From positions 1-44,623 of the forward strand of contig JANQHK010000155.1 in NCBI GenBank assembly GCA_028282685.1: a stretch of DNA of 44,623 nucleotides. Direction: 5' to 3'. The stretch comes from Phycisphaeraceae bacterium. GTDB taxonomy: Bacteria > Planctomycetota > Phycisphaerae > Phycisphaerales > Zrk34. Position numbers and translations under genes: made by a program. Under the pieces are notes generated by a model. That model saw nothing but the letters and a program-made list of their open reading frames with translations, ran no database searches and had not been told where the DNA came from. Shown one piece after another: positions 1 to 44,623 of this stretch (the stretch's first letter is position 1; every line of letters begins with the position of its first letter).

Positions 1-97
1 CCGGCCTGGAACAGGCCGCGCTCCAGGTCGGCGGTGTGACGGTCGATCTCCGCCTCGTCCGCATCCTCGTCCTTGAGCGCGGCCTGTTCCAGGCCGG
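1..97. repeat. 23-bp perfect inverted repeat flanking a 51-bp loop
   Basis: Bases 1-23 are the exact reverse complement of bases 75-97 (arm ends CCGGCCTGG and CCAGGCCGG). Both orientations of the 51-base loop keep the reading frame open, but only the flipped orientation gives a typical SPFH coiled coil (KDEDADEAEIDRHTADLE). This suggests the loop orientation is wrong in the assembly. Confidence 0.85.
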
Positions 98-395
98 GGG
101 CGAAGCGGCGGGCACCATCGCCGAAGCACGCGCTTACCGCTGGCAGCGCGAGAACGTGGAGCGCGCCGCCGCCACGCGCTTTGAGAAAGAATTGCTCGGC
201 TACCAAACCGCGCCGCGGCTGTACTCCACGCGCCGGTATCTGGAAGTGCTCGGCCAGGGACTCAAGGATCGCCGCAAATACCTGCTCCTGGCCGACCGGG
301 ACAACCTGGTCCTGCGTTTCGATTTCAAGGACCTGTCGGGCATGGGCGGCGGCCTCCCGATCGTCGAGGAAATGGAACGCGAGCAGAACCGTTGA
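3..395 (+). CDS. HflK-like SPFH protein, C-terminal part (5' end outside window)
   Basis: This is the C-terminal end of an SPFH/band-7 membrane protein of the HflK/HflC type. Such proteins form oligomeric assemblies at the inner membrane that modulate proteases such as FtsH. The visible part has the Ala/Glu/Arg-rich coiled coil (GGEAAGTIAEARAYRW) followed by YLEVL and a short acidic tail, as in HflK C-termini. Two more SPFH genes follow at once, which supports the call. The frame is open from the window edge. The first 97 bases lie inside a 23-bp inverted repeat; read as given they encode an unusual hydrophobic stretch, but read inverted they encode a normal charged helix (see findings), so the first 30 or so residues are doubtful. 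The GTG at 36 is not a real start. Confidence 0.7.
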   Translation, partial: GLEQAALQVGGVTVDLRLVRILVLERGLFQAGGEAAGTIAEARAYRWQRENVERAAATRFEKELLGYQTAPRLYSTRRYLEVLGQGLKDRRKYLLLADRDNLVLRFDFKDLSGMGGGLPIVEEMEREQNR

Positions 396-437
396 CATCA
401 CGCCCGGAAACTCCGGGCGGCATACAGGAACACGGCC

Positions 438-1616
438 ATGAAAAACCTTTCGGTGTTCTTACTGGGATTGACGGTCATCGCCGTACTCGCCTTGTACATG
501 GTGACCTACCAGGTCGCCTTCAACCAGGTGGCGGTGGTGTTCACTTTCGAGCAGGCCAAGCCCGCGGCTGCGGTGACGCTGGAAGGCGGCGGAGGAAGCG
601 GCGCTGTCGTCGAGCCCTTTGTCTACCGCGGGCGCATTACCGCGATCAAGGTTAACGATGCGGGCTCGGGGTACACGCAGCCCCCCGCGGTGACGATTCA
701 AGCTACCGGCGCATCGCCCGAACGCCCGGCGCGCGCTACGGCGATCGTTGAAGACGGCCGCGTGGTCCGGATCGACGTGACCGATCCCGGCGCCGGCTAT
801 CTCTCGCCGTCGCTGGTCAACACGACGGGCGATCAATCCGGTATTTACTGGAAATGGCCGCGCCCGATCCAGCGTGTCCAGACCTACGATGCACGCACCC
901 GGTTGCTGGAAGATCGTCTGGAAGAGCAGCAAACCCGCGACAAACAGGATGTGATCGTCCAGACCTACGTGTCCTGGCGCATCGACGATCCCCTGCGTTT
1001 CTTCCAGCGCATGGGCAGCGAAGCCGAGGCCGAGAAAAAGATTCGCGCCGCGCTGCGCGACAGACGGGCCGTCATCGGCAATTACGATTTCGATCAACTG
1101 ACAAACATCGATCCGCAGCAACTGGCGCTTTCGGAAATCGAAGACGCCATCGGCGAGCAGCTTACCGCGGTGGCCACGCAACCCGGCGAGGAATGGGGCG
1201 TTGTCATCGAGCAGGTGGGAATCAAGCGGATCGTGCTCCCCGAATCCGTGACCAAGGATGTCTTTGACCGGATGATCGCGACGCGCCAACGCCTGGCGCA
1301 GAACGCGCGCAGCGAAGGCGAGGCCGCCGCGGCGACGATCATCTCCGATGCCGAAAAGGCGCGGGACACGATCATGGCGTTTGCCCAGCGCCGCGCCGAG
1401 GACATCCGCGCCGAGGGCGACGCCGCCGCGGCGGAATATTTCCAACGCTTCAAGCAGGACCAGGAATTCGCCATCTTCCTGCGCAAGCTGCGGGCCCTGA
1501 AGGAAACCCTGGCCAACAACACCACGTTCCTGATCGACCCGGACACGATGCCGTTCGACGTGTTTCGCCAGTTGCCCGGCGCCGCGGCGTCCGAGCCGAC
1601 CGAGGGCACGCCATGA
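438..1616 (+). CDS. HflC-like SPFH protein with an inserted GSGY-repeat domain
   Basis: A 392-residue SPFH/band-7 protein. It has an N-terminal membrane anchor (residues about 4-26), then an inserted segment (about 55-125) with two copies of a GSGY/GAGY motif (GSGYTQPP at 76, GAGYLSP at 118), then the SPFH core and an Ala/Glu-rich coiled coil. Bacterial HflC is normally about 290-340 residues without this insertion. By family it would partner the HflK-like proteins on both sides in a membrane ring acting on proteolysis or envelope quality control; that role is inferred. Its stop overlaps the next start in an ATGA, so translational coupling is likely. The upstream ribosome-binding sequence is weak. 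Confidence 0.8.
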   Translation: MKNLSVFLLGLTVIAVLALYMVTYQVAFNQVAVVFTFEQAKPAAAVTLEGGGGSGAVVEPFVYRGRITAIKVNDAGSGYTQPPAVTIQATGASPERPARATAIVEDGRVVRIDVTDPGAGYLSPSLVNTTGDQSGIYWKWPRPIQRVQTYDARTRLLEDRLEEQQTRDKQDVIVQTYVSWRIDDPLRFFQRMGSEAEAEKKIRAALRDRRAVIGNYDFDQLTNIDPQQLALSEIEDAIGEQLTAVATQPGEEWGVVIEQVGIKRIVLPESVTKDVFDRMIATRQRLAQNARSEGEAAAATIISDAEKARDTIMAFAQRRAEDIRAEGDAAAAEYFQRFKQDQEFAIFLRKLRALKETLANNTTFLIDPDTMPFDVFRQLPGAAASEPTEGTP

Positions 1617-3091
1617 CCGATGAACTTCAGGACATTCTGCCGTCGGAATCCGCGGCGCCGCCCGACGCTCCGCCTCGCGCGGCCGAGCCGGAAGATCCCG
1701 CCGACCGCTCGCTGAACGAATCGCTGCGCATCAGCTTTGGTGTGTTGAAGCTGGTGATGCTTGCATTGGCGATCTGGTTCGTTTTCTCTGGCGTGCGACG
1801 TGTGCCGGAAGGCGCGGTCGCCGTGCGATTGCACTTCGGGCGCGTGGCCGGTGATCCGGGCGAGCAAGTTCTCAAACCGCGTTGGTATTTCGCCTGGCCC
1901 GATCCGATCGACCGTGTGGTGATCGTGCCGACCACCAGCCGCCGGCTCGATCTCGACAGCGCCTTCTGGTTCGATCTGAAGAAAGAAGACAGGGCGCTGA
2001 CCATCGAGGAACTGGCCGTCAAGGGATATGGCGGGCCGCTCAGGCCCGGCGAGACCGGCTCCCTGCTGACTGGCGATCAGAATCTGGTTCATGGCAGGTG
2101 GTCGATCAACTGGAAGGTGCAGCCCGGCGAGGTTATCAACTTCATCCGGAACGTCAGCGATGACACCACCCCCGTTACCGACAGCGAGGATGAATCCAAA
2201 CCGCCGCGGATGATGCTCGATGCCGAGGCGTTCATCGCGCAGGTCGCCGAGCGGACGCTGGTGCACCTGGTCGCGCAGACCCCGGCCGATGAATACCTGC
2301 GCGGCAAGATCGACCGCGAACGCGCCAAGCGCATGTTGCAGAAAGCGCTGGACGATCTGAACGCCGGCATCCGGATCGAGCAGGTCCAACTCAGCCAGCC
2401 GACGTACCCGATGGATGTGCGCCCGGCCTACCTGGCCCTGACCCAGGCGGAATCGAAGAAGGCCGAGCAGATCGAAAAGGCGCGCCAGGAATACCAGAAG
2501 ATCGTGAACGAGGTGGCCGGCCCGGCCTACGAGCAACTGCTGGGGGCGATCGAGGAGTTTGAGCGGGTGCGTCGTCCTCTGGACGAAGCCCGACGCCAGG
2601 CCGCCGAAGCGCGCCAGTTGGCGTTGCAAAAACCCTCTGCCTCGAACCAGGTGGCTTACGAGAAACTACAGGAAAAGGTCGAGCAGGTGCGCAACGCCCA
2701 TCGCGAGGCCATCGCACAGGCCGACCGCCGCATCGCCGGGTTATTGGAAAGCGAGCGGACTTCCGGGCGCGTCAGCCGCATCATCAAGGAAGCCCTGGCG
2801 TACAAGCGCACGATCAGCGAGCGCATTCTCGCCGAGGCCAGCGTGTTCGACAGCTACTACCAGGTGTTCAAGGACAATCCGCAGTTGCGGCGAATCACGG
2901 TGGAGCGGCTTTGGGAGGACGCCCGCCAGGAAATTCTCGCCGGCGACGTGGAGAGCTTCTTCCTGCCGCCGGATGTGAATGAGCTGTGGCTCGATGTCAG
3001 TCGCGATCCGCGCGTGCGCAGCGAGCGCTACCGCCGCGCCCAGCAGGAGAAAATCGATCGCCGGAACGGCGGCGAAGGCGGCAATCCATGA
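1613..3091 (+). CDS. HflK-like SPFH protein, long coiled-coil form
   Basis: A 492-residue SPFH-type membrane protein. A Pro/Ala/Glu-rich cytoplasmic N-terminus (about 1-40) precedes one transmembrane helix (about 45-65) and VRRVPEGAVAVRLHFGR, the typical start of an HflK SPFH domain. An unusually long, charged helical region follows (about 260-420), then a C-terminal tail with SYYQVFKDNP. The SPFH domain holds an extra loop (DDTTPVTDSEDES, near 185). The start ATG overlaps the HflC-like stop and its own stop overlaps the ABC ATPase start, so all these genes look like one transcript. A third SPFH member next to an ABC exporter is not the standard hflKC arrangement; a link to the transporter is inference from position. 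Confidence 0.8.
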   Translation: MTDELQDILPSESAAPPDAPPRAAEPEDPADRSLNESLRISFGVLKLVMLALAIWFVFSGVRRVPEGAVAVRLHFGRVAGDPGEQVLKPRWYFAWPDPIDRVVIVPTTSRRLDLDSAFWFDLKKEDRALTIEELAVKGYGGPLRPGETGSLLTGDQNLVHGRWSINWKVQPGEVINFIRNVSDDTTPVTDSEDESKPPRMMLDAEAFIAQVAERTLVHLVAQTPADEYLRGKIDRERAKRMLQKALDDLNAGIRIEQVQLSQPTYPMDVRPAYLALTQAESKKAEQIEKARQEYQKIVNEVAGPAYEQLLGAIEEFERVRRPLDEARRQAAEARQLALQKPSASNQVAYEKLQEKVEQVRNAHREAIAQADRRIAGLLESERTSGRVSRIIKEALAYKRTISERILAEASVFDSYYQVFKDNPQLRRITVERLWEDARQEILAGDVESFFLPPDVNELWLDVSRDPRVRSERYRRAQQEKIDRRNGGEGGNP

Positions 3092-4287
3092 CCGATGCGG
3101 CAACCATCCCGGCCATCGGCACGATCGGCCTGACCAAGGTCTTCAAAGACTTCTGGTTGCGGCCGCGCGTGGTCGCCGTCGATCAACTCGATCTGACCGT
3201 TCACCCGCAACAGGTGTTCGGCCTGTTGGGGCCCAACGGATCGGGCAAGTCGACGACGATCAAAATCCTGCTCGGCCTGCTGTTTCCCACGCGCGGTCGC
3301 GTGCAGGTGATGGGCCGACTGCCGTCGGACGTCGCCCTGAAAAAGCGCATCGGCTACCTGCCCGAGGAATCGTATCTGTATCGTTTTCTCAACGCGCGCG
3401 AAACACTGGATTACTACGGGCGGCTGTTCGGCCTCACCCGCGCCAGCCGCACCCAGCGCATCGACATGCTGCTGGAAATGGTCGGGTTGGAGGCGGTGCA
3501 GTATCGGCCCGTCGGCGAATACTCCAAAGGCATGCAGCGCCGCATCGGACTCGCCCAGGCGCTGATCAACGATCCCGATCTGCTCATCCTCGACGAACCG
3601 ACCACCGGGCTCGATCCCATCGGCACCCGCCAGATCAAGGACCTGATCCTCGAATTGAAAGCGCGCGGCAAGACGGTGCTGCTTTCCAGTCACCTGCTGG
3701 CCGACGTCGAGGACGTTTGCGATCGCGTGGCGATTCTCTACGGCGGGCGAAAGCGGGCGGAGGGAACCGTGGACGAACTGCTGACGGTGGAGGGCTCGAG
3801 CTTGATTGAAACCGATGCGCTGGAGCCGGAGACGATCGCGAAGATCGAACGGCTCATCGAGGCCGAGGAAGGCAAATCGGTGCGCCGGGTCGAATCGCAG
3901 CGGCAGAAGCTGGAACAACTGTTCCTCGATATCGTTCACCAGGCGCAGAAAGAAGGGGCGGCCACCAGCGGCGCGCTGGCCGGGGGCGCGATGGCCGAGT
4001 TCCTCACGCGCGATGCGCACCTGCCCGAGCAGGTGGACGGGCGCGCACTGATCGAACAGCTGACGCGCCCCGCCGAATCTCCCGACGTCGTCGCAGCGCC
4101 CATCGAACCCGCCGAGCCGACCGGGCCCGATGAATCGGTCCTGAATCAACTGACCGAAGGCGATGCCGCGCCGGCGTCTGCCGCATCGCCGGGGCCGAAT
4201 GAATCCGCTCCATCGTCCGAGGAAAAGCGCGAGCCGGTCGACCGCGGCGTCATCGACGATCTGCTCGGCGGAGAGAACAAGTCGTGA
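3088..4287 (+). CDS. ABC transporter ATP-binding protein with long acidic C-terminal extension
   Basis: The nucleotide-binding subunit of an ABC-2-type transporter, 399 residues. It shows Walker A (GPNGSGKST, residues 48-56), the signature motif YSKGMQRRIGLAQAL, Walker B LLILDEP followed by TTGLDP, and the switch histidine in LLSSHLL. After the domain of about 240 residues there is an extension of about 150 residues rich in Glu, Ala and Pro, which is not part of the ABC fold. The ATG at 3088 is chosen because it overlaps the preceding stop (ATGA); an upstream in-frame extension would run into the SPFH gene. The stop overlaps the GTG start of the permease. ATPase and permease presumably form one exporter; the substrate is unknown. 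Confidence 0.9.
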   Translation: MTDAATIPAIGTIGLTKVFKDFWLRPRVVAVDQLDLTVHPQQVFGLLGPNGSGKSTTIKILLGLLFPTRGRVQVMGRLPSDVALKKRIGYLPEESYLYRFLNARETLDYYGRLFGLTRASRTQRIDMLLEMVGLEAVQYRPVGEYSKGMQRRIGLAQALINDPDLLILDEPTTGLDPIGTRQIKDLILELKARGKTVLLSSHLLADVEDVCDRVAILYGGRKRAEGTVDELLTVEGSSLIETDALEPETIAKIERLIEAEEGKSVRRVESQRQKLEQLFLDIVHQAQKEGAATSGALAGGAMAEFLTRDAHLPEQVDGRALIEQLTRPAESPDVVAAPIEPAEPTGPDESVLNQLTEGDAAPASAASPGPNESAPSSEEKREPVDRGVIDDLLGGENKS

Positions 4288-6056
4288 ACGCTGCCGCGCA
4301 ATCATCCCGCCCCAAGCTGCTGATTGCCTATCTGCTGATCTGGCTTGCCGTCACCGCGGTCACGGCCCTGGTGGTCCTGGCTGAGATGTTCCTGGGTTCG
4401 TGGACCGGCTGGATCACGGCGCCGTTGTGCTTTGTCGCGATCCTGGCGGTGGGCCGAAAGGTCCTGGCGGACACCGGTGAGATGCCCGCGGCGAAGCAGC
4501 ACCTTGCGCGATTGGCCGGCAGTTACTTCGTGGTCAATCTTGTGGGCGCCTTTTCTCTGGCCGTTACCGAAGGGATCAATCCCTACAACGCGCTCAACCT
4601 CGTCGCGGTCATCGTGTTCATCAACGGCTGGTTGCTCGTCGCCCTGCTGGCGCTGGCGCGCTGGGCGCTGACGCGGCGCCACCCCGTGCTGAGCGTGGCG
4701 CGGCAGACGCTCGACGAAGCCCGTGGCCTGCGCGTGGTGAACGGTTTCTTCCTGCTGTTTCTGCTGCTCATTCCCATGCTGGTGTTTTTACTGTCGCCCG
4801 ATCAGCCGATTCGCTACCGCATCCAGCAGTTCATGACGTATGGACTGGGCATCAGCCAGTTTCTTCTGGCGGCTTTCGTGATCCTGTTCGGGGCCTGGAC
4901 GCTGACCAGCGAGTTCACCGGCCGCCAGGCGCAGGTGTCGCTGGTCAAGCCGATCGGGCGCGGCGCGTTCTGGCTGGGCAAATGGCTGGGCATGGTGATT
5001 CTCAGCGGGGTGTTGCTTGGCATTGCCGCCCTGACGGTCTACTTGTTCACGGTGTTCTACCTGGCCAGGCAGCCGGCCCTGGATGAGCTGGACGCCCTGC
5101 TTGTGAAACAGGAAGTGTTGACGGCGCGCGTGGCCAGCCCGCCGCAGCCGCCGGACAACCTGACGAATCGCGTGGACAAGCGCATGGAGGAAATGCTCTC
5201 CACGGACACCGGCCGATCGCTGGTGATCGAGCGGGGCGGCCAGGCGGCGGTGCGAAACGAAATGCTCCAGCGGGAGTTGGCGCAATGGCGCTCGATCGGT
5301 CCGTATCGCCAATCCGAGCGCTGGCACCAGGACTACTACTTCACCGATCTGCGGCGTGCCGCCCGGCAGAGCGAGTTCCTCTCTCTGCGCTACAAGATCA
5401 AGGTCAAGGGCGATTGGGGCGTGACCACCAAACTGTTCCTGGTGATCAACGACAAGCCGTACAAGCAAATCGAAACCCCGCTCGACATCGTCCAGCGCCA
5501 GCCGATTCCTTCGCGCCTGGTCGACGATGAGGGGCGTCTGAAAATCACCGTCGTCAACCTCGATCCGAAAATCTCGGTGATATTTCCCGCCGATCATTTG
5601 GAACTGCTTTACACCGTCGATCGATTCGGCCCGAATTACCTGCGCGGCATGGTGATTGTCTGGATCAAGCTGTCGTTTGTGGCGGTGCTGGTGCTGTCGT
5701 TATCGACCTACCTGGGTTTTGCCGTGGCGTCGCTGGCGTCGGGACTGGTCTGGGCGGTGGCGACGTTCAGCCCGTACCTGCTGGAGGCGGCGGGACGATT
5801 CTCCGCCAAACCCGAAGACGCCGAAACCGTGCGCTGGGCGACGTCCGTGGTGCGCTGGGTGGCGACGTCCGTGGCATGGTTGGGTCAGCAATACGCCGCG
5901 TATCAGCCGATCGACCGACTGGCCGAGGGTTTGTACATCGGCTGGGACCAGTTGCTCGGTTGTGCCGGATGGATCGGGCTGGCGTGGAGTCTGCCGCTGG
6001 CGCTCAAAGCGTGGGTGGTCTTCCGCAGACGCGAACTGGCGCACGTGCAGGTGTAA
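4284..6056 (+). CDS. ABC-2 type transporter permease
   Basis: A 590-residue membrane subunit with about five hydrophobic segments in the first 270 residues, a soluble loop of about 190 residues (roughly 275-465) and further hydrophobic segments near 470-500 and at the C-terminus. The large loop between membrane halves is common in planctomycete ABC-2 permeases of the NatB/gliding-motility exporter type. The GTG start at 4284 overlaps the ATPase stop (GTGA), so the two are translationally coupled. The loop carries a strand-rich section (LKITVVNLDPKISVIF) suggestive of a beta-sandwich outside the membrane. The substrate cannot be told from sequence. Confidence 0.8.
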   Translation: MNAAAQSSRPKLLIAYLLIWLAVTAVTALVVLAEMFLGSWTGWITAPLCFVAILAVGRKVLADTGEMPAAKQHLARLAGSYFVVNLVGAFSLAVTEGINPYNALNLVAVIVFINGWLLVALLALARWALTRRHPVLSVARQTLDEARGLRVVNGFFLLFLLLIPMLVFLLSPDQPIRYRIQQFMTYGLGISQFLLAAFVILFGAWTLTSEFTGRQAQVSLVKPIGRGAFWLGKWLGMVILSGVLLGIAALTVYLFTVFYLARQPALDELDALLVKQEVLTARVASPPQPPDNLTNRVDKRMEEMLSTDTGRSLVIERGGQAAVRNEMLQRELAQWRSIGPYRQSERWHQDYYFTDLRRAARQSEFLSLRYKIKVKGDWGVTTKLFLVINDKPYKQIETPLDIVQRQPIPSRLVDDEGRLKITVVNLDPKISVIFPADHLELLYTVDRFGPNYLRGMVIVWIKLSFVAVLVLSLSTYLGFAVASLASGLVWAVATFSPYLLEAAGRFSAKPEDAETVRWATSVVRWVATSVAWLGQQYAAYQPIDRLAEGLYIGWDQLLGCAGWIGLAWSLPLALKAWVVFRRRELAHVQV

Positions 6057-6129
6057 TCATGGCGGATGTCGCACCCGGTTGAATTGCGGCTCGTACAATC
6101 GGCAGGACGAACTAACGAACTAACGAATC

Positions 6130-8217
6130 ATGTCCCGTAAAGACCAACTCGTCGTGTTTCTCGCTTCGGTGGTGGTGGTCGCTGCGCTTGGGGCCGGTTC
6201 GTTGCTGCTGAGTCGGGTTAATGCACAGCGTGAGCAGTTGGAGCTGACGGTCAATCCCGATGTGTATCGCAACATGCCGCCGAAGATCGCGATTACGCAG
6301 ACGGCCCTGGGCGGTTTCCGCGTGCTGGCGTTGGACATCATGTGGCAGCGGCTGTGGGCTCATCAGCAGGCGGGGCGTTTTGAGGAGGCCGACCAGCTTT
6401 CCAAGTGGATCACCACCCTCCAACCGCGCTATGCCGAGGTCTGGGCCAATCGGGCCTGGAACATGTCGTACAACATCTCCGTGTCCACGCACACGCCGCA
6501 GGAACGGTGGATGTGGGTGCAGTCCGGCATCGAGCTGCTGCGCGGTACGGACTCCGAGGCCGGGGGCATCGAACTCAATCCCACCGCCATCAAGCTCTAC
6601 AAGGAACTGGCGTGGATATTCCTGCATAAGATCGGCCAGTTCTCCGACGAGATGCACAAGTACTACAAGCAGGAACTGGCGCTGCAGTGGCACGAGTTGT
6701 TGGGCGCGCCGCCGATCGGCACGGCGCAGGATACGCTCGACGGGTTCGCCCCGATTGCCGAGGCGCATGCCCTGGCTGCCGGCGCGCCCGCATCCGGCGG
6801 TGAGCAAGGCGCCATGTTGATGCGTTACGAAGCGGCCCACCTCCAGCGCTATCTCAAGGCTCGCCCGGATGTGGCTGACCAGGTCCGCCGCATCGAGGAG
6901 ATGGGCTACGATCCGGACGAAGCGTTCCTGCGCGATCTGGGACGGGTGGAACGTCGGCGGCAGGCCATTCGCGCCGGCTACCTGCCCGGCGCTCAAACGA
7001 TCACCACCCCGCGTCGCCAGGGCCTGCTGCTGGAATGGATCGATGCGCATCGCGACAGCGAGCCGGGACGGCATCTGCTGGCGTTCATCCGCGCCAAGGT
7101 GCTGGCGACCACCTACCGCATGGACCCATCGTTCATGATGGAACTGATGCGGGGCGAATGGCTGATCATGGATGCCGACAATCCGCTCGTCGATGAGTTT
7201 GAACTGGTCAATCCCGAACAACCGATTCCGCTGCCGTTGGACTGGCGACATCCGGCGGCGCACGGATTGTACTGGTCAGCGCTGGGCGTGCGCACCGGGC
7301 AGATTCGGCGTGATGACAACGACCATTACATCACCATGCTGAACACCGATCGGCAGGTGCTCCACGCATTGCAGGCCCTGACTCACATCGGGCGCATCAC
7401 GTTCGATCCGATCACCGGCCACTACGCCCCGATGCCCGACATCCGATACATCCCCGCCTACGAACGCGCCATGATCAGCTCCACGGGGCGGATCGGAGGC
7501 GCATTGGAACAATCCACCGCGCCGGAAACGTTCCGAATCGGACACGAGAATTTCCTTACCTGGTCGGTGCAGACGGCTTGGTTCTACGGAGCCAGGGAGC
7601 AGGCGCAGCGGTGGTACACCCGTTTGGGGCGTCTTTACAGCACCAGTCAGCCCGATCGGATGGCCAGGTACTCCCAGCCGCTGGATTCCTTCGTCATGAC
7701 CGACTTCAAGATGGATATGCATGGCATGGCCGATGCGCGTCGCGTGATCGTCGGCCTGATCCGCCAGGCGCTGGTCGAGGGCTTCGCCAATGACAACGCG
7801 CCGGCGGCATCGCAGCGATTGGCCCTGGCCCGTCGGCTTCATACCTGGTTCCAGAATGAAAAAATCGGCGAGCGCCATTTCATGCTCGAAGAAGGCCGCA
7901 TGTCCCTGCATTCCTTCGCCGATCTGGCCGCGGGCGCGCTGCAGGAACTGATGATCGCGCCCCTGCCGTTGGCCCTGAAGGTGCGCATCTGGGAGAACCC
8001 CGGCGCCGATCCCCAACTCGAAGCGCTCAAGCGACGGATCTACGATACGTTGCGCCCGGCTTTCGCGCAGATGGGCGAGCAAATCGGTCAGCCGGCCGCG
8101 GTGTTGTTCCCCGAGCCGACGGGCATGGCCGAATACCGCAAATCCGTTGGGAAAAAATCGCCGCCGAAGGTCGATTCCGGGAACTCCGCCCCCCCTGCCC
8201 GCGTCGAATCCGAATGA
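6130..8217 (+). CDS. Large membrane-anchored planctomycete protein, function unknown
   Basis: A 695-residue protein with one N-terminal membrane helix (about 7-28) and a long, mostly helical soluble part. The early region (LWAHQQAGRFEEADQL, then LQPRYAEVWANRAWNMSYN) resembles TPR helices. The middle and end are rich in Trp, His and Arg and match no enzyme motif I know. The tail is Lys/Pro/Ser-rich and probably disordered. It follows the ABC permease by 73 bases in the same direction and may belong to that transcript. A role as scaffold or accessory of the SPFH/ABC block is only inference from position. The ribosome-binding sequence ahead of the ATG is poor. Confidence 0.75.
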   Translation: MSRKDQLVVFLASVVVVAALGAGSLLLSRVNAQREQLELTVNPDVYRNMPPKIAITQTALGGFRVLALDIMWQRLWAHQQAGRFEEADQLSKWITTLQPRYAEVWANRAWNMSYNISVSTHTPQERWMWVQSGIELLRGTDSEAGGIELNPTAIKLYKELAWIFLHKIGQFSDEMHKYYKQELALQWHELLGAPPIGTAQDTLDGFAPIAEAHALAAGAPASGGEQGAMLMRYEAAHLQRYLKARPDVADQVRRIEEMGYDPDEAFLRDLGRVERRRQAIRAGYLPGAQTITTPRRQGLLLEWIDAHRDSEPGRHLLAFIRAKVLATTYRMDPSFMMELMRGEWLIMDADNPLVDEFELVNPEQPIPLPLDWRHPAAHGLYWSALGVRTGQIRRDDNDHYITMLNTDRQVLHALQALTHIGRITFDPITGHYAPMPDIRYIPAYERAMISSTGRIGGALEQSTAPETFRIGHENFLTWSVQTAWFYGAREQAQRWYTRLGRLYSTSQPDRMARYSQPLDSFVMTDFKMDMHGMADARRVIVGLIRQALVEGFANDNAPAASQRLALARRLHTWFQNEKIGERHFMLEEGRMSLHSFADLAAGALQELMIAPLPLALKVRIWENPGADPQLEALKRRIYDTLRPAFAQMGEQIGQPAAVLFPEPTGMAEYRKSVGKKSPPKVDSGNSAPPARVESE

Positions 8218-8409
8218 GCGGCAGACGTTGACCCGGCCGACCATCCCCCCGGATCGGCCACAACCCACCCGCCGCCGCTCGCCCGGGACCTCCGCAACGG
8301 AGGCGACAGCCATGCGCAACGCGGCATCCATCCTCTGCCTGTACCACTTTGACGACGCCCCGGTTTCAGCCGGACGGCTATCCATTCACTCACACCGAGG
8401 AGGCGCACC

Positions 8410-9510
8410 ATGGTTATCCTGAGATTCAGCGATGAGGAAATCGACCGTCGCGTCGAAACAGTCAAGCTGCCCCGGGCCGTGCTCGAGCCGACCCCGTGCG
8501 CGGATTCGACCCATCGACCCGATCGCGGACATTGCGGCCGATATCGCGAACCGGAGGAATCGGCGCCGCGCCTGCTCGGGCCCTGGGTGATCTCCGTCCT
8601 GCTGCACGGCGGGGTGGTGATTTTGGCGTTGTTTGTCGTCGCCAGCCGGTACATCCCCCAAACCGAAGATGAAATTTTCGATCCCCCGACGATGGAGCCG
8701 ATGGATATGACCAAACCCGTCAGCTTCACGTCCGGCGAATACGAGTTCAAGCATGAGTTTCCGATTGACCAGCCGGTCTCCGAGGAGATCGCCAAGGGCG
8801 ATCCGATGAACGATCTGGTCCTGGAGAAATCTTACGATCCAACAACCCTCGGAGTGACCAGTCAGAAGAAGAGCACGCAAGGCCTGCCGGACGGCATTCC
8901 CGATTTTTTCGGTCTTCCGCCGGGCGATCCGTCGGGAGGCGGTGCGCGCAACGTGGTGTACGTCATCGATGCATCCGGCTCGCTGGTTGACACCTTGCCG
9001 TACGTGCGGAAGGAGTTGGTCCATTCCATTCAGAAACTTTTTGAAGGCGGGTGGGTGAGCCATTACGGCAAGGCCAAGTACCTTGAGCCGGCTGCGTTCA
9101 CCGTGATTTTCTACCAAAACGGCGAGGCCAGGGAAGCGCCGGAACCGCACCCGGGCATGAAGCGGGCGCTCCCGCGGATCAAGGACATGGTTTGCCGGTG
9201 GGTCGGTGGGGACCGGATCGTTCCCCACGGCAATTCCAATCCGCTCCGGGCCATCGAACTGGCGCTCAGTTACAAGCCGGACCTGATCTATATCCTTTCC
9301 GACAACATTACCGGACGCGGCCAGTGGCAGGTTGATCAGGATGAACTGATGGAGCGGATCGCCCAAGCCAAGCGGAAACACCGCATCTCCGATACGTCGA
9401 TCAACACGATTCAGTTTTTGTATCCGGACCCGCTGGGCACACTGGAGCGGATCACCTCCGAGCATGGCGGACGGTACCGCTTTGTCAGCGAATCCATGCT
9501 GGGACTGTGA
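8410..9510 (+). CDS. VWA-domain protein with TonB-like transmembrane helix (paralogue 1)
   Basis: A 366-residue protein. A cytoplasmic N-terminus (about 1-57) precedes one membrane helix (about 58-78) that reads PWVISVLLHGGVVILAL. The Ser62-x3-His66 spacing and the following G-G-V-V match the TonB/TolA-type helix that ExbB/ExbD or TolQ/TolR energise. A linker leads to a von Willebrand A domain with the MIDAS motif DASGS (187-191) and the later segment DLIYILSDNITGRG. The start has a good ribosome-binding site (GAGGAGG). It is a tandem paralogue of the next gene and lies upstream of exbB and two exbD genes. Inferred role: a force-transducing or metal-dependent adhesion protein of the cell envelope. 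Confidence 0.85.
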   Translation: MVILRFSDEEIDRRVETVKLPRAVLEPTPCADSTHRPDRGHCGRYREPEESAPRLLGPWVISVLLHGGVVILALFVVASRYIPQTEDEIFDPPTMEPMDMTKPVSFTSGEYEFKHEFPIDQPVSEEIAKGDPMNDLVLEKSYDPTTLGVTSQKKSTQGLPDGIPDFFGLPPGDPSGGGARNVVYVIDASGSLVDTLPYVRKELVHSIQKLFEGGWVSHYGKAKYLEPAAFTVIFYQNGEAREAPEPHPGMKRALPRIKDMVCRWVGGDRIVPHGNSNPLRAIELALSYKPDLIYILSDNITGRGQWQVDQDELMERIAQAKRKHRISDTSINTIQFLYPDPLGTLERITSEHGGRYRFVSESMLGL

Positions 9511-9779
9511 TGAAAAGATGGATCGGTCGGCGAAATTCAGGCGAATTTGCCTTCAGGAATCGGTACAATGACGTATCCGGAAAGTCGCCAAGCTGGTGAA
9601 CCGACTCCCGCGTGGGTCGCCCGGTCCGAGTCAACCGGCGAACAGGGCGCTTTGGCACTGGACAAACGCGCGTCAAGGCGGTTCAATATACGGCCCTGCC
9701 ACTGCCCTCTGGGCCCCGCCTCGGCTCGACGTCGGTCTTTCAAGCGTGCCGGATGCCCGACGGATACGGAGGTTCAGTC

Positions 9780-10826
9780 ATGTTCCTGCTGACTTTTGCT
9801 GACAAATCGTACCCCAAACCCCAGCCTCAGGGTCAACCGGAGCCGCCCTACGAAGAAGAACTTCTTGAAGAAGAAGAGCTTGCGTCGGTAGGCGATGAAG
9901 TGTCTCACGTGTTGACCATGCTCATGCCTTGGGTCATTTCCGTGCTGCTTCACTTGGGTCTGATTCTGCTGGCCTTCTTCGTCACCTGGGCCGTCGCCGG
10001 TAACCAGGAAGAAGAGGAAGAGGAAGTCATTCCGATCAGCCAGTTCGAGAACGATCGGCCCAGCGAATTGCTGACGTACTCGGAAGACCTCGATGTCCCG
10101 GCGACCACCGAAATCCCCCGTGAAGTGCAGACGCAGGAAGTCGCCAAGGGCGATCCGCTCAGCTCCCTCAACACCGATACCGCCAACGACCTGGCGCTGA
10201 TCGGCGTGACCGGCTCCAAGGCGCTGCCGCTCGGCTCGCGCATCGGTAAGGATCCGTTCGGCGTGGGCATGTACGGCGTGGGCGGAAATGCACGCAACAT
10301 CGCATACGTCGTCGATGCGTCCGGCTCGCTGATCGATACCCTGCCGTTCGTCATCAACGAACTGAAAGATTCGATCCGCCGACTGAACGGACAGATGCAG
10401 AAGTTCACCATCATCTTCTTCCAACGCGACACGGCGATCGAGGTGCCGGTGCCTCACCGCGGCCTCAAGCGCGCCTCGCCCGAGGTCGTGCACATGGTTT
10501 CCGAATGGATCACCCTGGAAAACGGCAACGTCACACCGCGCGGCTCCTCCAGTCCTGTCAAGGCGATCGAACTGGCCCTGGGCTACCGGCCGGACCTGAT
10601 CTACATCCTCTCCGATAACATCACCGGCCGCGGACCCTACGCCGTGGCCCAGGATGAGTTGATCGAACTGATCAAGAAAACCAAGCAAGCCAAGAGCACC
10701 ACACGCACCAAGATCAACACCATCCAGTTCCTCTATCCCGATCCGCTGCGCACGCTCGAGCTGATTGCGACAGAGAACGGCGGCATTTACCGATTCGTCG
10801 ATGAATCGGTGGTGGGGCTGAAATGA
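9780..10826 (+). CDS. VWA-domain protein with TonB-like transmembrane helix (paralogue 2)
   Basis: A 348-residue paralogue of the preceding gene. After an acidic N-terminus (EEELLEEEEL) comes the helix PWVISVLLHLGLILLAFFV with the same Ser54-x3-His58 pair, an acidic linker, and a VWA domain with DASGS (179-183) and the shared motifs AKGDPL, DLIYILSDNITGRG and TINTIQFLYPDPL. The ATG at 9780 is preferred over the upstream in-frame GTG at 9612 because GGAGG lies just ahead of it and homology with paralogue 1 begins after it. The 269-base gap upstream shows no other gene. The stop overlaps the start of the TPR gene (ATGA). Confidence 0.87.
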   Translation: MFLLTFADKSYPKPQPQGQPEPPYEEELLEEEELASVGDEVSHVLTMLMPWVISVLLHLGLILLAFFVTWAVAGNQEEEEEEVIPISQFENDRPSELLTYSEDLDVPATTEIPREVQTQEVAKGDPLSSLNTDTANDLALIGVTGSKALPLGSRIGKDPFGVGMYGVGGNARNIAYVVDASGSLIDTLPFVINELKDSIRRLNGQMQKFTIIFFQRDTAIEVPVPHRGLKRASPEVVHMVSEWITLENGNVTPRGSSSPVKAIELALGYRPDLIYILSDNITGRGPYAVAQDELIELIKKTKQAKSTTRTKINTIQFLYPDPLRTLELIATENGGIYRFVDESVVGLK

Positions 10827-11890
10827 TCCGAGTGACACACAAGTCGATCGCGGGTTTGGCGCTGTTGGCGCTGAGCGCTTTTCTCTCCACCGCCCGGGCG
10901 GACAGTCTCGCCATCGAGGGATTGGAATACAAGAACGTGCGCCTGCTCGGACTGGACGGCCAGACACTGAAAGTGCAGATCAGCGGGCGCACCCAGTCGG
11001 TGGACCTGGCCCGGCTGAGCAAGCTGGAAGTGGATGAGCTGCCGCAACTGGCCAAGGCACGGCAGGCGTTGGACAACAACCAACCCGAACGCGCCGCGAC
11101 GCTGTTCGACGAAGCCCTGCGCGTTCTGCCGGCACGCAAGCAGTTCCTCAAGCCCTACCTCCAGGTCCAACGTGTTCGGGCGTTGGATGCGACGGGAAAA
11201 TTCGATCAGGCCGTACGCGGCTTCCTGACCCTCGCCCTCAGTCATCCCCAACCCTACTTCCTGGAAGCGATGCCGAAGAATGTTTCCGGCAGTGAGGCCC
11301 AGCGCAAACAGGTGCTGCAACGGATTGATTTCGTCCTGAAATCCACACGCAACAAGCGCACCCAACGGGTGCTGAAGGACTTGGCCGAGTCGATCCGCAA
11401 GGGCGAAACCAAGCCCGCGTCTAAAAACGGCAACGGCAACGTCACGAACCGCACCACCGCCTCGACCGGCACAACGCGTACCGGGCCGGCTTCCGCCCAG
11501 GTGCGGGCCAGGCCCTCACGCTACCATCGCGTGATCCAGGGGATTCAGGCCACAATCAACGACGGTAATTACGACAAGGCACAGGAACTGATCGACAAGA
11601 TGTATCAGCAGGCGGAAGCGCCCGTCCCGGCGCTGACCTTCCTGACGGCCCAGGCCTTGGCCGGAAAGGGCAGGCACATGGACGCGGCGATCGCATTCCT
11701 CCGCGTTGTGATCCTCTGGCCCGATTCGCCCAACGCCACCGGCGCCCTGATCGGCGCCGGACGCAGCTTCCAGGCCCTGGGAGACAACCGGACCGCCCTC
11801 ACCCTCTGGACCGAAGCCAAAGACAAAGCCCAGGATCCTCAAACCCGCAACCGGATCGACGCACTGCTGAAGTCGATCTCGGCAGAATGA
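10823..11890 (+). CDS. Secreted TPR-like protein
   Basis: A 355-residue protein with a signal peptide (about 1-26, cleavage near ARA-DS), a short N-terminal strand-rich module (DSLAIEGLEYKNVRLLGLDG) of the kind seen ahead of planctomycete TPR proteins, and helical repeats with TPR character (ARQALDNNQPERAATLFDEALRVLPA is one). A disordered Asn/Thr/Gly-rich linker (about 195-230) separates a second helical block. It is translationally coupled to VWA paralogue 2 and precedes the exbB gene, so it likely acts with that envelope machine as a periplasmic scaffold. That role is inference. Confidence 0.75.
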   Translation: MIRVTHKSIAGLALLALSAFLSTARADSLAIEGLEYKNVRLLGLDGQTLKVQISGRTQSVDLARLSKLEVDELPQLAKARQALDNNQPERAATLFDEALRVLPARKQFLKPYLQVQRVRALDATGKFDQAVRGFLTLALSHPQPYFLEAMPKNVSGSEAQRKQVLQRIDFVLKSTRNKRTQRVLKDLAESIRKGETKPASKNGNGNVTNRTTASTGTTRTGPASAQVRARPSRYHRVIQGIQATINDGNYDKAQELIDKMYQQAEAPVPALTFLTAQALAGKGRHMDAAIAFLRVVILWPDSPNATGALIGAGRSFQALGDNRTALTLWTEAKDKAQDPQTRNRIDALLKSISAE

Positions 11891-11975
11891 ACCAGACCGG
11901 GCGGGGTGAGCCCCGCCGCGATAAGCATGACTACCCCCACAACCTCGAACCCTTGCATTGAATAAAGGAGACGGC

Positions 11976-12767
11976 ATGAGCTTGTCCAAGCACTTTCGAT
12001 GGATAGTCGCAGGCGGCTTCGCCTTGCTGGTCATGGCGTCCGGCGCCTGGGCGCAGGAATCCGAAACCCAGGGCGGGCAGGACGTCAGCTTCGGTATGAA
12101 ATTCATTTGGAACCCCGGCGACTTGCTCGGCCAGGCCGTAATCTTCCTGCTTTTGATCATGAGCGTGGTGGTGGTGGCCCTGGTCATCCACTTCCTGTTG
12201 CAGCACCGCAAGACCACGATCATGCCCGAGGAGGCGGTCGATACCATCGAGACCCTGCTCGATGAGCGCCGCTTCAAGGAAGCCATCGAAATCACCGCCG
12301 AGGATGAATCGGTCTTCGCGCAGCTCATCCACGCCTCGCTCAGCGAAGCGTCCAACGGATACGGCGCCATGGAGCGCGCCATCGAGGAAACCGGCGACCT
12401 GGCCATGTCCCGCCGCGCCCGCGCGCTGGAATATCTGTCGGTCATGGGCGCGGTCGGCCCGATGCTCGGACTGTTCGGAACGGTCTACGGCATGATCGTG
12501 GCGTTCTGGACGATCGTCGAAAAGGGCGGCCAGCCCAACCCCGCCGACCTCGCCGCCGGTATCTCCACCGCGCTGGTCACCACGTTCTGGGGCCTGGTCG
12601 TCGGTATCCCCGCCGTCGCGGCCTACACGCTGATCCGCAACCGGCTCGACTCCCTTGTCGCCGAGACCATGATCCTCTGCGAAGACCTGATCGGCCGTTT
12701 CAAGCCCGGCTCCAAGCCCGCTAAGCCCTCCGGTTCGGCGACACCCAAGCCCAAGCCGCAGGACTGA
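11976..12767 (+). CDS. ExbB/TolQ/MotA family proton channel protein
   Basis: A 263-residue inner-membrane protein. It has a signal-like N-terminus (about 1-27), a membrane helix near 45-70, a cytoplasmic stretch, and the conserved pair of helices with LSVMGAVGPMLGLFGTVYGM and the Pro-containing GLVVGIPAVAAYTL. These are the hallmarks of the ExbB/TolQ pore subunit that couples proton flow to work. ATG 11976 follows AAAGGAGACGGC; the TTG 18 bases upstream is less likely. Two ExbD-like genes follow directly. Because the upstream VWA proteins carry the TonB-type S-x3-H helix, they are the likely energised partners rather than a classical TonB. Confidence 0.92.
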   Translation: MSLSKHFRWIVAGGFALLVMASGAWAQESETQGGQDVSFGMKFIWNPGDLLGQAVIFLLLIMSVVVVALVIHFLLQHRKTTIMPEEAVDTIETLLDERRFKEAIEITAEDESVFAQLIHASLSEASNGYGAMERAIEETGDLAMSRRARALEYLSVMGAVGPMLGLFGTVYGMIVAFWTIVEKGGQPNPADLAAGISTALVTTFWGLVVGIPAVAAYTLIRNRLDSLVAETMILCEDLIGRFKPGSKPAKPSGSATPKPKPQD

Positions 12768-12799
12768 GCCCGCTTTCCGCCAGCTCAGGAGTTCACGCC

Positions 12800-13252
12800 A
12801 TGGCAAAGAAGAAACACGAAGCCAATAAGCTGGAACTGAACCTGACCAGCATGCTGGACATCGTCTTCCAGTTGATCATCTTCTTCATCTTGGTGACCAA
12901 TTTTGCCAACGCCCAGTTGCCCAAGCTGGAATTGCCCCGCCCCGAGGGGTCCAAAGCGAAGGAACCGGAGAAGGTGCGGAAGGTGATTGTGAATATCGTG
13001 CCGGTGCGCGATCCGGACAACAAACCGACCGGGCAGACCAAGCTACTGGTTGTGGACGGTATCCAGTTGGCCGCGACGGATTACCCCGGCGTAACCGATT
13101 ACCTGAAAAAGGAATTGCTGGAGCACCCCGATCTTCAGGTGAATCTGCGTGCGGACAAGGGCCTGCATTTTGAGGCCGTCCAACCGGTCATGCGGGCGGT
13201 TACTCAGGCCAAGATCGCCCACATCAACCTCGGCGCCCTGGAAGAGGAATAA
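12800..13252 (+). CDS. ExbD/TolR family protein (first copy)
   Basis: A 150-residue single-pass protein. A basic N-terminus leads to LNLTSMLDIVFQLIIFFIL, in which the membrane Asp (LD) is the proton-carrying residue of ExbD/TolR, then a periplasmic domain. It has a clear ribosome-binding site (CAGGAG). With the ExbB-like and second ExbD-like proteins it would form the stator of the energy-transducing complex. The presence of two different ExbD genes suggests a heteromeric stator. Confidence 0.92.
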   Translation: MAKKKHEANKLELNLTSMLDIVFQLIIFFILVTNFANAQLPKLELPRPEGSKAKEPEKVRKVIVNIVPVRDPDNKPTGQTKLLVVDGIQLAATDYPGVTDYLKKELLEHPDLQVNLRADKGLHFEAVQPVMRAVTQAKIAHINLGALEEE

Positions 13253-13282
13253 GTTCACCGGCCGCCATCCAGGAGACTCACC

Positions 13283-13834
13283 ATGTCGCCTTCACGCCAG
13301 GATAAACAACACGCCGCCCACGCCGCGATGTCCGGCAAGGTGGAATACACCGAGACCGTTCACCACGAAAGCTCACGCAAGGTGCGCGGGCCGCGCAAAA
13401 TGGCGCAGCTGAACCTGACCAGTATGCTGGATGTCTGCTTCCAGTTGCTGATCTTCTTCGTGCTGACGGCCAACTTCGTCGCCGCCGAAGGCATCATCGC
13501 CGCCAACCTGCCGACCGGCGTATCCGATGCCGACCCGATCAAGCCCAACCAGGAGCCGCTGAAAATCGTACTGCGCGCCAAGGCGGGCACCGACGATGTG
13601 ATCATCTGGGTCGAGCGTCAGCCGTATATCCACGATGGCGATTTCTACAAGCTCTACAAGATTCTCGAGGGGTTGCGGTGGGATCCCAAGGAAAACCCCA
13701 ACGGTTCGATCGAGCCGGACAATCCCATCATCATCAAACCGCTGACCGGTATTCGTTGGGACCACGTGGTCAATGCCTTCAACGCCTGCGTCCGTGCCAA
13801 GTTCGAGAACGTGAACTTCGCCGAAGCCGGCTGA
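13283..13834 (+). CDS. ExbD/TolR family protein (second copy)
   Basis: A 183-residue ExbD/TolR-like protein with a longer basic/His-rich N-terminus, the conserved LNLTSMLDVCFQLLIFFVLT helix with the key Asp, and a periplasmic domain. An AGGAG site precedes ATG 13283. It differs from the first copy in the soluble domain (it contains KPLTGIRWDHVVNAFNAC), so the two are not recent duplicates. It lies in the same transcript as the exbB-like gene and the TPR gene that follows. Confidence 0.92.
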   Translation: MSPSRQDKQHAAHAAMSGKVEYTETVHHESSRKVRGPRKMAQLNLTSMLDVCFQLLIFFVLTANFVAAEGIIAANLPTGVSDADPIKPNQEPLKIVLRAKAGTDDVIIWVERQPYIHDGDFYKLYKILEGLRWDPKENPNGSIEPDNPIIIKPLTGIRWDHVVNAFNACVRAKFENVNFAEAG

Positions 13835-13874
13835 CCGACCTCGCGGCTGTGCTCAATAACCGCTGGAGATGGAT

Positions 13875-16649
13875 ATGCCCCTGACCGGTGACAACGATAA
13901 CCGACGGGTCCGCTGGTGGCGGCTGTCGGCCCTGACCGTGCTGGCTCTGGCCGTGGTGCGCCCCGCTCCGTGCACGGCGCAGAACTACGACGAGGAGTTG
14001 TTCATCCAGGGATTGGCCGAGCGCCGGCTGGATTCGGTCATCGAACATCTGATCGCCAATCCCCCAAAGCATTTTGATGGCCGTCGCATCCTGCTCAAAG
14101 CCCTGACCGAGCATTACCTGCCCACGCGCACGCCGCAGCAGTTCCCCGATATCTATCAGCGCATGCTGGGAATGTACGATCGTCTGGTCCAGGAAAGTCC
14201 CGAGAGGCAGCCGATTCTCGCCAGCGATTTTTCGCAGGGCCTGCTCTTCGGCGTGTTGACCGGCCAACAGCGGACCGACTTGTTCCTCACCTGGGGCGTG
14301 CCCACCCCCACGCAAACCCGGTTGGCCTGGGACCTGTCGAGCCGGTCGGCCACGTTACTCGAGGAAGCCGCAGGCAAATGGACACAACTGCAAATCACCA
14401 TGCCGCGCAGCCCGAAGTTCAATGACATGGTCAACACCGGCACCTGGGGTGATCTGCAAAGCTACGGTTCGCGCAACGTGCCCTACTTCCTGGCGTGGGC
14501 CAAGCTCTACCAGGCCTGCCTGCCCGGGACCGATGCCGAACAGGCGAAAAAATTGGCCCAGGACGGGCTGAACGCGCTGGGCAGCGTGATCGACGGCTAC
14601 GCCGCACAGATCGATGGCTTCAAAGCCCGCTGCCATTTGTTGCGTGGTCGGCTGCTGCTCATCGCCGAACCCGACGAGGCCGCCGCCGAGTTCAACAAGG
14701 CGCTCGATTTCGACGCCCAGGCCGTCGAGCCCGAAGTGCGCTGGCAGGCCAGACTCGGCTTCATCATGGACTACCGCCGAAAGGGAGAAAGCGAAAAAGT
14801 CGAGCAGCGCACCAAGGCCCTGCTCGCTGAGGAACTGACCGTCAAGGGATTGATCTACCGCATCCTGATCTACGATAACCAGGTCCGCGCCCTCCGCGCG
14901 AAGATGGCCAAGGCCAAGAACGAAGAGTCCAAACAGGAACTGCTGGTCGAATCCTACAAGCCCTACGAAGTGCTGATGGCTGATCCGAAGATTCCCGCCG
15001 AACTGCGCGACCAGGTCGAGGCCTTTATCTTCGAACGCCTGGCCACCGGCATCGATCCCGCCGGCGATACCTCCAAACTGCCGCCAATGGTGCAATTGGC
15101 CATGGCCACGCAGAATTACAACCTGGGCATCGGACACTTCCAGAACCGCCGGCAGGCGGAGATGAAGCAGGCCCTGACCCAGGCGATCAAACTCCTCGAG
15201 CCGATGGCCGCTTCCCAGCAGATCACCGCCGGAACCAAGGCCCGCGCCATGCAGATGCTGGGCGCCAGTCAGTACCTGACCAATCAGGCGAAGCATAGCA
15301 TTGAAACCATGATCGCCCTGGCCGATCAGTTTCCCGATCGCAACGAAGGCGAAGCCGGCATCCGTGCGGCCGTCGCCTGGGCTGAGGGACTCTGCAATCA
15401 TCCGCAAGTTGTGAACAATCCCGAAGCCAAAAAGGCCGCCGGCAAGCTGTTCGGGCAGGCACTGAATATCCTCGTCGAGAAATACGGCTCGATCGACCTC
15501 GCTGCGGACGGCTGGTATATGCTTGGCGCGTTTTACCGCGAACGGGAACAGTACCCCCAGGCCGTCCAGGCGTACAAGAAACTGGCTCCGGATCACCGTC
15601 TGATCGTTGATGCGACATACGAAAAACTGGTCTGCATGAATGCGATCTGGGCGGAAAGCCACGATAACCTCCTGACCGCTGAGATACTCAGCACGATCCG
15701 GACCTTACAAGAGCAGGTGGAGCGGGCGATGCAGGGCCGAGTCGACGCCCAGCGCCGGCAGCAGTTGCGCCGCTACATGGCGCAGTCGATCCTGGTGCGC
15801 ATTGCCATGATGATTGAGACCACCAGCGACTTCTTTGCCATCGAACGCGACCTGAGAGAACTGACCGGGAACTACTCGGACGTGCAGGATCTGGCGATGC
15901 GCGTGACGGTGTTGCAGATACGCATCCTTCAGAAGCAGGGCAAGTGGGCGGAGGCGAAAACGAAATTGCTGGCTTTGCGCGAGAAGCAACGCGACAAATT
16001 CGGCCCGCTCGCCGTCGGCGTGATCGAGAATATCTTTGCCGACATCAACCGGGCGCGCATCGATAAGGACGAGTCAACGGTTCGGAAACTGGGCGACATT
16101 GCCGATGAACTGGCCCGGGAAGTGTGGACCTGGGTCCAGCAACGCAGTGACTTTGCCACCCTGGATGAGGCGGAGAAGATCGCATACTGGCTGTTGCCCG
16201 CGAAGGCCTCCGAATATGCCGGTAAACACAAAGAGGCGGCGAAACACTACAGCGCCATTCGCGCCCTCAAGTCCGGCAAGAACAATATTGATGCCGTGGT
16301 CGGTCTGATGGAGAGCTACTTCCAGATCGGCGAGCAACTCAACGCCGAAGCGCGGGCGACGGAAAAACCCGAGGAAAAACAGGCCCTGGAGAAGCAGGCC
16401 CTGGCGCAGTACCGGCCGGCCTCGGCATTGTGCAATCAGATCATCGAATCCGAAAGCGAGAAGAAGAGCCGGTACTACTGGCATGCCCAGGCCCGCCTGC
16501 TCGCCATGGTCGATCGCACCACATCACAGAAAGTCAAGCCGAGTATTGCGAAAAACATCCAGCGGCTGCAACGTGACGATGCCGAACTTGGCGGCGATCC
16601 GTGGAAATCCATCCTCATGCAGCTCGAAGCCAAGCATTCGCAGCGCTGA
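13875..16649 (+). CDS. Large secreted TPR protein
   Basis: A protein of about 924 residues with a signal peptide or anchor (RRVRWWRLSALTVLALAVV) and an almost wholly helical body built from TPR-like units (for example AADGWYMLGAFYREREQYPQ near residue 550 and the C-terminal helices). It ends the VWA-ExbBD block and is followed by a terminator, so it is probably the last gene of the operon. ATG 13875 is preferred to ATG 13869 because TGGAG abuts the first ATG but is six bases from the second. Such proteins are common companions of ExbB/ExbD in planctomycetes. Precise function unknown. Confidence 0.82.
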   Translation: MPLTGDNDNRRVRWWRLSALTVLALAVVRPAPCTAQNYDEELFIQGLAERRLDSVIEHLIANPPKHFDGRRILLKALTEHYLPTRTPQQFPDIYQRMLGMYDRLVQESPERQPILASDFSQGLLFGVLTGQQRTDLFLTWGVPTPTQTRLAWDLSSRSATLLEEAAGKWTQLQITMPRSPKFNDMVNTGTWGDLQSYGSRNVPYFLAWAKLYQACLPGTDAEQAKKLAQDGLNALGSVIDGYAAQIDGFKARCHLLRGRLLLIAEPDEAAAEFNKALDFDAQAVEPEVRWQARLGFIMDYRRKGESEKVEQRTKALLAEELTVKGLIYRILIYDNQVRALRAKMAKAKNEESKQELLVESYKPYEVLMADPKIPAELRDQVEAFIFERLATGIDPAGDTSKLPPMVQLAMATQNYNLGIGHFQNRRQAEMKQALTQAIKLLEPMAASQQITAGTKARAMQMLGASQYLTNQAKHSIETMIALADQFPDRNEGEAGIRAAVAWAEGLCNHPQVVNNPEAKKAAGKLFGQALNILVEKYGSIDLAADGWYMLGAFYREREQYPQAVQAYKKLAPDHRLIVDATYEKLVCMNAIWAESHDNLLTAEILSTIRTLQEQVERAMQGRVDAQRRQQLRRYMAQSILVRIAMMIETTSDFFAIERDLRELTGNYSDVQDLAMRVTVLQIRILQKQGKWAEAKTKLLALREKQRDKFGPLAVGVIENIFADINRARIDKDESTVRKLGDIADELAREVWTWVQQRSDFATLDEAEKIAYWLLPAKASEYAGKHKEAAKHYSAIRALKSGKNNIDAVVGLMESYFQIGEQLNAEARATEKPEEKQALEKQALAQYRPASALCNQIIESESEKKSRYYWHAQARLLAMVDRTTSQKVKPSIAKNIQRLQRDDAELGGDPWKSILMQLEAKHSQR

Positions 16650-16680
16650 GTTTTCGTCTTCAACCTCCGCCGACAACGCC

Positions 16681-16704
16681 CTGCCGACCCCGGCGGTTTT
16701 TTTT
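16681..16704 (+). terminator. Rho-independent terminator after the TPR gene
   Basis: GCCG-ACCC-CGGC forms a short GC stem followed by GG and eight T residues. It lies between the TPR gene and the first nfo 5' stump, so it would end the VWA-ExbBD transcript. Confidence 0.6.
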
Positions 16705-16719
16705 GATTATCATCACCTC

Positions 16720-16827
16720 ATGTTCGGTTCACACCTGTCTATTGCCGACGGCTTGCACCGGGCCCTTGAGCAGGCCGATACGCTGGGCATGAAGACTGTC
16801 CAGATCTTCACCAACCATCGGATGTAA
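16720..16827 (+). pseudogene. nfo: nfo 5' fragment, copy 1 (host-type stump)
   Basis: This 35-codon open frame reads MFGSHLSIADGLHRAL and ends in VQIFTNHRM then stop. It matches the N-terminus of endonuclease IV (Nfo) up to the conserved FTKNQRQW motif, where it breaks off after FT. The codon use is GC-rich like the chromosome on both sides, so I take it as the original host 5' end left behind by an insertion. A possible -10 (TATCAT) sits exactly six bases before the ATG. The rest of the host gene resumes near 29207. Confidence 0.85.
16803..16819. other. Attachment junction 1 (left end of older element)
   Basis: The host nfo sequence ends here in TTCACCAACCA, which is also found at the second junction (18088). 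After this core the sequence leaves nfo. By the recombinase context it is the left attachment site of the older insertion. The exact crossover bases are inferred (central AA likely). Confidence 0.65.
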
Positions 16828-16946
16828 TCCGACGGGATGGTATGACATTGGGGGGCTGGGGGTTTGTCTCTTGCCGTGTCCACTTTTTGACTTCCGATGG
16901 TCGCATCGCTGGCGGCCAGGTACTTACGAGCCGTCTAATAATTCGG

Positions 16947-16972
16947 GTATCCTAATTTGATTTTTAGGATAC
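16947..16972. repeat. 9-bp inverted repeat upstream of the prepilin-like gene
   Basis: GTATCCTAA and TTAGGATAC are perfect inverted arms separated by eight bases. It is AT-rich and lies about 100 bases before the prepilin-like start, so it is more likely a protein-binding site than a terminator. Confidence 0.5.
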
Positions 16973-17073
16973 ACTAATCTATGGTGTGGCATCGTCAGAG
17001 TTGTGATGCCGGGCAGCGGTCACGGTGGCTTATGCCCAACCTCTTTGTTTGAAACGAATTAGGAGCTTCACCT

Positions 17074-17856
17074 ATGTGGAATCCACAACGAAATCGGAAC
17101 CGGTCAAAGGGTCTGACACTGATCGAATTGGTGGTGGTGCTCACCATCCTTACCGCCTTGGGCGGGCTGCTTGTGCCGATTATCGGGGGCATGATCAACC
17201 GCACGCACTTTGCCAAGTGCGCGGTGACTATTCCCGATCTCACCCGGCAGATCACCCGATCCTTCACCTCGGACCTGCGTTATCCCAACACGTGGGACTC
17301 CCTGATGGACGCGGCAAGCCCGGGGTCGTTGTTCCCGAAACTCCCCGGCGGGGGCGATGCGGGTGGCGAACTGGTCGCCGGTACGATCACCGGCGATCAG
17401 GCGGACGCATTCATTGCCCTGGGGATCACCGAGGTTGTGGACCTCGACGCGACCATTGATGGTGATGCGACCTGGGACGTATCAAACACTGCCAACATCC
17501 GGGCGTTGAACCCGGTCGGCGACAACGATGTGGCGACGTTGAACACCTCCGGCATCTCGGTGGACAGTCTGAACCTCAAGCGGCACCTCAGTGATCCCAC
17601 GACAATCTACGTAGTCTTCGGGCTGGGTAACCCATGCTCGGCGGTGGGCCCCAGTGGGCTGTTCACCGAGTCACCCACCCACTTTGGCGGCGAGGATGTG
17701 ATGAACCCGCGTGATGTTTACCAGCGGTATGTCGTGATTTTCTCGGTCAATGACAACAACGATGTTCGCTTTGAGACTGCGGCTTCGGTTCACCCGGACG
17801 GACTGGATGGAGGGGAAGCTCACGTGCGAGGCTTCTACGAAGAGACAGCACCTTAA
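17074..17856 (+). CDS. Type IV prepilin-like / pseudopilin-like protein
   Basis: A 260-residue protein with a class III signal: a short basic leader ending in KG, then LTLIELVVVLTIL with Glu at mature position 5, as required by prepilin peptidase (cleavage after Gly). The mature part is large, Gly/Asp-rich and strand-rich, as in the many pseudopilin-like secreted proteins of planctomycetes. TTAGGAG lies seven bases ahead of the ATG. No other secretion or pilus gene is near, and it sits alone inside the older element between two nfo stumps, so it is probably cargo. Exact function unknown. Confidence 0.82.
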   Translation: MWNPQRNRNRSKGLTLIELVVVLTILTALGGLLVPIIGGMINRTHFAKCAVTIPDLTRQITRSFTSDLRYPNTWDSLMDAASPGSLFPKLPGGGDAGGELVAGTITGDQADAFIALGITEVVDLDATIDGDATWDVSNTANIRALNPVGDNDVATLNTSGISVDSLNLKRHLSDPTTIYVVFGLGNPCSAVGPSGLFTESPTHFGGEDVMNPRDVYQRYVVIFSVNDNNDVRFETAASVHPDGLDGGEAHVRGFYEETAP

Positions 17857-17881
17857 CAAGGGTCACAGATGAATCCTGGTG

Positions 17882-17933
17882 CTTGTACCATGCCCCCGAC
17901 GGGCTGCCGAGTCTGTCGGGGGCGGCGTACAAG
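17882..17933. repeat. Two-part stem-loop downstream of the prepilin-like gene
   Basis: CTTGTAC and GCCCCCGAC on the left pair with GTCGGGGGC and GTACAAG on the right (7 plus 9 bp, 3-base internal loops). It could end the prepilin transcript, but there is no T-run, so a terminator call is uncertain. It may instead be part of the element end. Confidence 0.55.
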
Positions 17934-18001
17934 CGCGCCGCTTGGCCGGATGCTCGTTTGTGTTGTAGCCAGTTGCGGGGTCTTCGCAATATACTTCACG
18001 C

Positions 18002-18115
18002 ATGTTTGGTTCCCACCTATCGATAGCGGGCGGTCTTCACAATGCCCTCATTAAGGCCGCAGAACTCGAGATGGATTGCGTCCAAGTATTCACCAACCAC
18101 CCGCCAAGTCGGTAG
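18002..18115 (+). pseudogene. nfo: nfo 5' fragment, copy 2 (replacement end of older element)
   Basis: A 37-codon open frame, MFGSHLSIAGGLHNALIK to CVQVFTNHPPSR then stop. Residues 1-31 are identical in protein sequence to the functional nfo at 29118, although 11 of the 31 codons differ at silent positions. It breaks off at the same FT codons as copy 1. I read it as the replacement N-terminus carried by the older element, later severed by the second insertion. TATACT lies six bases before the ATG. The recombinase pseudogene on the other strand has its stop codon inside the attachment core. Confidence 0.85.
18084..18102. other. Attachment junction 2 (left end of younger element)
   Basis: TTCACCAACCA at 18088-18098 repeats the core of junction 1. 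Left of it is nfo copy 2; right of it begins the 3' end of the serine recombinase gene, whose TGA is read from bases 18090-18092 on the minus strand. Confidence 0.65.
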
Positions 18116-20116
18116 TCGCAAACTCCCACTCCGTTAAGTCATGTCGCAACGTGTACTTGTTGCGTCCGGTGCGATTGGTCCGCTTCGGCGTCCCCGGCTT
18201 CGCGGGCACCCACTCGCGGTCCCAATACAACTCAACTCGTTTGAACAATCGTCGAAACGCCTCTCCGCGTTCGCGGTATTCAAGCGTCGGTAGTTCTGCC
18301 AACAACCGCTCGCGCTCGGCTTGTTGTTTTTTATCCCGATGGAACAGCGCCTCGATGCGTTCACCAAGAGGTACGGTGCGGGGTCGCCAGTTCTCCAGTT
18401 CCACCTCGGCTTCGTCAGCCTTACGCTTCAACACTGCCCGCTGCTGATCGCCCGTCGCCTCCACCCACGCGAGTGTGAACCGCTCGACGGCCTCGGTGGC
18501 CTCCCCAATTCGCCGCTCGGCCTCGGCTACCATGTTGGCCTCCACCATGGTGATCGCATCTTGAAATTCGGTGAGGTCGAACGGCAGTCGATTGAACCGC
18601 GTCTCACCCGGCGGGTCGTCGTAGAAGTGATCCAACGCCAGTCGCCGTACACGCTGAATTTCCGGGTAATTGATACCGTACTCCTTCACCAAGTAGCCCG
18701 CCAGAGCGTTGATACCCTACGGTGGCGTGGGCTTGAAACTCGCGGGAGAAGTCCTCGTCGTTACTCAGCCGGGCCAGCCGTTCTTCGATGTTCTCACGGG
18801 CCGCCGCACTCATCACCCGGTCAAACTCGACGTTCTGCTCGGCGAGCTTATCGAGCAACATTTGCTCTGCTTCATCATGCTTGATGGTATGGAAGCCGCA
18901 CTCAACCTTCTGCCCATTGCTTTGTGCGTTGCGGTATGTGTTGCACACGTATACCACTGATCCGTTATCCATCCGACCGGCCATGTGCTTGCCGCAATGG
19001 CCACAGTAAAGGATGTTTTTCAAATAATAGCGGGGATTGCGTGGGGCAAAGTTCGGTTGCTCACGCTCTGCCGCCAGTTTCTCCTTGGCGCGTTTCCACA
19101 TCTGCTTATCAATGAGCGGTTCGTGCGTTCCCTCCATGATGACCCGCTCGTCCTTACCCCGCCATCGCTTCTGCGCTTCTGTCGGTCCGTTGCGCCATCC
19201 CTTCACATCAACCATCTGCCCGCCGGTGTCGAACGTGCAGAAATCAGCTACCTGTGTTTTCCCAAAGTGTGTGTCGCCTGCGTAGGCGGGATTCTCAAGA
19301 ATGGTGGTAACGAGTGCGTGCGTGAACGGCTTGTCGTAGTAGGTGAGCCCCTCTTCGTTAAGCCGTTTGGAAATTCCCCGGCGGGATAACGATAACTCCG
19401 TGTATAGCTCGAAGACCCGCTGGACGGATCGAACGTGTTCTTCGTTATCGCTTTTCACCAGTTTGATCGTGTCGCTGTGGTCCTTACGCGGGATCTTTTC
19501 CGGCGTTACTTCGCGTGGTGTGTCGCGTAGAGTTCCATCTTCGTTTGAGTCGTAGGTCCATCCCCGCGTGCGGCTCACTGGTTGCCATACCCAACGCAAT
19601 GCACCTCCCGACCCGTAGCATGCCTTGCCGTAGCCAAAGGGGTGCGGACCGGTGGCCTGAACCGGTTGCCTTAAAGTTGCTTATCCGTGTCCGTATTGAT
19701 TGGTACGCGGATTGGCGTAGCTTCTCATCGTTGTTGTGCGCCCCGACCACCGCCAGCACATCCTCAGCTATGCCGTGCCGGGTCAGGTCGCTGTTGTCAC
19801 GCAGCGCGATGAGGCGTGTGCCGTGGGAACGTAGCGTTGCGATGATGGAGAAATATTCGAAGGTGTCGGTCTGACCAAACCGGTCTTGCGACTCCACATA
19901 TGCCGTGCTTATCTCATCGGTTTCGACCTGCTGTATGAATTTCTGGAACTCGTCCGAGGCCGAGACCTTGCTACGGCTAACGGTGTAGACATGCCAGTAT
20001 GGCTGCGGCACCTTGATGCCACGAACGGCCAGCATGTTCTTAACGTTATCGATCTGTCCTTGATGGTCTTGCTCGTCTGTCGATACACGGATGAGTACTG
20101 CTTCGTGTTTGGCCAT
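18090..20116 (-). pseudogene. Large serine recombinase, broken by two frameshifts
   Basis: Three open segments in different frames together make a large serine recombinase. 20116 to about 19655 has the resolvase domain with catalytic-Ser context LIRVSTDEQ. About 19655 to 18715 has the recombinase domain and a zinc ribbon (YCGHCGKHM and a later YVCNTYR). About 18715 to 18090 has the charged coiled coil and C-terminal tail ending in LAGGW. Frame changes occur near 19655 (after NFKATGS, continuing PHPFGYGK) and near 18715 (after HATVG, continuing INALAGY). The 3' end touches the attachment core, as expected for the integrase of this element. It may be truly decayed, or one or both shifts may be sequence errors. 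Confidence 0.8.
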
Positions 20117-20294
20117 AATGCTTAGACCTTACCCTGACCGTAGTATGAAAATTGAAGCAGTGCGGCCACCCGGTCAAGGTACAATGGCTCGGCTTGGGGC
20201 ATGATTCTTGTTTGCTTACGTTGTAGGCCTTTTCCCCGAGACTTGCTGGAGTTTCCTACTTCAGTATCTCGCTTGATTTCGGTACTGGATTTGA

Positions 20295-20885
20295 TCATCC
20301 AGCGTTTCTCAAATAGCGGTTGACGGTTGTGCGTGATACACCAAGGGCCGTGGCAATCTCGTCTTGCGTTAAACCCTTGTCGCGTAGTTTTATTGCACGG
20401 TCGGGTTTGGCCTTGGTGGTGCCGGGCTTGCGGCCTTGGTACACACCACGTTCTTTCGCGGCTTCAATGCCCACACGCTGCCTTTCTTTTATTGCTTCTA
20501 ATTCCATCTCCGCCACTGCAAACAACACGCCTGCAATCAGACGTCCTGTTGCGCCCGATAGATCGAGTTGCTGTGTGATGGATACAACACGCACTCTAAC
20601 ATCGCACCAGTTGGCGAGTAGGTTGATACCGTCGCGTTGCGTTCGCGATAACCGGTCCAGTCGCCACGTTACAACTGTTACGTGACGACCGGCAAAGATG
20701 GCTGCCTGTAATTGCTCCAATGCGGGGCGGGCGGTTGTCGTAGCCGTGTGTTTGTCCACGTACCACGTCGCGGCGTTGGGATCATGGCCGTGGTTGTTAA
20801 GCCATTCAGTAATGGCGGCGCGTTGGCCCGCTTCGTTTTGTCCGGTGGTGCTCACGCGGATGTAAACAGCAATCGTTTTCTGCAT
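20295..20885 (-). CDS. Small serine recombinase (resolvase/invertase family)
   Basis: A 196-residue resolvase/invertase. The N-terminal catalytic domain begins IAVYIRVSTTGQ (catalytic Ser in RVS) and includes TWRLDRLSRTQRDGINLL. A long E-helix region (AEMELEAIKERQRVGIEAAKERG) leads to a C-terminal helix-turn-helix (GLTQDEIATALGVSRTTVNRYL). ATG 20885 is chosen because ATGGAG precedes it by six bases; in-frame starts further upstream lack such a site. It probably resolves cointegrates or inverts DNA in the element; unlike the neighbouring large recombinase it is intact. Confidence 0.9.
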   Translation of the reverse strand: MQKTIAVYIRVSTTGQNEAGQRAAITEWLNNHGHDPNAATWYVDKHTATTTARPALEQLQAAIFAGRHVTVVTWRLDRLSRTQRDGINLLANWCDVRVRVVSITQQLDLSGATGRLIAGVLFAVAEMELEAIKERQRVGIEAAKERGVYQGRKPGTTKAKPDRAIKLRDKGLTQDEIATALGVSRTTVNRYLRNAG

Positions 20886-20975
20886 GTTTGTCTCCATTGT
20901 TGGTGTGTGCCGGTAAGGGTACACCTCTAATGGTGCTTGATGTAAGTCCAGAATGGCCCGATTTATCGCGAACTT

Positions 20976-21350
20976 TTAGCAGGGCGTCGGCGGGTAGGAG
21001 ATGTAGTTGCCCGTGGTGCCCGTCTGGTGGCAGTACTCCTTCCAGGCACCTTTGATCTCAATCCAGAACGATTCATTGTCATTGGTGACGACTAAATCGC
21101 ACTTTGTGCGTGGTTTGTCGGGGTAGCCCATTTCGGCGGCGGCCTGGATGCCATCGGTGTTTAGGAGTTCGGCTAAGCGTTTGCTCCAATTCGGTTCGGT
21201 CTGCGGTCGTTGCAGGTCGGACCGGACGTGGCCGCCGTACCAGTTCAAGCCGGTGGGTGTGCCTTTGGCCGTCGTGGTGTTGGCCTCCCGGTCCATCGCG
21301 TGCAGGTGTTCTATGATTCGCTGCACAATGGTTTCGGGAACGATGCCCAT
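20976..21350 (-). CDS. Possible PD-(D/E)xK nuclease-like protein, short
   Basis: A 124-residue protein. The segment CDLVVTNDNESFWIEIKGAWKEY places an Asp, then E-x-K about a dozen residues later, which is the arrangement of PD-(D/E)xK endonuclease folds. The earlier part (NWSKRLAELLNTDGIQAAAEMGYPD) would be the preceding helix. The protein ends soon after the motif, so it may be a C-terminally truncated restriction-type or repair nuclease. Neighbours are recombinases, and no methyltransferase is seen. Family membership is inferred from the motif alone. Confidence 0.5.
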   Translation of the reverse strand: MGIVPETIVQRIIEHLHAMDREANTTTAKGTPTGLNWYGGHVRSDLQRPQTEPNWSKRLAELLNTDGIQAAAEMGYPDKPRTKCDLVVTNDNESFWIEIKGAWKEYCHQTGTTGNYISYPPTPC

Positions 21351-21488
21351 TGGACTACACCTCTTCGTTGATCCGTTGGTAGCGGCGTGCTACATCTGTC
21401 AGTGTTACGGTCGCAACGGTTAGCGTACAATAAGTATGTCCGTTGGGCACCGTGCTTGGTGGACGACAATTTAGTCAGGCTTTGCGGA

Positions 21489-21602
21489 CCCCGACAAATC
21501 GCCAATTTCTTTGAGCGTCCGCAAGTGTCATCCCCATGGTTTTATCTGTGGGGTGTGACGCTTGTGCTGCGTCGCTCAAAGGCTCTGGCGAGCCCGTCGG
21601 GG
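21489..21602 (+). ncRNA. Candidate structured RNA: long interrupted hairpin
   Basis: Four paired segments nest in order. CCCCGAC (21489) pairs with GTCGGGG (21596). CGCCA (21500) pairs with TGGCG (21586). CTTTGAGCG (21509) pairs with CGCTCAAAG (21573). A 15-base stem from 21522 pairs with 21549-21564, with two G-U pairs and one bulge, closing a 12-base loop. Such nested complementarity over 114 bases is unlikely by chance. It lies about 85 bases before the start of the membrane-TPR reading frame, so it could be its 5' leader or an independent RNA. It matches no RNA family I recognise. The rest of the 337-base gap (21351-21687) shows nothing else. Confidence 0.45.
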
Positions 21603-21687
21603 ACAAGGTGCAAGCGTCCCCCCGCCTTTTCATACGTACATGCATCTTCGGCGAAGCTGACGTTCAATCACTTTGCTGGAGATGATA

Positions 21688-22383
21688 ATGGACAACTCAA
21701 ACCCACCCGCTCAAAACAATCAACCTCGCCGTAAGCGTTCTGGCTGCCTCATTGCCGGGGGCGTCATGGTGGTCTTGTTCCTCGTTTTGCTCGCCATTGG
21801 CTTCTATACCGAGTAGCAGACCAAGGCGGAACTCGAACGTGCCGATGGCCTGTGGGCCGCTGGGCAGACCGAGGAAGCGGCGGCCATCTACACCCGCGAG
21901 CTTGAGTGGATGGAGGATGACCAGTTGCCGAAGACCTACGAGCGGATCATCGCATACCACTACGACAGTGGCGACGCGACAACGGCGGCGGAATGGTGCG
22001 AACGAGCCGTAGAGGGTGGGGTTGAGATTTGGTTTGGCCGGGATGATCTTGGAGATGTGCTTGCGGCCGCCGAACTGGCGGTTGAGGCCCGTAGAGCCGA
22101 GGTGGAGGCGGCTAAGCGGGCGGAGGAGCAGCGACTTGCCGAGGAGCGTGAACGCAACAAGCCGAACCGTGCCGAGATGGACCAGTTCTACGAGTCCGTC
22201 TGGACCGTCGATCGTCATCATGTGATTGCCGAGCTTGATTCCAACAGCCTTCGGACGCTGACGATTACGGTGAACGGGCAATGGGATGCCTTGCCCCACG
22301 CGACCCGTTTGGAATACGCCCGGACCTTCCGAGGTGCGTGGCGGGGTGTGTGGCCCTGTCGCCCGTCTGTCGCGTTTGGGTAA
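21688..22383 (+). pseudogene. Membrane-anchored TPR-like protein interrupted by in-frame TAG
   Basis: From ATG 21688 (CTGGAG upstream) the frame encodes a basic/Asn-rich start, a membrane helix (GGVMVVLFLVLLAIGFY) and then TAG at 21814, after which the same frame stays open for 189 codons. The second part has TPR-like sequence (ERADGLWAAGQTEEAAAIY), a charged coiled coil (VEARRAEVEAAKRAEEQRLAEE) and a C-terminal domain with NGQWDALPHATRLEYAR. Anchor, TPR and C-terminal domain clearly belong together, so this is one gene with a nonsense codon; read-through is possible but unproven. The C-terminus may also be cut short. Function unknown. Confidence 0.65.
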
Positions 22384-22464
22384 TGCCCTTGGTAGGATTG
22401 GGCCATCGTGTTACTGGTGGCCGTGTCCGCAATGCTGCGGCATTGCCTATGAAGGGGTATATCA

Positions 22465-22674
22465 ATGGACAGTCACCTTGCCGGGGAGTTCAAACGCATC
22501 AAGAAGATCCGCCGCACTGCCATGCGTGCTCGTGTTGCCCGTGAGGCCCTTGGTGCTTCGGTGGTATGTGTGTTTGGGAAGGGAACAACAAAAAGTTCTA
22601 AACAACATAAAACAAGGGCAAAACCAGGACATTCGTGGGGAGAGTATAAAGTCAAAGCCACCGGTCAATTTTGA
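22465..22674 (+). CDS. Small hypothetical basic protein
   Basis: A 69-residue open frame starting MDSHLAGEFKRIKKIRRTAMRA, very rich in Lys and Arg, with a weak purine-rich stretch (GAAGGGG) about 14 bases ahead of the start. I recognise no family. It lies in the 350-base gap between the interrupted TPR gene and the convergent thymidylate-synthase-like gene, where I see no other feature. Confidence 0.25.
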   Translation: MDSHLAGEFKRIKKIRRTAMRARVAREALGASVVCVFGKGTTKSSKQHKTRAKPGHSWGEYKVKATGQF

Positions 22675-22733
22675 ACCGACGACCGGCGGTTTACAAAAAG
22701 TAAAAAACTATTCGACTTCCTGCGATCATTATC

Positions 22734-23744
22734 TCAACCGGAGGGCCTCGCCAAATGCTTGAGCCATCGCCCCCACATGCTTTGAAGCGCCTTATCCTCG
22801 CAATTTTCTGCGGCCATCGCCATCTCATCTTTCCAGCCCCGACGCCGAGCATCTTCCGCTGCCAGAATCCAATACATGTTCGCAAGTGGTCCAAGACTAG
22901 ACACTCTGCGCCTCACCGGCTCGCACGGCCTCGAATCTCTGGGTTGAGCAATTAATTCGCGAGCAAGGCGATCCAACCCCTGCCATGCTGTATTTGAGTT
23001 TCGCATTGGCATACGGATATCAATTCCCTGCGGCAGCTTCGGCATTGTCTTGGTGCAAGTAAACTCTTTTAGTGCCTTTTCATACGCGTGAAGACTGCTT
23101 ATGGCATGCATATACGGACCGACTTCAGCGCCAATCCAACCCGCCATAATTTCCTGAAGGTAAGTGAACTGAACAAAGTTGTACGGCATACCACGGAACA
23201 CATCATTGCTGCGGCAGGTTTGGAGCCAGTGAAGGCGGCCATCCACAAGCCGTAGGCATGCTTGGGTGTTGCAAGGGACATCGCCTGTGCGAGGCTTCCC
23301 TGACATACGGGGCATATCTTTATTGGCGTTCCATATCGATAGGACCACTTGGCGTGTTTCGCCATTTGCTTTTAAGACTCTAGCTGCCTGTTTCAGTTGG
23401 TCATAGCCATAGCCGTACCGGAGCCTTGCCCCATACGCCCCAGGCGCGTGCTTTCCTCCACCGACATAATCCCCGTATTTTGAAAACCAATGCACCAAGA
23501 ACTTGACATCGTCTTTTCCAGCCATGATCTGCACGACCTCGGCTATAGCAAACGCGATGTTCATCGCAGGCGTGCGTGATGCCACCCATCTTGCACGGGG
23601 ATTACCAATCTGCACCGCTGCATGCATGAGTTCAACGGTTTTCCCATCACGCGACCCGATTTCATGGGTACCTTGACGATGAACAATGGCCCGAGCCGCC
23701 TGCCTCCACACCACATCCGCTGATTCCCCGGAAAACGTTTTCAT
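22734..23744 (-). CDS. Thymidylate synthase homologue (ThyA family)
   Basis: A 336-residue ThyA-fold enzyme. All main thymidylate synthase residues can be placed: nucleophile Cys158 in DVPCNT, phosphate-binding Arg178 and Asp181 in CRSNDVFRGMPYN, base-selecting Asn189, and His219/Tyr221 in LHAY. Asn rather than Asp at 189 argues for a dUMP (not dCMP) substrate. The product could be dTMP or, as in phage homologues, 5-hydroxymethyl-dUMP; sequence alone does not decide. It is longer than E. coli ThyA (264) with an extra C-terminal region. It is the last gene of the seven-gene operon, and its start overlaps the preceding stop by four bases. It is diverged from housekeeping ThyA and is cargo of the element. 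Confidence 0.85.
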   Translation of the reverse strand: MKTFSGESADVVWRQAARAIVHRQGTHEIGSRDGKTVELMHAAVQIGNPRARWVASRTPAMNIAFAIAEVVQIMAGKDDVKFLVHWFSKYGDYVGGGKHAPGAYGARLRYGYGYDQLKQAARVLKANGETRQVVLSIWNANKDMPRMSGKPRTGDVPCNTQACLRLVDGRLHWLQTCRSNDVFRGMPYNFVQFTYLQEIMAGWIGAEVGPYMHAISSLHAYEKALKEFTCTKTMPKLPQGIDIRMPMRNSNTAWQGLDRLARELIAQPRDSRPCEPVRRRVSSLGPLANMYWILAAEDARRRGWKDEMAMAAENCEDKALQSMWGRWLKHLARPSG

Positions 23745-24814
23745 GGAGAGGCACTCCTTTTCTGGATTTGTTCACGTACCATATCGTTTATGCCCCATTT
23801 AGGGGGAAACCATAGGTCTACGGGAGTTGATTTTGCTTTGAATACCTGCTTGATTCTAGTCCTTTTCGTTAAGCCTTTAACGTCGGGATGCATTACTCTG
23901 GCATACTTATCAACTTCGCAAAACAAATTTTGACAATCAATGAGTTGTAGACGCCGATCACCCAAACACTCGAATTGTAGACGACGTTTTTCAAACTCAT
24001 GTTCCTGTCGATCCGCCATTAGTTTAATCAAGTCCACGTCGCTGAGACCGCCCCGATCCTTGAAGCATTTCGCAATTCCATCACGAGCACCTGGCCCTGG
24101 CACAACGAACGACATTTCATCGTCGTCAAATATCGGCGAATAGTTGATATCGATCGTGAACTGAAAAGCCAGAAAAGGACCGAGCGTCGGATAAGAACGA
24201 AGGATTTCATACACTGCACTCAGTGTGGCGGCCCTACCTATACGCTTAGCAAGGCTATTTTTCATCATGTACTCAATCAAAGCAAGATGATTGCGGTGCT
24301 TTTCTTGGAAACCAAACGATGCACCACCGGAAGGCATAATGTATGCGGCTGAATATATCCGCTTCTTTGCCGCTCTAGCACCCGAAAGAACTCGGGAATA
24401 CTTACTTCGAGAGTAATTCTTCCAAGTCAATTCGCCCAAATGATTTTCAAGCAACTCCCACGTTTCAATCTTATTAAAAAGCTTGAACAGCATGATACGG
24501 AAGACAACTTCCTCGGGCGTTGACCTGCCCTTATATATCACATTTGCAATCAAGTACTGGCTTACGCGATCAGCCGCTCTATAGGCATTTGTGAATCGAT
24601 GCCTACGAAGTACCGGGTCGTCTGTCCACGGTGGTGGACAGCCTCTGACTCGCCGAAACATCGCAGCTTGACGCTCTGCTGCAAAATTCCAGTAACTATC
24701 AAAGACGGGCGTAGTTTTGACTGGATCGAGCCGAGCAAACACATACGGCGCGCGTACCGCAGATGTGACTAGTTGGTTCTTGGTTTGGGCTGGTCGCTGC
24801 ACAGACATACTCAA
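23741..24814 (-). CDS. Protein resembling the 5-hmdU DNA kinase helical family
   Basis: A 357-residue protein. PPWTDDP (61-67), then RFTNAYRAADRVSQY (73-87), then EEVVFRIMLFKLFNKIETWE (101-120) resemble the conserved N-terminal motifs of the helical family found in phage 5-hydroxymethyl-deoxyuridine DNA kinases and alpha-glutamyl/putrescinyl-thymine pyrophosphorylases. Those enzymes act in thymine hypermodification and are related in fold to helix-hairpin-helix DNA glycosylases. A central segment (SYPTLGPFLAFQFTIDINYS) and an acidic DDDEMSF fit that fold. Neighbours are a thymidylate synthase and a nucleotide kinase, which suits base modification. The family call is by memory of motifs; the reaction is inferred. 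Confidence 0.6.
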   Translation of the reverse strand: MSMSVQRPAQTKNQLVTSAVRAPYVFARLDPVKTTPVFDSYWNFAAERQAAMFRRVRGCPPPWTDDPVLRRHRFTNAYRAADRVSQYLIANVIYKGRSTPEEVVFRIMLFKLFNKIETWELLENHLGELTWKNYSRSKYSRVLSGARAAKKRIYSAAYIMPSGGASFGFQEKHRNHLALIEYMMKNSLAKRIGRAATLSAVYEILRSYPTLGPFLAFQFTIDINYSPIFDDDEMSFVVPGPGARDGIAKCFKDRGGLSDVDLIKLMADRQEHEFEKRRLQFECLGDRRLQLIDCQNLFCEVDKYARVMHPDVKGLTKRTRIKQVFKAKSTPVDLWFPPKWGINDMVREQIQKRSASP

Positions 24815-24823
24815 TGAAGAAGG

Positions 24824-25429
24824 TCAACGGATATTGTCCAACTTGGCGACAATTTGTTCGGCATAGGAACTTCTGTCGTCTTGGCGCTCAATTGAATAAA
24901 CCGGAAACTCTGTTTCGAGTGACTCAAGGAAGCGACAGTATGCTAGACGGAGTTGTAAGCCATTGCCACCGGCTTTTTGCAGTCGTTCCTTCGGGCCGAA
25001 AAGGACAAACGCTGCGGATGGGATAGCAAATCCCCAATGGTGACGAGCCAGAAGTTCAAGCAATTCCAATGTGCGTTCATCAACGCCTGCCTCCCTGCCA
25101 TAGATAATGGTGGACCACCAGAAGCGATCCATAATGATGGTATCTCCGCGTTCAAAAGCTGGCCGAATTTTTGTCTGGATGGCATCGATATGAGCCGCTG
25201 CGTGCAGGACCTGTAGACAGGCAGGAGTAACTGACTGAACGCCAAACGTTTCAGGCTTATGATGGAGGTCATAAATGAGTCGCCCGACAGTACCAGATTC
25301 ATTTCCTGGAAAGGCGAACAGATGAACAGTCTTGCCTGATGCCCGCAAGTTTTCTGCAAGCACCTCTGCTGTTGTGCTTTTGCCTCCTCCGTCTGGCCCT
25401 TCCAAAACAATTAGCCGACCAAGTGTCAT
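24824..25429 (-). CDS. Thymidylate-kinase-like P-loop kinase
   Basis: A 201-residue P-loop kinase of the dTMP kinase family. Walker A is GPDGGGKST (11-19), and the DR-x-x-x-S motif of dTMP kinases appears as DRFWWST (101-107). A Lys/Arg-rich lid near FGPKERLQKA is present. Length fits Tmk (about 205-215). In the operon it would phosphorylate dTMP or a modified dUMP made by the ThyA homologue. Its start overlaps the preceding stop (ATGA), and nine bases separate it from the next gene. It is probably not the housekeeping tmk, being on the mobile element. Confidence 0.85.
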   Translation of the reverse strand: MTLGRLIVLEGPDGGGKSTTAEVLAENLRASGKTVHLFAFPGNESGTVGRLIYDLHHKPETFGVQSVTPACLQVLHAAAHIDAIQTKIRPAFERGDTIIMDRFWWSTIIYGREAGVDERTLELLELLARHHWGFAIPSAAFVLFGPKERLQKAGGNGLQLRLAYCRFLESLETEFPVYSIERQDDRSSYAEQIVAKLDNIR

Positions 25430-26274
25430 TCAGTACCACCTTCGGTTTCCGCTGGCATCTCGCCAATGATTTCAGAAAGCGTCTCAGTAAGCTTCTTCGT
25501 TGCAGTTTTAGTAACGCTGCCTCGCTCCGGCAATGCGACAAAGATATTCACATGATGCAACGGCAAGGCCATCTCGTGCGCCATGAATGTCCCAAGTTGA
25601 CAGAGCCCTAGGTAGTTGCCATATCCCCGATCAAAGATGTATTCCGTGGGATAATACGCCGAAACAGACAGTCCTTGGTCAGTATGCCCAAAACTCACCT
25701 GTTGCAAACAAGGAAACCCTGACAGTGCAGCTCCTGTATGGTCTTTGGCAGGGTCGTAAATACTCACCTGAAGCGCGCTACGGCGTGTTTTACCTTGATC
25801 GCGATTCCACCAGCGGAGAATTTCCCTGAGTTGATTCACACGCTTGCCTTCGGGGGCACTAGAGCTCACTCCGGTGGCATCAATCATCCTGAGAAAATAT
25901 GTGCCTCTGCTGTTCAGCCGTGACAGCTTCTTGAGCCTAGGGTAAACACGTTTAACATAGTGCTCGAATAACTCGTCAGCAGGACGTGGCGCACGGGGCG
26001 ACCAACACATGTGAGGAAAGATCGTGCTTGCTGTTGCAGATACCGTCTGATGCTTGTGTTCACCCAAGCTGTGGTTGATGCTGCAGATCGTCTCATCCAA
26101 AGCCGTGCGAATGGCTGGAACCTCTATGGGTTCATGTAAATCGTCAAATTCTGAGATCGAAAGAACGATCGGCTCCTTCAACTCCCCTTTGACTGCACCG
26201 TAAACACGTAAAAAAGCAATTGCCCACGCTACGGACAGATTCCCACTTGATATGACAACATTATCAGCATTCAT
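25426..26274 (-). CDS. Divergent thymidylate-synthase-like protein, altered active site
   Basis: A 282-residue protein with no close family I know. Its C-terminal half can be aligned by eye with thymidylate synthase. FPCLQQVSF gives a Cys (189) where the nucleophile sits, and AYYPTEYIFDRGYGNYLGL matches the following strand-helix with the Asn (220) kept but the phosphate-binding Arg replaced by Pro209 and the Asp by Tyr212. LGTFMAHEMAL continues the match. The N-terminal half holds MCWSPRAPRPADELFEHYVKR. I infer a ThyA-fold paralogue that no longer binds a nucleotide phosphate in the usual way; it may act on another substrate, on DNA, or be a sensor or partner of ThyA. It overlaps both neighbours (11 and 4 bases). 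Confidence 0.5.
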   Translation of the reverse strand: MNADNVVISSGNLSVAWAIAFLRVYGAVKGELKEPIVLSISEFDDLHEPIEVPAIRTALDETICSINHSLGEHKHQTVSATASTIFPHMCWSPRAPRPADELFEHYVKRVYPRLKKLSRLNSRGTYFLRMIDATGVSSSAPEGKRVNQLREILRWWNRDQGKTRRSALQVSIYDPAKDHTGAALSGFPCLQQVSFGHTDQGLSVSAYYPTEYIFDRGYGNYLGLCQLGTFMAHEMALPLHHVNIFVALPERGSVTKTATKKLTETLSEIIGEMPAETEGGTE

Positions 26275-27133
26275 CGGGATCCTCTAAGTGTCGGTGAATA
26301 GCAGCCCCATCGTGGCATTTCGGCATAACACGCAGAAACGTGGCCCAATCATCAAGCGGGCATTCGGCTCGCGCAAGGCCACGCCGTATTGCCCTTACTG
26401 TCATGTAGCTTTCCGATTCTTCAACGACTTCAACCGCAGCACCCTCAACCAGTGCCCCTGTCGGCAAGAAAGCAAGATCACCAACGACAAGGTCAACAGG
26501 CCGGTCGGTCCAATGTTCATCGACGACCACAACATTCTCGCAAATTGGCTGACCCACAAGCGAGGCACGGATCGTCTTTGGCTGGACCGAAAGCAAACGA
26601 TCACATACTTCAAGGCTAAGCGAACGGATCGTCCAGCGAAGGTGGTTGATGAGCGTCTGATAGCCCACTCCAAGATGACCAGCAGCCACAAAGACCTGCT
26701 CCGCCGTCGGAGTGTTCAGCGACCAGCCACGTGCGGTAAATATACGAGTGACGGCAGCCTGAGGCATCAGCAGATAAGCCCCAAAAAGACTGGCTTGCAA
26801 TTCCTCCGGTTCGCCCTTTCGTCCTCGCTCGACACCCTCAATGTATTCATCTACTCTAGTACCATGGCCAAATGCATGGTGCCCAATTTCATGGGCACAG
26901 GTAGAGTTCTGGTAACCAACAGGGCGATCTGAACCAATCAAGACGACGGGATTCTCTCCCCCTGCATACATACCCGCCAGACTGGACAGCGGCTTGAACC
27001 AGACTTCAATACCTAGTTGCGCAGCAACATCAAGCACACAGATTGCATGATCCATTGGAATACCGAGACGTTTGCGGACCTGCATTGCGTGTCTGAGCAC
27101 GGTGCGTGCCTCACCAATGGCCAACTGCATCAC
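26264..27133 (-). CDS. ImmA/IrrE-family metallopeptidase
   Basis: A 289-residue protein with the COG2856 zinc-peptidase domain: HEIGHHAFGHG (81-91) holds the HExxH motif, and EELQASLFGAYLLMP (110-124) supplies the third ligand Glu and the family's typical following helix. ImmA/IrrE enzymes cleave partner XRE-type repressors in response to DNA damage or other signals. The XRE gene is immediately upstream with a four-base overlap, so this is a classic regulator pair. The C-terminal 100 residues look strand-rich (VVVVDEHWTDRPVDLVVGD) and may sense a ligand. In this operon it likely controls induction of the thymidylate-type genes. Confidence 0.9.
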   Translation of the reverse strand: MMQLAIGEARTVLRHAMQVRKRLGIPMDHAICVLDVAAQLGIEVWFKPLSSLAGMYAGGENPVVLIGSDRPVGYQNSTCAHEIGHHAFGHGTRVDEYIEGVERGRKGEPEELQASLFGAYLLMPQAAVTRIFTARGWSLNTPTAEQVFVAAGHLGVGYQTLINHLRWTIRSLSLEVCDRLLSVQPKTIRASLVGQPICENVVVVDEHWTDRPVDLVVGDLAFLPTGALVEGAAVEVVEESESYMTVRAIRRGLARAECPLDDWATFLRVMPKCHDGAAIHRHLEDPDEC

Positions 27134-27477
27134 GCTCCCCCTTCTGTCTTGAGAGCGTTTAACAGCCTGATCACACGTTGAAGGTCATCTGGCTTGAGTC
27201 GCTGCAACTCACGCGCCGCGAGTTCCAATTGTGGATCAACGGGATCGTCTTCTGGATCAGTGATCATGGTTAGCCACGTCACCGAAACGCGATAATGACT
27301 TGCTAAGGTCGAAAGTTCTTCGGCAGACACCCTGCGCTGTCCGGCTTCGATTTGGCTCACTGTTGGCCTGTGCCAACCCATTAACTTAGCGACTTGGCCT
27401 TGGCTAAGACCTGCTTGTTCCCTTGCGACGCGAAGCCGTTTCGCTATGCTCTCACGTTGTTCACTCATTTCTGTCAT
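27130..27477 (-). CDS. XRE-family HTH transcriptional regulator
   Basis: A 115-residue Cro/CI-type regulator. The helix-turn-helix spans about residues 10-65 (RLRVAREQAGLSQGQVAKLM, then GWHRPTVSQIEAGQRRV, then LASHYRVSVTWL). The C-terminal part is short and helical. It is followed by its probable protease (ImmA/IrrE type) and preceded by the ACP-like gene and the operon promoter, where a perfect 23-bp palindrome overlaps the -10. It is the likely repressor of the whole operon including itself. Confidence 0.92.
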   Translation of the reverse strand: MTEMSEQRESIAKRLRVAREQAGLSQGQVAKLMGWHRPTVSQIEAGQRRVSAEELSTLASHYRVSVTWLTMITDPEDDPVDPQLELAARELQRLKPDDLQRVIRLLNALKTEGGA

Positions 27478-27480
27478 GGA

Positions 27481-27768
27481 TCACTTCGCCTTCTCTGCCG
27501 GGGCGTGCCCCTTCGATCTCACCCAAGCCTTGAGTTCACCGACCGTGCGCATTCGCTTCTTGTTTTCGTGGACCAGCGGATTGCAATCGTGTGGCACATC
27601 AATACCAAGGCGAGCCTCAAGATCGCATGCCAGTTCCACACCGTCTTCGCTGCACAGCCCGGCAGACATGAGATTTAAGCCATCTGTTAATTGCGGCGTA
27701 TTTCCGCCTCTAGCAAGTAGTTCACGGACAATTCGTTCAGCCGTTTTGTCGAATGTAGCCTTGGGCAT
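27481..27768 (-). CDS. Small acyl-carrier-protein-like protein
   Basis: A 95-residue protein, first gene of the operon, with AAGGAG seven bases ahead of the ATG. The section CSEDGVELACDLEARLGIDVP followed by RMRTVGELKAWV has the helix pattern of acyl carrier proteins (compare the DSLxxVELxxxLExxFxxxIP consensus). A Ser is at the attachment position, but the flanking Asp and Leu are not kept, so phosphopantetheine loading is uncertain. It could be an ACP-fold partner or regulator instead. Only three bases separate it from the XRE gene. Confidence 0.6.
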   Translation of the reverse strand: MPKATFDKTAERIVRELLARGGNTPQLTDGLNLMSAGLCSEDGVELACDLEARLGIDVPHDCNPLVHENKKRMRTVGELKAWVRSKGHAPAEKAK

Positions 27769-27784
27769 AATCAGGCTCCTTACT

Positions 27785-27824
27785 ATAGGTAAGGATATCT
27801 TACCTATTGATCATGCTGTGTCAA
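27785..27824 (-). promoter_or_regulatory. Operon promoter with palindromic operator
   Basis: Read on the minus strand, TTGACA (27819-27824) is followed after 16 bases by TAAGAT (27797-27802). The perfect palindrome ATAGGTAAG-GATAT-CTTACCTAT (27785-27807) covers the -10. This is the expected position for repression by the operon's own XRE protein. Confidence 0.75.
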
Positions 27825-27907
27825 GTCGAAACTCCTCGTAGTGACCCACTGTTTTGGGTTACGTACTGCTCATATGGGGATTAAACTACCATTGAAAAAG
27901 CTTAAGC

Positions 27908-27937
27908 CCTTGCCAGATAAATATTTAGCTGGCAAGG
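27908..27937. repeat. 30-bp near-perfect palindrome with AT core
   Basis: CCTTGCCAG and CTGGCAAGG are perfect 9-bp arms around TAAATATTTA, itself palindromic; only one symmetric pair (A/G) fails to match. It lies 84 bases beyond the operon -35, in the 478-base gap between the operon and the distal recombinase. It could be a replication, resolution or protein-binding site; no T-run suggests a terminator. Confidence 0.6.
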
Positions 27938-27995
27938 CGTCAAGGGGAACGTAGAAAACGGGATTCGATTCTTCGACACAGAGATCATTAAGCAA

Positions 27996-28173
27996 TTAAA
28001 GCTGCCGCCATACATATTGCATCTCACTTGGCCCGGTCGTCAATTGTCTGTAGAACCCGTCAGTCGCCCCGTGATTCGGGTGGTCCATGATTCGTTTTGC
28101 CAAGGCGCGGGGCGGAATCCAACAGGTGGGTGCCAGTCGTGTGGCGCAGAGTGTGGATACACCGGTGCCTGAC
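27996..28173 (-). pseudogene. Remnant of a tyrosine recombinase C-terminus
   Basis: On the minus strand HTLRHTTGTHLLDS matches the HxLRHxxATHLL active-site box of tyrosine recombinases. A second frame continues AKRIMDHPNHGATDGFYRQL, which fits the GH-x-x-x-x-TT-x-x-Y region. A frameshift separates the two pieces and the rest of the gene is absent, so this is a decayed fragment of another integrase. Confidence 0.5.
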
Positions 28174-28246
28174 TCTTACTACTATTAACGGTTTTCGGTA
28201 CGTCGCGTTGAGCTGCTGCGTGTGTTTTGCCCTACGTTTCATGGTG

Positions 28247-28951
28247 TCACTCGCATTTGTCGGTCCCGCCGTCACACAAAAAACGCCGCACCCATCGGCG
28301 CACGTTTCTTTCGTGGGTGCCAACTGTTCGGGCGATAGCTCGGTAGCTCATTCCTTCGTCATATAGTTGTCGCACTTGGGGCAGCAATCGTTCACGCCGC
28401 CGCTTCTTGTAGCATGGCTTGTTTGGCCGCCCACCGGTGTTTCCTTTTCGACGCTGCCCTCGTTTCGATTGGTGGGCTCGTTCTTCTTTCCAAGTAGCAT
28501 CAGGATCAAGGAGGGTCACTAACATCACGTCGCCACACACCCAACGCAGATCCCGTAATGCGATCATCCCGGCAACCAGATGGGGGCGGTGTTGGGAATG
28601 GTAACGCGGGTGTCGGGCGTATCGGCTCGTGCTTTCGGCGAGCAACACTGCACCGGCTCGTGCCGCTCGGTTGGCGGCGTCGTAAAGACCCGCATCAGCA
28701 TTGCCATTGCTTGCTCTACCAACCCAAAGCACAACGTCTACTACAGTGCCACCTCGGGCCTCAACGGCTGTATGAAGGTCGGTTTCTTGATCGGCATTGT
28801 TGCCTCTGGATTTCTGTTGGCACTTGGATACTCGGCACCAAATCACGACCTTGGTTCCCGGCTGTATGGTTTCAATGTCGTGGATGTAGGTGCTGGGAAG
28901 GTTGGATTTGTGTTGGCGTCTTGGCCGACGTATTCCGCGTTTTCGTTGCAT
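28247..28951 (-). CDS. Resolvase-like serine recombinase with C-terminal HTH
   Basis: A 234-residue protein. The N-terminal half resembles a resolvase catalytic domain (VIWCRVSKCQQ with the Ser in RVS; LLAESTSRYARHP like the conserved SRLxR region). The second half has a basic linker (RRKGNTGGRPNKPCYKKRRR) and a clear helix-turn-helix (GMSYRAIARTVGTHERNVRRWVRRF). AGAAGGG precedes the ATG. It lies at the right end of the element, 166 bases from the restored nfo. The catalytic domain is divergent, so activity is uncertain. Confidence 0.75.
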   Translation of the reverse strand: MQRKRGIRRPRRQHKSNLPSTYIHDIETIQPGTKVVIWCRVSKCQQKSRGNNADQETDLHTAVEARGGTVVDVVLWVGRASNGNADAGLYDAANRAARAGAVLLAESTSRYARHPRYHSQHRPHLVAGMIALRDLRWVCGDVMLVTLLDPDATWKEERAHQSKRGQRRKGNTGGRPNKPCYKKRRRERLLPQVRQLYDEGMSYRAIARTVGTHERNVRRWVRRFLCDGGTDKCE

Positions 28952-29105
28952 GGTTCGGTCCCTTCTGTCAGGCCGCCCACCGCACCGGCTGGCCGGGACC
29001 GTTTGACCTAGCCGGTGCGGTGGTGCTGCGGCGGTAGCTATCCGCCAAGCCCATAGTAGTTAGTATCGTTGTCGTGTTTACTTTCCTCTGCTGGTTTATT
29101 TCCGC

Positions 29106-29117
29106 TATGCTTTGGCG
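29106..29117 (+). promoter_or_regulatory. Probable -10 for a leaderless nfo transcript
   Basis: TATGCT lies exactly six bases before the nfo ATG. The same spacing occurs at the two nfo stumps (TATCAT and TATACT) and at the GbsR-type gene (TATATT), so transcription may start at the A of the start codon. A -35 is not obvious here. Confidence 0.4.
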
Positions 29118-29972
29118 ATGTTTGGTTCTCATTTATCAATTGCGGGCGGTCTTCATAATGCTCTGATTAAGGCCGCAGAACTTGAGATGGATTGCGTTCA
29201 AGTATTCACGAAAAACCAGCGCCAATGGAAAACCAAACCCCTGACCGAGGAACAGATCACGCTCTGGAAGCAGCATCTGAAACGCGCCGGCCTGAAAAAA
29301 CCGGTCAGCCACGATTCCTACCTGATTAACCTGGCCAATCCGGATGCGGCGGCACACGATAAGTCCATGCGCCTGATGCGCGATGAACTGGAACGCTGCG
29401 AGGCGCTGGGTATTGAATCCCTCGTTGCGCATCCCGGGGCGCATCTCGGCGAAGGCGAAGCCGCGGGCCTGAAGCGCATCGCCCGTTCCCTGGATCGTCT
29501 GCACGGGGAATTGCCGGGCTACCGGGTGCGCACCTGCCTGGAAATCACCGCCGGCCAGGGCACCAACCTTGGTTACACCCTCGAGCACCTGCGCGACATC
29601 ATCGATGCGACCGGGCAACCGGACCGCCTGGCCGTCTGCATCGATACCGCCCATGCCCTCGAGGCCGGCTACCCGCTCGATAGCGAAGCCGGCGCGCGAA
29701 AATTTCTGGAGCAGATCGGCCGAACCGTCGGACTGCGCACCGTTCGGGTGTTGCACCTGAACGACTCCAGGACGCCGCGCGGCTCGCGCGTCGACCGGCA
29801 CGCGCACATCGGCCGGGGACACTTGGCGCTGGATGCGTTCAAGGTGATCGTCAATCACCGTGGCTTCGCCAGGGTGCCGAAGATACTCGAAACGCCCAAA
29901 GAAGATGCCCCGGACGGCACGCCCATGGATACGGTCAACCTGAACAAACTGAAGTCTTTGATCGATTCATAA
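29118..29972 (+). CDS. nfo: Endonuclease IV (AP endonuclease), restored by the element
   Basis: A 284-residue zinc-dependent apurinic/apyrimidinic endonuclease of base excision repair. Family marks are FTKNQRQW (31-38), VAHPGAH, CLEITAGQGTNLG, CIDTAHALEAGY, LHLNDS, DRHAHIGRGH and ILETPKE, which supply the metal ligands His, Glu and Asp. Length fits Nfo (about 280). The ATG at 29118 is the start; the upstream in-frame TTG is unlikely. Codons 1-31 come from the mobile element (AT-rich, nearly identical to copy 2) and the rest is GC-rich host sequence, so the gene is a natural chimera joined within FT-KNQRQW. This is the only complete nfo copy in the window. Confidence 0.95.
   Translation: MFGSHLSIAGGLHNALIKAAELEMDCVQVFTKNQRQWKTKPLTEEQITLWKQHLKRAGLKKPVSHDSYLINLANPDAAAHDKSMRLMRDELERCEALGIESLVAHPGAHLGEGEAAGLKRIARSLDRLHGELPGYRVRTCLEITAGQGTNLGYTLEHLRDIIDATGQPDRLAVCIDTAHALEAGYPLDSEAGARKFLEQIGRTVGLRTVRVLHLNDSRTPRGSRVDRHAHIGRGHLALDAFKVIVNHRGFARVPKILETPKEDAPDGTPMDTVNLNKLKSLIDS
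29197..29216. other. Attachment junction 3 (right end of younger element)
   Basis: Element-derived nfo 5' sequence ends in TTCACGAA and host nfo 3' sequence begins with AAACCAGCG. The shared part with junctions 1 and 2 is TTCAC(C/G)AA. The likely crossover dinucleotide is AA. Confidence 0.55.
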
Positions 29973-30002
29973 AGCTGTTTCAGCATGAAAGGAATGGATT
30001 CT

Positions 30003-30689
30003 ATGCCTTCGCGACGTTCGGCATGGCTGGCGTTGATCCTGCTCACCCCCGCACCGACAATCGGCGCCGCGGCGGCGCTGTGGTGGTGGCCGGGAACCAC
30101 GCTGGGCATGTCTGTCTATACGGCGTGCAAGCTCTGGCTGCTCGCGCTGCCGGTGCTGTGGCGCCTGGGTATCGACCGCGCGCGCCCGCATCTGTCGCGC
30201 CCGTCGCGCGCCGCCCTGAACGCCGGGTGGATCTGGGGCCTGATCATCGCCGTCGCCATCGGATCGGCTTACCTGATCGCGGCGCGCATGGATTGGATTG
30301 ACGCCGAAGCGTTCCGCAGCGCCGCGGCGAAGAACCGACTCGACCGTCCCCTGTTTTTTGTACTTGGCGGGGTCTACTTCTGCACCATCAATGCGCTGCT
30401 GGAAGAATACGTCTGGCGCTGGTTCGTCGTGGGCCGGTTACAGAAAATAGCACCGAACGCCATCGCGGTGGCTCTGGGGGCGCTGCTGTTCACCGTGCAT
30501 CACGTCATCGCCCTGCGCGCCCAGTTCGATTGGTCAATCACGCTGACGGCTTCGTTGGGTGTGTTTGCGGGGGGCGTGATCTGGTCGGCCCTGTATGCGA
30601 AATACCGCTCGGTCTGGCCGTGCTTCGTGTCGCACGCTATCGCTGATGTGGCCGTGATGGCCGCGGGCTACCACCTGCTTTTTTCTTAG
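30003..30689 (+). CDS. CPBP-family intramembrane metalloprotease
   Basis: A 228-residue membrane protein of the CAAX protease/bacteriocin-processing (Abi) family. The first motif is EEYVWRW (134-140, EExxxR); the second has HH in LLFTVHHVIAL (166-167); and the last conserved His is in SHAIAD. There are about six hydrophobic segments. ATG 30003 is preferred to ATG 29985 because AAAGGA lies nine bases ahead of it. The gene follows nfo by 30 bases in the same direction, so it was probably co-transcribed with the original nfo. Substrate unknown. Confidence 0.87.
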   Translation: MPSRRSAWLALILLTPAPTIGAAAALWWWPGTTLGMSVYTACKLWLLALPVLWRLGIDRARPHLSRPSRAALNAGWIWGLIIAVAIGSAYLIAARMDWIDAEAFRSAAAKNRLDRPLFFVLGGVYFCTINALLEEYVWRWFVVGRLQKIAPNAIAVALGALLFTVHHVIALRAQFDWSITLTASLGVFAGGVIWSALYAKYRSVWPCFVSHAIADVAVMAAGYHLLFS

Positions 30690-30793
30690 CCGCAATACTC
30701 GGTGGAACGGGCTACCGCTGTCCGTGGCGCCCGGCTATTCGGATAGCGCGGTCGGATATGGATCACCGGCCGCAGAAAGTTCCGGCTTGCAAC

Positions 30794-30821
30794 TTGACAT
30801 CTCATAAAATCATGATATATT
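30794..30821 (+). promoter_or_regulatory. Strong sigma-70-type promoter of the ArsR-family gene
   Basis: TTGACA (30794-30799), a 16-base spacer and TATATT (30816-30821) stand 36 bases before the ATG of the regulator. The spacer and downstream bases contain AT-rich partial palindromes (ATCATGAT) that could bind the regulator itself. Confidence 0.7.
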
Positions 30822-30857
30822 GATAGTGCAAGTCGGCAGCCATCGGGATCACCGTTC

Positions 30858-31175
30858 ATGAGTTCGAAAACTGCCCGCAAAACACGACGCATTCCCGATC
30901 GGGCCCTGGAAGAGGCGGCACGGGTGTTGCGCGTGCTCAGCCACAAGGACCGCATGCGCATGGTCGAGTTGCTGATGCATGAGCAGTATTCGGTCAGTGA
31001 GTTGGCCGAGGTCATCGACCTGCCTCCCGCGGCGGTCAGCCAGCACCTGAACCACATGGCGGCCCACGGCATCGTCGAGGGCGAGCGCATCGAACGGCAG
31101 GTTTTTTACCGGGTCATCCATCCCAATGCCGAGCACCTGATCGACTGCATCGCCAAACACTGCGATGGGAAGTGA
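30858..31175 (+). CDS. ArsR-family winged-helix regulator
   Basis: A 105-residue winged helix-turn-helix protein. RVLRVLSHKDRMRMVELLM, YSVSELAEVIDLPPAAVSQHLNHM and ERIERQVFYRVIHP are the typical first helix, recognition region and wing of ArsR/SmtB proteins. There is no metal-binding ELCV-C-box; only one Cys near the C-terminus. The gene stands alone behind its own promoter, with no obvious target next to it. Likely autoregulated. Confidence 0.88.
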   Translation: MSSKTARKTRRIPDRALEEAARVLRVLSHKDRMRMVELLMHEQYSVSELAEVIDLPPAAVSQHLNHMAAHGIVEGERIERQVFYRVIHPNAEHLIDCIAKHCDGK

Positions 31176-31246
31176 AAAACGCCCCTGCGCGTGAATCGGC
31201 GGGGGAAACTTGAACCACCCATCCGGGCGCGCCGGGAAAGCGCCTA

Positions 31247-31400
31247 ATTAAACACGGAGGGCCACGGAGGTGATGCCAATTTTTTTGACAGGATGCACAG
31301 GATCGGCTTGATAAAGAACGATCCAGAACATCCTGTTCATCCTGTCTAAAATTTTTCGCTGTGTCCTCTGCGTTTCTCCGCGCCTCTGTGGTGAAAAAGG
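31247..31400. repeat. Dispersed inverted-repeat element (MITE-like)
   Basis: GACAGGATGCACAGGAT (31287) and ATCCTGTTCATCCTGTC (31330) are 17-bp inverted arms with one mismatch. Outer parts (CACGGAGG twice on the left; CCTCTGCG and CCTCTGTGG on the right) are also complementary in part. Short non-coding repeats of this kind are, from memory, scattered in many environmental genomes. No gene is seen in the 417-base gap that contains it. Confidence 0.6.
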
Positions 31401-31592
31401 ATTCTGTCGAATCGCGAAAAAGCGGTTGGCGCCGAAGCCGGGCGCGGGGCGTTTCAGGCCGCTTCTGACACAAAGCGCCGTGGTTTTTATTTATCGGACA
31501 TCGCGGCGCGGGGATCGACAAATCACAGCCCGCTGGTCGATGAAGTGAACACCGCAAGTGCGCTGCGCCCCCGTTGCGCAGCACGGTGAGCC

Positions 31593-32576
31593 ATGAATCA
31601 ATATGCCGACCAATCCGTCGTACTGAACGACCGCGAAATGGCGGTGGCCTGCGCCAACCTGCGCATGATGCGGTTTCTGGATCGGCTGGCGGCTCGATTC
31701 AACGGCGCGGGCGTTGACCTGATGGTCCTCAAGGGCGCCGCCCTGTTGTTGAGCACGTACGATCAGCCCCACCGCCGTTCCTCGTGCGACCTGGATTTGT
31801 TGGTCCGTCCCGATCAGATCGATCGGGCTTTTGACCTGTTGGCCGAGCACGGCTGCCGTAGAAGCCAGCACCTGGTCCGCGATGATTTCTTTCCGCGTTT
31901 TTATTACGAGGTGGAGTTCGAAGCGGGAACCATCCTGCCGCTGACGATCGATCTGCATATCCGCCCGTTCCGCCCGCTGCGTTATACCCGGCTCGTGCCG
32001 GACGATCTGCTGTGGCGCGATGCCCGGTCGGTGGGTCTGGGTCGGGGGAGGGTGTTTGTGCCGGGCCACGAGGACATGCTGCTGCATCTGGCGGTGCATT
32101 ACGCGATTCACGGCGGGGGGGAGAACAAGTGGGCCCGCGACATTCGCCTGTGGACCCGGCGGTTCGTCGATTGCATCGACTGGTCCAAACTCAACCGCAC
32201 CGCCGCGCGCTGGCGGCTGAACTGGCCGTTGCGGCGCGGCTTGGAGATGGCCGGTTTGCAGCACACCGCCTGCTGGCCGAGCGACGCACGGGAGCAACTG
32301 GCGGCAATGCCGGTCAACTGGCGCGATCGATTGGCGCTGGCGCAAGCTCCGCACGACAACCTTCGTCCCTGGCGACACGTGTTCGTCGAGGCGATCACCA
32401 CGCCGGGCGCGGGATTCGTCGCCCGCTATCTTGCCGCGGCGCTGCTGCCCGACCGCCGCCACATGCGCCAGTGGTACGGGCAGGAACATCGCGGCTGGCT
32501 GCTGGCCGCTCACCTGGCCCGCTGGACCAAACCGCTGATCAATCTCTTGCAGCCCCGAAGGGCGGAGACCGTCTGA
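31593..32576 (+). CDS. Nucleotidyltransferase-family protein of the HPr-rel-A type cluster
   Basis: A 327-residue protein of the uncharacterised nucleotidyltransferase family. The core is MVLKGAALLL followed by RRSSCDLDLLVRP, the GS/D-x-D pattern of nucleotidyltransferases, and a helical C-terminal part. Members are commonly encoded next to PqqD-like proteins and HprK-related kinases, exactly as here. Substrate and product are unknown. The repeat-rich gap upstream separates it from the ArsR gene. Confidence 0.8.
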   Translation: MNQYADQSVVLNDREMAVACANLRMMRFLDRLAARFNGAGVDLMVLKGAALLLSTYDQPHRRSSCDLDLLVRPDQIDRAFDLLAEHGCRRSQHLVRDDFFPRFYYEVEFEAGTILPLTIDLHIRPFRPLRYTRLVPDDLLWRDARSVGLGRGRVFVPGHEDMLLHLAVHYAIHGGGENKWARDIRLWTRRFVDCIDWSKLNRTAARWRLNWPLRRGLEMAGLQHTACWPSDAREQLAAMPVNWRDRLALAQAPHDNLRPWRHVFVEAITTPGAGFVARYLAAALLPDRRHMRQWYGQEHRGWLLAAHLARWTKPLINLLQPRRAETV

Positions 32577-32624
32577 TAACTCGAACCAACAAAGGCCGGC
32601 CCGGATCGGGCCGATGTTAACACG

Positions 32625-32816
32625 GTGCACAAACCCTCCGCCGACCAACCCGAATCCCACCCACCCCAGCCGACTCCGCGTGACGCCCACGGCGATTCGC
32701 GTCGCCAGTTCGTGCGTCAACTGACGCGCGGTGCGGCGTATGTCGCTCCGGCGGTCGTGGCGCTTTCGGCCACGCGTCGGGCGTTTGGTTCCGGGCCTTC
32801 GGGCGGGCCTTCCTGA
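32625..32816 (+). CDS. Small candidate peptide (possible substrate of the HPr-rel-A cluster)
   Basis: A 63-residue open frame from GTG 32625. The N-terminal half is Pro/Ser/His-rich; then come SRRQFVRQLTRG and a hydrophobic YVAPAVVALSATRR, ending in a Gly/Ser/Pro-rich tail. The layout (hydrophilic leader, RR, hydrophobic core, small-residue tail) fits a Tat-type or modified-peptide precursor. It sits between the nucleotidyltransferase and the PqqD-like gene, the place where a substrate peptide would be expected. Start and function are uncertain. Confidence 0.5.
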   Translation: MHKPSADQPESHPPQPTPRDAHGDSRRQFVRQLTRGAAYVAPAVVALSATRRAFGSGPSGGPS

Positions 32817-32866
32817 TGATTTGACGCGCCGTATTGAACAGCCCCGTTGTGGAGTTGTGCACAACC

Positions 32867-33220
32867 ATGACCTACGCCAGCACCCTGTCGTCCCGGTTCA
32901 TCGACGATCGTCCCTGGTATCACAGCGAATCGCAGGTTCCCGCGCCGCCGGCTCGGCAGGACCTGCGCCACGAGCGCTTCGGCGATGAGGCCGTGCTGTT
33001 CGACCCGATCACCCACGCTACGTTTCATTTGAACGCCACGGCGATGTTCGTCTGGGAGCGGTGTCGGCCCGGCTTCACCATTCCCGATATCGCACAGGCC
33101 CTGGCCAACCGGTACGACACCACGCTGGAACGCGCCACCGATGACGTGGAGCAACTGATCGCCCTGTTCGCCAGCCACGGGCTGCTGGCCACGTACAGCC
33201 CGGCCGATTCGCTGCTGTGA
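32867..33220 (+). CDS. PqqD-like peptide-binding protein, HPr-rel-A system
   Basis: A 117-residue PqqD-family protein. RHERFGDEAVLFDPITHATFHLNATA, then VWERCRPG, then IAQALANRYDT and VEQLIALFASHGLL, give the winged-helix pattern of PqqD proteins that hold a peptide for a modifying enzyme. ATG 32867 is chosen over an upstream TTG because GGAG precedes it. The stop overlaps the GTG start of the kinase gene (GTGA). Confidence 0.82.
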   Translation: MTYASTLSSRFIDDRPWYHSESQVPAPPARQDLRHERFGDEAVLFDPITHATFHLNATAMFVWERCRPGFTIPDIAQALANRYDTTLERATDDVEQLIALFASHGLLATYSPADSLL

Positions 33221-34116
33221 CCGTGACGCTGCTCAGCCGACCAATCCGCCCTTCGCTTGCCGCACCGCGCACGCTGCGCCTGCGGTTGGGTGTGTTCGAT
33301 CTTTCGCTTCAAAGCGCGCTGGACTCCGCCCTGGTCGATCTGTCGCATCTGTACCGCGATCGCATGGCCGAAGCGCTGGACCGGGACCGGCTGATCGAAG
33401 TGCGCGCGGTGCGCCAGCCGCGCCGATGGCCGTCTGCGGTGCGGTACACCATTCTGGCCGACGGCGAAGAACTGTTCACCGACCGGCGCGAATGCGAACT
33501 GCTGCCCTACATGGAATGGGCGGTGAACTGGCGCATCATTGCCGCCCATCATCGCTGCCTGCAATTCCACGCGGCAACGCTGGAACGCAACGGGCGCGGC
33601 CTGGTGTTGGTCGGGCCTTCCGGTGCGGGCAAGTCCACCCTCGCCGCGGCGTTGCTGGCGCGCGGCTGGCGGTACTACTGCGATGAGTTCGCACTGATCG
33701 ATACCAACACGCTGACCCTGCAACCGTTTCCAAAGGCGCCCTGCATCAAGCAGGGTTCGTTTGAAGTGATCGAATCGCTGGGCTTGAAACTGCATCGTCC
33801 CCGGCTGTACGTCAAGGCGTTCAAGGGGCCGGTGGCTTATCTCAGTCCGGCGGATTTTGACCGCGACATCACCGCGGAGCCGTGCCCCGTTCATACCGTC
33901 TGCCTGGTGAAGTATCAGGAAGGTCAGCCGCCGGCGCTGGAACCGCTCAGCGGCGCCGAAGCCGTGATCGAACTGAGCAGGCAATCCTTCAACCGCGGCC
34001 AATTCGGGCAGCGCGGCTTCGAGATCGTGTCCCGCATCGTGCGCAACGCGCGGTGTTACCGGTTACACGCCGGGGAAATCTCTCGGACTTGCCGCGCGCT
34101 GGAAGAAGTGATGTGA
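33217..34116 (+). CDS. HprK-related kinase (HPr-rel-A type)
   Basis: A 299-residue protein with Walker A GPSGAGKST (133-141), preceded by LQFHAATLERNGRGLVLV and followed by YYCDEFALID, the marks of HPr kinase-like proteins that lack true HPr targets. With the PqqD-like and nucleotidyltransferase genes it makes the three-part system known by the name HPr-rel-A. The GTG start overlaps the upstream stop. The phosphorylated partner is unknown; the small peptide upstream is one candidate. Confidence 0.83.
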   Translation: MTVTLLSRPIRPSLAAPRTLRLRLGVFDLSLQSALDSALVDLSHLYRDRMAEALDRDRLIEVRAVRQPRRWPSAVRYTILADGEELFTDRRECELLPYMEWAVNWRIIAAHHRCLQFHAATLERNGRGLVLVGPSGAGKSTLAAALLARGWRYYCDEFALIDTNTLTLQPFPKAPCIKQGSFEVIESLGLKLHRPRLYVKAFKGPVAYLSPADFDRDITAEPCPVHTVCLVKYQEGQPPALEPLSGAEAVIELSRQSFNRGQFGQRGFEIVSRIVRNARCYRLHAGEISRTCRALEEVM

Positions 34117-34123
34117 GAGTTGG

Positions 34124-34826
34124 ATACCCACGGCTCCGCTCACTTCGTTCGCTTCGCACGTGGCTTGAATTGAGTGCGCAGCGCAGCCCCGGGTATTACA
34201 TCCCGCGATCTTTTTCGTTACGAAAACTCCAAACCCACGCCCCCTCATCGCGGTGCGCCATGATGTACCGATAGGCGTTCTGCTGATACTGCTGATCGTG
34301 AATCGGCTTGAATTTGCCTGCGGGCGCCCAGACTTTGCCCGGCAAAATACTCTTGATCGATTTTGAGGCATGCGCTTTACATCGGCCCATAATCTGTCTT
34401 TGTGCTTTGATATCCTGCGGTAATTCGACCAGCAGGTGCGCGTGCATACCGCTGACGGATATCACCAGGCATTGGCAGTTCTGTGAATGGAGTTGCCGGA
34501 GTATCGTCCGACCCACAACTTCTCGATACGCTGCCGGAATCACTACAGGCATTTGGGCATGTTGTTGTGCAAGATCGTATAAGCCACGATGTTCACCGGG
34601 CGAGGGCGGCTGTTTGTAATCACCGCTGGAGTGTGTTTTGTGATGGCGGCTGCGCCAGCCACGCGGATCGCCCGGCAGCCAGCTCCATTTTGTAGAAATG
34701 ATCACGTGCAACCAGATGTGCCCCGGTCTGGGCATGACGTCCTCCCACGTTTGAATACCCATGGCTTACATATTAATTGCACACTCAAATTAAGCCGGGT
34801 GCGCAGCGCAGCGGAGCCCCGGGTAT
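34124..34826. mobile_element. RAYT transposase unit between two REP-like sequences
   Basis: Two same-direction units of about 72 bases, 34124-34196 and 34755-34826, both begin ATACCCA(C/T)GGCT, contain GTGCGCAGCGCAG and end CCCCGGGTAT. Between them lies a REP-associated tyrosine transposase gene whose stop codon overlaps the end of the left unit. This is the usual layout of RAYT genes and the REP sequences they spread. Confidence 0.75.
34196..34735 (-). CDS. REP-associated tyrosine transposase (RAYT, Y1 family)
   Basis: A 179-residue IS200-like transposase domain protein. The His-x-His metal-binding pair is in GMHAHLLVELP, preceded by VISVS; Tyr residues in QQYQQNAYRYI are candidates for the nucleophile. 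It is single and flanked by REP-like units rather than IS ends. ATG 34735 is favoured because GGGAGG lies five bases ahead; the alternative ATG 34762 lies inside the right REP unit. RAYTs bind and cut REP DNA. Confidence 0.82.
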   Translation of the reverse strand: MPRPGHIWLHVIISTKWSWLPGDPRGWRSRHHKTHSSGDYKQPPSPGEHRGLYDLAQQHAQMPVVIPAAYREVVGRTILRQLHSQNCQCLVISVSGMHAHLLVELPQDIKAQRQIMGRCKAHASKSIKSILPGKVWAPAGKFKPIHDQQYQQNAYRYIMAHRDEGAWVWSFRNEKDRGM

Positions 34827-34849
34827 GGGATCACACAAAACCCCAAATA

Positions 34850-36472
34850 TCACCCGCCGATCTTTTCATCGAGAAACGCTTCGATCCGATCCAGCGCGAC
34901 GCGTTCCTGGCCGGCCGTGTCGCGCTCGCGCACGGTGACCGTCTGGTCGGTGAGCGTGTCGCCGTCGATCGTGAAGCAGTACGGCGTGCCGGCTTCGTCC
35001 ATGCGCGCGTAGCGCTTGCCGATGCTCTGCTTGGCATCGGTCTGCACGACGTACTTGCGGCGAAGCTGCTTGTAAAGCTTCTCGGCGATCTCGGGCATGC
35101 CATCCTTGTTGACCAGCGGGAAGATCCCGGCCTTGATCGGCGCCATGCGCGGCGTGAACTTCATGATCGCCTTGCTGCCGGAACGATCGGGCGTCGGTGT
35201 GTACGCTTCGCAGAGCAGCGCCAGCGTACCGCGATCCGCACCGGCCGACGGCTCGATGACATGCGGGAAATAGCGCTCGTTCTTTTCCTGGTCGAAGTAG
35301 CGCATCTTCTCGCCCTTACCGCAGTGCTCGGCGTGCTGGCGCAGGTCGAAATCGGTGCGGTGCGCCACGCCTTCCAGCTCGCCGAACCCCGGCGCGGTGA
35401 ATGGGAAACGGTATTCCACATCCGAGGTGCCCGCGCCTTCCTTGGCGTAATGCGCCAGCTCGTCCTTGTCGTGCTCACGCAGAATCAGGTTCTCTCCGGC
35501 CAATCCCACATCCTGCCACCACTGGAACCGACTGTCGCGCCACCAGGCATACCACTGGTCGGCTTCGCTGGGGTGAATGAAAAATTCGATCTCCATCTGC
35601 TCGAACTCGCGGCTGCGGAAGGTGAAATTGCGCGGCGTGACCTCGTTGCGAAACGCCTTGCCCTGCTGCGCGATCCCGAACGGAACACGCACGCGGCTGG
35701 TATCCACCACGTTCCAGAACTGCGTGAAAATCCCCTGCGCCGTTTCCGGGCGGAGGTAGACCTTGTTGTCGTCATTTTGCGACAGTCCGGCGTGAGATTC
35801 AAACATCAAAGTAAATGGGCGCGGCTCATCAAGTTCGCCGCCACATACGGGACAGGGATCTTGCAATCCTTCCGCATGAAGTTGTTCAGTAGCAAAGTAG
35901 CGCACCATTTCCCTTAATTCTGGTGGCGCATCGGGTTGGCCGTTGATTCTCTGAGCCAGCCAGCTGAGTGTGACTTCGGGATTGCGCACAAGTGCCAGGT
36001 TTGGAGCCAGCTTTTTCCCCTTTCCCTTGGCCCATTTCATAAGACGCGGACTATCAACTTCTCCAGTTACAGGAGTAAATTCTTGGAGAAGATTGTCGAA
36101 CCATTTGCAATCTTGTGCGAGGATATCCCACAAGTGATCGGCTCGAACGAAGTGGCCGCAACGTTTACATTTCCGCATCGGATCGGCGAAAGTTCCCACG
36201 TGCCCTGAGGCGACCCAGACTTTGGGGTTCATGATGATGGTGCAATCGACGGGGACCATCTGGAGCGGGTGGCCGTCGGGACCGTCGGGCGGGCATTCGA
36301 TGATGTCGGTCCACCAAGCGTCTTTGAGGTTCTTTTTGAGCAAGGCGCCGAGTGGGCCGTAGTCCCAGAAGCCGTTGATTCCGCCGTAGATTTCGGAGGA
36401 TTGCCAGATGAATCCGCGTCGCCGGGCGAGAGCGACGATGTCGTCCATGTTTTTCGTCGTTGGTGCGGTCAT
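34850..36472 (-). CDS. glyQS: Glycyl-tRNA synthetase, single-chain class II type
   Basis: A 540-residue enzyme that charges tRNA(Gly). Class II motif 2 is FRNEVTPRNFTFRSREFEQME. The catalytic domain starts GFIWQSSEIYGGINGFWDYGPLG, and a C-terminal anticodon-binding domain ends the protein. Cys pairs CKRCGH and CPVCGG may bind zinc. This is the dimeric (alpha2) form, not the split GlyQ/GlyS form. ATG 36472 follows GAGG; an in-frame start 30 bases upstream is possible but lacks support. The gene is divergent from the secreted protein at 36742. Confidence 0.95.
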   Translation of the reverse strand: MTAPTTKNMDDIVALARRRGFIWQSSEIYGGINGFWDYGPLGALLKKNLKDAWWTDIIECPPDGPDGHPLQMVPVDCTIIMNPKVWVASGHVGTFADPMRKCKRCGHFVRADHLWDILAQDCKWFDNLLQEFTPVTGEVDSPRLMKWAKGKGKKLAPNLALVRNPEVTLSWLAQRINGQPDAPPELREMVRYFATEQLHAEGLQDPCPVCGGELDEPRPFTLMFESHAGLSQNDDNKVYLRPETAQGIFTQFWNVVDTSRVRVPFGIAQQGKAFRNEVTPRNFTFRSREFEQMEIEFFIHPSEADQWYAWWRDSRFQWWQDVGLAGENLILREHDKDELAHYAKEGAGTSDVEYRFPFTAPGFGELEGVAHRTDFDLRQHAEHCGKGEKMRYFDQEKNERYFPHVIEPSAGADRGTLALLCEAYTPTPDRSGSKAIMKFTPRMAPIKAGIFPLVNKDGMPEIAEKLYKQLRRKYVVQTDAKQSIGKRYARMDEAGTPYCFTIDGDTLTDQTVTVRERDTAGQERVALDRIEAFLDEKIGG

Positions 36473-36617
36473 GGTTTGGATACCTCGCCGAGACCTGGGC
36501 AATCGGGGGACGGGGCGAACAATCGTCCGTCCGGGGCGTCTTTATCACAGGGATGGACACTGTATGACATGGGCGGGGGGTTGCCAAGCGTCGATACGCC
36601 GGTTCAGCGGTTTTTAC

Positions 36618-36645
36618 TTTACGGGTGAATGGATTGAATTATAAT
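36618..36645 (+). promoter_or_regulatory. Probable promoter of the secreted TPR-type protein
   Basis: TTTACG (36618-36623), a 16-base spacer and a perfect TATAAT (36640-36645) lie about 96 bases before the chosen ATG. Confidence 0.5.
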
Positions 36646-36741
36646 AACGGTCCACAATTTTTCGGTTGGGGATGGGCTTGGAGACGGGCTGCCCAGGTGA
36701 GGCGGTTGTTCGCAGCAATTCTGCGAAAGGGAACGACAAGA

Positions 36742-38427
36742 ATGTACAGCAAGAGCATTATCACTGTGGCGACGGTTTCGTTGTGGTTGGCGCTGGCCGC
36801 GGGTGCGCGTGGAGCACAGCCGGAGAAGGTTTTCGAGCAGTTATTCGGCCGGGCCTATAACAAGGCATTGAAGAGCGGCAAGCTCCAGGACGACCTGGAG
36901 ATTTCCCGGCAGATCATCGAAGCGGTAGGCGATGTCGATAAGGCCGAAGCGCCGTTCCAGAAATACTGCATGATCCAGTTGTTGACGATGCTGACGCGGA
37001 ATACGAACGAAGGCCTGGTCGAGGCCGACCGGGCTTTGGGTCCGTTGTACCGGGCCGATCCGGCCGCGGGGAAATCCTGGCAGGACAAGGTCTTGCTGGT
37101 GGCGCGAACGGCGTACACTGCCGCGGCGAAGAACCGGCGCGTCCAGGCGGGACGTCTGTACATGGAACTTCTGTACAACGCGGCCAACCGTTGCGTGGAC
37201 CGGGGCGAATACGCCAAGGCCGATCAGTACTGTCGCGATGCGTTGATCGTCTCACGGCAAATTCGCGTGGACCATCCGTCCTTGACGCAATTGCAGAACC
37301 AACTGAGCCGGCGCGCCGATGACAAGGACCGGGCCGACCAGCTGGGAAAACAGTTTGAAACGCAAACGAGCGACAAGGCGCTGGGCAAGCGATTGCGCGA
37401 TTTGTATCTGTACCGCCTGTCGGATTTCATTTCCGCGGCGGCGGTGGCGGCACAGATCGGCGACCAGGCGACCACGGAGATGATCACCACGTCGAATGCC
37501 AGATCCCACACGCTCAGCGAGAAGCAATTGCTTGAGTTGGCGCAGTGGTATGAAGGGCTGGCTGAGAAAGCGTCGCCGCTCTATTCCGGACGCATGCTCG
37601 ACCGAAGCCGGGATTACCTGTTGCGGTATATGGCGGTGCATCCGGTGCGCGATATCGCCTACGTCCGCGCCAAGCTGAAGCTCGTCGGTGTTGAAGACAA
37701 GCTGCTGGCGTTGAAGGGTTCGGAGGGTGAACCGGCGAAGGGTACGGCCTCCGGTTCAGACCGATCGACCGCTTCGTCGGGTTCGACCAAACCCGGTTCG
37801 GACAAGAAGCCGGCGACCGCGCTGTTCGATCGCGATGACGGCGAGACGTTTGATCTGGTCAAAGGCCTGAAAATCACCCGTGATGTCCAATCGGGGCGTT
37901 GGGCCTCAAGGTCGGGCCAACTGGCCAACCTCGACGATGCAGGCACCTCCAGTGTCACCCTGCCCTACGAAGTCAAAGGCGATTATAAATTGACATTGAT
38001 CTGCAAGATGATCAAGACGGAAGCTTACTCCCAGCACATGAACGTCTACTTCCCGTTTGACGACCGCGTACTGGGTTTCAAGATTTATGGCCGTCAGAGC
38101 ACGTATTACTCGGATTCCTATCGGCCGGTGTTACTGATGAACAATTCGCCCTCGTCCAGTGGCGATTACCGTCTGCGCCTGGGTATGACCTGCAAGATCG
38201 AGATCACCGTCCGTGAGATTGGAAGCAAACGACGCCAGGTGAAGGTGGAATACAACGGCAAACCTTGCCTGCTCTGGCAGGGTGCGACCAAGCAGATATC
38301 GGCCGAGTCTTATCACACCCGCGGCAAACCGAGCCAGCGCGTTTCGATCACGTTGCATGATGCGCAGGTCAGTTTCAGCGACATCAAGCTGAAGATGATC
38401 AAGGGAACCTGCAAGGCCACCGAATGA
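36742..38427 (+). CDS. Secreted TPR-like protein with C-terminal beta-sandwich-like domain
   Basis: A 561-residue protein with a signal peptide (MYSKSIITVATVSLWLALAA, cleavage near ARG-AQ). Residues about 25-330 are helical with TPR-like features; a Gly/Ser/Thr-rich linker (about 335-370) leads to a strand-rich C-terminal domain (YKLTLICKM, MKITV-type strands, VKVEYNGKPCLLW) resembling the LamG/DUF1080 sort of sandwich. ATG 36742 is chosen because the signal peptide starts there; an upstream in-frame GTG at 36625 would add an unlikely leader. Typical of planctomycetes; function unknown. Confidence 0.75.
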   Translation: MYSKSIITVATVSLWLALAAGARGAQPEKVFEQLFGRAYNKALKSGKLQDDLEISRQIIEAVGDVDKAEAPFQKYCMIQLLTMLTRNTNEGLVEADRALGPLYRADPAAGKSWQDKVLLVARTAYTAAAKNRRVQAGRLYMELLYNAANRCVDRGEYAKADQYCRDALIVSRQIRVDHPSLTQLQNQLSRRADDKDRADQLGKQFETQTSDKALGKRLRDLYLYRLSDFISAAAVAAQIGDQATTEMITTSNARSHTLSEKQLLELAQWYEGLAEKASPLYSGRMLDRSRDYLLRYMAVHPVRDIAYVRAKLKLVGVEDKLLALKGSEGEPAKGTASGSDRSTASSGSTKPGSDKKPATALFDRDDGETFDLVKGLKITRDVQSGRWASRSGQLANLDDAGTSSVTLPYEVKGDYKLTLICKMIKTEAYSQHMNVYFPFDDRVLGFKIYGRQSTYYSDSYRPVLLMNNSPSSSGDYRLRLGMTCKIEITVREIGSKRRQVKVEYNGKPCLLWQGATKQISAESYHTRGKPSQRVSITLHDAQVSFSDIKLKMIKGTCKATE

Positions 38428-38469
38428 TCACGCCGGCGCGCGGCATCCATTGCACACCAAACGAAATGG

Positions 38470-38493
38470 CCCGGCGCAAGTCGGGTTGTTTTT
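38470..38493 (+). terminator. Rho-independent terminator
   Basis: CCCGGC-GCAA-GTCGGG (one G-U pair, GNRA-type loop) followed by TTGTTTTT ends the transcript of the secreted protein, just before a convergent small gene. Confidence 0.65.
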
Positions 38494-38553
38494 CAACGGG
38501 GATATCACGGCGACGAACCGTGACGGGTGGCCGCCGGCTGCGGGGTGAGGCGA

Positions 38554-38811
38554 TTACTCGCCGGCCGGGCGGGAATCGTCGCAGCGGGGGTCGCTGTCGA
38601 CCTCGTCGGTGACCTTGCGGATCGACTGGTCGCAGTTGCATCCGGCTTCGACGGAGTGGTCCAGCAGCTGCCGGTGTGCGTAGCGGTAATAGTAGTCGTT
38701 TTTGATCGCTTCTTCGCGGTCCACGGTTAACTCCAGGTTTACACAGGAACGGGAATCATCTTTCTTATCGGCTGAATGGCTTGCCGGGTCCAACCAAACG
38801 CCGCCTCGCAT
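38554..38811 (-). CDS. Small hypothetical protein
   Basis: An 85-residue open frame with AAGGTG ahead of the ATG. It is rich in Asp and Tyr (KNDYYYRYAHRQLLDH) and has two Cys near CNCDQS and one at PRCDD. No family is recognised. The composition is normal for a coding sequence and nothing overlaps it on the other strand, so it is plausible. Confidence 0.45.
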   Translation of the reverse strand: MRGGVWLDPASHSADKKDDSRSCVNLELTVDREEAIKNDYYYRYAHRQLLDHSVEAGCNCDQSIRKVTDEVDSDPRCDDSRPAGE

Positions 38812-38888
38812 CGCACCTTGTTTTCAGTGTAACGCATTATGGGAGGAAGTCATCTTTTTTTCGGGATTTTCACAAAAAACTCATCGTT

Positions 38889-40394
38889 TCATGCCGAGCG
38901 GTTCACCGGATGGGCCATGCTGGCAAGCACCGTTGGGCCGGGCGGATCGCCAAGTTGAGTTTCCGGGATCGTCAGAGCGAGGGCGCGGCGGATGGCCGGG
39001 CCGTCTCCACCCGCGCGAAGCATTCCGAACCGGTGGAGCATCTGCTCCATTTGCGACGGCGTGGGCGCATCGCTGTGCACGGTGCGGACGGAAGGGTGGC
39101 GGGTCGGCTCCATCGCTTCGTTGTCGTAGGCCAGTTGTTCGTGAATCTTTTCACCGGGCCGAATGCCGGTGGTCACGATCTCGATGTCCTTGCCCGGCAT
39201 CAGCCCGTGGGCCTCGGCGAAGCGGTGGGCCAGGTCCATAATGCGAATGGGTTGGCCCATATCCAGCACGAAGACCCGGCCGGACTGCCCCTGCATCGCC
39301 GCCGCCTGGAGCACCAGCGAAGCGGCCTCGGGAATCGTCATGAAATAGCGGGTCATGCGCGGATCGGTCACGGTCAACGGCCCGCCGCGCGACAGTTGAT
39401 CGGCCCAGATGGGCGCCACGCTGCACGCCGAGCCGAGCACGTTGCCGAAGCGCACCAGGGAAAAGCGCGTGGCGCTGCGGCTATCCCGATGCTGCACGTA
39501 GATCTCCGCCAGCCGCTTGGTCGCACCCATCACCGAGGAGGGATGGACGGCTTTGTCGGTGGAGATCAGGACAAAGCGTTCGGCGTCGATCGCAACGGCG
39601 GCATCGGCGACGGCCTTGGTGCCGAAGAAATTGTTTTCCAGGGCGGCGCGCGGGTGGTCTTCCATCATCGGCACGTGCTTGTGGGCCGCGGCGTGGAAAA
39701 TCACCTGCGGGCAGTAACGTTCGCACAGTTCCAAAGTGCCCCGTTCGTCGGCGACATCGTGCAGCAGGGCCGAGCGGGGAACATCCGGATACTCGCTCTT
39801 GAGCCGACGGTCGATCTCGAACAGGTTGTTTTCCGCGCGCTCCATCAGCAGCAGTTGCGCGGGGGCATAGCCGGCGACGAGCATGGCCAAATGACTGCCG
39901 ATGCTTCCCCCGGCGCCGGTGATCATCACGCGCTTCCCGGACAGGGCCTGACGAATCAGCTCGTGATCAAGCGGGTGCGGTGGACGGTTCACAAGCGTAG
40001 CGGGATCGACCGCTGCGATGCGTCCGGCTCGCCCGGCCAGTTGATCGGCCAGCGTCGGCAGGTGGCGGACCTCCACGCCCTGTTCCCGGCAGACCGCCTC
40101 GATGCGACGGGCCGCCTCGCCCATCGCCGCGGGCAGCGAGACCATCGCCCGGCTGATCCGGTGTGCGGACAGGATCATCGCAAGCTGCTCCACGGTCCCC
40201 AGCACCGGCAACCCCACCGCTCCGCTGCGATGCATCGGGCGCAGCAACACGCAGCCAGCCGGGCGCGTGGCGCGCTCGGCCTGTCGCAGGGTGCGACGGG
40301 CCTGGCGCACCGCCGCCGCCGTGCCGATCACGATCACGCGATCCGCTGTATTCCGCTCCGCCGCCCCATGGAAGATGCTCGTCCAGATCGACAT
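38889..40394 (-). CDS. UDP-sugar 4,6-dehydratase/epimerase, CapD/WbpM type without membrane part
   Basis: A protein of about 501 residues of the extended short-chain dehydrogenase family used in polysaccharide synthesis. An N-terminal Rossmann-like domain (about 15-125) is followed by the catalytic domain with NAD-binding GAGGSIGS, HAAAHKHVPMME, STDKA and MGATKR (Ser/Thr, Met and Lys of the active site) and RFGNVLGS. Full-length FlaA1/WbpM relatives of this form usually start with several transmembrane helices; none is seen here. The start is ambiguous: AAGGAG is 2 bases before ATG 40403 and 11 before ATG 40394; I use the latter. No other glycan gene lies nearby. Confidence 0.85.
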   Translation of the reverse strand: MSIWTSIFHGAAERNTADRVIVIGTAAAVRQARRTLRQAERATRPAGCVLLRPMHRSGAVGLPVLGTVEQLAMILSAHRISRAMVSLPAAMGEAARRIEAVCREQGVEVRHLPTLADQLAGRAGRIAAVDPATLVNRPPHPLDHELIRQALSGKRVMITGAGGSIGSHLAMLVAGYAPAQLLLMERAENNLFEIDRRLKSEYPDVPRSALLHDVADERGTLELCERYCPQVIFHAAAHKHVPMMEDHPRAALENNFFGTKAVADAAVAIDAERFVLISTDKAVHPSSVMGATKRLAEIYVQHRDSRSATRFSLVRFGNVLGSACSVAPIWADQLSRGGPLTVTDPRMTRYFMTIPEAASLVLQAAAMQGQSGRVFVLDMGQPIRIMDLAHRFAEAHGLMPGKDIEIVTTGIRPGEKIHEQLAYDNEAMEPTRHPSVRTVHSDAPTPSQMEQMLHRFGMLRAGGDGPAIRRALALTIPETQLGDPPGPTVLASMAHPVNRSA

Positions 40395-40614
40395 CGAAAC
40401 CATTGCTCCTTACCGGACGCCGACCCGCGGCCCGGTCGTCGCTGCTCTTGTAGATATCGGCCGGGCCCGACGAATCCGTTGAAGATCGGCCCCCCGGGAC
40501 GAAAGGAGCGGACTTCGTTGCTGGCTGGCTGCAATACCGGAAATTGGCGTATGCTTTGACTCACGGAGAATCGTTGAATCCACCAATCCCGATCACGGGC
40601 ATGAAGGAGCACCG

Positions 40615-40737
40615 ATGGGTACGGCACAGGAAAAACTGGACAGCGTGGTTGTGCTGACGCCGGAGCAGCGCCTGGACGTGATGACCTCTCCCGAGCTGGA
40701 GGAAACGGTGCCGGTCATCGATTACTGGTCGCGGTGA
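40615..40737 (+). pseudogene. Chimeric fragment: STAS-like start fused to Dabb-like tail
   Basis: A 40-codon open frame with a perfect ribosome-binding site (AAGGAG, six bases). The first 31 residues (VVVLTPEQRLDVMTSPELEE) look like the start of a STAS anti-anti-sigma protein. The last residues VIDYWSR are identical to the end of the broken Dabb gene at 42233 and lie inside the inverted repeat. I read it as a deletion junction joining two unrelated gene ends. It could still be translated. Confidence 0.5.
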
Positions 40738-40848
40738 GGAGGTTGACTGGTTAACTGGTTGATCGGTTAATTGGTTAATTGGTTGATTGGTCAAGCCCGA
40801 GGTTGAGGGCGAGTCATGCCATGACTCGGCCGAAACCCGGGATCCATA
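40714..40848 (+). repeat. Left copy of a long inverted repeat
   Basis: This copy is nearly the reverse complement of 42127-42256. From left to right it contains the end of a Dabb-type gene (VIDYWSR stop), about six degenerate 8-base units of the type TTGGTTAA/TTGGTTGA, and a palindrome CGAGTCATG-C-CATGACTCG within a longer imperfect hairpin ending CCCGGGAT. Confidence 0.85.
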
Positions 40849-40957
40849 TTCCTCTCATCCTTCGCATGATTCCGGCGCCCCATTCGCCTCGGTGGCAATG
40901 CCCCACAACCGCCGCGTGATGGGATGAAAATCAGCGGGCCGTTTGCGGTCGTCATCT

Positions 40958-40971
40958 CTGGAACCGGTTTC
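40958..40971. promoter_or_regulatory. Possible LacI-family operator (copy 1)
   Basis: CTGGAACCGGTTTC has the CG-centred symmetry of LacI/GalR-family operators (GAAACCGGTTTC). The same 14 bases recur at 43336 before the beta-helix gene. The rest of 40849-41017 shows no gene. Confidence 0.4.
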
Positions 40972-41017
40972 TTTCCGAGCAGCCGGGCCGCATGTTAAAA
41001 ATCCGACCGTCATGGAC

Positions 41018-41062
41018 TTGACCGGTCCTACCATCCGATATATATTTCAGTAATGACTGAAA
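41018..41062 (+). promoter_or_regulatory. Promoter and palindromic operator over the GbsR-type start codon
   Basis: TTGACC (41018), a 17-base spacer and TATATT (41041-41046) place transcription start at about the ATG (41053), so the mRNA would be leaderless. TTTCAGT-AATG-ACTGAAA (41045-41062) is a perfect palindrome spanning the start codon, a likely autoregulatory site. Confidence 0.6.
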
Positions 41063-41685
41063 CAACAGTAAATAAAGATTCCAAGGCCGCCCGGGCCGCT
41101 CCCGCCGCACAGGCAGCCGGCCGGAGAGAAGCCGACCCCGCCGTAGCGTTGCCGTTAAGTGATATACAGAAACGGTTTATACTTCACTGGGGCGAGATGG
41201 GCACGCGCTGGGGAATCAATCGCACCGTCGCCCAGATCCACGCCCTGCTGATCGTCAGCGATTGCGCACTCAATGCCGAGCAGATCACAAAGGCACTTTC
41301 GGTGGCTCGGTCCAACGTCTCGGCCTCCCTGCGCGAGCTGGACAGTTGGGGCCTGCTGCTGACCGAACAGCGACTGGGCGACCGTCGCGATTATTACATG
41401 ACACCGGACGATGTGTGGGAGATGTTCCGCATCGTCACCGACAAGCGCAAGCAGCGCGAGATCGACCCGACCATCGAATTGATCCAGCAGCTCGTTGCCG
41501 AATCGAAAGGTTCGCGCGCCGATGCCCACACGCACAAGCGGCTGAGCGAACTGCTCGACCTGATGCGCACGATGAGCGCCTGGTACGAGCGCGTGACCGG
41601 CCTGCCTCGCTCGGTCTACGCGGCCATGGCGAAATCCGGCGCCAAGCTGGCCAAGCTGTTCGGCGGCGGCAGAAGCGGAGACTGA
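41053..41685 (+). CDS. GbsR/MarR-family transcriptional regulator
   Basis: A 210-residue winged-helix protein. After a Lys/Ala-rich leader, WGINRTVAQIHALLIVSDCALNAEQITKALSVARSNVSASLREL is typical of GbsR-type MarR proteins, followed by the wing LLLTEQRLGDRRDYYMTPDD and C-terminal dimerisation helices. It appears to be transcribed from a leaderless promoter with a palindrome over the start. The DCC-family gene follows after one base, so the two form an operon. Confidence 0.9.
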   Translation: MTETTVNKDSKAARAAPAAQAAGRREADPAVALPLSDIQKRFILHWGEMGTRWGINRTVAQIHALLIVSDCALNAEQITKALSVARSNVSASLRELDSWGLLLTEQRLGDRRDYYMTPDDVWEMFRIVTDKRKQREIDPTIELIQQLVAESKGSRADAHTHKRLSELLDLMRTMSAWYERVTGLPRSVYAAMAKSGAKLAKLFGGGRSGD

Positions 41686-41686
41686 C

Positions 41687-42124
41687 ATGCGCAGGTTAAC
41701 CGTCATCTACGATGCGAAGTGCGCCTTCTGTCTGCGTTGTGCGCGCTGGCTGACCGATCAACCGGCGCTTGTCGAGATTCAGATCATCCCCAGCAATGCG
41801 CCGGACCTGCACCGGCGGTTTCCCCGACTCGATCGGCGACTGCCCGGCAGCGTGCTGATCGCCATCGCCGCCGACGGCTCAACGCGCATCGGCGCCGAGG
41901 CCTACCTGGTGATCCTGCACGCGCTCAAACACTATCGGCCGTGGGCGCGGCGGCTCAGTCGCCCGATGCTCAAGCCGCTGGCGCGCAGGGCGTTTGCGAT
42001 GCTCAGTTCCAACCGCGGCGTGTTTTCGCGCGTGCTGCTGGCCTTCGGAGATTGGGACCTGGCCCGGCGCATCAGCAAGCACCCCGAATCCTCCTGCCCC
42101 ACCGCCGGGCAATGCGAGGGGTGA
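41687..42124 (+). CDS. DCC-family thiol-disulfide oxidoreductase-like protein (DUF393)
   Basis: A 145-residue protein with the family motif at the start: VIYDAKCAFCLRCARWL (D-x2-C-x2-C, residues 9-15). The remainder is basic and helical, with two more Cys in the tail (SSCPTAGQCEG). These proteins are predicted redox proteins of thioredoxin-like type; substrate unknown. It is co-transcribed with the GbsR-type regulator. Confidence 0.85.
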   Translation: MRRLTVIYDAKCAFCLRCARWLTDQPALVEIQIIPSNAPDLHRRFPRLDRRLPGSVLIAIAADGSTRIGAEAYLVILHALKHYRPWARRLSRPMLKPLARRAFAMLSSNRGVFSRVLLAFGDWDLARRISKHPESSCPTAGQCEG

Positions 42125-42126
42125 GA

Positions 42127-42256
42127 GAGTATGAATCCCGGGTTTCGGCCGAGTCATGGCATGACTCGCCCTCAACCTCGGGCTTGACCGATTAACCAAT
42201 CAACCAGTTAACCAGTTAATCAGTCAACCCTCTCACCGCGACCAGTAATCGATGAC
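42127..42256 (-). repeat. Right copy of the long inverted repeat
   Basis: Inverted partner of 40714-40848, with the same hairpin (CGAGTCATG-G-CATGACTCG), the degenerate 8-base units and the Dabb end. The pair encloses the GbsR/MarR-type regulator and the DCC-family gene. Confidence 0.85.
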
Positions 42257-42470
42257 GAGCACCTTTTCCAGGTGCGGACGGAGCAACTTGCCGAATGCCT
42301 TGTGATCGGGATGGGCAGGTATTCCGCACGCCCGGCTTCGTCGGCGAAGGTGACAAAAAGCAGTGCATGAACCCCTGGGCCTTGTTCTCGATGCTCACAT
42401 CGGCGCCCCATTCAAAATCTCTGATCGCATCGATCCAGCCCGACGAAATGCGATTATAATCAAATCCCCT
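42233..42470 (-). pseudogene. Broken Dabb-domain (stress-responsive A/B barrel) gene
   Basis: On the minus strand three frame segments read DFEWGADVSIENKAQGFMHCF, then VTFADEAGRAEYLP, then DHKAFGKLLRPHLEKVLVIDYWSR and stop. Together they match the second half of a Dabb domain (compare the family's GFTHCF and LVIDYW). Two frameshifts and the missing start make it a pseudogene. Its 3' end is part of the inverted repeat. Confidence 0.7.
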
Positions 42471-42495
42471 GTTGATGATGAAGGAGACATGGGCC

Positions 42496-43266
42496 ATGCA
42501 CGAAGTGGAGATGACGCGTCGGCAGTTGATGGGCAGCGCCGCGATGACGGCGGGCGTGGCCGGAGCGCTGGCCGCGCTTCCGCGGACGGCTCTGGCAGCC
42601 AGGTCCAAGTCCAACCCCGCGAAACTGCGCCAGGGCGATGTGATCCTCATGCAGGGCGATTCCATCACCAACTGCTACCGCGACTTCCGCCGTGCCGAGA
42701 ACGCCAACGACAGGCGCGCCCTGGGCTACGGCTACGCCTATCTGCTCGCGTGCGATCTGATGAAGGATCACCCCAAACTCGACTTGAAGTTCTACAACCG
42801 CGGTATCAGCGGACACAAGGTTCCCGATCTGAAAAAGCGGTGGGACAAGGATTGCATCGATCTCAAGCCGGCGCTGTTGAGCATTCTGATCGGCGTGAAC
42901 GACATGTGGCACAAGATGGGCGGGCGGTACGACGGCACGGTTGCCGATTACCGCACCGGTTTCGCCGAGTTGCTCGAACAGACGCGCCAGGCCCTGCCGC
43001 ATGTGACGTTGGTGGTCTGCGAGCCGTTTGCCTTGCGATGCGGCGCCGTCAAAGCAAGCTGGTACCCGGAGATGGATCAGCGTCGCGCGGCGGCCGGGGA
43101 GGTGGCGGCGAAGACCGGGGCGATTTTCGTACCGTTCCAGTCGATGTTCGACTCAGCGATCAAAGCCGGGACCAAGCCCGAATATTGGGCGGACGACGGC
43201 GTTCATCCCACGATGGCCGGACATGCCCTGATGGCCGAGACTTGGCGGAAAGTTGTTGGTGTGTAA
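42496..43266 (+). CDS. Secreted SGNH/GDSL-family hydrolase with Tat signal
   Basis: A 256-residue protein. A twin-arginine signal (MTRRQLMGSAAMTAG) precedes an SGNH esterase/lipase-like domain: block I QGDSIT (Ser56), block II region NRGISGH, block III GVNDMWH, and block V DDGVHPTMAGH (Asp and His). ATG 42496 is chosen because AAGGAG is nine bases ahead; in-frame ATGs upstream (42472, 42475) have none. Members de-esterify carbohydrates or lipids; in planctomycetes they often sit with polysaccharide-degrading genes, as the following beta-helix gene suggests. Confidence 0.9.
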   Translation: MHEVEMTRRQLMGSAAMTAGVAGALAALPRTALAARSKSNPAKLRQGDVILMQGDSITNCYRDFRRAENANDRRALGYGYAYLLACDLMKDHPKLDLKFYNRGISGHKVPDLKKRWDKDCIDLKPALLSILIGVNDMWHKMGGRYDGTVADYRTGFAELLEQTRQALPHVTLVVCEPFALRCGAVKASWYPEMDQRRAAAGEVAAKTGAIFVPFQSMFDSAIKAGTKPEYWADDGVHPTMAGHALMAETWRKVVGV

Positions 43267-43335
43267 AATCCCGCTGAGACCTGCCGCGGAGTGAGTGCAG
43301 CGATTGAACCAGGCGGTCCATCCGGGCCGTCTTTA

Positions 43336-43349
43336 CTGGAACCGGTTTC
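43336..43349. promoter_or_regulatory. Possible LacI-family operator (copy 2)
   Basis: CTGGAACCGGTTTC, identical to 40958-40971. It overlaps the left arm of the 13-bp inverted repeat ahead of the beta-helix gene. Confidence 0.4.
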
Positions 43350-43408
43350 AAAACCTCAGAATTGGGCGTTTTTGATATCACCAAGGGTGAAAGTAGAGGT
43401 TTTGAAAC
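43345..43408. repeat. 13-bp perfect inverted repeat upstream of the beta-helix gene
   Basis: GTTTCAAAACCTC (43345-43357) and GAGGTTTTGAAAC (43396-43408) are perfect inverted arms 38 bases apart. In a promoter region they could be paired operators bridged by one regulator. Confidence 0.55.
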
Positions 43409-43443
43409 AGACTCTACAAAGATAATGCACAGGAGTTGATCCC

Positions 43444-44623
43444 ATGAATCGTAATTTCCTTATTTCAGTCTGCATGGTGTTTGGTTTGTTGATCTATGCG
43501 AGCGCCAGCTTGGCAGTGGAGATTTATGTCGAATCTTCCGGGAAGACTGACGCCGAAGCATTGGGAACCAGGGACAAGCCCTTCACCTCGCTGGATCGTG
43601 CGCAGCAGGCAGTCCGCAAGTATGCCGGCCAGGAATCGGTCACGGTGTATTTACGCCAAGGTGTTTACTGGTTGGGCGCGCCGCTGACGTTTGATCGGCG
43701 TGATTCCGGTACGGCTGAAGCGCCGGTGGTTTGGCGGGCGTATCCCGGAGAAAAGCCGATTATCAGCGGCGGAAAAAAGCTGGAGTTGGTATGGAATAAG
43801 ACAAGCAGCGGCCGCTTCGACGCTGAGGCGCCGCGGGGCATGGTCATCGATCAGTTGTTTGTCGACGGCGAGCGCATGGACTTGGCGCGCTGGCCGAACA
43901 AAAAGCTCGACGAGCGCGGCGTGGACATCGGCTACGCGCGCGGTCTCAAGCCGGTCGAAGGCGAGCCGGTCAGCAAGGTCACACCGCCGTTGCGCGGATA
44001 TCCGGCGTTCACGTTCGACCCCGAGCAATTCACCGATAAAAAGTGGGCCAGTCCGCATCGGGCTGTCATTCACGTCTTCCAGAACAAGTACTGGGGCAAC
44101 ATGCAGTGGCGCCTGCGCGGCGTCGATTACGAAAATCACCGCATCAACCTCGGCGAGGGCGGCTGGCAGGTCGGTACGCTCTGGTGGGAGAAGCGCGCCA
44201 ACAGCGTGGCGCCCAACTCCAAGTTCTATATTGAAAACGTGCTTGAAGAACTCGATGAATTGGGCGAGTGGTATCACGATGGAAGTCGTTTGTATCTGCT
44301 CCCTCCCCACCATGTTGACAACTTGAATGAAGCGGAAATCGTCGTATCCAACATCAAACAACTGATCCTGTTCCAGGGCACGCAGGACAAGCCGGTCCGC
44401 CACGTGCATTTGAAAGGGATCACCTTCAAGCACACCGCGCGCACGATCATGGACGAATACGAAGATCGTCTGCGCGGCGACTGGGCCATCACACGGCAGG
44501 CCGCGGTGAAATTGACCGGTACCGAAGATTGCACCATTCACGATTGCACGTTCACCGCATTGGGCGGCAACGCGGTGTTCATCAGCAACTACAACCGCCG
44601 GGCGACCGTCAGCGACTGCCTGT
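43444..44623 (+). CDS. Secreted right-handed beta-helix protein (3' end outside window)
   Basis: The frame stays open from ATG 43444 (AGGAG upstream) to the window edge, 393 codons. It has a signal peptide (about 1-24), then EIYVESSGKTDAEALGTRDKP, a common start of parallel beta-helix proteins, then VYLRQGVYWL, FVDGERMDLARWPN and, near the end, HVHLKGITFKHT and CTIHDCTFTALGGNAVF, which are beta-helix rungs. It resembles glycan-cleaving beta-helix enzymes of the GH141 sort, but the catalytic part is not visible. Likely regulated by the upstream operators. Confidence 0.8.
   Translation, partial: MNRNFLISVCMVFGLLIYASASLAVEIYVESSGKTDAEALGTRDKPFTSLDRAQQAVRKYAGQESVTVYLRQGVYWLGAPLTFDRRDSGTAEAPVVWRAYPGEKPIISGGKKLELVWNKTSSGRFDAEAPRGMVIDQLFVDGERMDLARWPNKKLDERGVDIGYARGLKPVEGEPVSKVTPPLRGYPAFTFDPEQFTDKKWASPHRAVIHVFQNKYWGNMQWRLRGVDYENHRINLGEGGWQVGTLWWEKRANSVAPNSKFYIENVLEELDELGEWYHDGSRLYLLPPHHVDNLNEAEIVVSNIKQLILFQGTQDKPVRHVHLKGITFKHTARTIMDEYEDRLRGDWAITRQAAVKLTGTEDCTIHDCTFTALGGNAVFISNYNRRATVSDCL

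Follow-up and report, generated by a model that had tools for sequence, protein, structure and literature searches.

VWA proteins with a TonB-type membrane helix adjoin an ExbB/ExbD1-ExbD2 motor in a planctomycete locus that probably encodes a proton-driven force transducer

We analyzed a 44,623-nucleotide stretch of DNA from a Phycisphaeraceae bacterium (the window) and propose that seven consecutive genes within it probably encode a proton-driven, envelope-spanning force transducer in which VWA proteins would be docked on an ExbB/ExbD1-ExbD2 motor. The gene set, its domains, the conservation of its motifs, its genomic linkage, the serine on the motor side, and the ExbD pair are directly observed. 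The locus joins a type of system, the SHLS-type vWA force transducers, that Williams-Jones et al. 2025 (PMC12204202) proposed with the same gene set for the PVC group and reported in Planctomycetes and other phyla.

RESULTS

Gene content and domain architecture

The first-pass annotation had placed two VWA paralogues beside ExbB, two ExbDs, and TPR proteins, and the gene order and Pfam matches bear this out. The features of the locus are as follows.

8410..9510, + strand: VWA1 (366 aa), with a cytoplasmic N-tail, one membrane helix, a linker, and a VWA domain (ORF; relatives with the same layout)
8578..8649, + strand: VWA1 membrane helix, PWVISVLLHGGVVILALF, with Ser62 at 8593-8595 and His66 at 8605-8607 (sequence, alignment A1)
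8950..9498, + strand: VWA1 VWA domain, MIDAS DASGS (sequence, alignment A1)
9780..10826, + strand: VWA2 (348 aa), layout as in VWA1, start corrected from GTG 9612
9924..9992, + strand: VWA2 membrane helix, PWVISVLLHLGLILLAFF, with Ser54 at 9939-9941 and His58 at 9951-9953 (alignment of 34)
10296..10814, + strand: VWA2 VWA domain, MIDAS DASGS (AlphaFold2 model, fold matches)
10823..11890, + strand: TPR1 (355 aa), with a signal peptide, a small five-stranded domain, and two TPR blocks (Pfam TPR_16, 4e-10; structure model; relatives)
11958..12767, + strand: ExbB/TolQ-type motor subunit, with Ser69 at 12162-12164 (PF01618, E 6e-27; PDB ExbB alignment; column counts)
12800..13252, + strand: ExbD1, with transmembrane Asp20 at 12857-12859 (PF02472, 2e-18; "first" clade of 65)
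13283..13834, + strand: ExbD2, with transmembrane Asp50 at 13430-13432 (PF02472, 3e-17; "second" clade of 65)
13869..16649, + strand: TPR2 (926 aa), a signal peptide and a long TPR-type repeat protein (weak TPR matches, best E 0.0045; relatives)
16681..16696, + strand: terminator-like stem and trailing T run, directly 3' of TPR2 (pattern match only)

VWA2 and TPR1 overlap by 4 nt, the genes from TPR1 to TPR2 are spaced 30 to 67 nt apart, and VWA1-VWA2-TPR1-ExbB-ExbD1-ExbD2-TPR2 forms an apparent operon; terminator-like patterns such as the one at its end are no more numerous in the region than in shuffled sequences. TPR2 begins with a hydrophobic stretch that has no lipobox. The start of VWA2 is more likely ATG 9780 than GTG 9612, because the N-termini of both VWA proteins (which are 44% identical when aligned) then resemble each other (MVILRFSD/MFLLTFAD). 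In more distant clusters, a TPR1 relative probably occupies the position between VWA and ExbB (profile comparison 82%, E 1e-5).

Both VWA1 and VWA2 carry the DxSxS MIDAS motif, and their VWA domains, missed by a sequence-only search of Pfam and NCBIfam (the best Pfam match, VWA_3 in VWA1, had an insignificant E of 0.23, and VWA2 had none), were recognized by structure prediction. Residues 173-345 of the AlphaFold2 model of VWA2, mostly with pLDDT above 90, form the VWA domain, which matches experimentally solved VWA domains at Z values reaching 19.9 (rmsd 2.6, 164 aligned residues). In this monomer model, pLDDT is low across most of residues 85-172, and no "motor box" strand is seen in the linker, the model containing no ExbD. 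The window proteins are predicted to have a C-terminal VWA fold preceded by a disordered linker.

A TonB-type Ser-x3-His helix is linked to motor genes

The TonB-type helix that the first-pass annotation had pointed out is present in both paralogues, as S62/H66 in VWA1 (...GPWVISVLLHGG) and S54/H58 in VWA2 (...MPWVISVLLHLG). Among 34 aligned VWAs the helix His58 is invariant (34/34), a degree of conservation equal to that of the MIDAS Asp and Ser, and Ser54 is kept in 31. Neither residue of the second half of the SHLS motif (a Leu at His+7, a Ser at His+11) is found in any of the 34 (0/34 for each); we do not treat this half as defining because, according to PMC12215075, it is less well conserved in Ton.

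Our first sample covered 61 related genomes and 118 VWA ORFs, and 77 of the latter adjoin ExbB and at least two ExbDs, in 68 clusters; a survey of this kind had been suggested with the first-pass annotation. Seventy of these 77 VWAs carry S-x3-H, five have Ala/Gly/Thr-x3-H, one has a shifted His, and one has none. The motif occurs in 6 of 748 background membrane-like segments; the sequences counted are related and were scored by a simple hydropathy criterion, with background contexts fixed at ~29 residues and VWA contexts often longer. The occurrence of S-x3-H in VWA helices beside ExbBD is beyond chance, and a His-bearing VWA adjoins motor genes in 55 of the 61 genomes.

Cases of the kind that the first-pass annotation counted as contrary evidence do occur in places: 19 of the 118 VWA ORFs carry S-x3-H with zero motor genes within 5 kb, two further S-x3-H VWAs adjoin only a partial motor set, and a single VWA beside ExbBD has no His in its helix. 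Stand-alone ExbB-ExbD-ExbD loci are present in five of six genomes of family f5, which softens the objection raised by the orphan VWAs without cancelling it.

A scan of named genomes with a single protein returned no relatives, and an alignment-based scan returned 162, of which 80 were kept; 61 non-overlapping named loci out of these 80, with 70 VWA ORFs, form our second set. Among its 59 VWAs beside ExbBD, 51 have S-x3-H, three have x3-H, and five failed the automatic test; one of the five (L238) carries S-x3-H when read, and the remaining four, at 124-266 aa, are short or fragmentary. The 11 VWAs not beside ExbBD comprise 10 with S-x3-H and one with a helix without His. At 20 loci sampled more widely across the phylum, we found 18 S-x3-H, one Thr-x3-H, and one VWA without a detectable helix, with ExbB and ExbD adjacent at nine. 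A phylum-wide search matched 97 of 199 genomes, a tally that we do not count towards the whole system because many matches span the VWA domain alone.

The motor side and the ExbD pair

In Escherichia coli, TonB Ser16/His20 contact ExbB Ser34/Trp38, which are linked to Pro190, according to PMC12215075. Ser69 of the window ExbB aligns with E. coli Ser34 in the alignment with PDB ExbBs. Seventy of 72 ExbBs retain this contact Ser, as do 56/56 of the second set and 10/10 of the wider phylum sample; the equivalent of Pro190 is likewise kept in 70/72. Trp38 is absent from all 72, which have V/L/I/M/A instead (mostly I/V in the second set). We no longer read Trp38 as diagnostic of TonB-type docking because the three alignable ExbBs of the window's own genome that lie outside VWA loci also lack it. 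The second pore Thr is missing from the alignment in 8 of the 56 second-set ExbBs, with a gap at this position in one more. The only His-less VWA beside ExbBD (S-x3-N, locus L129) stands next to the one cluster ExbB in which Gly replaces the contact Ser; no further Asn/Gly co-change was found in the second genome searched (G031), leaving L129 a single case.

Exactly two ExbD ORFs are present in 65 of the 68 clusters; they split into two separate clades, and the transmembrane Asp is present in all 130 ExbDs of these pairs (94 identified by pattern and 36 by inspection of the rows). The ExbD1/ExbD2 pair is an ancient, fixed feature.

DISCUSSION

A model for the machine and its alternatives

We favor a model in which ExbB, a pentamer by homology, would enclose the ExbD1/ExbD2 pair, whose membrane Asp residues would carry protons. 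The single VWA helix would dock beside ExbB through its Ser/His face, as TonB does, the disordered linker of ~90 residues would cross the periplasm, and the MIDAS-type VWA domain would bind a partner, probably via a metal, that is then pulled or remodeled. TPR1 and TPR2 may be secreted scaffold or adaptor partners. Stoichiometry, proton use, and docking are drawn here by homology. The first-pass proposal that proton flow drives the VWA proteins is supported in part, by the invariant His, the linkage to motor genes, and the retained ExbB Ser.

The helix might instead be a mere anchor, the VWAs being periplasmic adhesion or scaffold proteins and ExbBD serving TonB or another client in trans. VWA folds are general binding modules, the 19 orphans lack motor genes close by, and the genome encodes TonB and six ExbB-type matches: the first-pass statement that there is no classical TonB holds for the locus and is ruled out genome-wide by two TonB_C matches elsewhere (on contigs C85 and C120). 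However, a helix His is superfluous for anchoring, yet some helix His is present in 76/77 VWAs beside ExbBD versus 25/32 other helix-bearing VWA ORFs; S-x3-H is rare in the background; and TonB_C, found in 30 of the 61 genomes, was not found in 31 in which VWA and ExbB are nevertheless matched. We consider the anchor reading rather improbable. That the VWAs substitute for TonB in uptake via outer-membrane receptors seems less probable still. The shared helix type and the genome's four matches to TonB-receptor plugs would suit such a role, but those matches are on contigs other than that of the locus, the genome has TonB_C proteins, and VWA1 and VWA2 end in a VWA fold, with no Pfam match to TonB_C (PF03544) in either protein.

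The first-pass annotation also took two VWA and two ExbD forms to suggest a heteromeric machine; as a single statement this is not supported, the ExbD pair being fixed and the VWA pair not. A need for two different VWA subunits could be argued from the divergence of the window VWAs, from the nine of 68 clusters with two VWAs (G005 and G006 each combine a VWA pair with three ExbDs), and from the loss of Ser in the upstream copy of G025, G036, and G045, hinting at a division of labor. A single VWA in 59 of 68 clusters, set against the near-constant ExbD pair, rules out a strict two-VWA machine as a general rule; upstream and downstream copies form no clean clades, requiring four changes of label along the tree, of which supported branches force two or more, and we regard this requirement as unlikely. 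A VWA helix that acts as an axle inside the ExbB pore in the manner of ExbD, as in the TPH-vWA family (PMC12204202), is the least credible reading. Paired VWAs, as in the window, are typical of that family, which is described in that article as having neither ExbD genes nor the SHLS motif; the window has two Asp-bearing ExbDs adjacent, and no Asp or Glu occurs in helix residues 52-71 of the 34 aligned VWAs. We rejected the axle on the absence of an acidic residue from the helix.

Relation to known systems

The docked, motor-driven VWA that we favor most resembles the SHLS-type vWA transducers, which share an N-terminal Ser-x3-His helix, a VWA domain after a disordered linker, and adjacent genes for a TPR protein, a TolQ-like protein, and two heterologous TolR-like proteins. 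Transducers of this type are also described with a motor box strand in the linker and with a helix docked on the flank of the motor. The window differs in having two VWA paralogues (an arrangement that a minority of relatives share), an additional TPR protein of larger size, and a VWA2 linker modeled without a strand. An SPFH-ABC block lies upstream in seven of eight clusters of family f1, a further difference. With E. coli TonB-ExbB-ExbD the locus shares an S-x3-H helix adjoining PW, the ExbB Ser and TM3 Pro, and the ExbD Asp, whereas it has two ExbDs, a replaced Trp38, and a VWA domain instead of TonB_C. TolQRA-Pal with CpoB likewise combines motor, transducer, and TPR partner in a single operon; unlike it, the window has a VWA domain, no TolA or TonB C-terminal domain was matched, and TolB_N (PF04052) matched in 0/61 genomes, the same profile being positive in 3/14 controls. 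The Agl motor is TolQR-like. In the Agl-Glt gliding machine of Myxococcus it works with a VWA protein, CglB, described in PMC13104615 as a surface protein, whereas an inner-membrane anchor is predicted for the window VWAs. The TPH-vWA/TolQ pairs of PMC12204202 also place paired VWA proteins beside a TolQ-like gene, and have an Asp in the helix and no ExbD, the reverse of the window on both counts. We found no report of a phenotype for such systems in the open-licence literature.

Implications for the planctomycete envelope

Because TolB_N was not found in the 61 genomes, our first guess is a role in envelope maintenance. A bolder scenario, which we think possible though doubtful, is that VWA-ExbBD replaces Tol-Pal in Planctomycetota: a fixed ExbD1/ExbD2 heterodimer would drive metal-dependent VWAs that grip envelope partners and keep or constrict the outer membrane at division; a single kind of motor may work for several VWA transducers, whether their genes lie close by or at a distance. 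If the force-transducer model is correct, TonB and TolA would not be the only proteins to pass force derived from the proton gradient on to the outer envelope, a VWA gripper that depends on metal could form the load end, and Planctomycetota, whose sampled genomes gave no TolB_N match, would have a candidate envelope-maintenance system, for which the His, Asp, and MIDAS residues offer direct handles for testing.

Organization of the locus

The gene set proposed in the first-pass annotation, in which two VWA proteins are encoded with ExbB, two ExbD and TPR proteins, is confirmed in the sequence of the window:

8410-9510, (+), VWA1
from ATG 9780, (+), VWA2
10823-11890, (+), TPR1
11958-12767, (+), ExbB
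12800-13252, (+), ExbD1
13283-13834, (+), ExbD2
13869-16649, (+), TPR2
16681-16696, terminator-like stem plus T run (pattern match only)

For the VWA2 ORF, ATG 9780 was preferred over GTG 9612 because VWA1 and VWA2 then have similar N-termini. VWA2 overlaps TPR1 by 4 nt, and the genes from TPR1 to TPR2 follow on one strand with gaps of 30-67 nt. VWA1 and VWA2 are preceded by wider gaps (192 and 269 nt, respectively) that could accommodate promoters of their own; a promoter scan found none. Both TPR proteins begin with signal-peptide-like stretches. Ahead of the VWA genes (438-8217) lie genes for two proteins that we take from their sequence type to be SPFH-type, an ABC ATPase, an ABC-2 type permease, and a 695-aa protein; this block, with a relative of the 695-aa protein, lies upstream in the same order in seven of the eight clusters of family f1.

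Downstream, a 103-bp 5' stretch of an AP endonuclease IV gene (PF01261 ORF, 29112-29969) occurs in three copies (16720-16822, 18002-18104, and 29118-29220) with serine recombinase genes between them; the 16720-29970 stretch resembles a pair of insertions stacked at the start of nfo. Between the first and second copies, 17074-17856 encodes a pilin-like protein (N-terminal methylation motif, PF07963). At 22737-24814, within this element, a thymidylate-synthase-like gene adjoins a 5-hmdU DNA kinase gene (PF18723, E 3e-111), a pairing that points to phage-type modification of DNA bases. G+C falls to ~0.50 at 24-28 kb.

The helix motif and its linkage to motor genes

Each VWA protein carries a single hydrophobic helix, GPWVISVLLHGG in VWA1 and MPWVISVLLHLG in VWA2. 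Comparison with residues 10-32 of Escherichia coli TonB, PWPTLLSVCIHGAVVAGLLYTSGV in PMC12215075, shows that S-x3-H and the preceding PW are common to both. Across an alignment of 34 VWA relatives, the sole invariant residues (VWA2 numbering) are His58, Asp179, Ser181, Gly182, and Leu195, a set that includes the motor-contact residue and the metal-site motif; position 54 carries Ser in 31 sequences, with Ala in the other three. An AlphaFold2 model of VWA2 (34 sequences, mean pLDDT 76.6, pTM 0.58) comprises a helix (30-74), a linker mostly of low confidence, and a VWA domain (173-345). Its best structural matches are VWA domains, including 8if4_A (Z 19.9, rmsd 2.6, 164 aligned) and bacterial 4fx5 (Z 18.7, rmsd 2.4, 161 aligned), a likeness of fold that does not imply function.

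All 61 genomes searched contain a VWA match, and from the fetched neighborhoods we classified 118 VWA ORFs, scoring as beside the motor those with ExbB and at least two ExbD on the same strand within 5 kb. Seventy-seven qualified, forming 68 clusters; 70 of them have S-x3-H, five have Ala, Gly, or Thr for Ser, one has a shifted His, and one has no His. The background frequency of S-x3-H in other membrane-like segments from the same loci is 6/748. Three further ORFs have a partial motor set (two S-x3-H, one unaligned). The 38 ORFs without a motor set divide into S-x3-H (19), Ala/Gly/Thr-x3-H (2), some His (2), a helix without His (7), no helix (7), and unaligned (1). A His-bearing VWA adjoins motor genes in 55/61 genomes, and an x3-H VWA occurs somewhere in 60; the exception is G007, where TPR1, ExbB, two ExbD, and TPR2 lie on a contig of 3.7 kb whose end falls at TPR1. 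The same motif pattern recurs in a second set of named loci (61/80 non-overlapping with the first) and in a phylum-wide sample of 20 loci. The named relatives come from Phycisphaeraceae and elsewhere in Planctomycetota and include strains ZRK34 and ZRK32, with one record labeled Vicinamibacteraceae.

The first-pass annotation had counted a helix motif without ExbB/ExbD against its reading, and the 19 S-x3-H VWAs not beside motor genes are such cases (11 in family f2, six in f5, and two in f3, one located at the end of a contig); the motif can therefore outlive linkage. In f5, the VWA and TPR1 are separate from the motor genes, and five of the six genomes carry a separate ExbB-ExbD-ExbD set (L175, L178, L181, L182, and L183, the last with a contig end immediately upstream). 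Such a set also lies elsewhere in genomes G026 and G034; none was found in the fetched sequence of G043 and G015. The S-x3-H VWAs lacking adjacent motor genes may use a motor in trans. Six loci from planctomycetes outside the order (L308, L313, L314, L317, L318, and L321) have an S-x3-H VWA, with no motor genes found in the surrounding 16 kb.

Candidate motor contacts and paired subunits

As described in PMC12215075, TonB Ser16/His20 contact ExbB Ser34/Trp38, which link to Pro190. Aligned on the window ExbB, 70 of the 72 ExbBs of VWA loci retain the serine, as do 56/56 in the second locus set and 10/10 in the phylum sample. One exception, the L061 ExbB, is encoded ~7 kb away from the VWA. The other comes from the distant cluster L129 (5201-8270), the single one in which Asn replaces the VWA His and the helix region has no His; its adjacent ExbB has Gly for the contact Ser, one case of apparent co-change. 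The proline is likewise kept in 70/72, the two without it (the second copy in L077, and L168) being outside VWA clusters proper. The tryptophan, in contrast, is replaced by V, L, I, M, or A in 72/72. Because it is also missing from three alignable ExbBs of this genome from VWA-less loci (two more are unaligned there), its loss may be phylum-wide rather than system-specific.

Of the two pairs on which the suggestion of a heteromeric machine rests, the ExbD pair is the conserved one. Exactly two ExbD ORFs are present in 65/68 clusters, and their first and second members separate into two clades (one label change, 98% local support, 0/500 shuffles as low), and all 130 have the membrane Asp (94 by pattern, 36 by reading); the ExbD1/ExbD2 pair is therefore ancient. 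VWA pairs, however, occur in only 9/68 clusters, and in a tree of 35 VWAs (families f1 and f6) upstream and downstream copies need four label changes, two forced by supported branches. G025, G036, and G045 have an upstream copy that has lost its Ser, and two VWAs accompany three ExbDs in G006 (L050, 12691-14184) and G005 (L051, 4178-5724).

A proposed VWA force transducer

The locus likely encodes a force transducer similar to TonB in which a VWA domain forms the load end. Protons flowing via ExbB and ExbD1/ExbD2 would act on a VWA helix docked on ExbB by its Ser/His, with the linker spanning the periplasm, the metal-site VWA domain holding a partner, and TPR1 and TPR2 as putative secreted partners. 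Although it would work similarly to TonB and TolA, we file it under neither because a TonB_C domain and TolB are absent. That no classical TonB is present is true of this locus and not of the genome, which carries TonB, ExbB, ExbD, and plug-domain genes on another contig (C120). TonB_C matches occur in 30/61 genomes and TolB_N matches in 0/61, while E. coli, Caulobacter, and Bacteroides controls did match.

The locus fits the SHLS-type vWA transducer of Williams-Jones et al. 2025 (PMC12204202): PVC-group loci are listed with TPR, tolQ-like, and two tolR-like genes, docking is modeled with AF3, and, according to the authors, a phenotype has yet to be reported for any deletion. A 2026 review (PMC12905483) cites that work. 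We found no prior report, in the open-licence literature, of the points added here: the lack of any match to TolB_N across the 61 genomes, the split clusters, the motif conservation counts, a motor serine kept while the tryptophan is lost, the single Asn/Gly co-change, and an ancient ExbD pair set against minority VWA pairs.

What the first reader, a model, noticed from the sequence alone, without database searches (positions are those of the whole stretch)
16720..29216. Two successive insertions in nfo, each supplying a new 5' end
Seen: three nfo 5' ends (16720, 18002, 29118) all break at the same codons of FTKNQRQW, with a shared core TTCAC(C/G)AA. Only the last continues into the host gene. 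The first has host-like GC-rich codons; the second and third are AT-richer. Known: large serine recombinases can target conserved genes, and some mobile elements restore the disrupted gene. Inference: an ancestral element inserted in nfo and carried a replacement start; a second element then used the restored site. The target codons are among the most conserved in Nfo, so the site would be present in many bacteria.
Basis: partly seen in the sequence, partly recalled or inferred. Interest (0 to 1): 0.9.

Follow-up and report, generated by a model that had tools for sequence, protein, structure and literature searches.

The report
Serine-recombinase islands that re-cap nfo
Two mobile DNA elements sit one behind the other inside a bacterial DNA-repair gene (nfo), and each brings its own copy of the gene's beginning, so the gene stays readable; related elements do the same in two distant planctomycetes, which makes this a small new family of an otherwise known kind of gene-repairing island.

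Summary
Three nfo 5' ends (16720, 18002, 29118) break at the same codons, and only the third continues into the host gene. In same-family genomes the flanks (TPR gene, nfo, CAAX protease) enclose one uninterrupted nfo, so the window holds two tandem insertions: 1,282 bp (element 1) and 11,116 bp (element 2).

Element 2 carries a large serine recombinase (LSR) with two frameshifts; its stop codon lies in the attachment core. An intact LSR relative (about 46% identical) flanks an nfo-inserted element in a complete genome of another family (G251). A third (51% to G251's) sits at an nfo remnant in G650, and a congener, G749, has the empty site. Junctions of the three systems share only the dinucleotide AC of TTC-AC, as expected for an LSR crossover.

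The element-borne 5' ends differ from each other only synonymously before the core (10 of 10 changes), so they work as Nfo N-termini. Mechanism: site-specific integration that swaps, rather than destroys, the nfo start and re-creates the target, allowing a second insertion.

Gene-restoring islands and tandem accretion are known. New here are the target, the use of an LSR to replace a 5' coding end, and in G251/G650 an attP arm translated as an in-frame linker in Nfo.

The parts
13869..16649 (+). host TPR-repeat protein, left flank of the empty site
   Evidence: ORF; homologue directly upstream of uninterrupted nfo in G001, G003, G004
16708..16713 (+). TATCAT, -10-like box 6 nt before the host nfo ATG (leaderless promoter-like)
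   Evidence: sequence
16720..16827 (+). nfo copy 1: host 5' remnant, cut at FT^K and ending in TAA
16807..16811 (+). core TTCAC of attL of element 1; inferred crossover AC at 16810-16811
   Evidence: junction comparison
16810..18091 (.). element 1 (1,282 bp), no recombinase gene left; remnant flanked by att sites
   Evidence: spacing 1282 between nfo copies; ORF list
17074..17856 (+). element 1 cargo: pseudopilin-like protein with N-methylation motif
   Evidence: PF07963 E 6e-6; distant homologues in own genome and relatives
17881..17934 (.). strong hairpin (25-nt arms) after the pseudopilin gene
   Evidence: folding z -6.3
17990..17995 (+). TATACT, -10-like box 6 nt before ATG of nfo copy 2
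18002..18115 (+). nfo copy 2: 5' end brought by element 1, now cut off by element 2
18089..18093 (+). core TTCAC at the junction element 1/element 2; crossover AC at 18092-18093
18092..29207 (.). element 2 (11,116 bp)
   Evidence: spacing 11116 between nfo copies
18090..20116 (-). large serine recombinase in three frames (two frameshifts, near 19655 and 18700); its stop codon lies in the att core
   Evidence: PF00239, PF07508, PF13408; about 38-47% identity to G251 and G650 LSRs over three segments
20295..20924 (-). small serine resolvase/invertase, also present in the G251 element
   Evidence: PF00239; 42% to G251
22734..23744 (-). cargo: thymidylate-synthase homologue
   Evidence: PF00303, phrog_5131
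23741..24814 (-). cargo: 5-hmdU DNA kinase helical-domain family protein
   Evidence: PF18723 E 3e-111
24824..25429 (-). cargo: thymidylate-kinase homologue
   Evidence: PF02223, TIGR00041 below its cut-off
25426..26274 (-). cargo: second, diverged thymidylate-synthase-like protein
   Evidence: TIGR03283 E 7e-6, well below its cut-off, weak
26264..27477 (-). ImmA/IrrE-type peptidase (M78) and Xre-type regulator pair
   Evidence: PF06114, HTH_3
28247..28951 (-). right-end serine-recombinase-like protein with HTH, shared with the G251 element
   Evidence: tblastn 29%, E 2e-9
29106..29111 (+). TATGCT, -10-like box 6 nt before ATG of nfo copy 3
29118..29207 (+). nfo copy 3: 5' end brought by element 2, in frame with the host gene
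29205..29209 (+). core TTCAC of attR of element 2; crossover AC at 29208-29209
29208..29972 (+). host nfo 3' part, giving with copy 3 an intact endonuclease IV
   Evidence: TIGR00587 269 bits; matches E. coli EndoIV structures
29985..30689 (+). host CAAX-type protease, right flank of the empty site
   Evidence: PF02517; downstream of nfo in G001, G004, G008

Best explanation
A family of integrative elements uses a large serine recombinase to insert into nfo at the codons FT^KN. Each element carries an nfo start region, with a promoter-like box and about 30 codons, at the end of its attP. Recombination at the 2-bp core AC (TTC-AC) swaps the host's 5' end for the element's. The gene therefore stays readable in frame from the element's own start, and the old 5' end is left as a remnant at the far side. 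In the window this happened twice. A first element, now reduced to a 1.28-kb remnant with one pseudopilin gene and no recombinase, put nfo copy 2 in front of the host gene. That made a complete nfo again, and hence a new target. A second, 11.1-kb element then used it and put copy 3 in place. Shown by sequence: the insertions, the empty sites, the LSR, the swapped ends, the intact restored gene, and the same arrangement in G251 and partly in G650. Inferred: the order of insertion, the exact dinucleotide, expression from the element's box, and mobility (in this genome the LSR is frameshifted, so element 2 is probably fixed).
For: Three nfo 5' ends. Uninterrupted nfo between the same neighbours in same-family genomes. 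Joining host 5' and 3' parts at AC gives an uninterrupted 285-codon frame, stop codon counted. LSR domains. An LSR homologue directly beside an nfo 5' remnant in G251, with the second, continuing nfo 13.4 kb away. The same at G650 C223, with the attR-type nfo on C202 and the empty site in congener G749. Attachment overlaps are TTCAC (window), ACCAAGAAC (G251) and ACCAAGA (G650); the only common part is AC. 10 of 10 differences between copies 2 and 3 before the crossover are synonymous; with 22.6% of possible changes synonymous, chance is about 3e-7. TANNNT box 6 nt before all three ATGs.
Against: The window's LSR has two frameshifts, so present activity is doubtful, and sequencing errors cannot be excluded. 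Element 1 has no recombinase and no proven mobile gene; its status as an element rests on its two ends. No circular junction or excision has been seen. For G650 the two ends lie on different contigs, and its flanks were not found in G749.
Confidence: 0.9

Rival explanations
1. Reverse order: element 2 entered nfo first and element 1 later entered its left junction (attL).
For: The final map is the same for both orders. Both elements share the core and P' arm start TTCACCAACCA.
Against: attL of element 2 has a non-nfo right half, so it is a poor target, while the restored attR is a full nfo sequence. Element 1 is the more decayed. Copies 2 and 3 show purifying selection, which fits copy 2 having once been the working start in this gene.
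Confidence: 0.2
2. The middle 5' end is a decayed duplication inside one element (one insertion event, with an internal att copy), or both elements moved in together as one composite.
For: Element 1 has no recombinase, and its cargo is a single gene with distant host-type homologues.
Against: Copies 2 and 3 differ by about 14% in DNA with only synonymous changes before the core, so they diverged as separate functional starts. Each carries its own box and upstream sequence. Co-transfer as a composite is not excluded.
Confidence: 0.15
3. Homologous recombination or transposon insertion with gene conversion, with no site-specific recombinase involved.
For: The LSR of the window is broken.
Against: All three independent systems break in the same codon. 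Two have an intact LSR abutting the core with its stop codon inside it. No terminal inverted repeats at the element ends are listed.
Confidence: 0.03

Closest known systems
dusA-associated integrases and islands (PMC4482086)
   Same: The island enters the 5' end of a housekeeping gene, replaces that 5' end with its own sequence and supplies a new promoter; the original 5' end remains as a remnant.
   Different: They use a tyrosine-recombinase-type integrase with its 5' end next to dusA. Here a large serine recombinase abuts the core with its 3' end, and the target is nfo.
SXT/R391 ICEs at the 5' end of prfC (PMC2791158)
   Same: Site-specific entry at the 5' end of a conserved gene.
   Different: Tyrosine integrase and a conjugative element. 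No relaxase or conjugation gene was seen among the ORFs tested here.
Streptococcal rumA ICEs with a single serine integrase (PMC4701971)
   Same: A serine integrase whose gene 3' end overlaps the attachment site inside a conserved gene; integration can change the integrase C-terminus (predicted also for G251 and G650).
   Different: In rumA the 3' parts are exchanged and the frame changes. Here the 5' part is exchanged, the frame is kept and the protein is restored.
CIME/ICE tandem accretion (PMC5704250)
   Same: A decayed element that keeps both att sites next to a later insertion at the restored site.
   Different: Described there for conjugative and mobilizable elements. No transfer genes are seen here.

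Membership tests
Large serine recombinases | Resolvase N-terminal domain, Recombinase domain and zinc ribbon in one long protein | tested here: met
   PF00239, PF07508 and PF13408 over two of the three window frames; single intact ORFs of about 730 aa in G251 and G650
Large serine recombinases | Nucleophilic serine present | tested here: met
   RVSTDEQ in the window, RKSSDKQ in G251, RKSTQSQ in G650
Large serine recombinases | Intact reading frame | tested here: not met
   Two frameshifts in the window copy; met in G251 and G650
Large serine recombinases | 2-bp crossover core | tested here: inconclusive
   The intersection of the three junction overlaps is exactly AC, but no biochemical test
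5'-replacing genomic islands (dusA type) | Island supplies start codon, coding 5' end and promoter; old 5' end left as remnant | tested here: met
   Sequence; promoter only as a -10-like box
5'-replacing genomic islands (dusA type) | dusA-type tyrosine integrase | tested here: not met
   The integrase is a serine recombinase
CIME (element 1) | Both att sites kept, integrase and transfer genes lost | tested here: inconclusive
   att-like ends and no recombinase; descent from a conjugative element not shown
ICE/IME (element 2) | Relaxase or conjugation genes | tested here: not met
   None among the tested ORFs
Prophage or phage satellite | Phage structural or packaging genes | tested here: inconclusive
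   None found among the tested ORFs of the window element; a terminase large subunit in the G251 element

The most novel reading that the evidence does not exclude
The integration state is read out in two proteins at once. In the G251 and G650 elements the attP arm is translated as a linker of about 24 residues inside Nfo, just before its DNA-binding loop, and insertion also trims the recombinase C-terminus by 26 or 18 residues. The element may thereby tune the host's AP endonuclease while it carries (in the window) genes that look like DNA-base hypermodification, and switch the recombinase between a circular and an integrated form.
Probability: 0.1. Interest if true: 0.75.

Novelty: new variant of a known kind. 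Interest (0 to 1): 0.5.

Why it matters
In the papers read, serine-recombinase elements in protein genes mostly disrupt their target. Here a whole LSR family has solved the problem by carrying the start of a conserved repair gene. Because the restored gene is again a target, it explains how islands can stack at one site. It also gives natural LSR/attB pairs aimed at highly conserved nfo codons, with intact enzymes (G251, G650) ready for testing, and natural chimeras of endonuclease IV made by a mobile element.

Tried and rejected
LSR relatives were sought in 150 order-level relatives, in an even class sample, in genome contigs by peptide patterns, in viral contigs and in plasmids: one hit covered at least 80% of the 331-aa window segment but at only 27% identity, the rest were weaker and partial, and G251's protein gave no match at E 1e-30. 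Phage records gave only distant partial matches. No close relatives turned up in any of these. A junction pattern scan of all genome contigs and viral contigs gave 13 loci, none with nfo, so these are chance hits. Some Pirellulaceae-like (family f102) nfo genes with longer loops (G646, G575, G660, G684, G626) looked like element scars at first. They lack the second QW repeat and carry no detected LSR beside nfo, so most are probably natural loop variation. G723 and G610 do have the double repeat and may be old chimeras, but no element was found beside them. Element 1's left end was tested as an LSR C-terminal remnant: only the final GW-stop forced by the core agrees, so this is not claimed. 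No Rfam family matches in the region.
Full report
Observation. A protein search of the window's own genome with its endonuclease IV gene finds three 5' ends on this contig: 16720-16821, 18002-18103 and the full gene at 29112-29969. They form a three-copy direct repeat of 103 nt with spacings of 1,282 and 11,116 bp. All three break in the same codons; the sequence common to all junctions up to the first difference is TTCAC. Only the third continues, giving an intact 284-residue Nfo (start ATG 29118) that scores 269 bits against TIGR00587 and aligns along most of its length with E. coli endonuclease IV (1qtw, E 3e-61). By that alignment the junction lies in the FTKNQRQW loop; from general knowledge this loop holds Arg37, which enters the DNA. 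The crossover leaves the loop itself host-encoded.

It is an insertion. In the same-family genomes G001, G003 and G004 a homologue of the window's TPR gene (13869-16649) lies directly upstream of an uninterrupted nfo, and in G001, G004 and G008 the CAAX protease lies downstream (nfo intact). Joining the host's own 5' remnant (copy 1) to the host's 3' part at AC gives an open frame of 285 codons including the stop. The DNA from 16810 to 29207 is therefore extra.

What the inserted DNA is. Element 2 (18092-29207) has at its left end, on the minus strand, a large serine recombinase: Resolvase, Recombinase and zinc-ribbon domains, broken by two frameshifts relative to intact relatives. Its stop codon TGA is the complement of TCA at 18090-18092, inside the core. 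Further right come a small serine resolvase, a set of nucleotide/DNA-modification genes (two thymidylate-synthase-like proteins, one of them only weakly, a 5-hmdU DNA kinase helical-domain protein, a thymidylate-kinase homologue), an M78 peptidase/Xre regulator pair, and a second serine-recombinase-like protein at the right end. Element 1 (16810-18091) has one pseudopilin-like gene, whose distant homologues exist in the own genome and in relatives, and a strong hairpin. It has no recombinase.

The same system elsewhere. A scan of 392 Planctomycetota-level relatives found one LSR at 46% identity, in G251, a complete genome of another family. That LSR is intact (about 730 aa) and lies directly beside an nfo 5' remnant. 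The continuing nfo begins 13.4 kb further on. The LSR stop is again in the core. The element also shares the small resolvase (42%) and the right-end recombinase-like protein (29%, E 2e-9), and in addition carries a terminase. A class-level scan found a third case in G650 (51% to G251's LSR): C223 has the LSR against an nfo remnant, and C202 has a full nfo. Congener G749 has an uninterrupted nfo. Its 5' end matches the C223 remnant (86% over 35 residues), and its DNA aligns with C202 only from the core onward. The flanks of G650 and G749 could not be matched, so G650 is strong but not complete evidence.

Where the crossover lies. The sequence shared by left and right junction is TTCAC in the window, ACCAAGAAC in G251 and ACCAAGA in G650. 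In register, the three overlap in AC only. Serine integrases are known to exchange at a 2-bp core (PMC5704250, PMC10083194), so AC is the expected crossover. This is inference from three junction pairs.

Why this is restoration and not debris. Copies 2 and 3, brought by different elements, encode the same 31 residues. All ten nucleotide differences before the crossover are synonymous, although only 22.6% of possible single changes would be, which gives about 3e-7 by chance under equal rates. They must have been translated as Nfo N-termini since the two elements parted. All three starts carry a TANNNT box exactly 6 nt before the ATG (TATCAT, TATACT, TATGCT), which suggests a leaderless transcript whose promoter travels with the element. 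This was not tested. In G251 and G650 the element-borne part continues past FT.SPSQW and runs through a linker, which includes the attP arm, before joining host TKNNNQW in frame. G723 has closely similar linker DNA, but its contig ends 500 bp upstream.

Order of events. In the window, attR of element 1 would have been a complete nfo across the core, hence a fresh attB; attL has a foreign right half. Insertion of element 2 into attR of element 1 is therefore the likelier order, and it agrees with element 1 being the more decayed. The other order gives the same map and remains possible.

A further consequence. If the circular forms of G251 and G650 are read across attP, the LSR runs on for 26 and 18 residues, because the stop codon in the core is supplied by the host's nfo on integration. 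In the window the stop is present in both forms. Integration would thus change the recombinase C-terminus, as described for rumA elements (PMC4701971). Whether this matters for activity is untested.

Known and new. Replacement of a target gene's end by the island is a common rule for integrases (PMC10111431). 5' replacement with a new promoter is documented for the integrases at dusA (PMC4482086), and tandem accretion with a decayed partner for CIMEs (PMC5704250). Serine-recombinase IMEs are described as disrupting dispensable genes (PMC5704250), and the rumA family exchanges 3' ends out of frame (PMC4701971). I found no report of nfo as a target or of an LSR family that restores a 5' coding end, in a library limited to open-licence papers. 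I call it a new variant of a known kind.

Extent. Besides the window, LSRs of this group at nfo were found in two genomes in overlapping scans of 151, 392, 397, 327, 160 and 102 genomes of the phylum. There were none in viral contigs and no close relative in plasmids. The family is real but rare.

Noticed in passing
window 22734-26274: Element 2 carries what looks like a thymidine-hypermodification cassette (two thymidylate-synthase-like proteins, an HMUDK helical-domain protein, a dTMP-kinase homologue) with an M78 peptidase/Xre pair; such genes are typical of phages, and the HMUDK protein's best phage match is 34% (Brevibacterium phage LuckyBarnes).
   Followed up: partly
L090 (G251:C1:295000-310000): G251 holds a second element with the same backbone (resolvase region 96% DNA identity, terminase about 50% protein) but a different LSR fused behind the same leader, which looks like exchange of the integration module and hence of the target.
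   Followed up: partly
L093 (G723) and L092 (G610), nfo 5' region: nfo genes with a doubled QW motif (SPSQW..TKNNNQW / AKNKNQW) but no recombinase seen beside them; possible old chimeras left by lost elements.
   Followed up: partly
window 17881-17934 and 21559-21615: A strong 25-nt-arm hairpin in element 1 (z -6.3) has a related copy in element 2 (75% over 57 nt, inverted).
   Followed up: no
window 18090-20116 and LSRs of L064, L086: These LSRs have DR[WF]G[TSQ] where the usual motif is DRxxR; the second arginine is missing in this group and in some distant relatives.
   Followed up: no
window 40701-40867 / 42112-42269: Inverted repeat pair of about 160 bp, 86% identical.
   Followed up: no
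window 8943-9513 / 10289-10826: Diverged direct duplication (67-81% DNA) in neighbouring genes.
   Followed up: no
L121 11973-15779 (G610, upstream of nfo): A large (1268 aa) protein that reads like a restriction-modification methyltransferase stands just upstream of the chimeric nfo.
   Followed up: no

What the first reader, a model, noticed from the sequence alone, without database searches (positions are those of the whole stretch)
22734..27768. Seven-gene mobile operon of thymidylate-type enzymes under XRE/ImmA control
Seen: ACP-like, XRE, HExxH protease, ThyA-like variant, P-loop dTMP-kinase-like, 5-hmdU-kinase-helical-like and ThyA genes, overlapping or within 9 bases, behind one promoter. 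Known: in phages, ThyA-family hydroxymethylases, nucleotide kinases and 5-hmdU DNA kinase family proteins make hypermodified thymines; XRE/ImmA pairs control mobile elements. Inference: the operon makes or senses a modified thymine/uracil nucleotide or base, either to mark element DNA or as an anti-phage system set off by DNA damage or foreign modified DNA. I know of no described system with this exact set.
Basis: partly seen in the sequence, partly recalled or inferred. Interest (0 to 1): 0.93.

Follow-up and report, generated by a model that had tools for sequence, protein, structure and literature searches.

The report
Mobile DNA-damage-switched thymine-nucleotide modification operon
A seven-gene mobile operon, found in very different bacteria with the same on/off switch in front of it, looks like an emergency pathway that builds an altered thymine-type DNA building block, most likely against viruses, using an unexpected carrier protein.

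Summary
Seven overlapping minus-strand genes lie behind one promoter: acyl-carrier-like protein (ACP), XRE repressor, ImmA protease, thymidylate-synthase-fold variant (TSv), dTMP-kinase-like protein (TMK), 5-hmdU-DNA-kinase helical domain protein (HMK, PF18723) and a MilA-like thymidylate synthase (TS). It is not a one-off. Thirty other loci in several phyla, plasmids and viral contigs carry XRE-ImmA-TSv; 28 include HMK and the other two have a uracil-DNA glycosylase. TMK and HMK are fused in three loci. A conserved operator (GTAAGAT-N-N-TCTTAC-N5-GTAAG) overlaps the -10 box in 19 loci. The carrier protein keeps one invariant residue, the serine that takes phosphopantetheine, and 14 of 30 loci carry a holo-ACP synthase. 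The regulators resemble CapH/CapP, which derepress immune operons on single-stranded DNA. TS has dUMP-type specificity residues. Best reading: a DNA-damage-inducible antiviral operon that makes a 5-substituted deoxyuridine product. Product, carrier role and effector are unproven. A 2026 paper (PMC13092281) reports anti-phage activity for an E. coli system annotated with the same three enzyme domains; I could not find that locus. The ACP-XRE-ImmA-TSv core and shared operator appear undescribed.

The parts
27797..27824 (-). sigma-70-like promoter: TTGACA (27824-27819), 16 nt, TAAGAT (27802-27797)
   Evidence: read directly
27778..27807 (-). operator: ATAGGTAAGATATCCTTACCTAT (27807-27785) plus a third half-site GTAAGG (27783-27778), overlapping the -10 box; the same motif lies 25-52 nt upstream of the first gene in 18 other loci
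27481..27768 (-). acyl-carrier-protein-like protein (95 aa); Ser40, the phosphopantetheine position, is invariant in 13 homologues
27130..27477 (-). XRE repressor, CapH-like (115 aa)
   Evidence: PADLOC capH 2e-13
26264..27133 (-). ImmA/IrrE metalloprotease, CapP-like (289 aa), H81-E82-x-x-H85 conserved
   Evidence: (capP 1.6e-10)
25426..26274 (-). TSv: thymidylate-synthase-fold protein (282 aa); nucleophile Cys189 and Asn220 invariant, RSxD and HxY motifs lost
24824..25429 (-). TMK: dTMP-kinase-like P-loop kinase (201 aa) with altered base pocket (His76, His80)
23741..24814 (-). HMK: 5-hmdU DNA kinase helical-domain protein, PF18723 (357 aa)
22734..23744 (-). TS: MilA-like thymidylate synthase (336 aa), Cys158, with dUMP-type residues R131, S179, N189
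22656..22684 (-). weak terminator-like hairpin downstream of the last gene
   Evidence: terminator-like count above shuffles but not decisive

Best explanation
A horizontally mobile, DNA-damage-inducible antiviral operon. Step 1: the XRE protein sits on the GTAAGA/TCTTAC operator over the -10 box and keeps the operon off. Step 2: single-stranded DNA made during phage attack or DNA damage activates the ImmA protease, which cleaves XRE, as CapP does with CapH; the operon switches on. Step 3: TS makes a 5-substituted dUMP (most likely 5-hydroxymethyl-dUMP); TMK, working with HMK, phosphorylates or further derivatises it; TSv and the phosphopantetheinylated carrier protein carry out a further step at the 5-position. 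Step 4: the product, a hypermodified deoxyuridine nucleotide or a modification placed in DNA, harms viral replication or acts as a signal. Shown: the gene set, TS folds, conserved operator, carrier serine, co-inheritance. Inferred: induction by ssDNA, order of reactions, antiviral role. Open: the exact product, the carrier's cargo, and whether a separate effector exists.
For: (a) Regulation: capH/capP profile hits; operator overlapping the -10 box in 19 loci at 11-12 of 12 positions. The motif was defined before L067, L068 and L089 were examined, and all three carry it. CapP and its relative PprI are activated by ssDNA (PMC10904395, PMC13373217). (b) Chemistry: TS is nearer MilA, a pyrimidine-nucleotide hydroxymethylase (2e-46), than ThyA (6e-24), and has Arg, Ser and Asn where MilA has Lys133, Ala176 and Asp186, the residues that set deoxyribose and uracil preference (PMC5175136). 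TMK is fused to HMK in L013, L015 and L050. dCTP deaminase, MazG pyrophosphohydrolase and radical SAM genes recur in the operons. (c) Carrier: an ACP-like ORF directly precedes XRE in nearly every locus checked, across operator classes; Ser40 is the only fully invariant residue of 13; AcpS in 14 of 30 loci. (d) Defence: anti-phage activity of a TS/dNMP kinase/5-hmdU kinase system in E. coli (PMC13092281); HMK moves between this operon and TIR(ThsB)-Nmad2 or patatin contexts; neighbours include Cas9 (L089), Shedu (L065) and ABC-three-component/SIR2 genes (L029, L030).
Against: No recognisable killing effector in the window operon. The E. coli system of PMC13092281 was not found with five HMK homologues as DNA queries, so homology to it is untested. 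HMK's fold gave no significant match (best probability 0.63, DNA glycosylases), so its activity rests on the family name. The carrier lacks the Asp of the usual DSL motif in the window and gets no Pfam hit. Two loci replace HMK by a uracil-DNA glycosylase, so HMK is not strictly required. No step has been measured.
Confidence: 0.5

Rival explanations
1. DNA self-marking: the pathway hypermodifies thymines of the mobile element or host to resist restriction, as in phages with hypermodified thymine.
For: TS, kinase and PF18723 proteins are phage thymine-hypermodification families; phages and viral contigs carry HMK, some next to TS. The operon is mobile.
Against: No aGPT-PPlase/amino-acid transferase or modified-base replication genes in the operon; damage-type repression would leave DNA unmarked most of the time; carrier protein and AcpS have no counterpart in the phage pathways as I know them.
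Confidence: 0.15
2. Sensor system: TSv (a TS that lost phosphate and ribose contacts) and HMK bind modified phage nucleotides or bases, and the result is relayed to ImmA/XRE or to an effector elsewhere.
For: TSv lacks RSxD and HxY but keeps Cys and Asn; TSv is always in the same operon as the regulators; DndF was proposed to sense phage modified nucleotides (PMC10853773).
Against: TSv, HMK, TMK and TS all keep invariant catalytic-type residues; dCTP deaminase and MazG partners suggest synthesis rather than sensing.
Confidence: 0.15
3. Nucleotide-pool sanitation or stress response: the operon reshapes dUTP/dTTP pools after DNA damage without being specific to phage.
For: Recurring dCTP deaminase, MazG, TS and TMK, and uracil-DNA glycosylase in two variants; damage-type regulator.
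Against: Does not explain HMK, TSv or the carrier protein; extremely patchy distribution (PF18723 in 2 of 61 relatives, 4 of 369 in a Gammaproteobacteria sample) and defence-island neighbours.
Confidence: 0.12
4. Secondary-metabolite pathway for a nucleoside antibiotic, using the carrier protein as in peptidyl nucleoside synthesis.
For: TS closest to MilA of mildiomycin synthesis; carrier protein with AcpS; radical SAM and Lys/Orn monooxygenase-like genes in some loci.
Against: No adenylation, condensation or export genes; operon too small and under a damage-type repressor; sits with defence genes.
Confidence: 0.05

Closest known systems
TS / dNMP kinase / 5-hmdU kinase system validated in E. 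coli by DefensePredictor (PMC13092281, Science 2026)
   Same: The paper's Fig. 3C legend names thymidylate synthase, dNMP kinase and 5-hmdU DNA kinase domains; the validated systems protect against phage on a low-copy plasmid.
   Different: ACP, XRE, ImmA and TSv are not mentioned in the text available to me; its sequence was not found, so homology and gene order are untested. I infer from the legend that the three domains belong to one system.
Phage thymidine hypermodification pathways (SP10, ViI, M6)
   Same: Thymidylate-synthase-family enzyme with uracil-type Asn, nucleotide kinase, PF18723 helical-domain protein.
   Different: Bacterial, repressor-controlled, with TSv and a phosphopantetheine carrier; no aGPT-PPlase or amino-acid:DNA transferase.
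CapH/CapP-controlled CBASS
   Same: XRE plus M78 protease directly in front of the enzymes, operator at the promoter.
   Different: No CD-NTase, no Cap effector; the carrier protein precedes the regulators.
Kongming (dITP) and Clover (p3diT) nucleotide-signal defence
   Same: Deoxynucleotide-derived molecules as antiviral signals.
   Different: No homologous proteins recognised among the seven; the chemistry here would be at the 5-position of deoxyuridine.
MilA, CMP 5-hydroxymethylase (mildiomycin)
   Same: Closest solved relative of the operon's TS.
   Different: Specificity residues are of the dUMP type (Arg/Ser/Asn for Lys133/Ala176/Asp186).

Membership tests
CapH/CapP regulator pair | XRE-type repressor gene followed by M78 (ImmA/IrrE) metalloprotease with HExxH, at the head of an immune-type operon | tested here: met
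   capH 2e-13, capP 1.6e-10; H81/E82/H85 conserved
CapH/CapP regulator pair | Operator at the operon promoter | tested here: met
   palindromic operator overlapping the -10 box in 19 loci; binding itself not measured
CapH/CapP regulator pair | ssDNA-stimulated cleavage of the repressor | not testable with these tools
   needs protein assay
CBASS | CD-NTase cyclase and Cap effector | tested here: not met
   none among the seven proteins
Thoeris | TIR protein (ThsB) with ThsA | tested here: not met
   no TIR match in the window; TIR(ThsB) occurs only in the second HMK context
Phage thymidine hypermodification | dUMP-type thymidylate synthase homologue | tested here: met
   R131, S179, N189
Phage thymidine hypermodification | 5-hmdU DNA kinase protein (PF18723 plus kinase) | tested here: met
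   PF18723 372 bits; separate TMK here, fused to HMK in L013, L015, L050; activity not tested
Phage thymidine hypermodification | aGPT-PPlase / amino-acid:DNA transferase | tested here: not met
   no such family among the seven proteins
DefensePredictor TS/dNMPk/5hmdUk system | TS, dNMP kinase and 5-hmdU kinase domains in one operon | tested here: met
   for the window; for the paper's legend
DefensePredictor TS/dNMPk/5hmdUk system | Sequence homology to the validated E. coli operon | tested here: inconclusive
Acyl carrier proteins | Phosphopantetheine-attachment serine in the helix-2 motif | tested here: met
   Ser40 invariant in 13; profile hits PDB ACPs at 4e-7
Acyl carrier proteins | Modified by a phosphopantetheinyl transferase | not testable with these tools
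   AcpS genes adjacent in 14 of 30 loci, not in the window
Thymidylate synthase superfamily (TSv) | TS fold with nucleophilic Cys | tested here: met
   C189 invariant; Foldseek MilA/ThyA 6e-9
Thymidylate synthase superfamily (TSv) | dUMP phosphate/ribose contacts (RSxD, HxY) | tested here: not met
   both motifs absent; so TSv is a TS-fold protein, not a dUMP thymidylate synthase by this test

The most novel reading that the evidence does not exclude
The operon uses a protein-bound nucleotide chemistry not known before: TSv forms the exocyclic 5-methylene on a deoxyuridine and the phosphopantetheine thiol of the carrier protein, not hydride or water, attacks it. The resulting carrier-linked or pantetheine-derived thymine nucleotide is the antiviral product or signal, released only after DNA-damage derepression. 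This would be a carrier-protein-dependent immune nucleotide.
Probability: 0.12. Interest if true: 0.95.

Novelty: new variant of a known kind. Interest (0 to 1): 0.8.

Why it matters
It defines a recurring immune-type operon in which a damage-type switch, with a nearly identical operator in bacteria as distant as Planctomycetota, Cyanobacteriota, Bacteroidota and Pseudomonadota, controls a thymine-nucleotide modification pathway that includes a phosphopantetheine carrier protein. Deoxynucleotide-derived immune signals have only recently been recognised (dITP, p3diT); this would add a 5-substituted deoxyuridine chemistry. The operator, the catalytic cysteines and the carrier serine make the idea directly testable by point mutation and mass spectrometry.

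Tried and rejected
Calling HMK a kinase: rejected for lack of a P-loop; 'DNA glycosylase fold' kept only as a hint because the best Foldseek probability is 0.63. Second operator elsewhere in the own genome: G000:C69:16106 is a 1-mismatch palindrome but has no related gene next to it and the reversed-pattern control is equally frequent. MazG_C elsewhere in the genome: none found (that search had no positive control). Strict exclusion of TMK by MazG_C: rejected, both occur in L013, L015, L029 and L051. Clean phylogenetic split of the two HMK contexts: rejected, the tree forces several switches. L091 (G592) was a generic TS hit, not TSv. Papers of Iyer 2013, Burroughs 2015, Lee 2018/2022 are not held, so what they say about bacterial PF18723 neighbourhoods was not checked.
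Full report
Observation. Pfam assigns HTH_3, Peptidase_M78, Thymidylate_kin, HMUDK_hel (372 bits) and Thymidylat_synt; the first and fourth genes have no Pfam family. The first gene was tested as an alignment of 13 homologues: its profile hits acyl carrier proteins of known structure (4e-7), and the only fully invariant column is Ser40, which aligns with the phosphopantetheine serine. The fourth gene (TSv) was modelled from 19 homologues (pLDDT 87); Foldseek matches MilA and thymidylate synthases with probability 1.00.

Recurrence. A genome scan with HMK gave 26 loci at 44-60% identity from Pseudomonadota, Planctomycetota, Cyanobacteriota, Bacteroidota, Actinomycetota, Myxococcota and candidate phyla; plasmids gave 21. 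Profiles built here for each gene show XRE-ImmA-TSv together in 30 loci besides the window (L002-L007, L009, L012, L013, L015, L017, L019-L021, L025, L026, L029, L030, L032, L047, L048, L050-L052, L065-L068, L089, L090); L022 (near copy of L021) and L088 (same as L004) are not counted. HMK is in 28 of the 30, MazG plus MazG_C (PF03819/PF18722) in 24, AcpS in 14. The window's exact set recurs in L089 (with dCTP deaminase) and, with AcpS added, L002. Reciprocal test: in 392 Planctomycetota genomes TSv has four clear hits (three besides the window), all inside such operons; a fifth was a generic TS. On plasmids, 7 of 10 TSv hits lie in records with HMK; two of the other three, inspected, carry a uracil-DNA glycosylase instead. 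The family is rare: PF18723 in 2 of 61 relatives and 4 of 369 genomes of a Gammaproteobacteria sample that included its centre.

Operator. The promoter TTGACA-16-TAAGAT is overlapped by ATAGGTAAGATATCCTTACCTAT. The motif GTAAGAT-N-N-TCTTAC-N5-GTAAG stands 25-52 nt upstream of the carrier gene in 19 loci including the window, with 11 or 12 of 12 core positions; random stretches of the same loci of equal length reach this in 0-0.8%. It was defined before L067, L068 and L089 were examined, and all three carry it. L017 and L019 have a second copy in front of MazG_C. Loci with a papain-type peptidase gene (L007, L020, L052, L065) show a different palindrome, GTTCGATATTCGAAC, or a close form. So repressor and operator have travelled with the operon.

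Enzymes. The TS profile prefers MilA (2e-46) to ThyA (6e-24). MilA's Lys133 and Ala176 select ribose and Asp186 goes with cytosine; enzymes acting on deoxyribose have Arg and Ser, and those acting on uracil have Asn (PMC5175136). The window has Arg131, Ser179 and Asn189, so dUMP is the predicted substrate; methylation and hydroxymethylation cannot be told apart. TSv keeps Cys189 and Asn220 but lacks RSxD and HxY. TMK keeps the P-loop and DRF/Y motif but has invariant histidines where dTMP kinases have the base-stacking Phe and the Arg (the roles of those residues are from general knowledge). TMK and HMK are one polypeptide in L013, L015 and L050. HMK has 40-60 invariant or near-invariant residues, no P-loop, and only weak fold matches to DNA glycosylases (probability 0.63).

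Context. HMK also occurs with TIR(ThsB)-Nmad2 genes and once beside a patatin phospholipase (L028); the HMK tree nests L028 with a type I locus at 100/99 support and forces several context switches. Type I operons lie beside Cas9 (L089), Shedu (L065) and ABC-three-component or SIR2 genes (L029, L030). In the window, GC falls to 47-53% across the operon against 57-65% outside, and recombinase genes flank it.

Interpretation. CapP and PprI are ssDNA-activated (PMC10904395, PMC13373217), so induction by phage or damage is the natural inference from the regulators. A system with TS, dNMP kinase and 5-hmdU kinase domains protects E. coli from phage (PMC13092281; that the three sit in one system is my reading of a figure legend). 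Together these favour an inducible antiviral pathway making a 5-substituted deoxyuridine product. What the carrier carries is not known. Kongming (PMC12948488) and Clover (PMC12265719) show that deoxynucleotide signals exist in bacterial immunity, but share no recognised protein here.

Limits. No biochemical step is shown. The key older papers are not held. The counts are from searches seeded mostly with HMK, so the share of TSv operons lacking HMK is probably underestimated; the TS/MazG_C complementarity seen (TS in 5 of 7 type I loci without MazG_C, window included, against 2 or 3 of 24 with it) was noticed after the fact.

Noticed in passing
window 18090-20116, 20295-20924, 28247-28951: Pieces of a large serine recombinase in different frames (resolvase domain, recombinase domain, zinc ribbon), a complete small resolvase, and a further HTH recombinase-like gene on the other side of the operon: probable remains of the element's integration machinery.
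   Followed up: partly
L065 3507-9421, L066 3589-9345: Variant on conjugative plasmids: ACP-XRE-ImmA-C1 peptidase-TSv with uracil-DNA glycosylase plus MazG_C on the other strand and dCTP deaminase, no HMK; one stands beside Shedu.
   Followed up: partly
L028 114-4660: Patatin phospholipase, HMK, MazG_C, TIR (ThsB1-like, PADLOC 3e-54) and Nmad2 in a row on a Gloeothece plasmid: possible effector-bearing form of the same chemistry.
   Followed up: partly
L017 3527, L019 8324: A lysine/ornithine N-monooxygenase-like gene sits inside the operon, and MazG_C has its own copy of the operator.
   Followed up: no
L007, L020, L052, L065: Second operator class GTTCGATATTCGAAC in the loci with a papain-type peptidase between ImmA and TSv.
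   Followed up: partly
L036, L061: TIR-Nmad2-HMK-radical SAM operon in a Parabacteroides plasmid and in an IMG/VR contig.
   Followed up: no

What the first reader, a model, noticed from the sequence alone, without database searches (positions are those of the whole stretch)
25426..26274. Possible new ThyA-fold family with altered phosphate site
By eye the C-terminal half follows thymidylate synthase: Cys189 at the nucleophile place and Asn220 at the base-selecting place, but Pro209 and Tyr212 replace the phosphate-binding Arg and the nearby Asp. Such a change would alter substrate choice (nucleoside, free base, DNA) or turn the protein into a sensor. Having a normal and an altered ThyA in one operon is unusual.
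Basis: inference. Interest (0 to 1): 0.7.

Follow-up and report, generated by a model that had tools for sequence, protein, structure and literature searches.

The report
Altered thymidylate-synthase relative in base-modification operon
A relative of the enzyme that makes the DNA letter T, with its catalytic cysteine kept but its phosphate-binding site changed, is the constant part of a switchable, mobile gene cassette that probably makes an unusual pyrimidine nucleotide for conflicts with phages or plasmids.

Summary
The ORF at 25426-26274 (minus strand) is a thymidylate-synthase (TS) homologue: all 15 relatives scanned match the methanogen TS model, and the predicted structure matches TS-superfamily entries throughout its top 50. 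Cys189 and Asn220 are invariant in 25 relatives. Pro209 (TS Arg166) and Tyr212 (TS Asp169) are as described. The family splits into two supported clades: the window's has Pro or Ala at 209, the sister clade keeps Arg. So Arg loss marks a clade, not the family. The 'normal' operon ThyA is not the housekeeping enzyme, which lies on another contig; its best solved relative is the CMP 5-hydroxymethylase MilA.

The ORF is the fourth gene of a conserved cassette: acyl carrier protein (ACP), XRE repressor, ImmA protease, ThyA-like protein. All 24 readable intact loci have it. In the window one promoter with a palindromic operator precedes the ACP gene. Accessory genes vary (dNMP kinase, 5-hmdU-DNA-kinase domain, hydroxymethylase-like ThyA, dCTP deaminase, MazG, uracil-DNA glycosylase). 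Most likely this is an inducible pyrimidine-modification system on plasmids, prophages and integrated elements, probably for defence or inter-element conflict, with the ThyA-like protein acting on a uracil base. Substrate, cofactor and activity are not shown. I found no published description.

The parts
25426..26274 (-). ThyA-like protein (called ThyA* here), 282 aa; Cys189, Asn220, Tyr126 and Arg129 invariant in the family; Pro209 and Tyr212 replace TS Arg166 and Asp169
27797..27824 (-). promoter TTGACA-16-TAAGAT in front of the ACP gene
   Evidence: conserved in L001-L003 while DNA further upstream is not
27788..27804 (.). palindromic operator GGTAAG-N5-CTTACC overlapping the -10 box
   Evidence: single exact site in the window, 0.02 expected by chance; near-palindrome kept in L001-L003
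27481..27768 (-). acyl carrier protein-like, 95 aa; phosphopantetheine Ser kept
   Evidence: NCBIfam acyl carrier protein E 0.007; Ser invariant in 23 aligned relatives; PF00550 1e-7 for the L013 relative
27130..27477 (-). XRE-type repressor (CapH-like)
   Evidence: PF01381 5e-16; PADLOC capH 2e-13
26264..27133 (-). ImmA/IrrE metallopeptidase (CapP-like), HEIGH motif; its 3' end overlaps the ThyA* start by 11 bases
   Evidence: PF06114 1e-9; PADLOC capP 2e-10
24824..25429 (-). thymidylate-kinase-like P-loop dNMP kinase, 201 aa
   Evidence: PF02223 1e-17; fused to the HMUDK domain in L037
23741..24814 (-). 5-hmdU DNA kinase helical-domain protein, 357 aa
   Evidence: PF18723 HMUDK_hel 3e-111
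22734..23744 (-). second ThyA-like protein, 336 aa, phage/MilA hydroxymethylase type; keeps TS Arg166, Ser167, Asp169, Asn177, His207 and Tyr209; Trp80 position is Tyr
   Evidence: phrog_5131 6e-52; best solved relative CMP 5-hydroxymethylase MilA 1e-15

Best explanation
ThyA* is a TS-superfamily protein and the constant enzyme-like member of an inducible, mobile pyrimidine-modification cassette. Proposed working: the XRE repressor holds the operon off at the GGTAAG-N5-CTTACC operator; the ImmA protease relieves repression on DNA damage or infection, as in CapH/CapP pairs. The operon then builds a C5-modified deoxyuridine nucleotide or base. The MilA-like ThyA makes 5-hydroxymethyl-dUMP; the dNMP kinase plus HMUDK-domain protein, fused in one relative, phosphorylate the nucleotide or the hydroxymethyl base; MazG and dCTP deaminase, in related loci, shape the dUTP/dUMP pool. 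ThyA* uses Cys189 (attack on C6) and Asn220 (uracil-type base) on a uracil whose 5'-phosphate is held differently from dUMP in TS: a modified nucleotide, a nucleoside, or a base in DNA. The ACP, with its phosphopantetheine serine and often its own holo-ACP synthase, may carry the group added. The product most likely serves conflict with phages or other elements. Shown here: homology and fold, conserved residues, cassette, promoter and operator, mobility. Inferred: every reaction step, the inducing signal and the biological role.
For: TS homology and fold. Cys189, Asn220, Tyr126 (TS Tyr94), Arg129 and Tyr208 invariant in 25 of 25. Purifying selection. ACP-XRE-ImmA-(C1 peptidase)-ThyA* order in all 24 intact readable loci, from Planctomycetota, cyanobacteria, rhizobia, Burkholderia, Streptomyces and phage-like contigs. 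Operator and promoter. ACP serine invariant; holo-ACP synthase beside the ACP gene or at the end of the cassette in five rhizobial loci. Base-modification partners: HMUDK_hel, dNMP kinase and their fusion, MazG_C, UDG, dCTP deaminase, radical SAM. Conflict context: conjugative plasmids, prophage-type contigs with the cassette between terminase and portal genes, TIR-Nmad2 or phospholipase genes beside related HMUDK genes. The DefensePredictor paper (PMC13092281) reports a TS domain and a 5-hydroxymethyluracil kinase domain in experimentally validated anti-phage systems.
Against: TS Glu58, Trp80, His147, Asp169, His207/Tyr209 and the folate-closing C-terminal tail have no conserved counterpart in the window's clade, so ordinary folate chemistry is doubtful and the protein could be non-catalytic. 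The E58/W80 region is aligned with low confidence. Several loci (L011, L012, L014, L028, L033, L038, L042-L044) lack HMUDK and the second ThyA in the stretch read, so the hydroxymethyl step is not shared by all. No effector gene was identified in the window's operon. Whether the TS and hmdU-kinase domains validated in the paper lie in one system, or include a ThyA* homologue, could not be read.
Confidence: 0.5

Rival explanations
1. ThyA* is not an enzyme but a ligand-binding sensor or scaffold: it binds a (modified) pyrimidine nucleotide or DNA base, perhaps covalently through Cys189, and controls the ImmA/XRE switch or the ACP.
For: It is genetically tied more tightly to the regulators (ACP-XRE-ImmA, overlapping ImmA by 11 bases in the window) than to any modification gene. 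Several TS catalytic and cofactor residues are lost.
Against: Cys189, Asn220, Tyr126 and Arg129 are invariant in 25 divergent members, more than a plain binding fold would need. MazG, UDG, HMUDK or dCTP deaminase genes accompany nearly every locus.
Confidence: 0.25
2. The operon makes a permanent DNA mark (thymine hypermodification of the element's own DNA, as in phages such as SP10, ViI or M6) that protects from restriction, rather than an inducible attack or signal.
For: HMUDK_hel and hydroxymethylase-like ThyA are phage hypermodification parts. The cassette rides on plasmids and phage-like contigs.
Against: A repressor-protease switch with an operator over the -10 box fits induction, not constant marking. 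HMUDK is absent from many loci. No ThyA* match in 50,697 phage records.
Confidence: 0.17
3. ThyA* is an ordinary, divergent thymidylate synthase that backs up dTMP supply.
For: TS fold with nucleophile and Asn; PGAP names close relatives 'thymidylate synthase'.
Against: The genome has a canonical ThyA (E 1e-128). ThyA* lacks Arg166, Asp169, His207/Tyr209, Trp80 and the C-terminal tail. TIGR03283 scores 25.6 bits, far under its cut-off of 174.55.
Confidence: 0.03

Closest known systems
Methanogen-type thymidylate synthase (TIGR03283)
   Same: Only curated TS model that matches every member scanned (15 of 15, best 1.2e-12); Cys and Asn positions kept
   Different: Scores far below the family cut-off; window clade lacks the phosphate Arg and Asp169; different N-terminal half with a TIFP motif
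MilA CMP 5-hydroxymethylase (5jnh, 5b6d, 5b6e)
   Same: TS fold, VIA Z 15.7, rmsd 3.1 A over 204 residues
   Different: 13% identity; ThyA* keeps Asn at the base-selecting position in all 25 members; the operon's second ThyA is the closer MilA relative
Phage flavin-dependent dCMP hydroxylase AfhB (9iqc, 9iqu)
   Same: TS fold with altered chemistry, VIA Z 16.0, tied with MilA
   Different: 9% identity; no evidence here for flavin binding
5-hmdU DNA kinase systems of phages (PF18723 HMUDK_hel)
   Same: HMUDK_hel, kinase and TS-like hydroxymethylase genes side by side
   Different: The window cassette adds ACP, XRE, ImmA and ThyA*, and is on a bacterial contig
TS / dNMP kinase / 5-hmdU kinase domains in validated anti-phage systems (DefensePredictor, PMC13092281)
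   Same: Same domain types named among experimentally defensive E. coli systems
   Different: Supplement not readable here; membership of ThyA*, ACP or ImmA in those systems unknown; the main text does not contain 'acyl carrier' or 'ImmA'
CapH/CapP regulator pairs (PADLOC capH, capP)
   Same: XRE repressor plus HExxH metallopeptidase encoded together
   Different: Here they follow an ACP gene and precede ThyA*; in some relatives ImmA carries a chagasin inhibitor domain (PF09394) next to a C1 peptidase gene

Membership tests
Thymidylate synthase superfamily (fold and ancestry) | TS fold | tested here: met
   AF2 pLDDT 81.4, pTM 0.84; top 50 solved matches are TS-superfamily entries or designs on that fold, Z 13.6-16
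Thymidylate synthase superfamily (fold and ancestry) | Sequence homology to TS models | tested here: met
   TIGR03283 in 15 of 15 members, best 1.2e-12; PF00303 only 0.0036 at best
Thymidylate synthase superfamily (fold and ancestry) | Nucleophilic Cys146 | tested here: met
   Cys189 in 25 of 25
Canonical thymidylate synthase (ThyA, dTMP-forming) | Base-selecting Asn177 | tested here: met
   Asn220 in 25 of 25
Canonical thymidylate synthase (ThyA, dTMP-forming) | Phosphate-binding Arg166 and nearby Asp169 | tested here: not met
   Pro209 and Tyr212 in the window; Arg in 11 of 25, Asp in 0 of 25
Canonical thymidylate synthase (ThyA, dTMP-forming) | Curated score cut-off of a TS equivalog model | tested here: not met
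   25.6 bits against 174.55 for TIGR03283
Canonical thymidylate synthase (ThyA, dTMP-forming) | Catalytic Glu58 and folate-site Trp80 | tested here: inconclusive
   No conserved Glu or Trp at the aligned columns, but the N-terminal half aligns poorly
dCMP/CMP hydroxymethylase | Asp in place of Asn177 (T4-type dCMP enzymes; from general knowledge) | tested here: not met
   Asn in 25 of 25
TS-fold flavin-dependent dCMP hydroxylase (AfhB) | Flavin binding and dCMP hydroxylation | not testable with these tools
   Fold similarity only, Z 16.0
Thymine hypermodification system | HMUDK-type kinase parts together with a TS-like hydroxymethylase | tested here: met
   Window genes 22734-25429; kinase-HMUDK fusion in L037
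Thymine hypermodification system | Modified base present in DNA | not testable with these tools
   Needs LC-MS of DNA
CapH/CapP-regulated defence operon | XRE repressor plus HExxH ImmA peptidase encoded in the operon, operator at the promoter | tested here: met
CapH/CapP-regulated defence operon | Protection from phage | not testable with these tools

The most novel reading that the evidence does not exclude
ThyA* is a TS-fold enzyme that has swapped folate for a carrier-protein donor: Cys189 activates the uracil C5, which then attacks an acyl or related group held on the phosphopantetheine arm of the operon's ACP, giving a C5-acylated (or otherwise ACP-derived) pyrimidine. The ACP gene is first in the cassette in all 24 intact loci, keeps its serine, and often has its own holo-ACP synthase, while the folate-site residues of ThyA* appear to be gone.
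Probability: 0.12. Interest if true: 0.88.

Novelty: new variant of a known kind. Interest (0 to 1): 0.62.

Why it matters
If right, this adds a branch to the small set of TS-fold chemistries. It also links an acyl carrier protein to pyrimidine modification under a protease-controlled switch, on elements that move between distant phyla. The system is directly testable: one operon, one catalytic Cys, one carrier Ser, and a product readable by mass spectrometry. It also bears on the recent finding that TS and 5-hydroxymethyluracil kinase domains can take part in anti-phage defence, whose chemistry is unknown.

Tried and rejected
First structure run with three close sequences gave pLDDT 40 and was discarded; seven diverse sequences were needed. 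PDB sequence search with the family profile found nothing; profile comparison with the operon's ThyA was weak (probability 9%, E 0.003), although the aligned blocks agree. Pfam gave no significant hit for the ORF. Phage records gave no ThyA* match; a clade-B profile scan of viral contigs gave none. A housekeeping or back-up TS role was rejected because the genome has its own canonical ThyA; no ThyX was found. The idea that Pro209 defines the family was rejected. An ACP-like hit in Azoarcus (L041) is beside a ketoacyl synthase gene, not this cassette. Papers: the 2015 nucleotide-centric conflict survey (PMC4678834) is not held; no held paper describing the ACP-XRE-ImmA-ThyA* cassette was found. 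Terminator scan found only weak candidates after the last gene.

Full report
CHECK OF THE OBSERVATION. The ORF lies exactly at 25426-26274 on the minus strand and gives 282 aa from an ATG. In an alignment with the genome's own canonical ThyA they fall on E. coli TS positions Cys146, Arg166, Asp169 and Asn177. Pfam has nothing for the ORF. NCBIfam TIGR03283, the methanogen-type thymidylate synthase, matches it at E 7e-6. Each of 15 family members matches the same model on its own, best 1.2e-12. The gene is under purifying selection (dN/dS 0.05-0.28 for pairs where dS is not saturated). An AlphaFold2 model from seven diverse sequences, without templates, has pLDDT 81.4 and pTM 0.84. Its best solved matches are TS-superfamily entries: Foldseek E 7e-7 and up; VIA-align Z 16.0 for a phage flavin-dependent dCMP hydroxylase, 15.7 for the CMP 5-hydroxymethylase MilA and 14.5 for a Brucella TS. 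Those Z values differ by little, so the nearest functional type is not decided. I could not measure where Cys189 sits in a pocket, because coordinates are not exposed.

THE FAMILY. I call the protein ThyA*. Relatives were found in Planctomycetota genomes (L001 72%, L002 65% identity; a few more at 39-48%), on plasmids of cyanobacteria, rhizobia and Streptomyces, in phage-like contigs and, through the neighbouring ImmA gene, on Burkholderia, Acuticoccus and Sulfitobacter plasmids. It is rare: 4 of 392 Planctomycetota genomes, the window's own genome included. In 25 aligned members the invariant residues are Phe86, Pro87, Tyr126, Arg129, Cys189, Leu190, Tyr208, Gly219, Asn220, Leu224 and Leu227. 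Tyr126 falls on TS Tyr94. Position 209 (TS Arg166) is Arg in 11, Pro in 9 and Ala in 5; position 212 (TS Asp169) is never Asp. A tree separates the Arg group (11) from the Pro/Ala group (14) by one branch with 100/99 support. The Pro/Ala group mostly keeps an Arg at position 164 (TS Arg126); the Arg group has mostly lost it. The Arg group, not the window's, also shows an STHA/AGHA motif near the TS His207 region. So each clade has altered the phosphate site in its own way. The member of the Arg group in L034 sits beside the same dNMP kinase, HMUDK and second ThyA as the window's type, plus a dCTP deaminase, so the Arg-to-Pro change alone does not mark a change of pathway.

THE OPERON. Seven minus-strand genes run from 27768 to 22734 with overlaps of 4 to 11 bases or gaps of at most 9: an acyl carrier protein (ACP), an XRE repressor, an ImmA/IrrE metallopeptidase, ThyA*, a thymidylate-kinase-like protein, an HMUDK_hel protein and a second ThyA-like protein. 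The ACP call rests on a weak model score for the window protein (E 0.007) but on a strong PF00550 score for a relative (1e-7) and on a serine at the phosphopantetheine position that is invariant in 23 aligned copies. A holo-ACP synthase gene lies nearby in five rhizobial loci. A sigma-70-type promoter, TTGACA-16-TAAGAT, lies just upstream of the ACP gene, with a perfect palindrome GGTAAG-N5-CTTACC over its -10 box. It is the only such site in the window (0.02 expected). Both are conserved in L001-L003, where the DNA further upstream is not. The cassette region has lower GC (0.49-0.52) than the flanks (about 0.6) and serine-recombinase genes lie close by, so it was probably acquired.

THE CASSETTE ELSEWHERE. 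In all 24 loci that are intact and readable upstream, ThyA* is preceded on the same strand by ACP, XRE and ImmA, in some with a C1 peptidase between ImmA and ThyA*. Three other loci are not counted: L034 begins at ThyA*, L003 carries an internal deletion, L018 has a broken ThyA*. The accessory genes vary: HMUDK, dNMP kinase, second ThyA, dCTP deaminase, MazG with MazG_C, uracil-DNA glycosylase, radical SAM. In L037 the dNMP kinase and HMUDK_hel are one 564-aa protein, which ties the window's two separate genes together as one kinase function. L028 and, by shared neighbours, L038 hold the cassette between a terminase gene and a portal gene. HMUDK genes without ThyA* occur beside TIR-Nmad2 pairs or a CBASS-type phospholipase.

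THE SECOND ThyA. It is not the housekeeping enzyme. The genome's canonical ThyA is on another contig with 425 bits to PF00303, against 70 bits for the operon copy; there is no ThyX. The operon copy matches phage TS family phrog_5131 (6e-52) and its best solved relative is MilA. It keeps Arg166, Ser167, Asp169, Asn177, His207 and Tyr209, while the Trp80 position is Tyr. From general knowledge of TS chemistry, loss of that Trp favours water attack on the C5-methylene intermediate, that is, hydroxymethylation; this is inference.

HOW IT PROBABLY WORKS. Shown: homology, fold, residues, cassette order, promoter and operator, mobility. Inferred: repression by the XRE protein and relief by ImmA, as described for CapH/CapP (PADLOC capH and capP match); formation of 5-hydroxymethyl-dUMP by the second ThyA; phosphorylation by the kinase/HMUDK pair; action of ThyA* on a uracil ring through Cys189 and Asn220, with a different 5' anchoring; supply of a group by the ACP. 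The purpose is most likely conflict with phages or other elements. One 2026 paper reports that a TS domain and a 5-hydroxymethyluracil kinase domain occur in experimentally validated anti-phage systems in E. coli and lists TS, dNMPk and 5hmdUk in the figure legend (PMC13092281); whether these are in one system could not be read. The main rival is that ThyA* is a non-catalytic sensor, since it is tied most tightly to the regulatory genes and lacks conserved counterparts of TS Glu58, Trp80 and His207/Tyr209 (the N-terminal alignment is uncertain).

NOVELTY. The TS superfamily, HMUDK systems and CapH/CapP control are known. A TS subfamily fixed in an ACP-XRE-ImmA cassette is, as far as the held literature shows, not described; subscription papers and the 2015 survey of nucleotide-centric conflict systems were not available. 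I therefore rate it a new variant of a known kind. The most novel reading not excluded is an ACP-dependent TS-fold enzyme.

Noticed in passing
L037:8767-10461: Thymidylate-kinase-like domain and HMUDK helical domain fused in one 564-aa ORF, a natural link between two separate window genes.
   Followed up: partly
L028 and L038 (phage-like contigs): ACP-XRE-ImmA-ThyA*-MazG cassette sits between terminase and portal genes of prophage-type contigs, with a DUF1643 gene upstream.
   Followed up: partly
L011:4312-5334 and 5334-6014 (also L012, L014, L018, L042-L044): In the clade with Arg209, ImmA can carry a chagasin-type cysteine-peptidase inhibitor domain (shown for L011) and is followed by a C1 peptidase gene: a protease-inhibitor pair inside the regulatory module.
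   Followed up: no
L003:7920-8893: Deletion in a close relative joins the N-terminal part of ThyA* (residues 1-113) to the region of the second ThyA (from residue 144), removing the kinase and HMUDK genes; real rearrangement or assembly error not decided.
   Followed up: no
L018:3681-4515: ThyA* is split over two ORFs in Rhizobium ruizarguesonis, apparently broken, while the rest of the cassette and HMUDK remain.
   Followed up: no
window 20976-21350 (minus): Short ORF with a CDLVV...FWIEIKGAW stretch that looks like a truncated PD-(D/E)XK nuclease; no family match above cut-off.
   Followed up: no
window 19484-20924 and 28247-28951: Serine recombinase/resolvase-like ORFs on both sides of the cassette; relatives L001-L003 also have a recombinase nearby, suggesting a mobile element.
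   Followed up: partly
L017, L021, L024: HMUDK genes without ThyA* lie with TIR-domain plus Nmad2-type gene pairs or a CBASS-type phospholipase gene on plasmids, a possible modified-nucleotide signalling arrangement.
   Followed up: no
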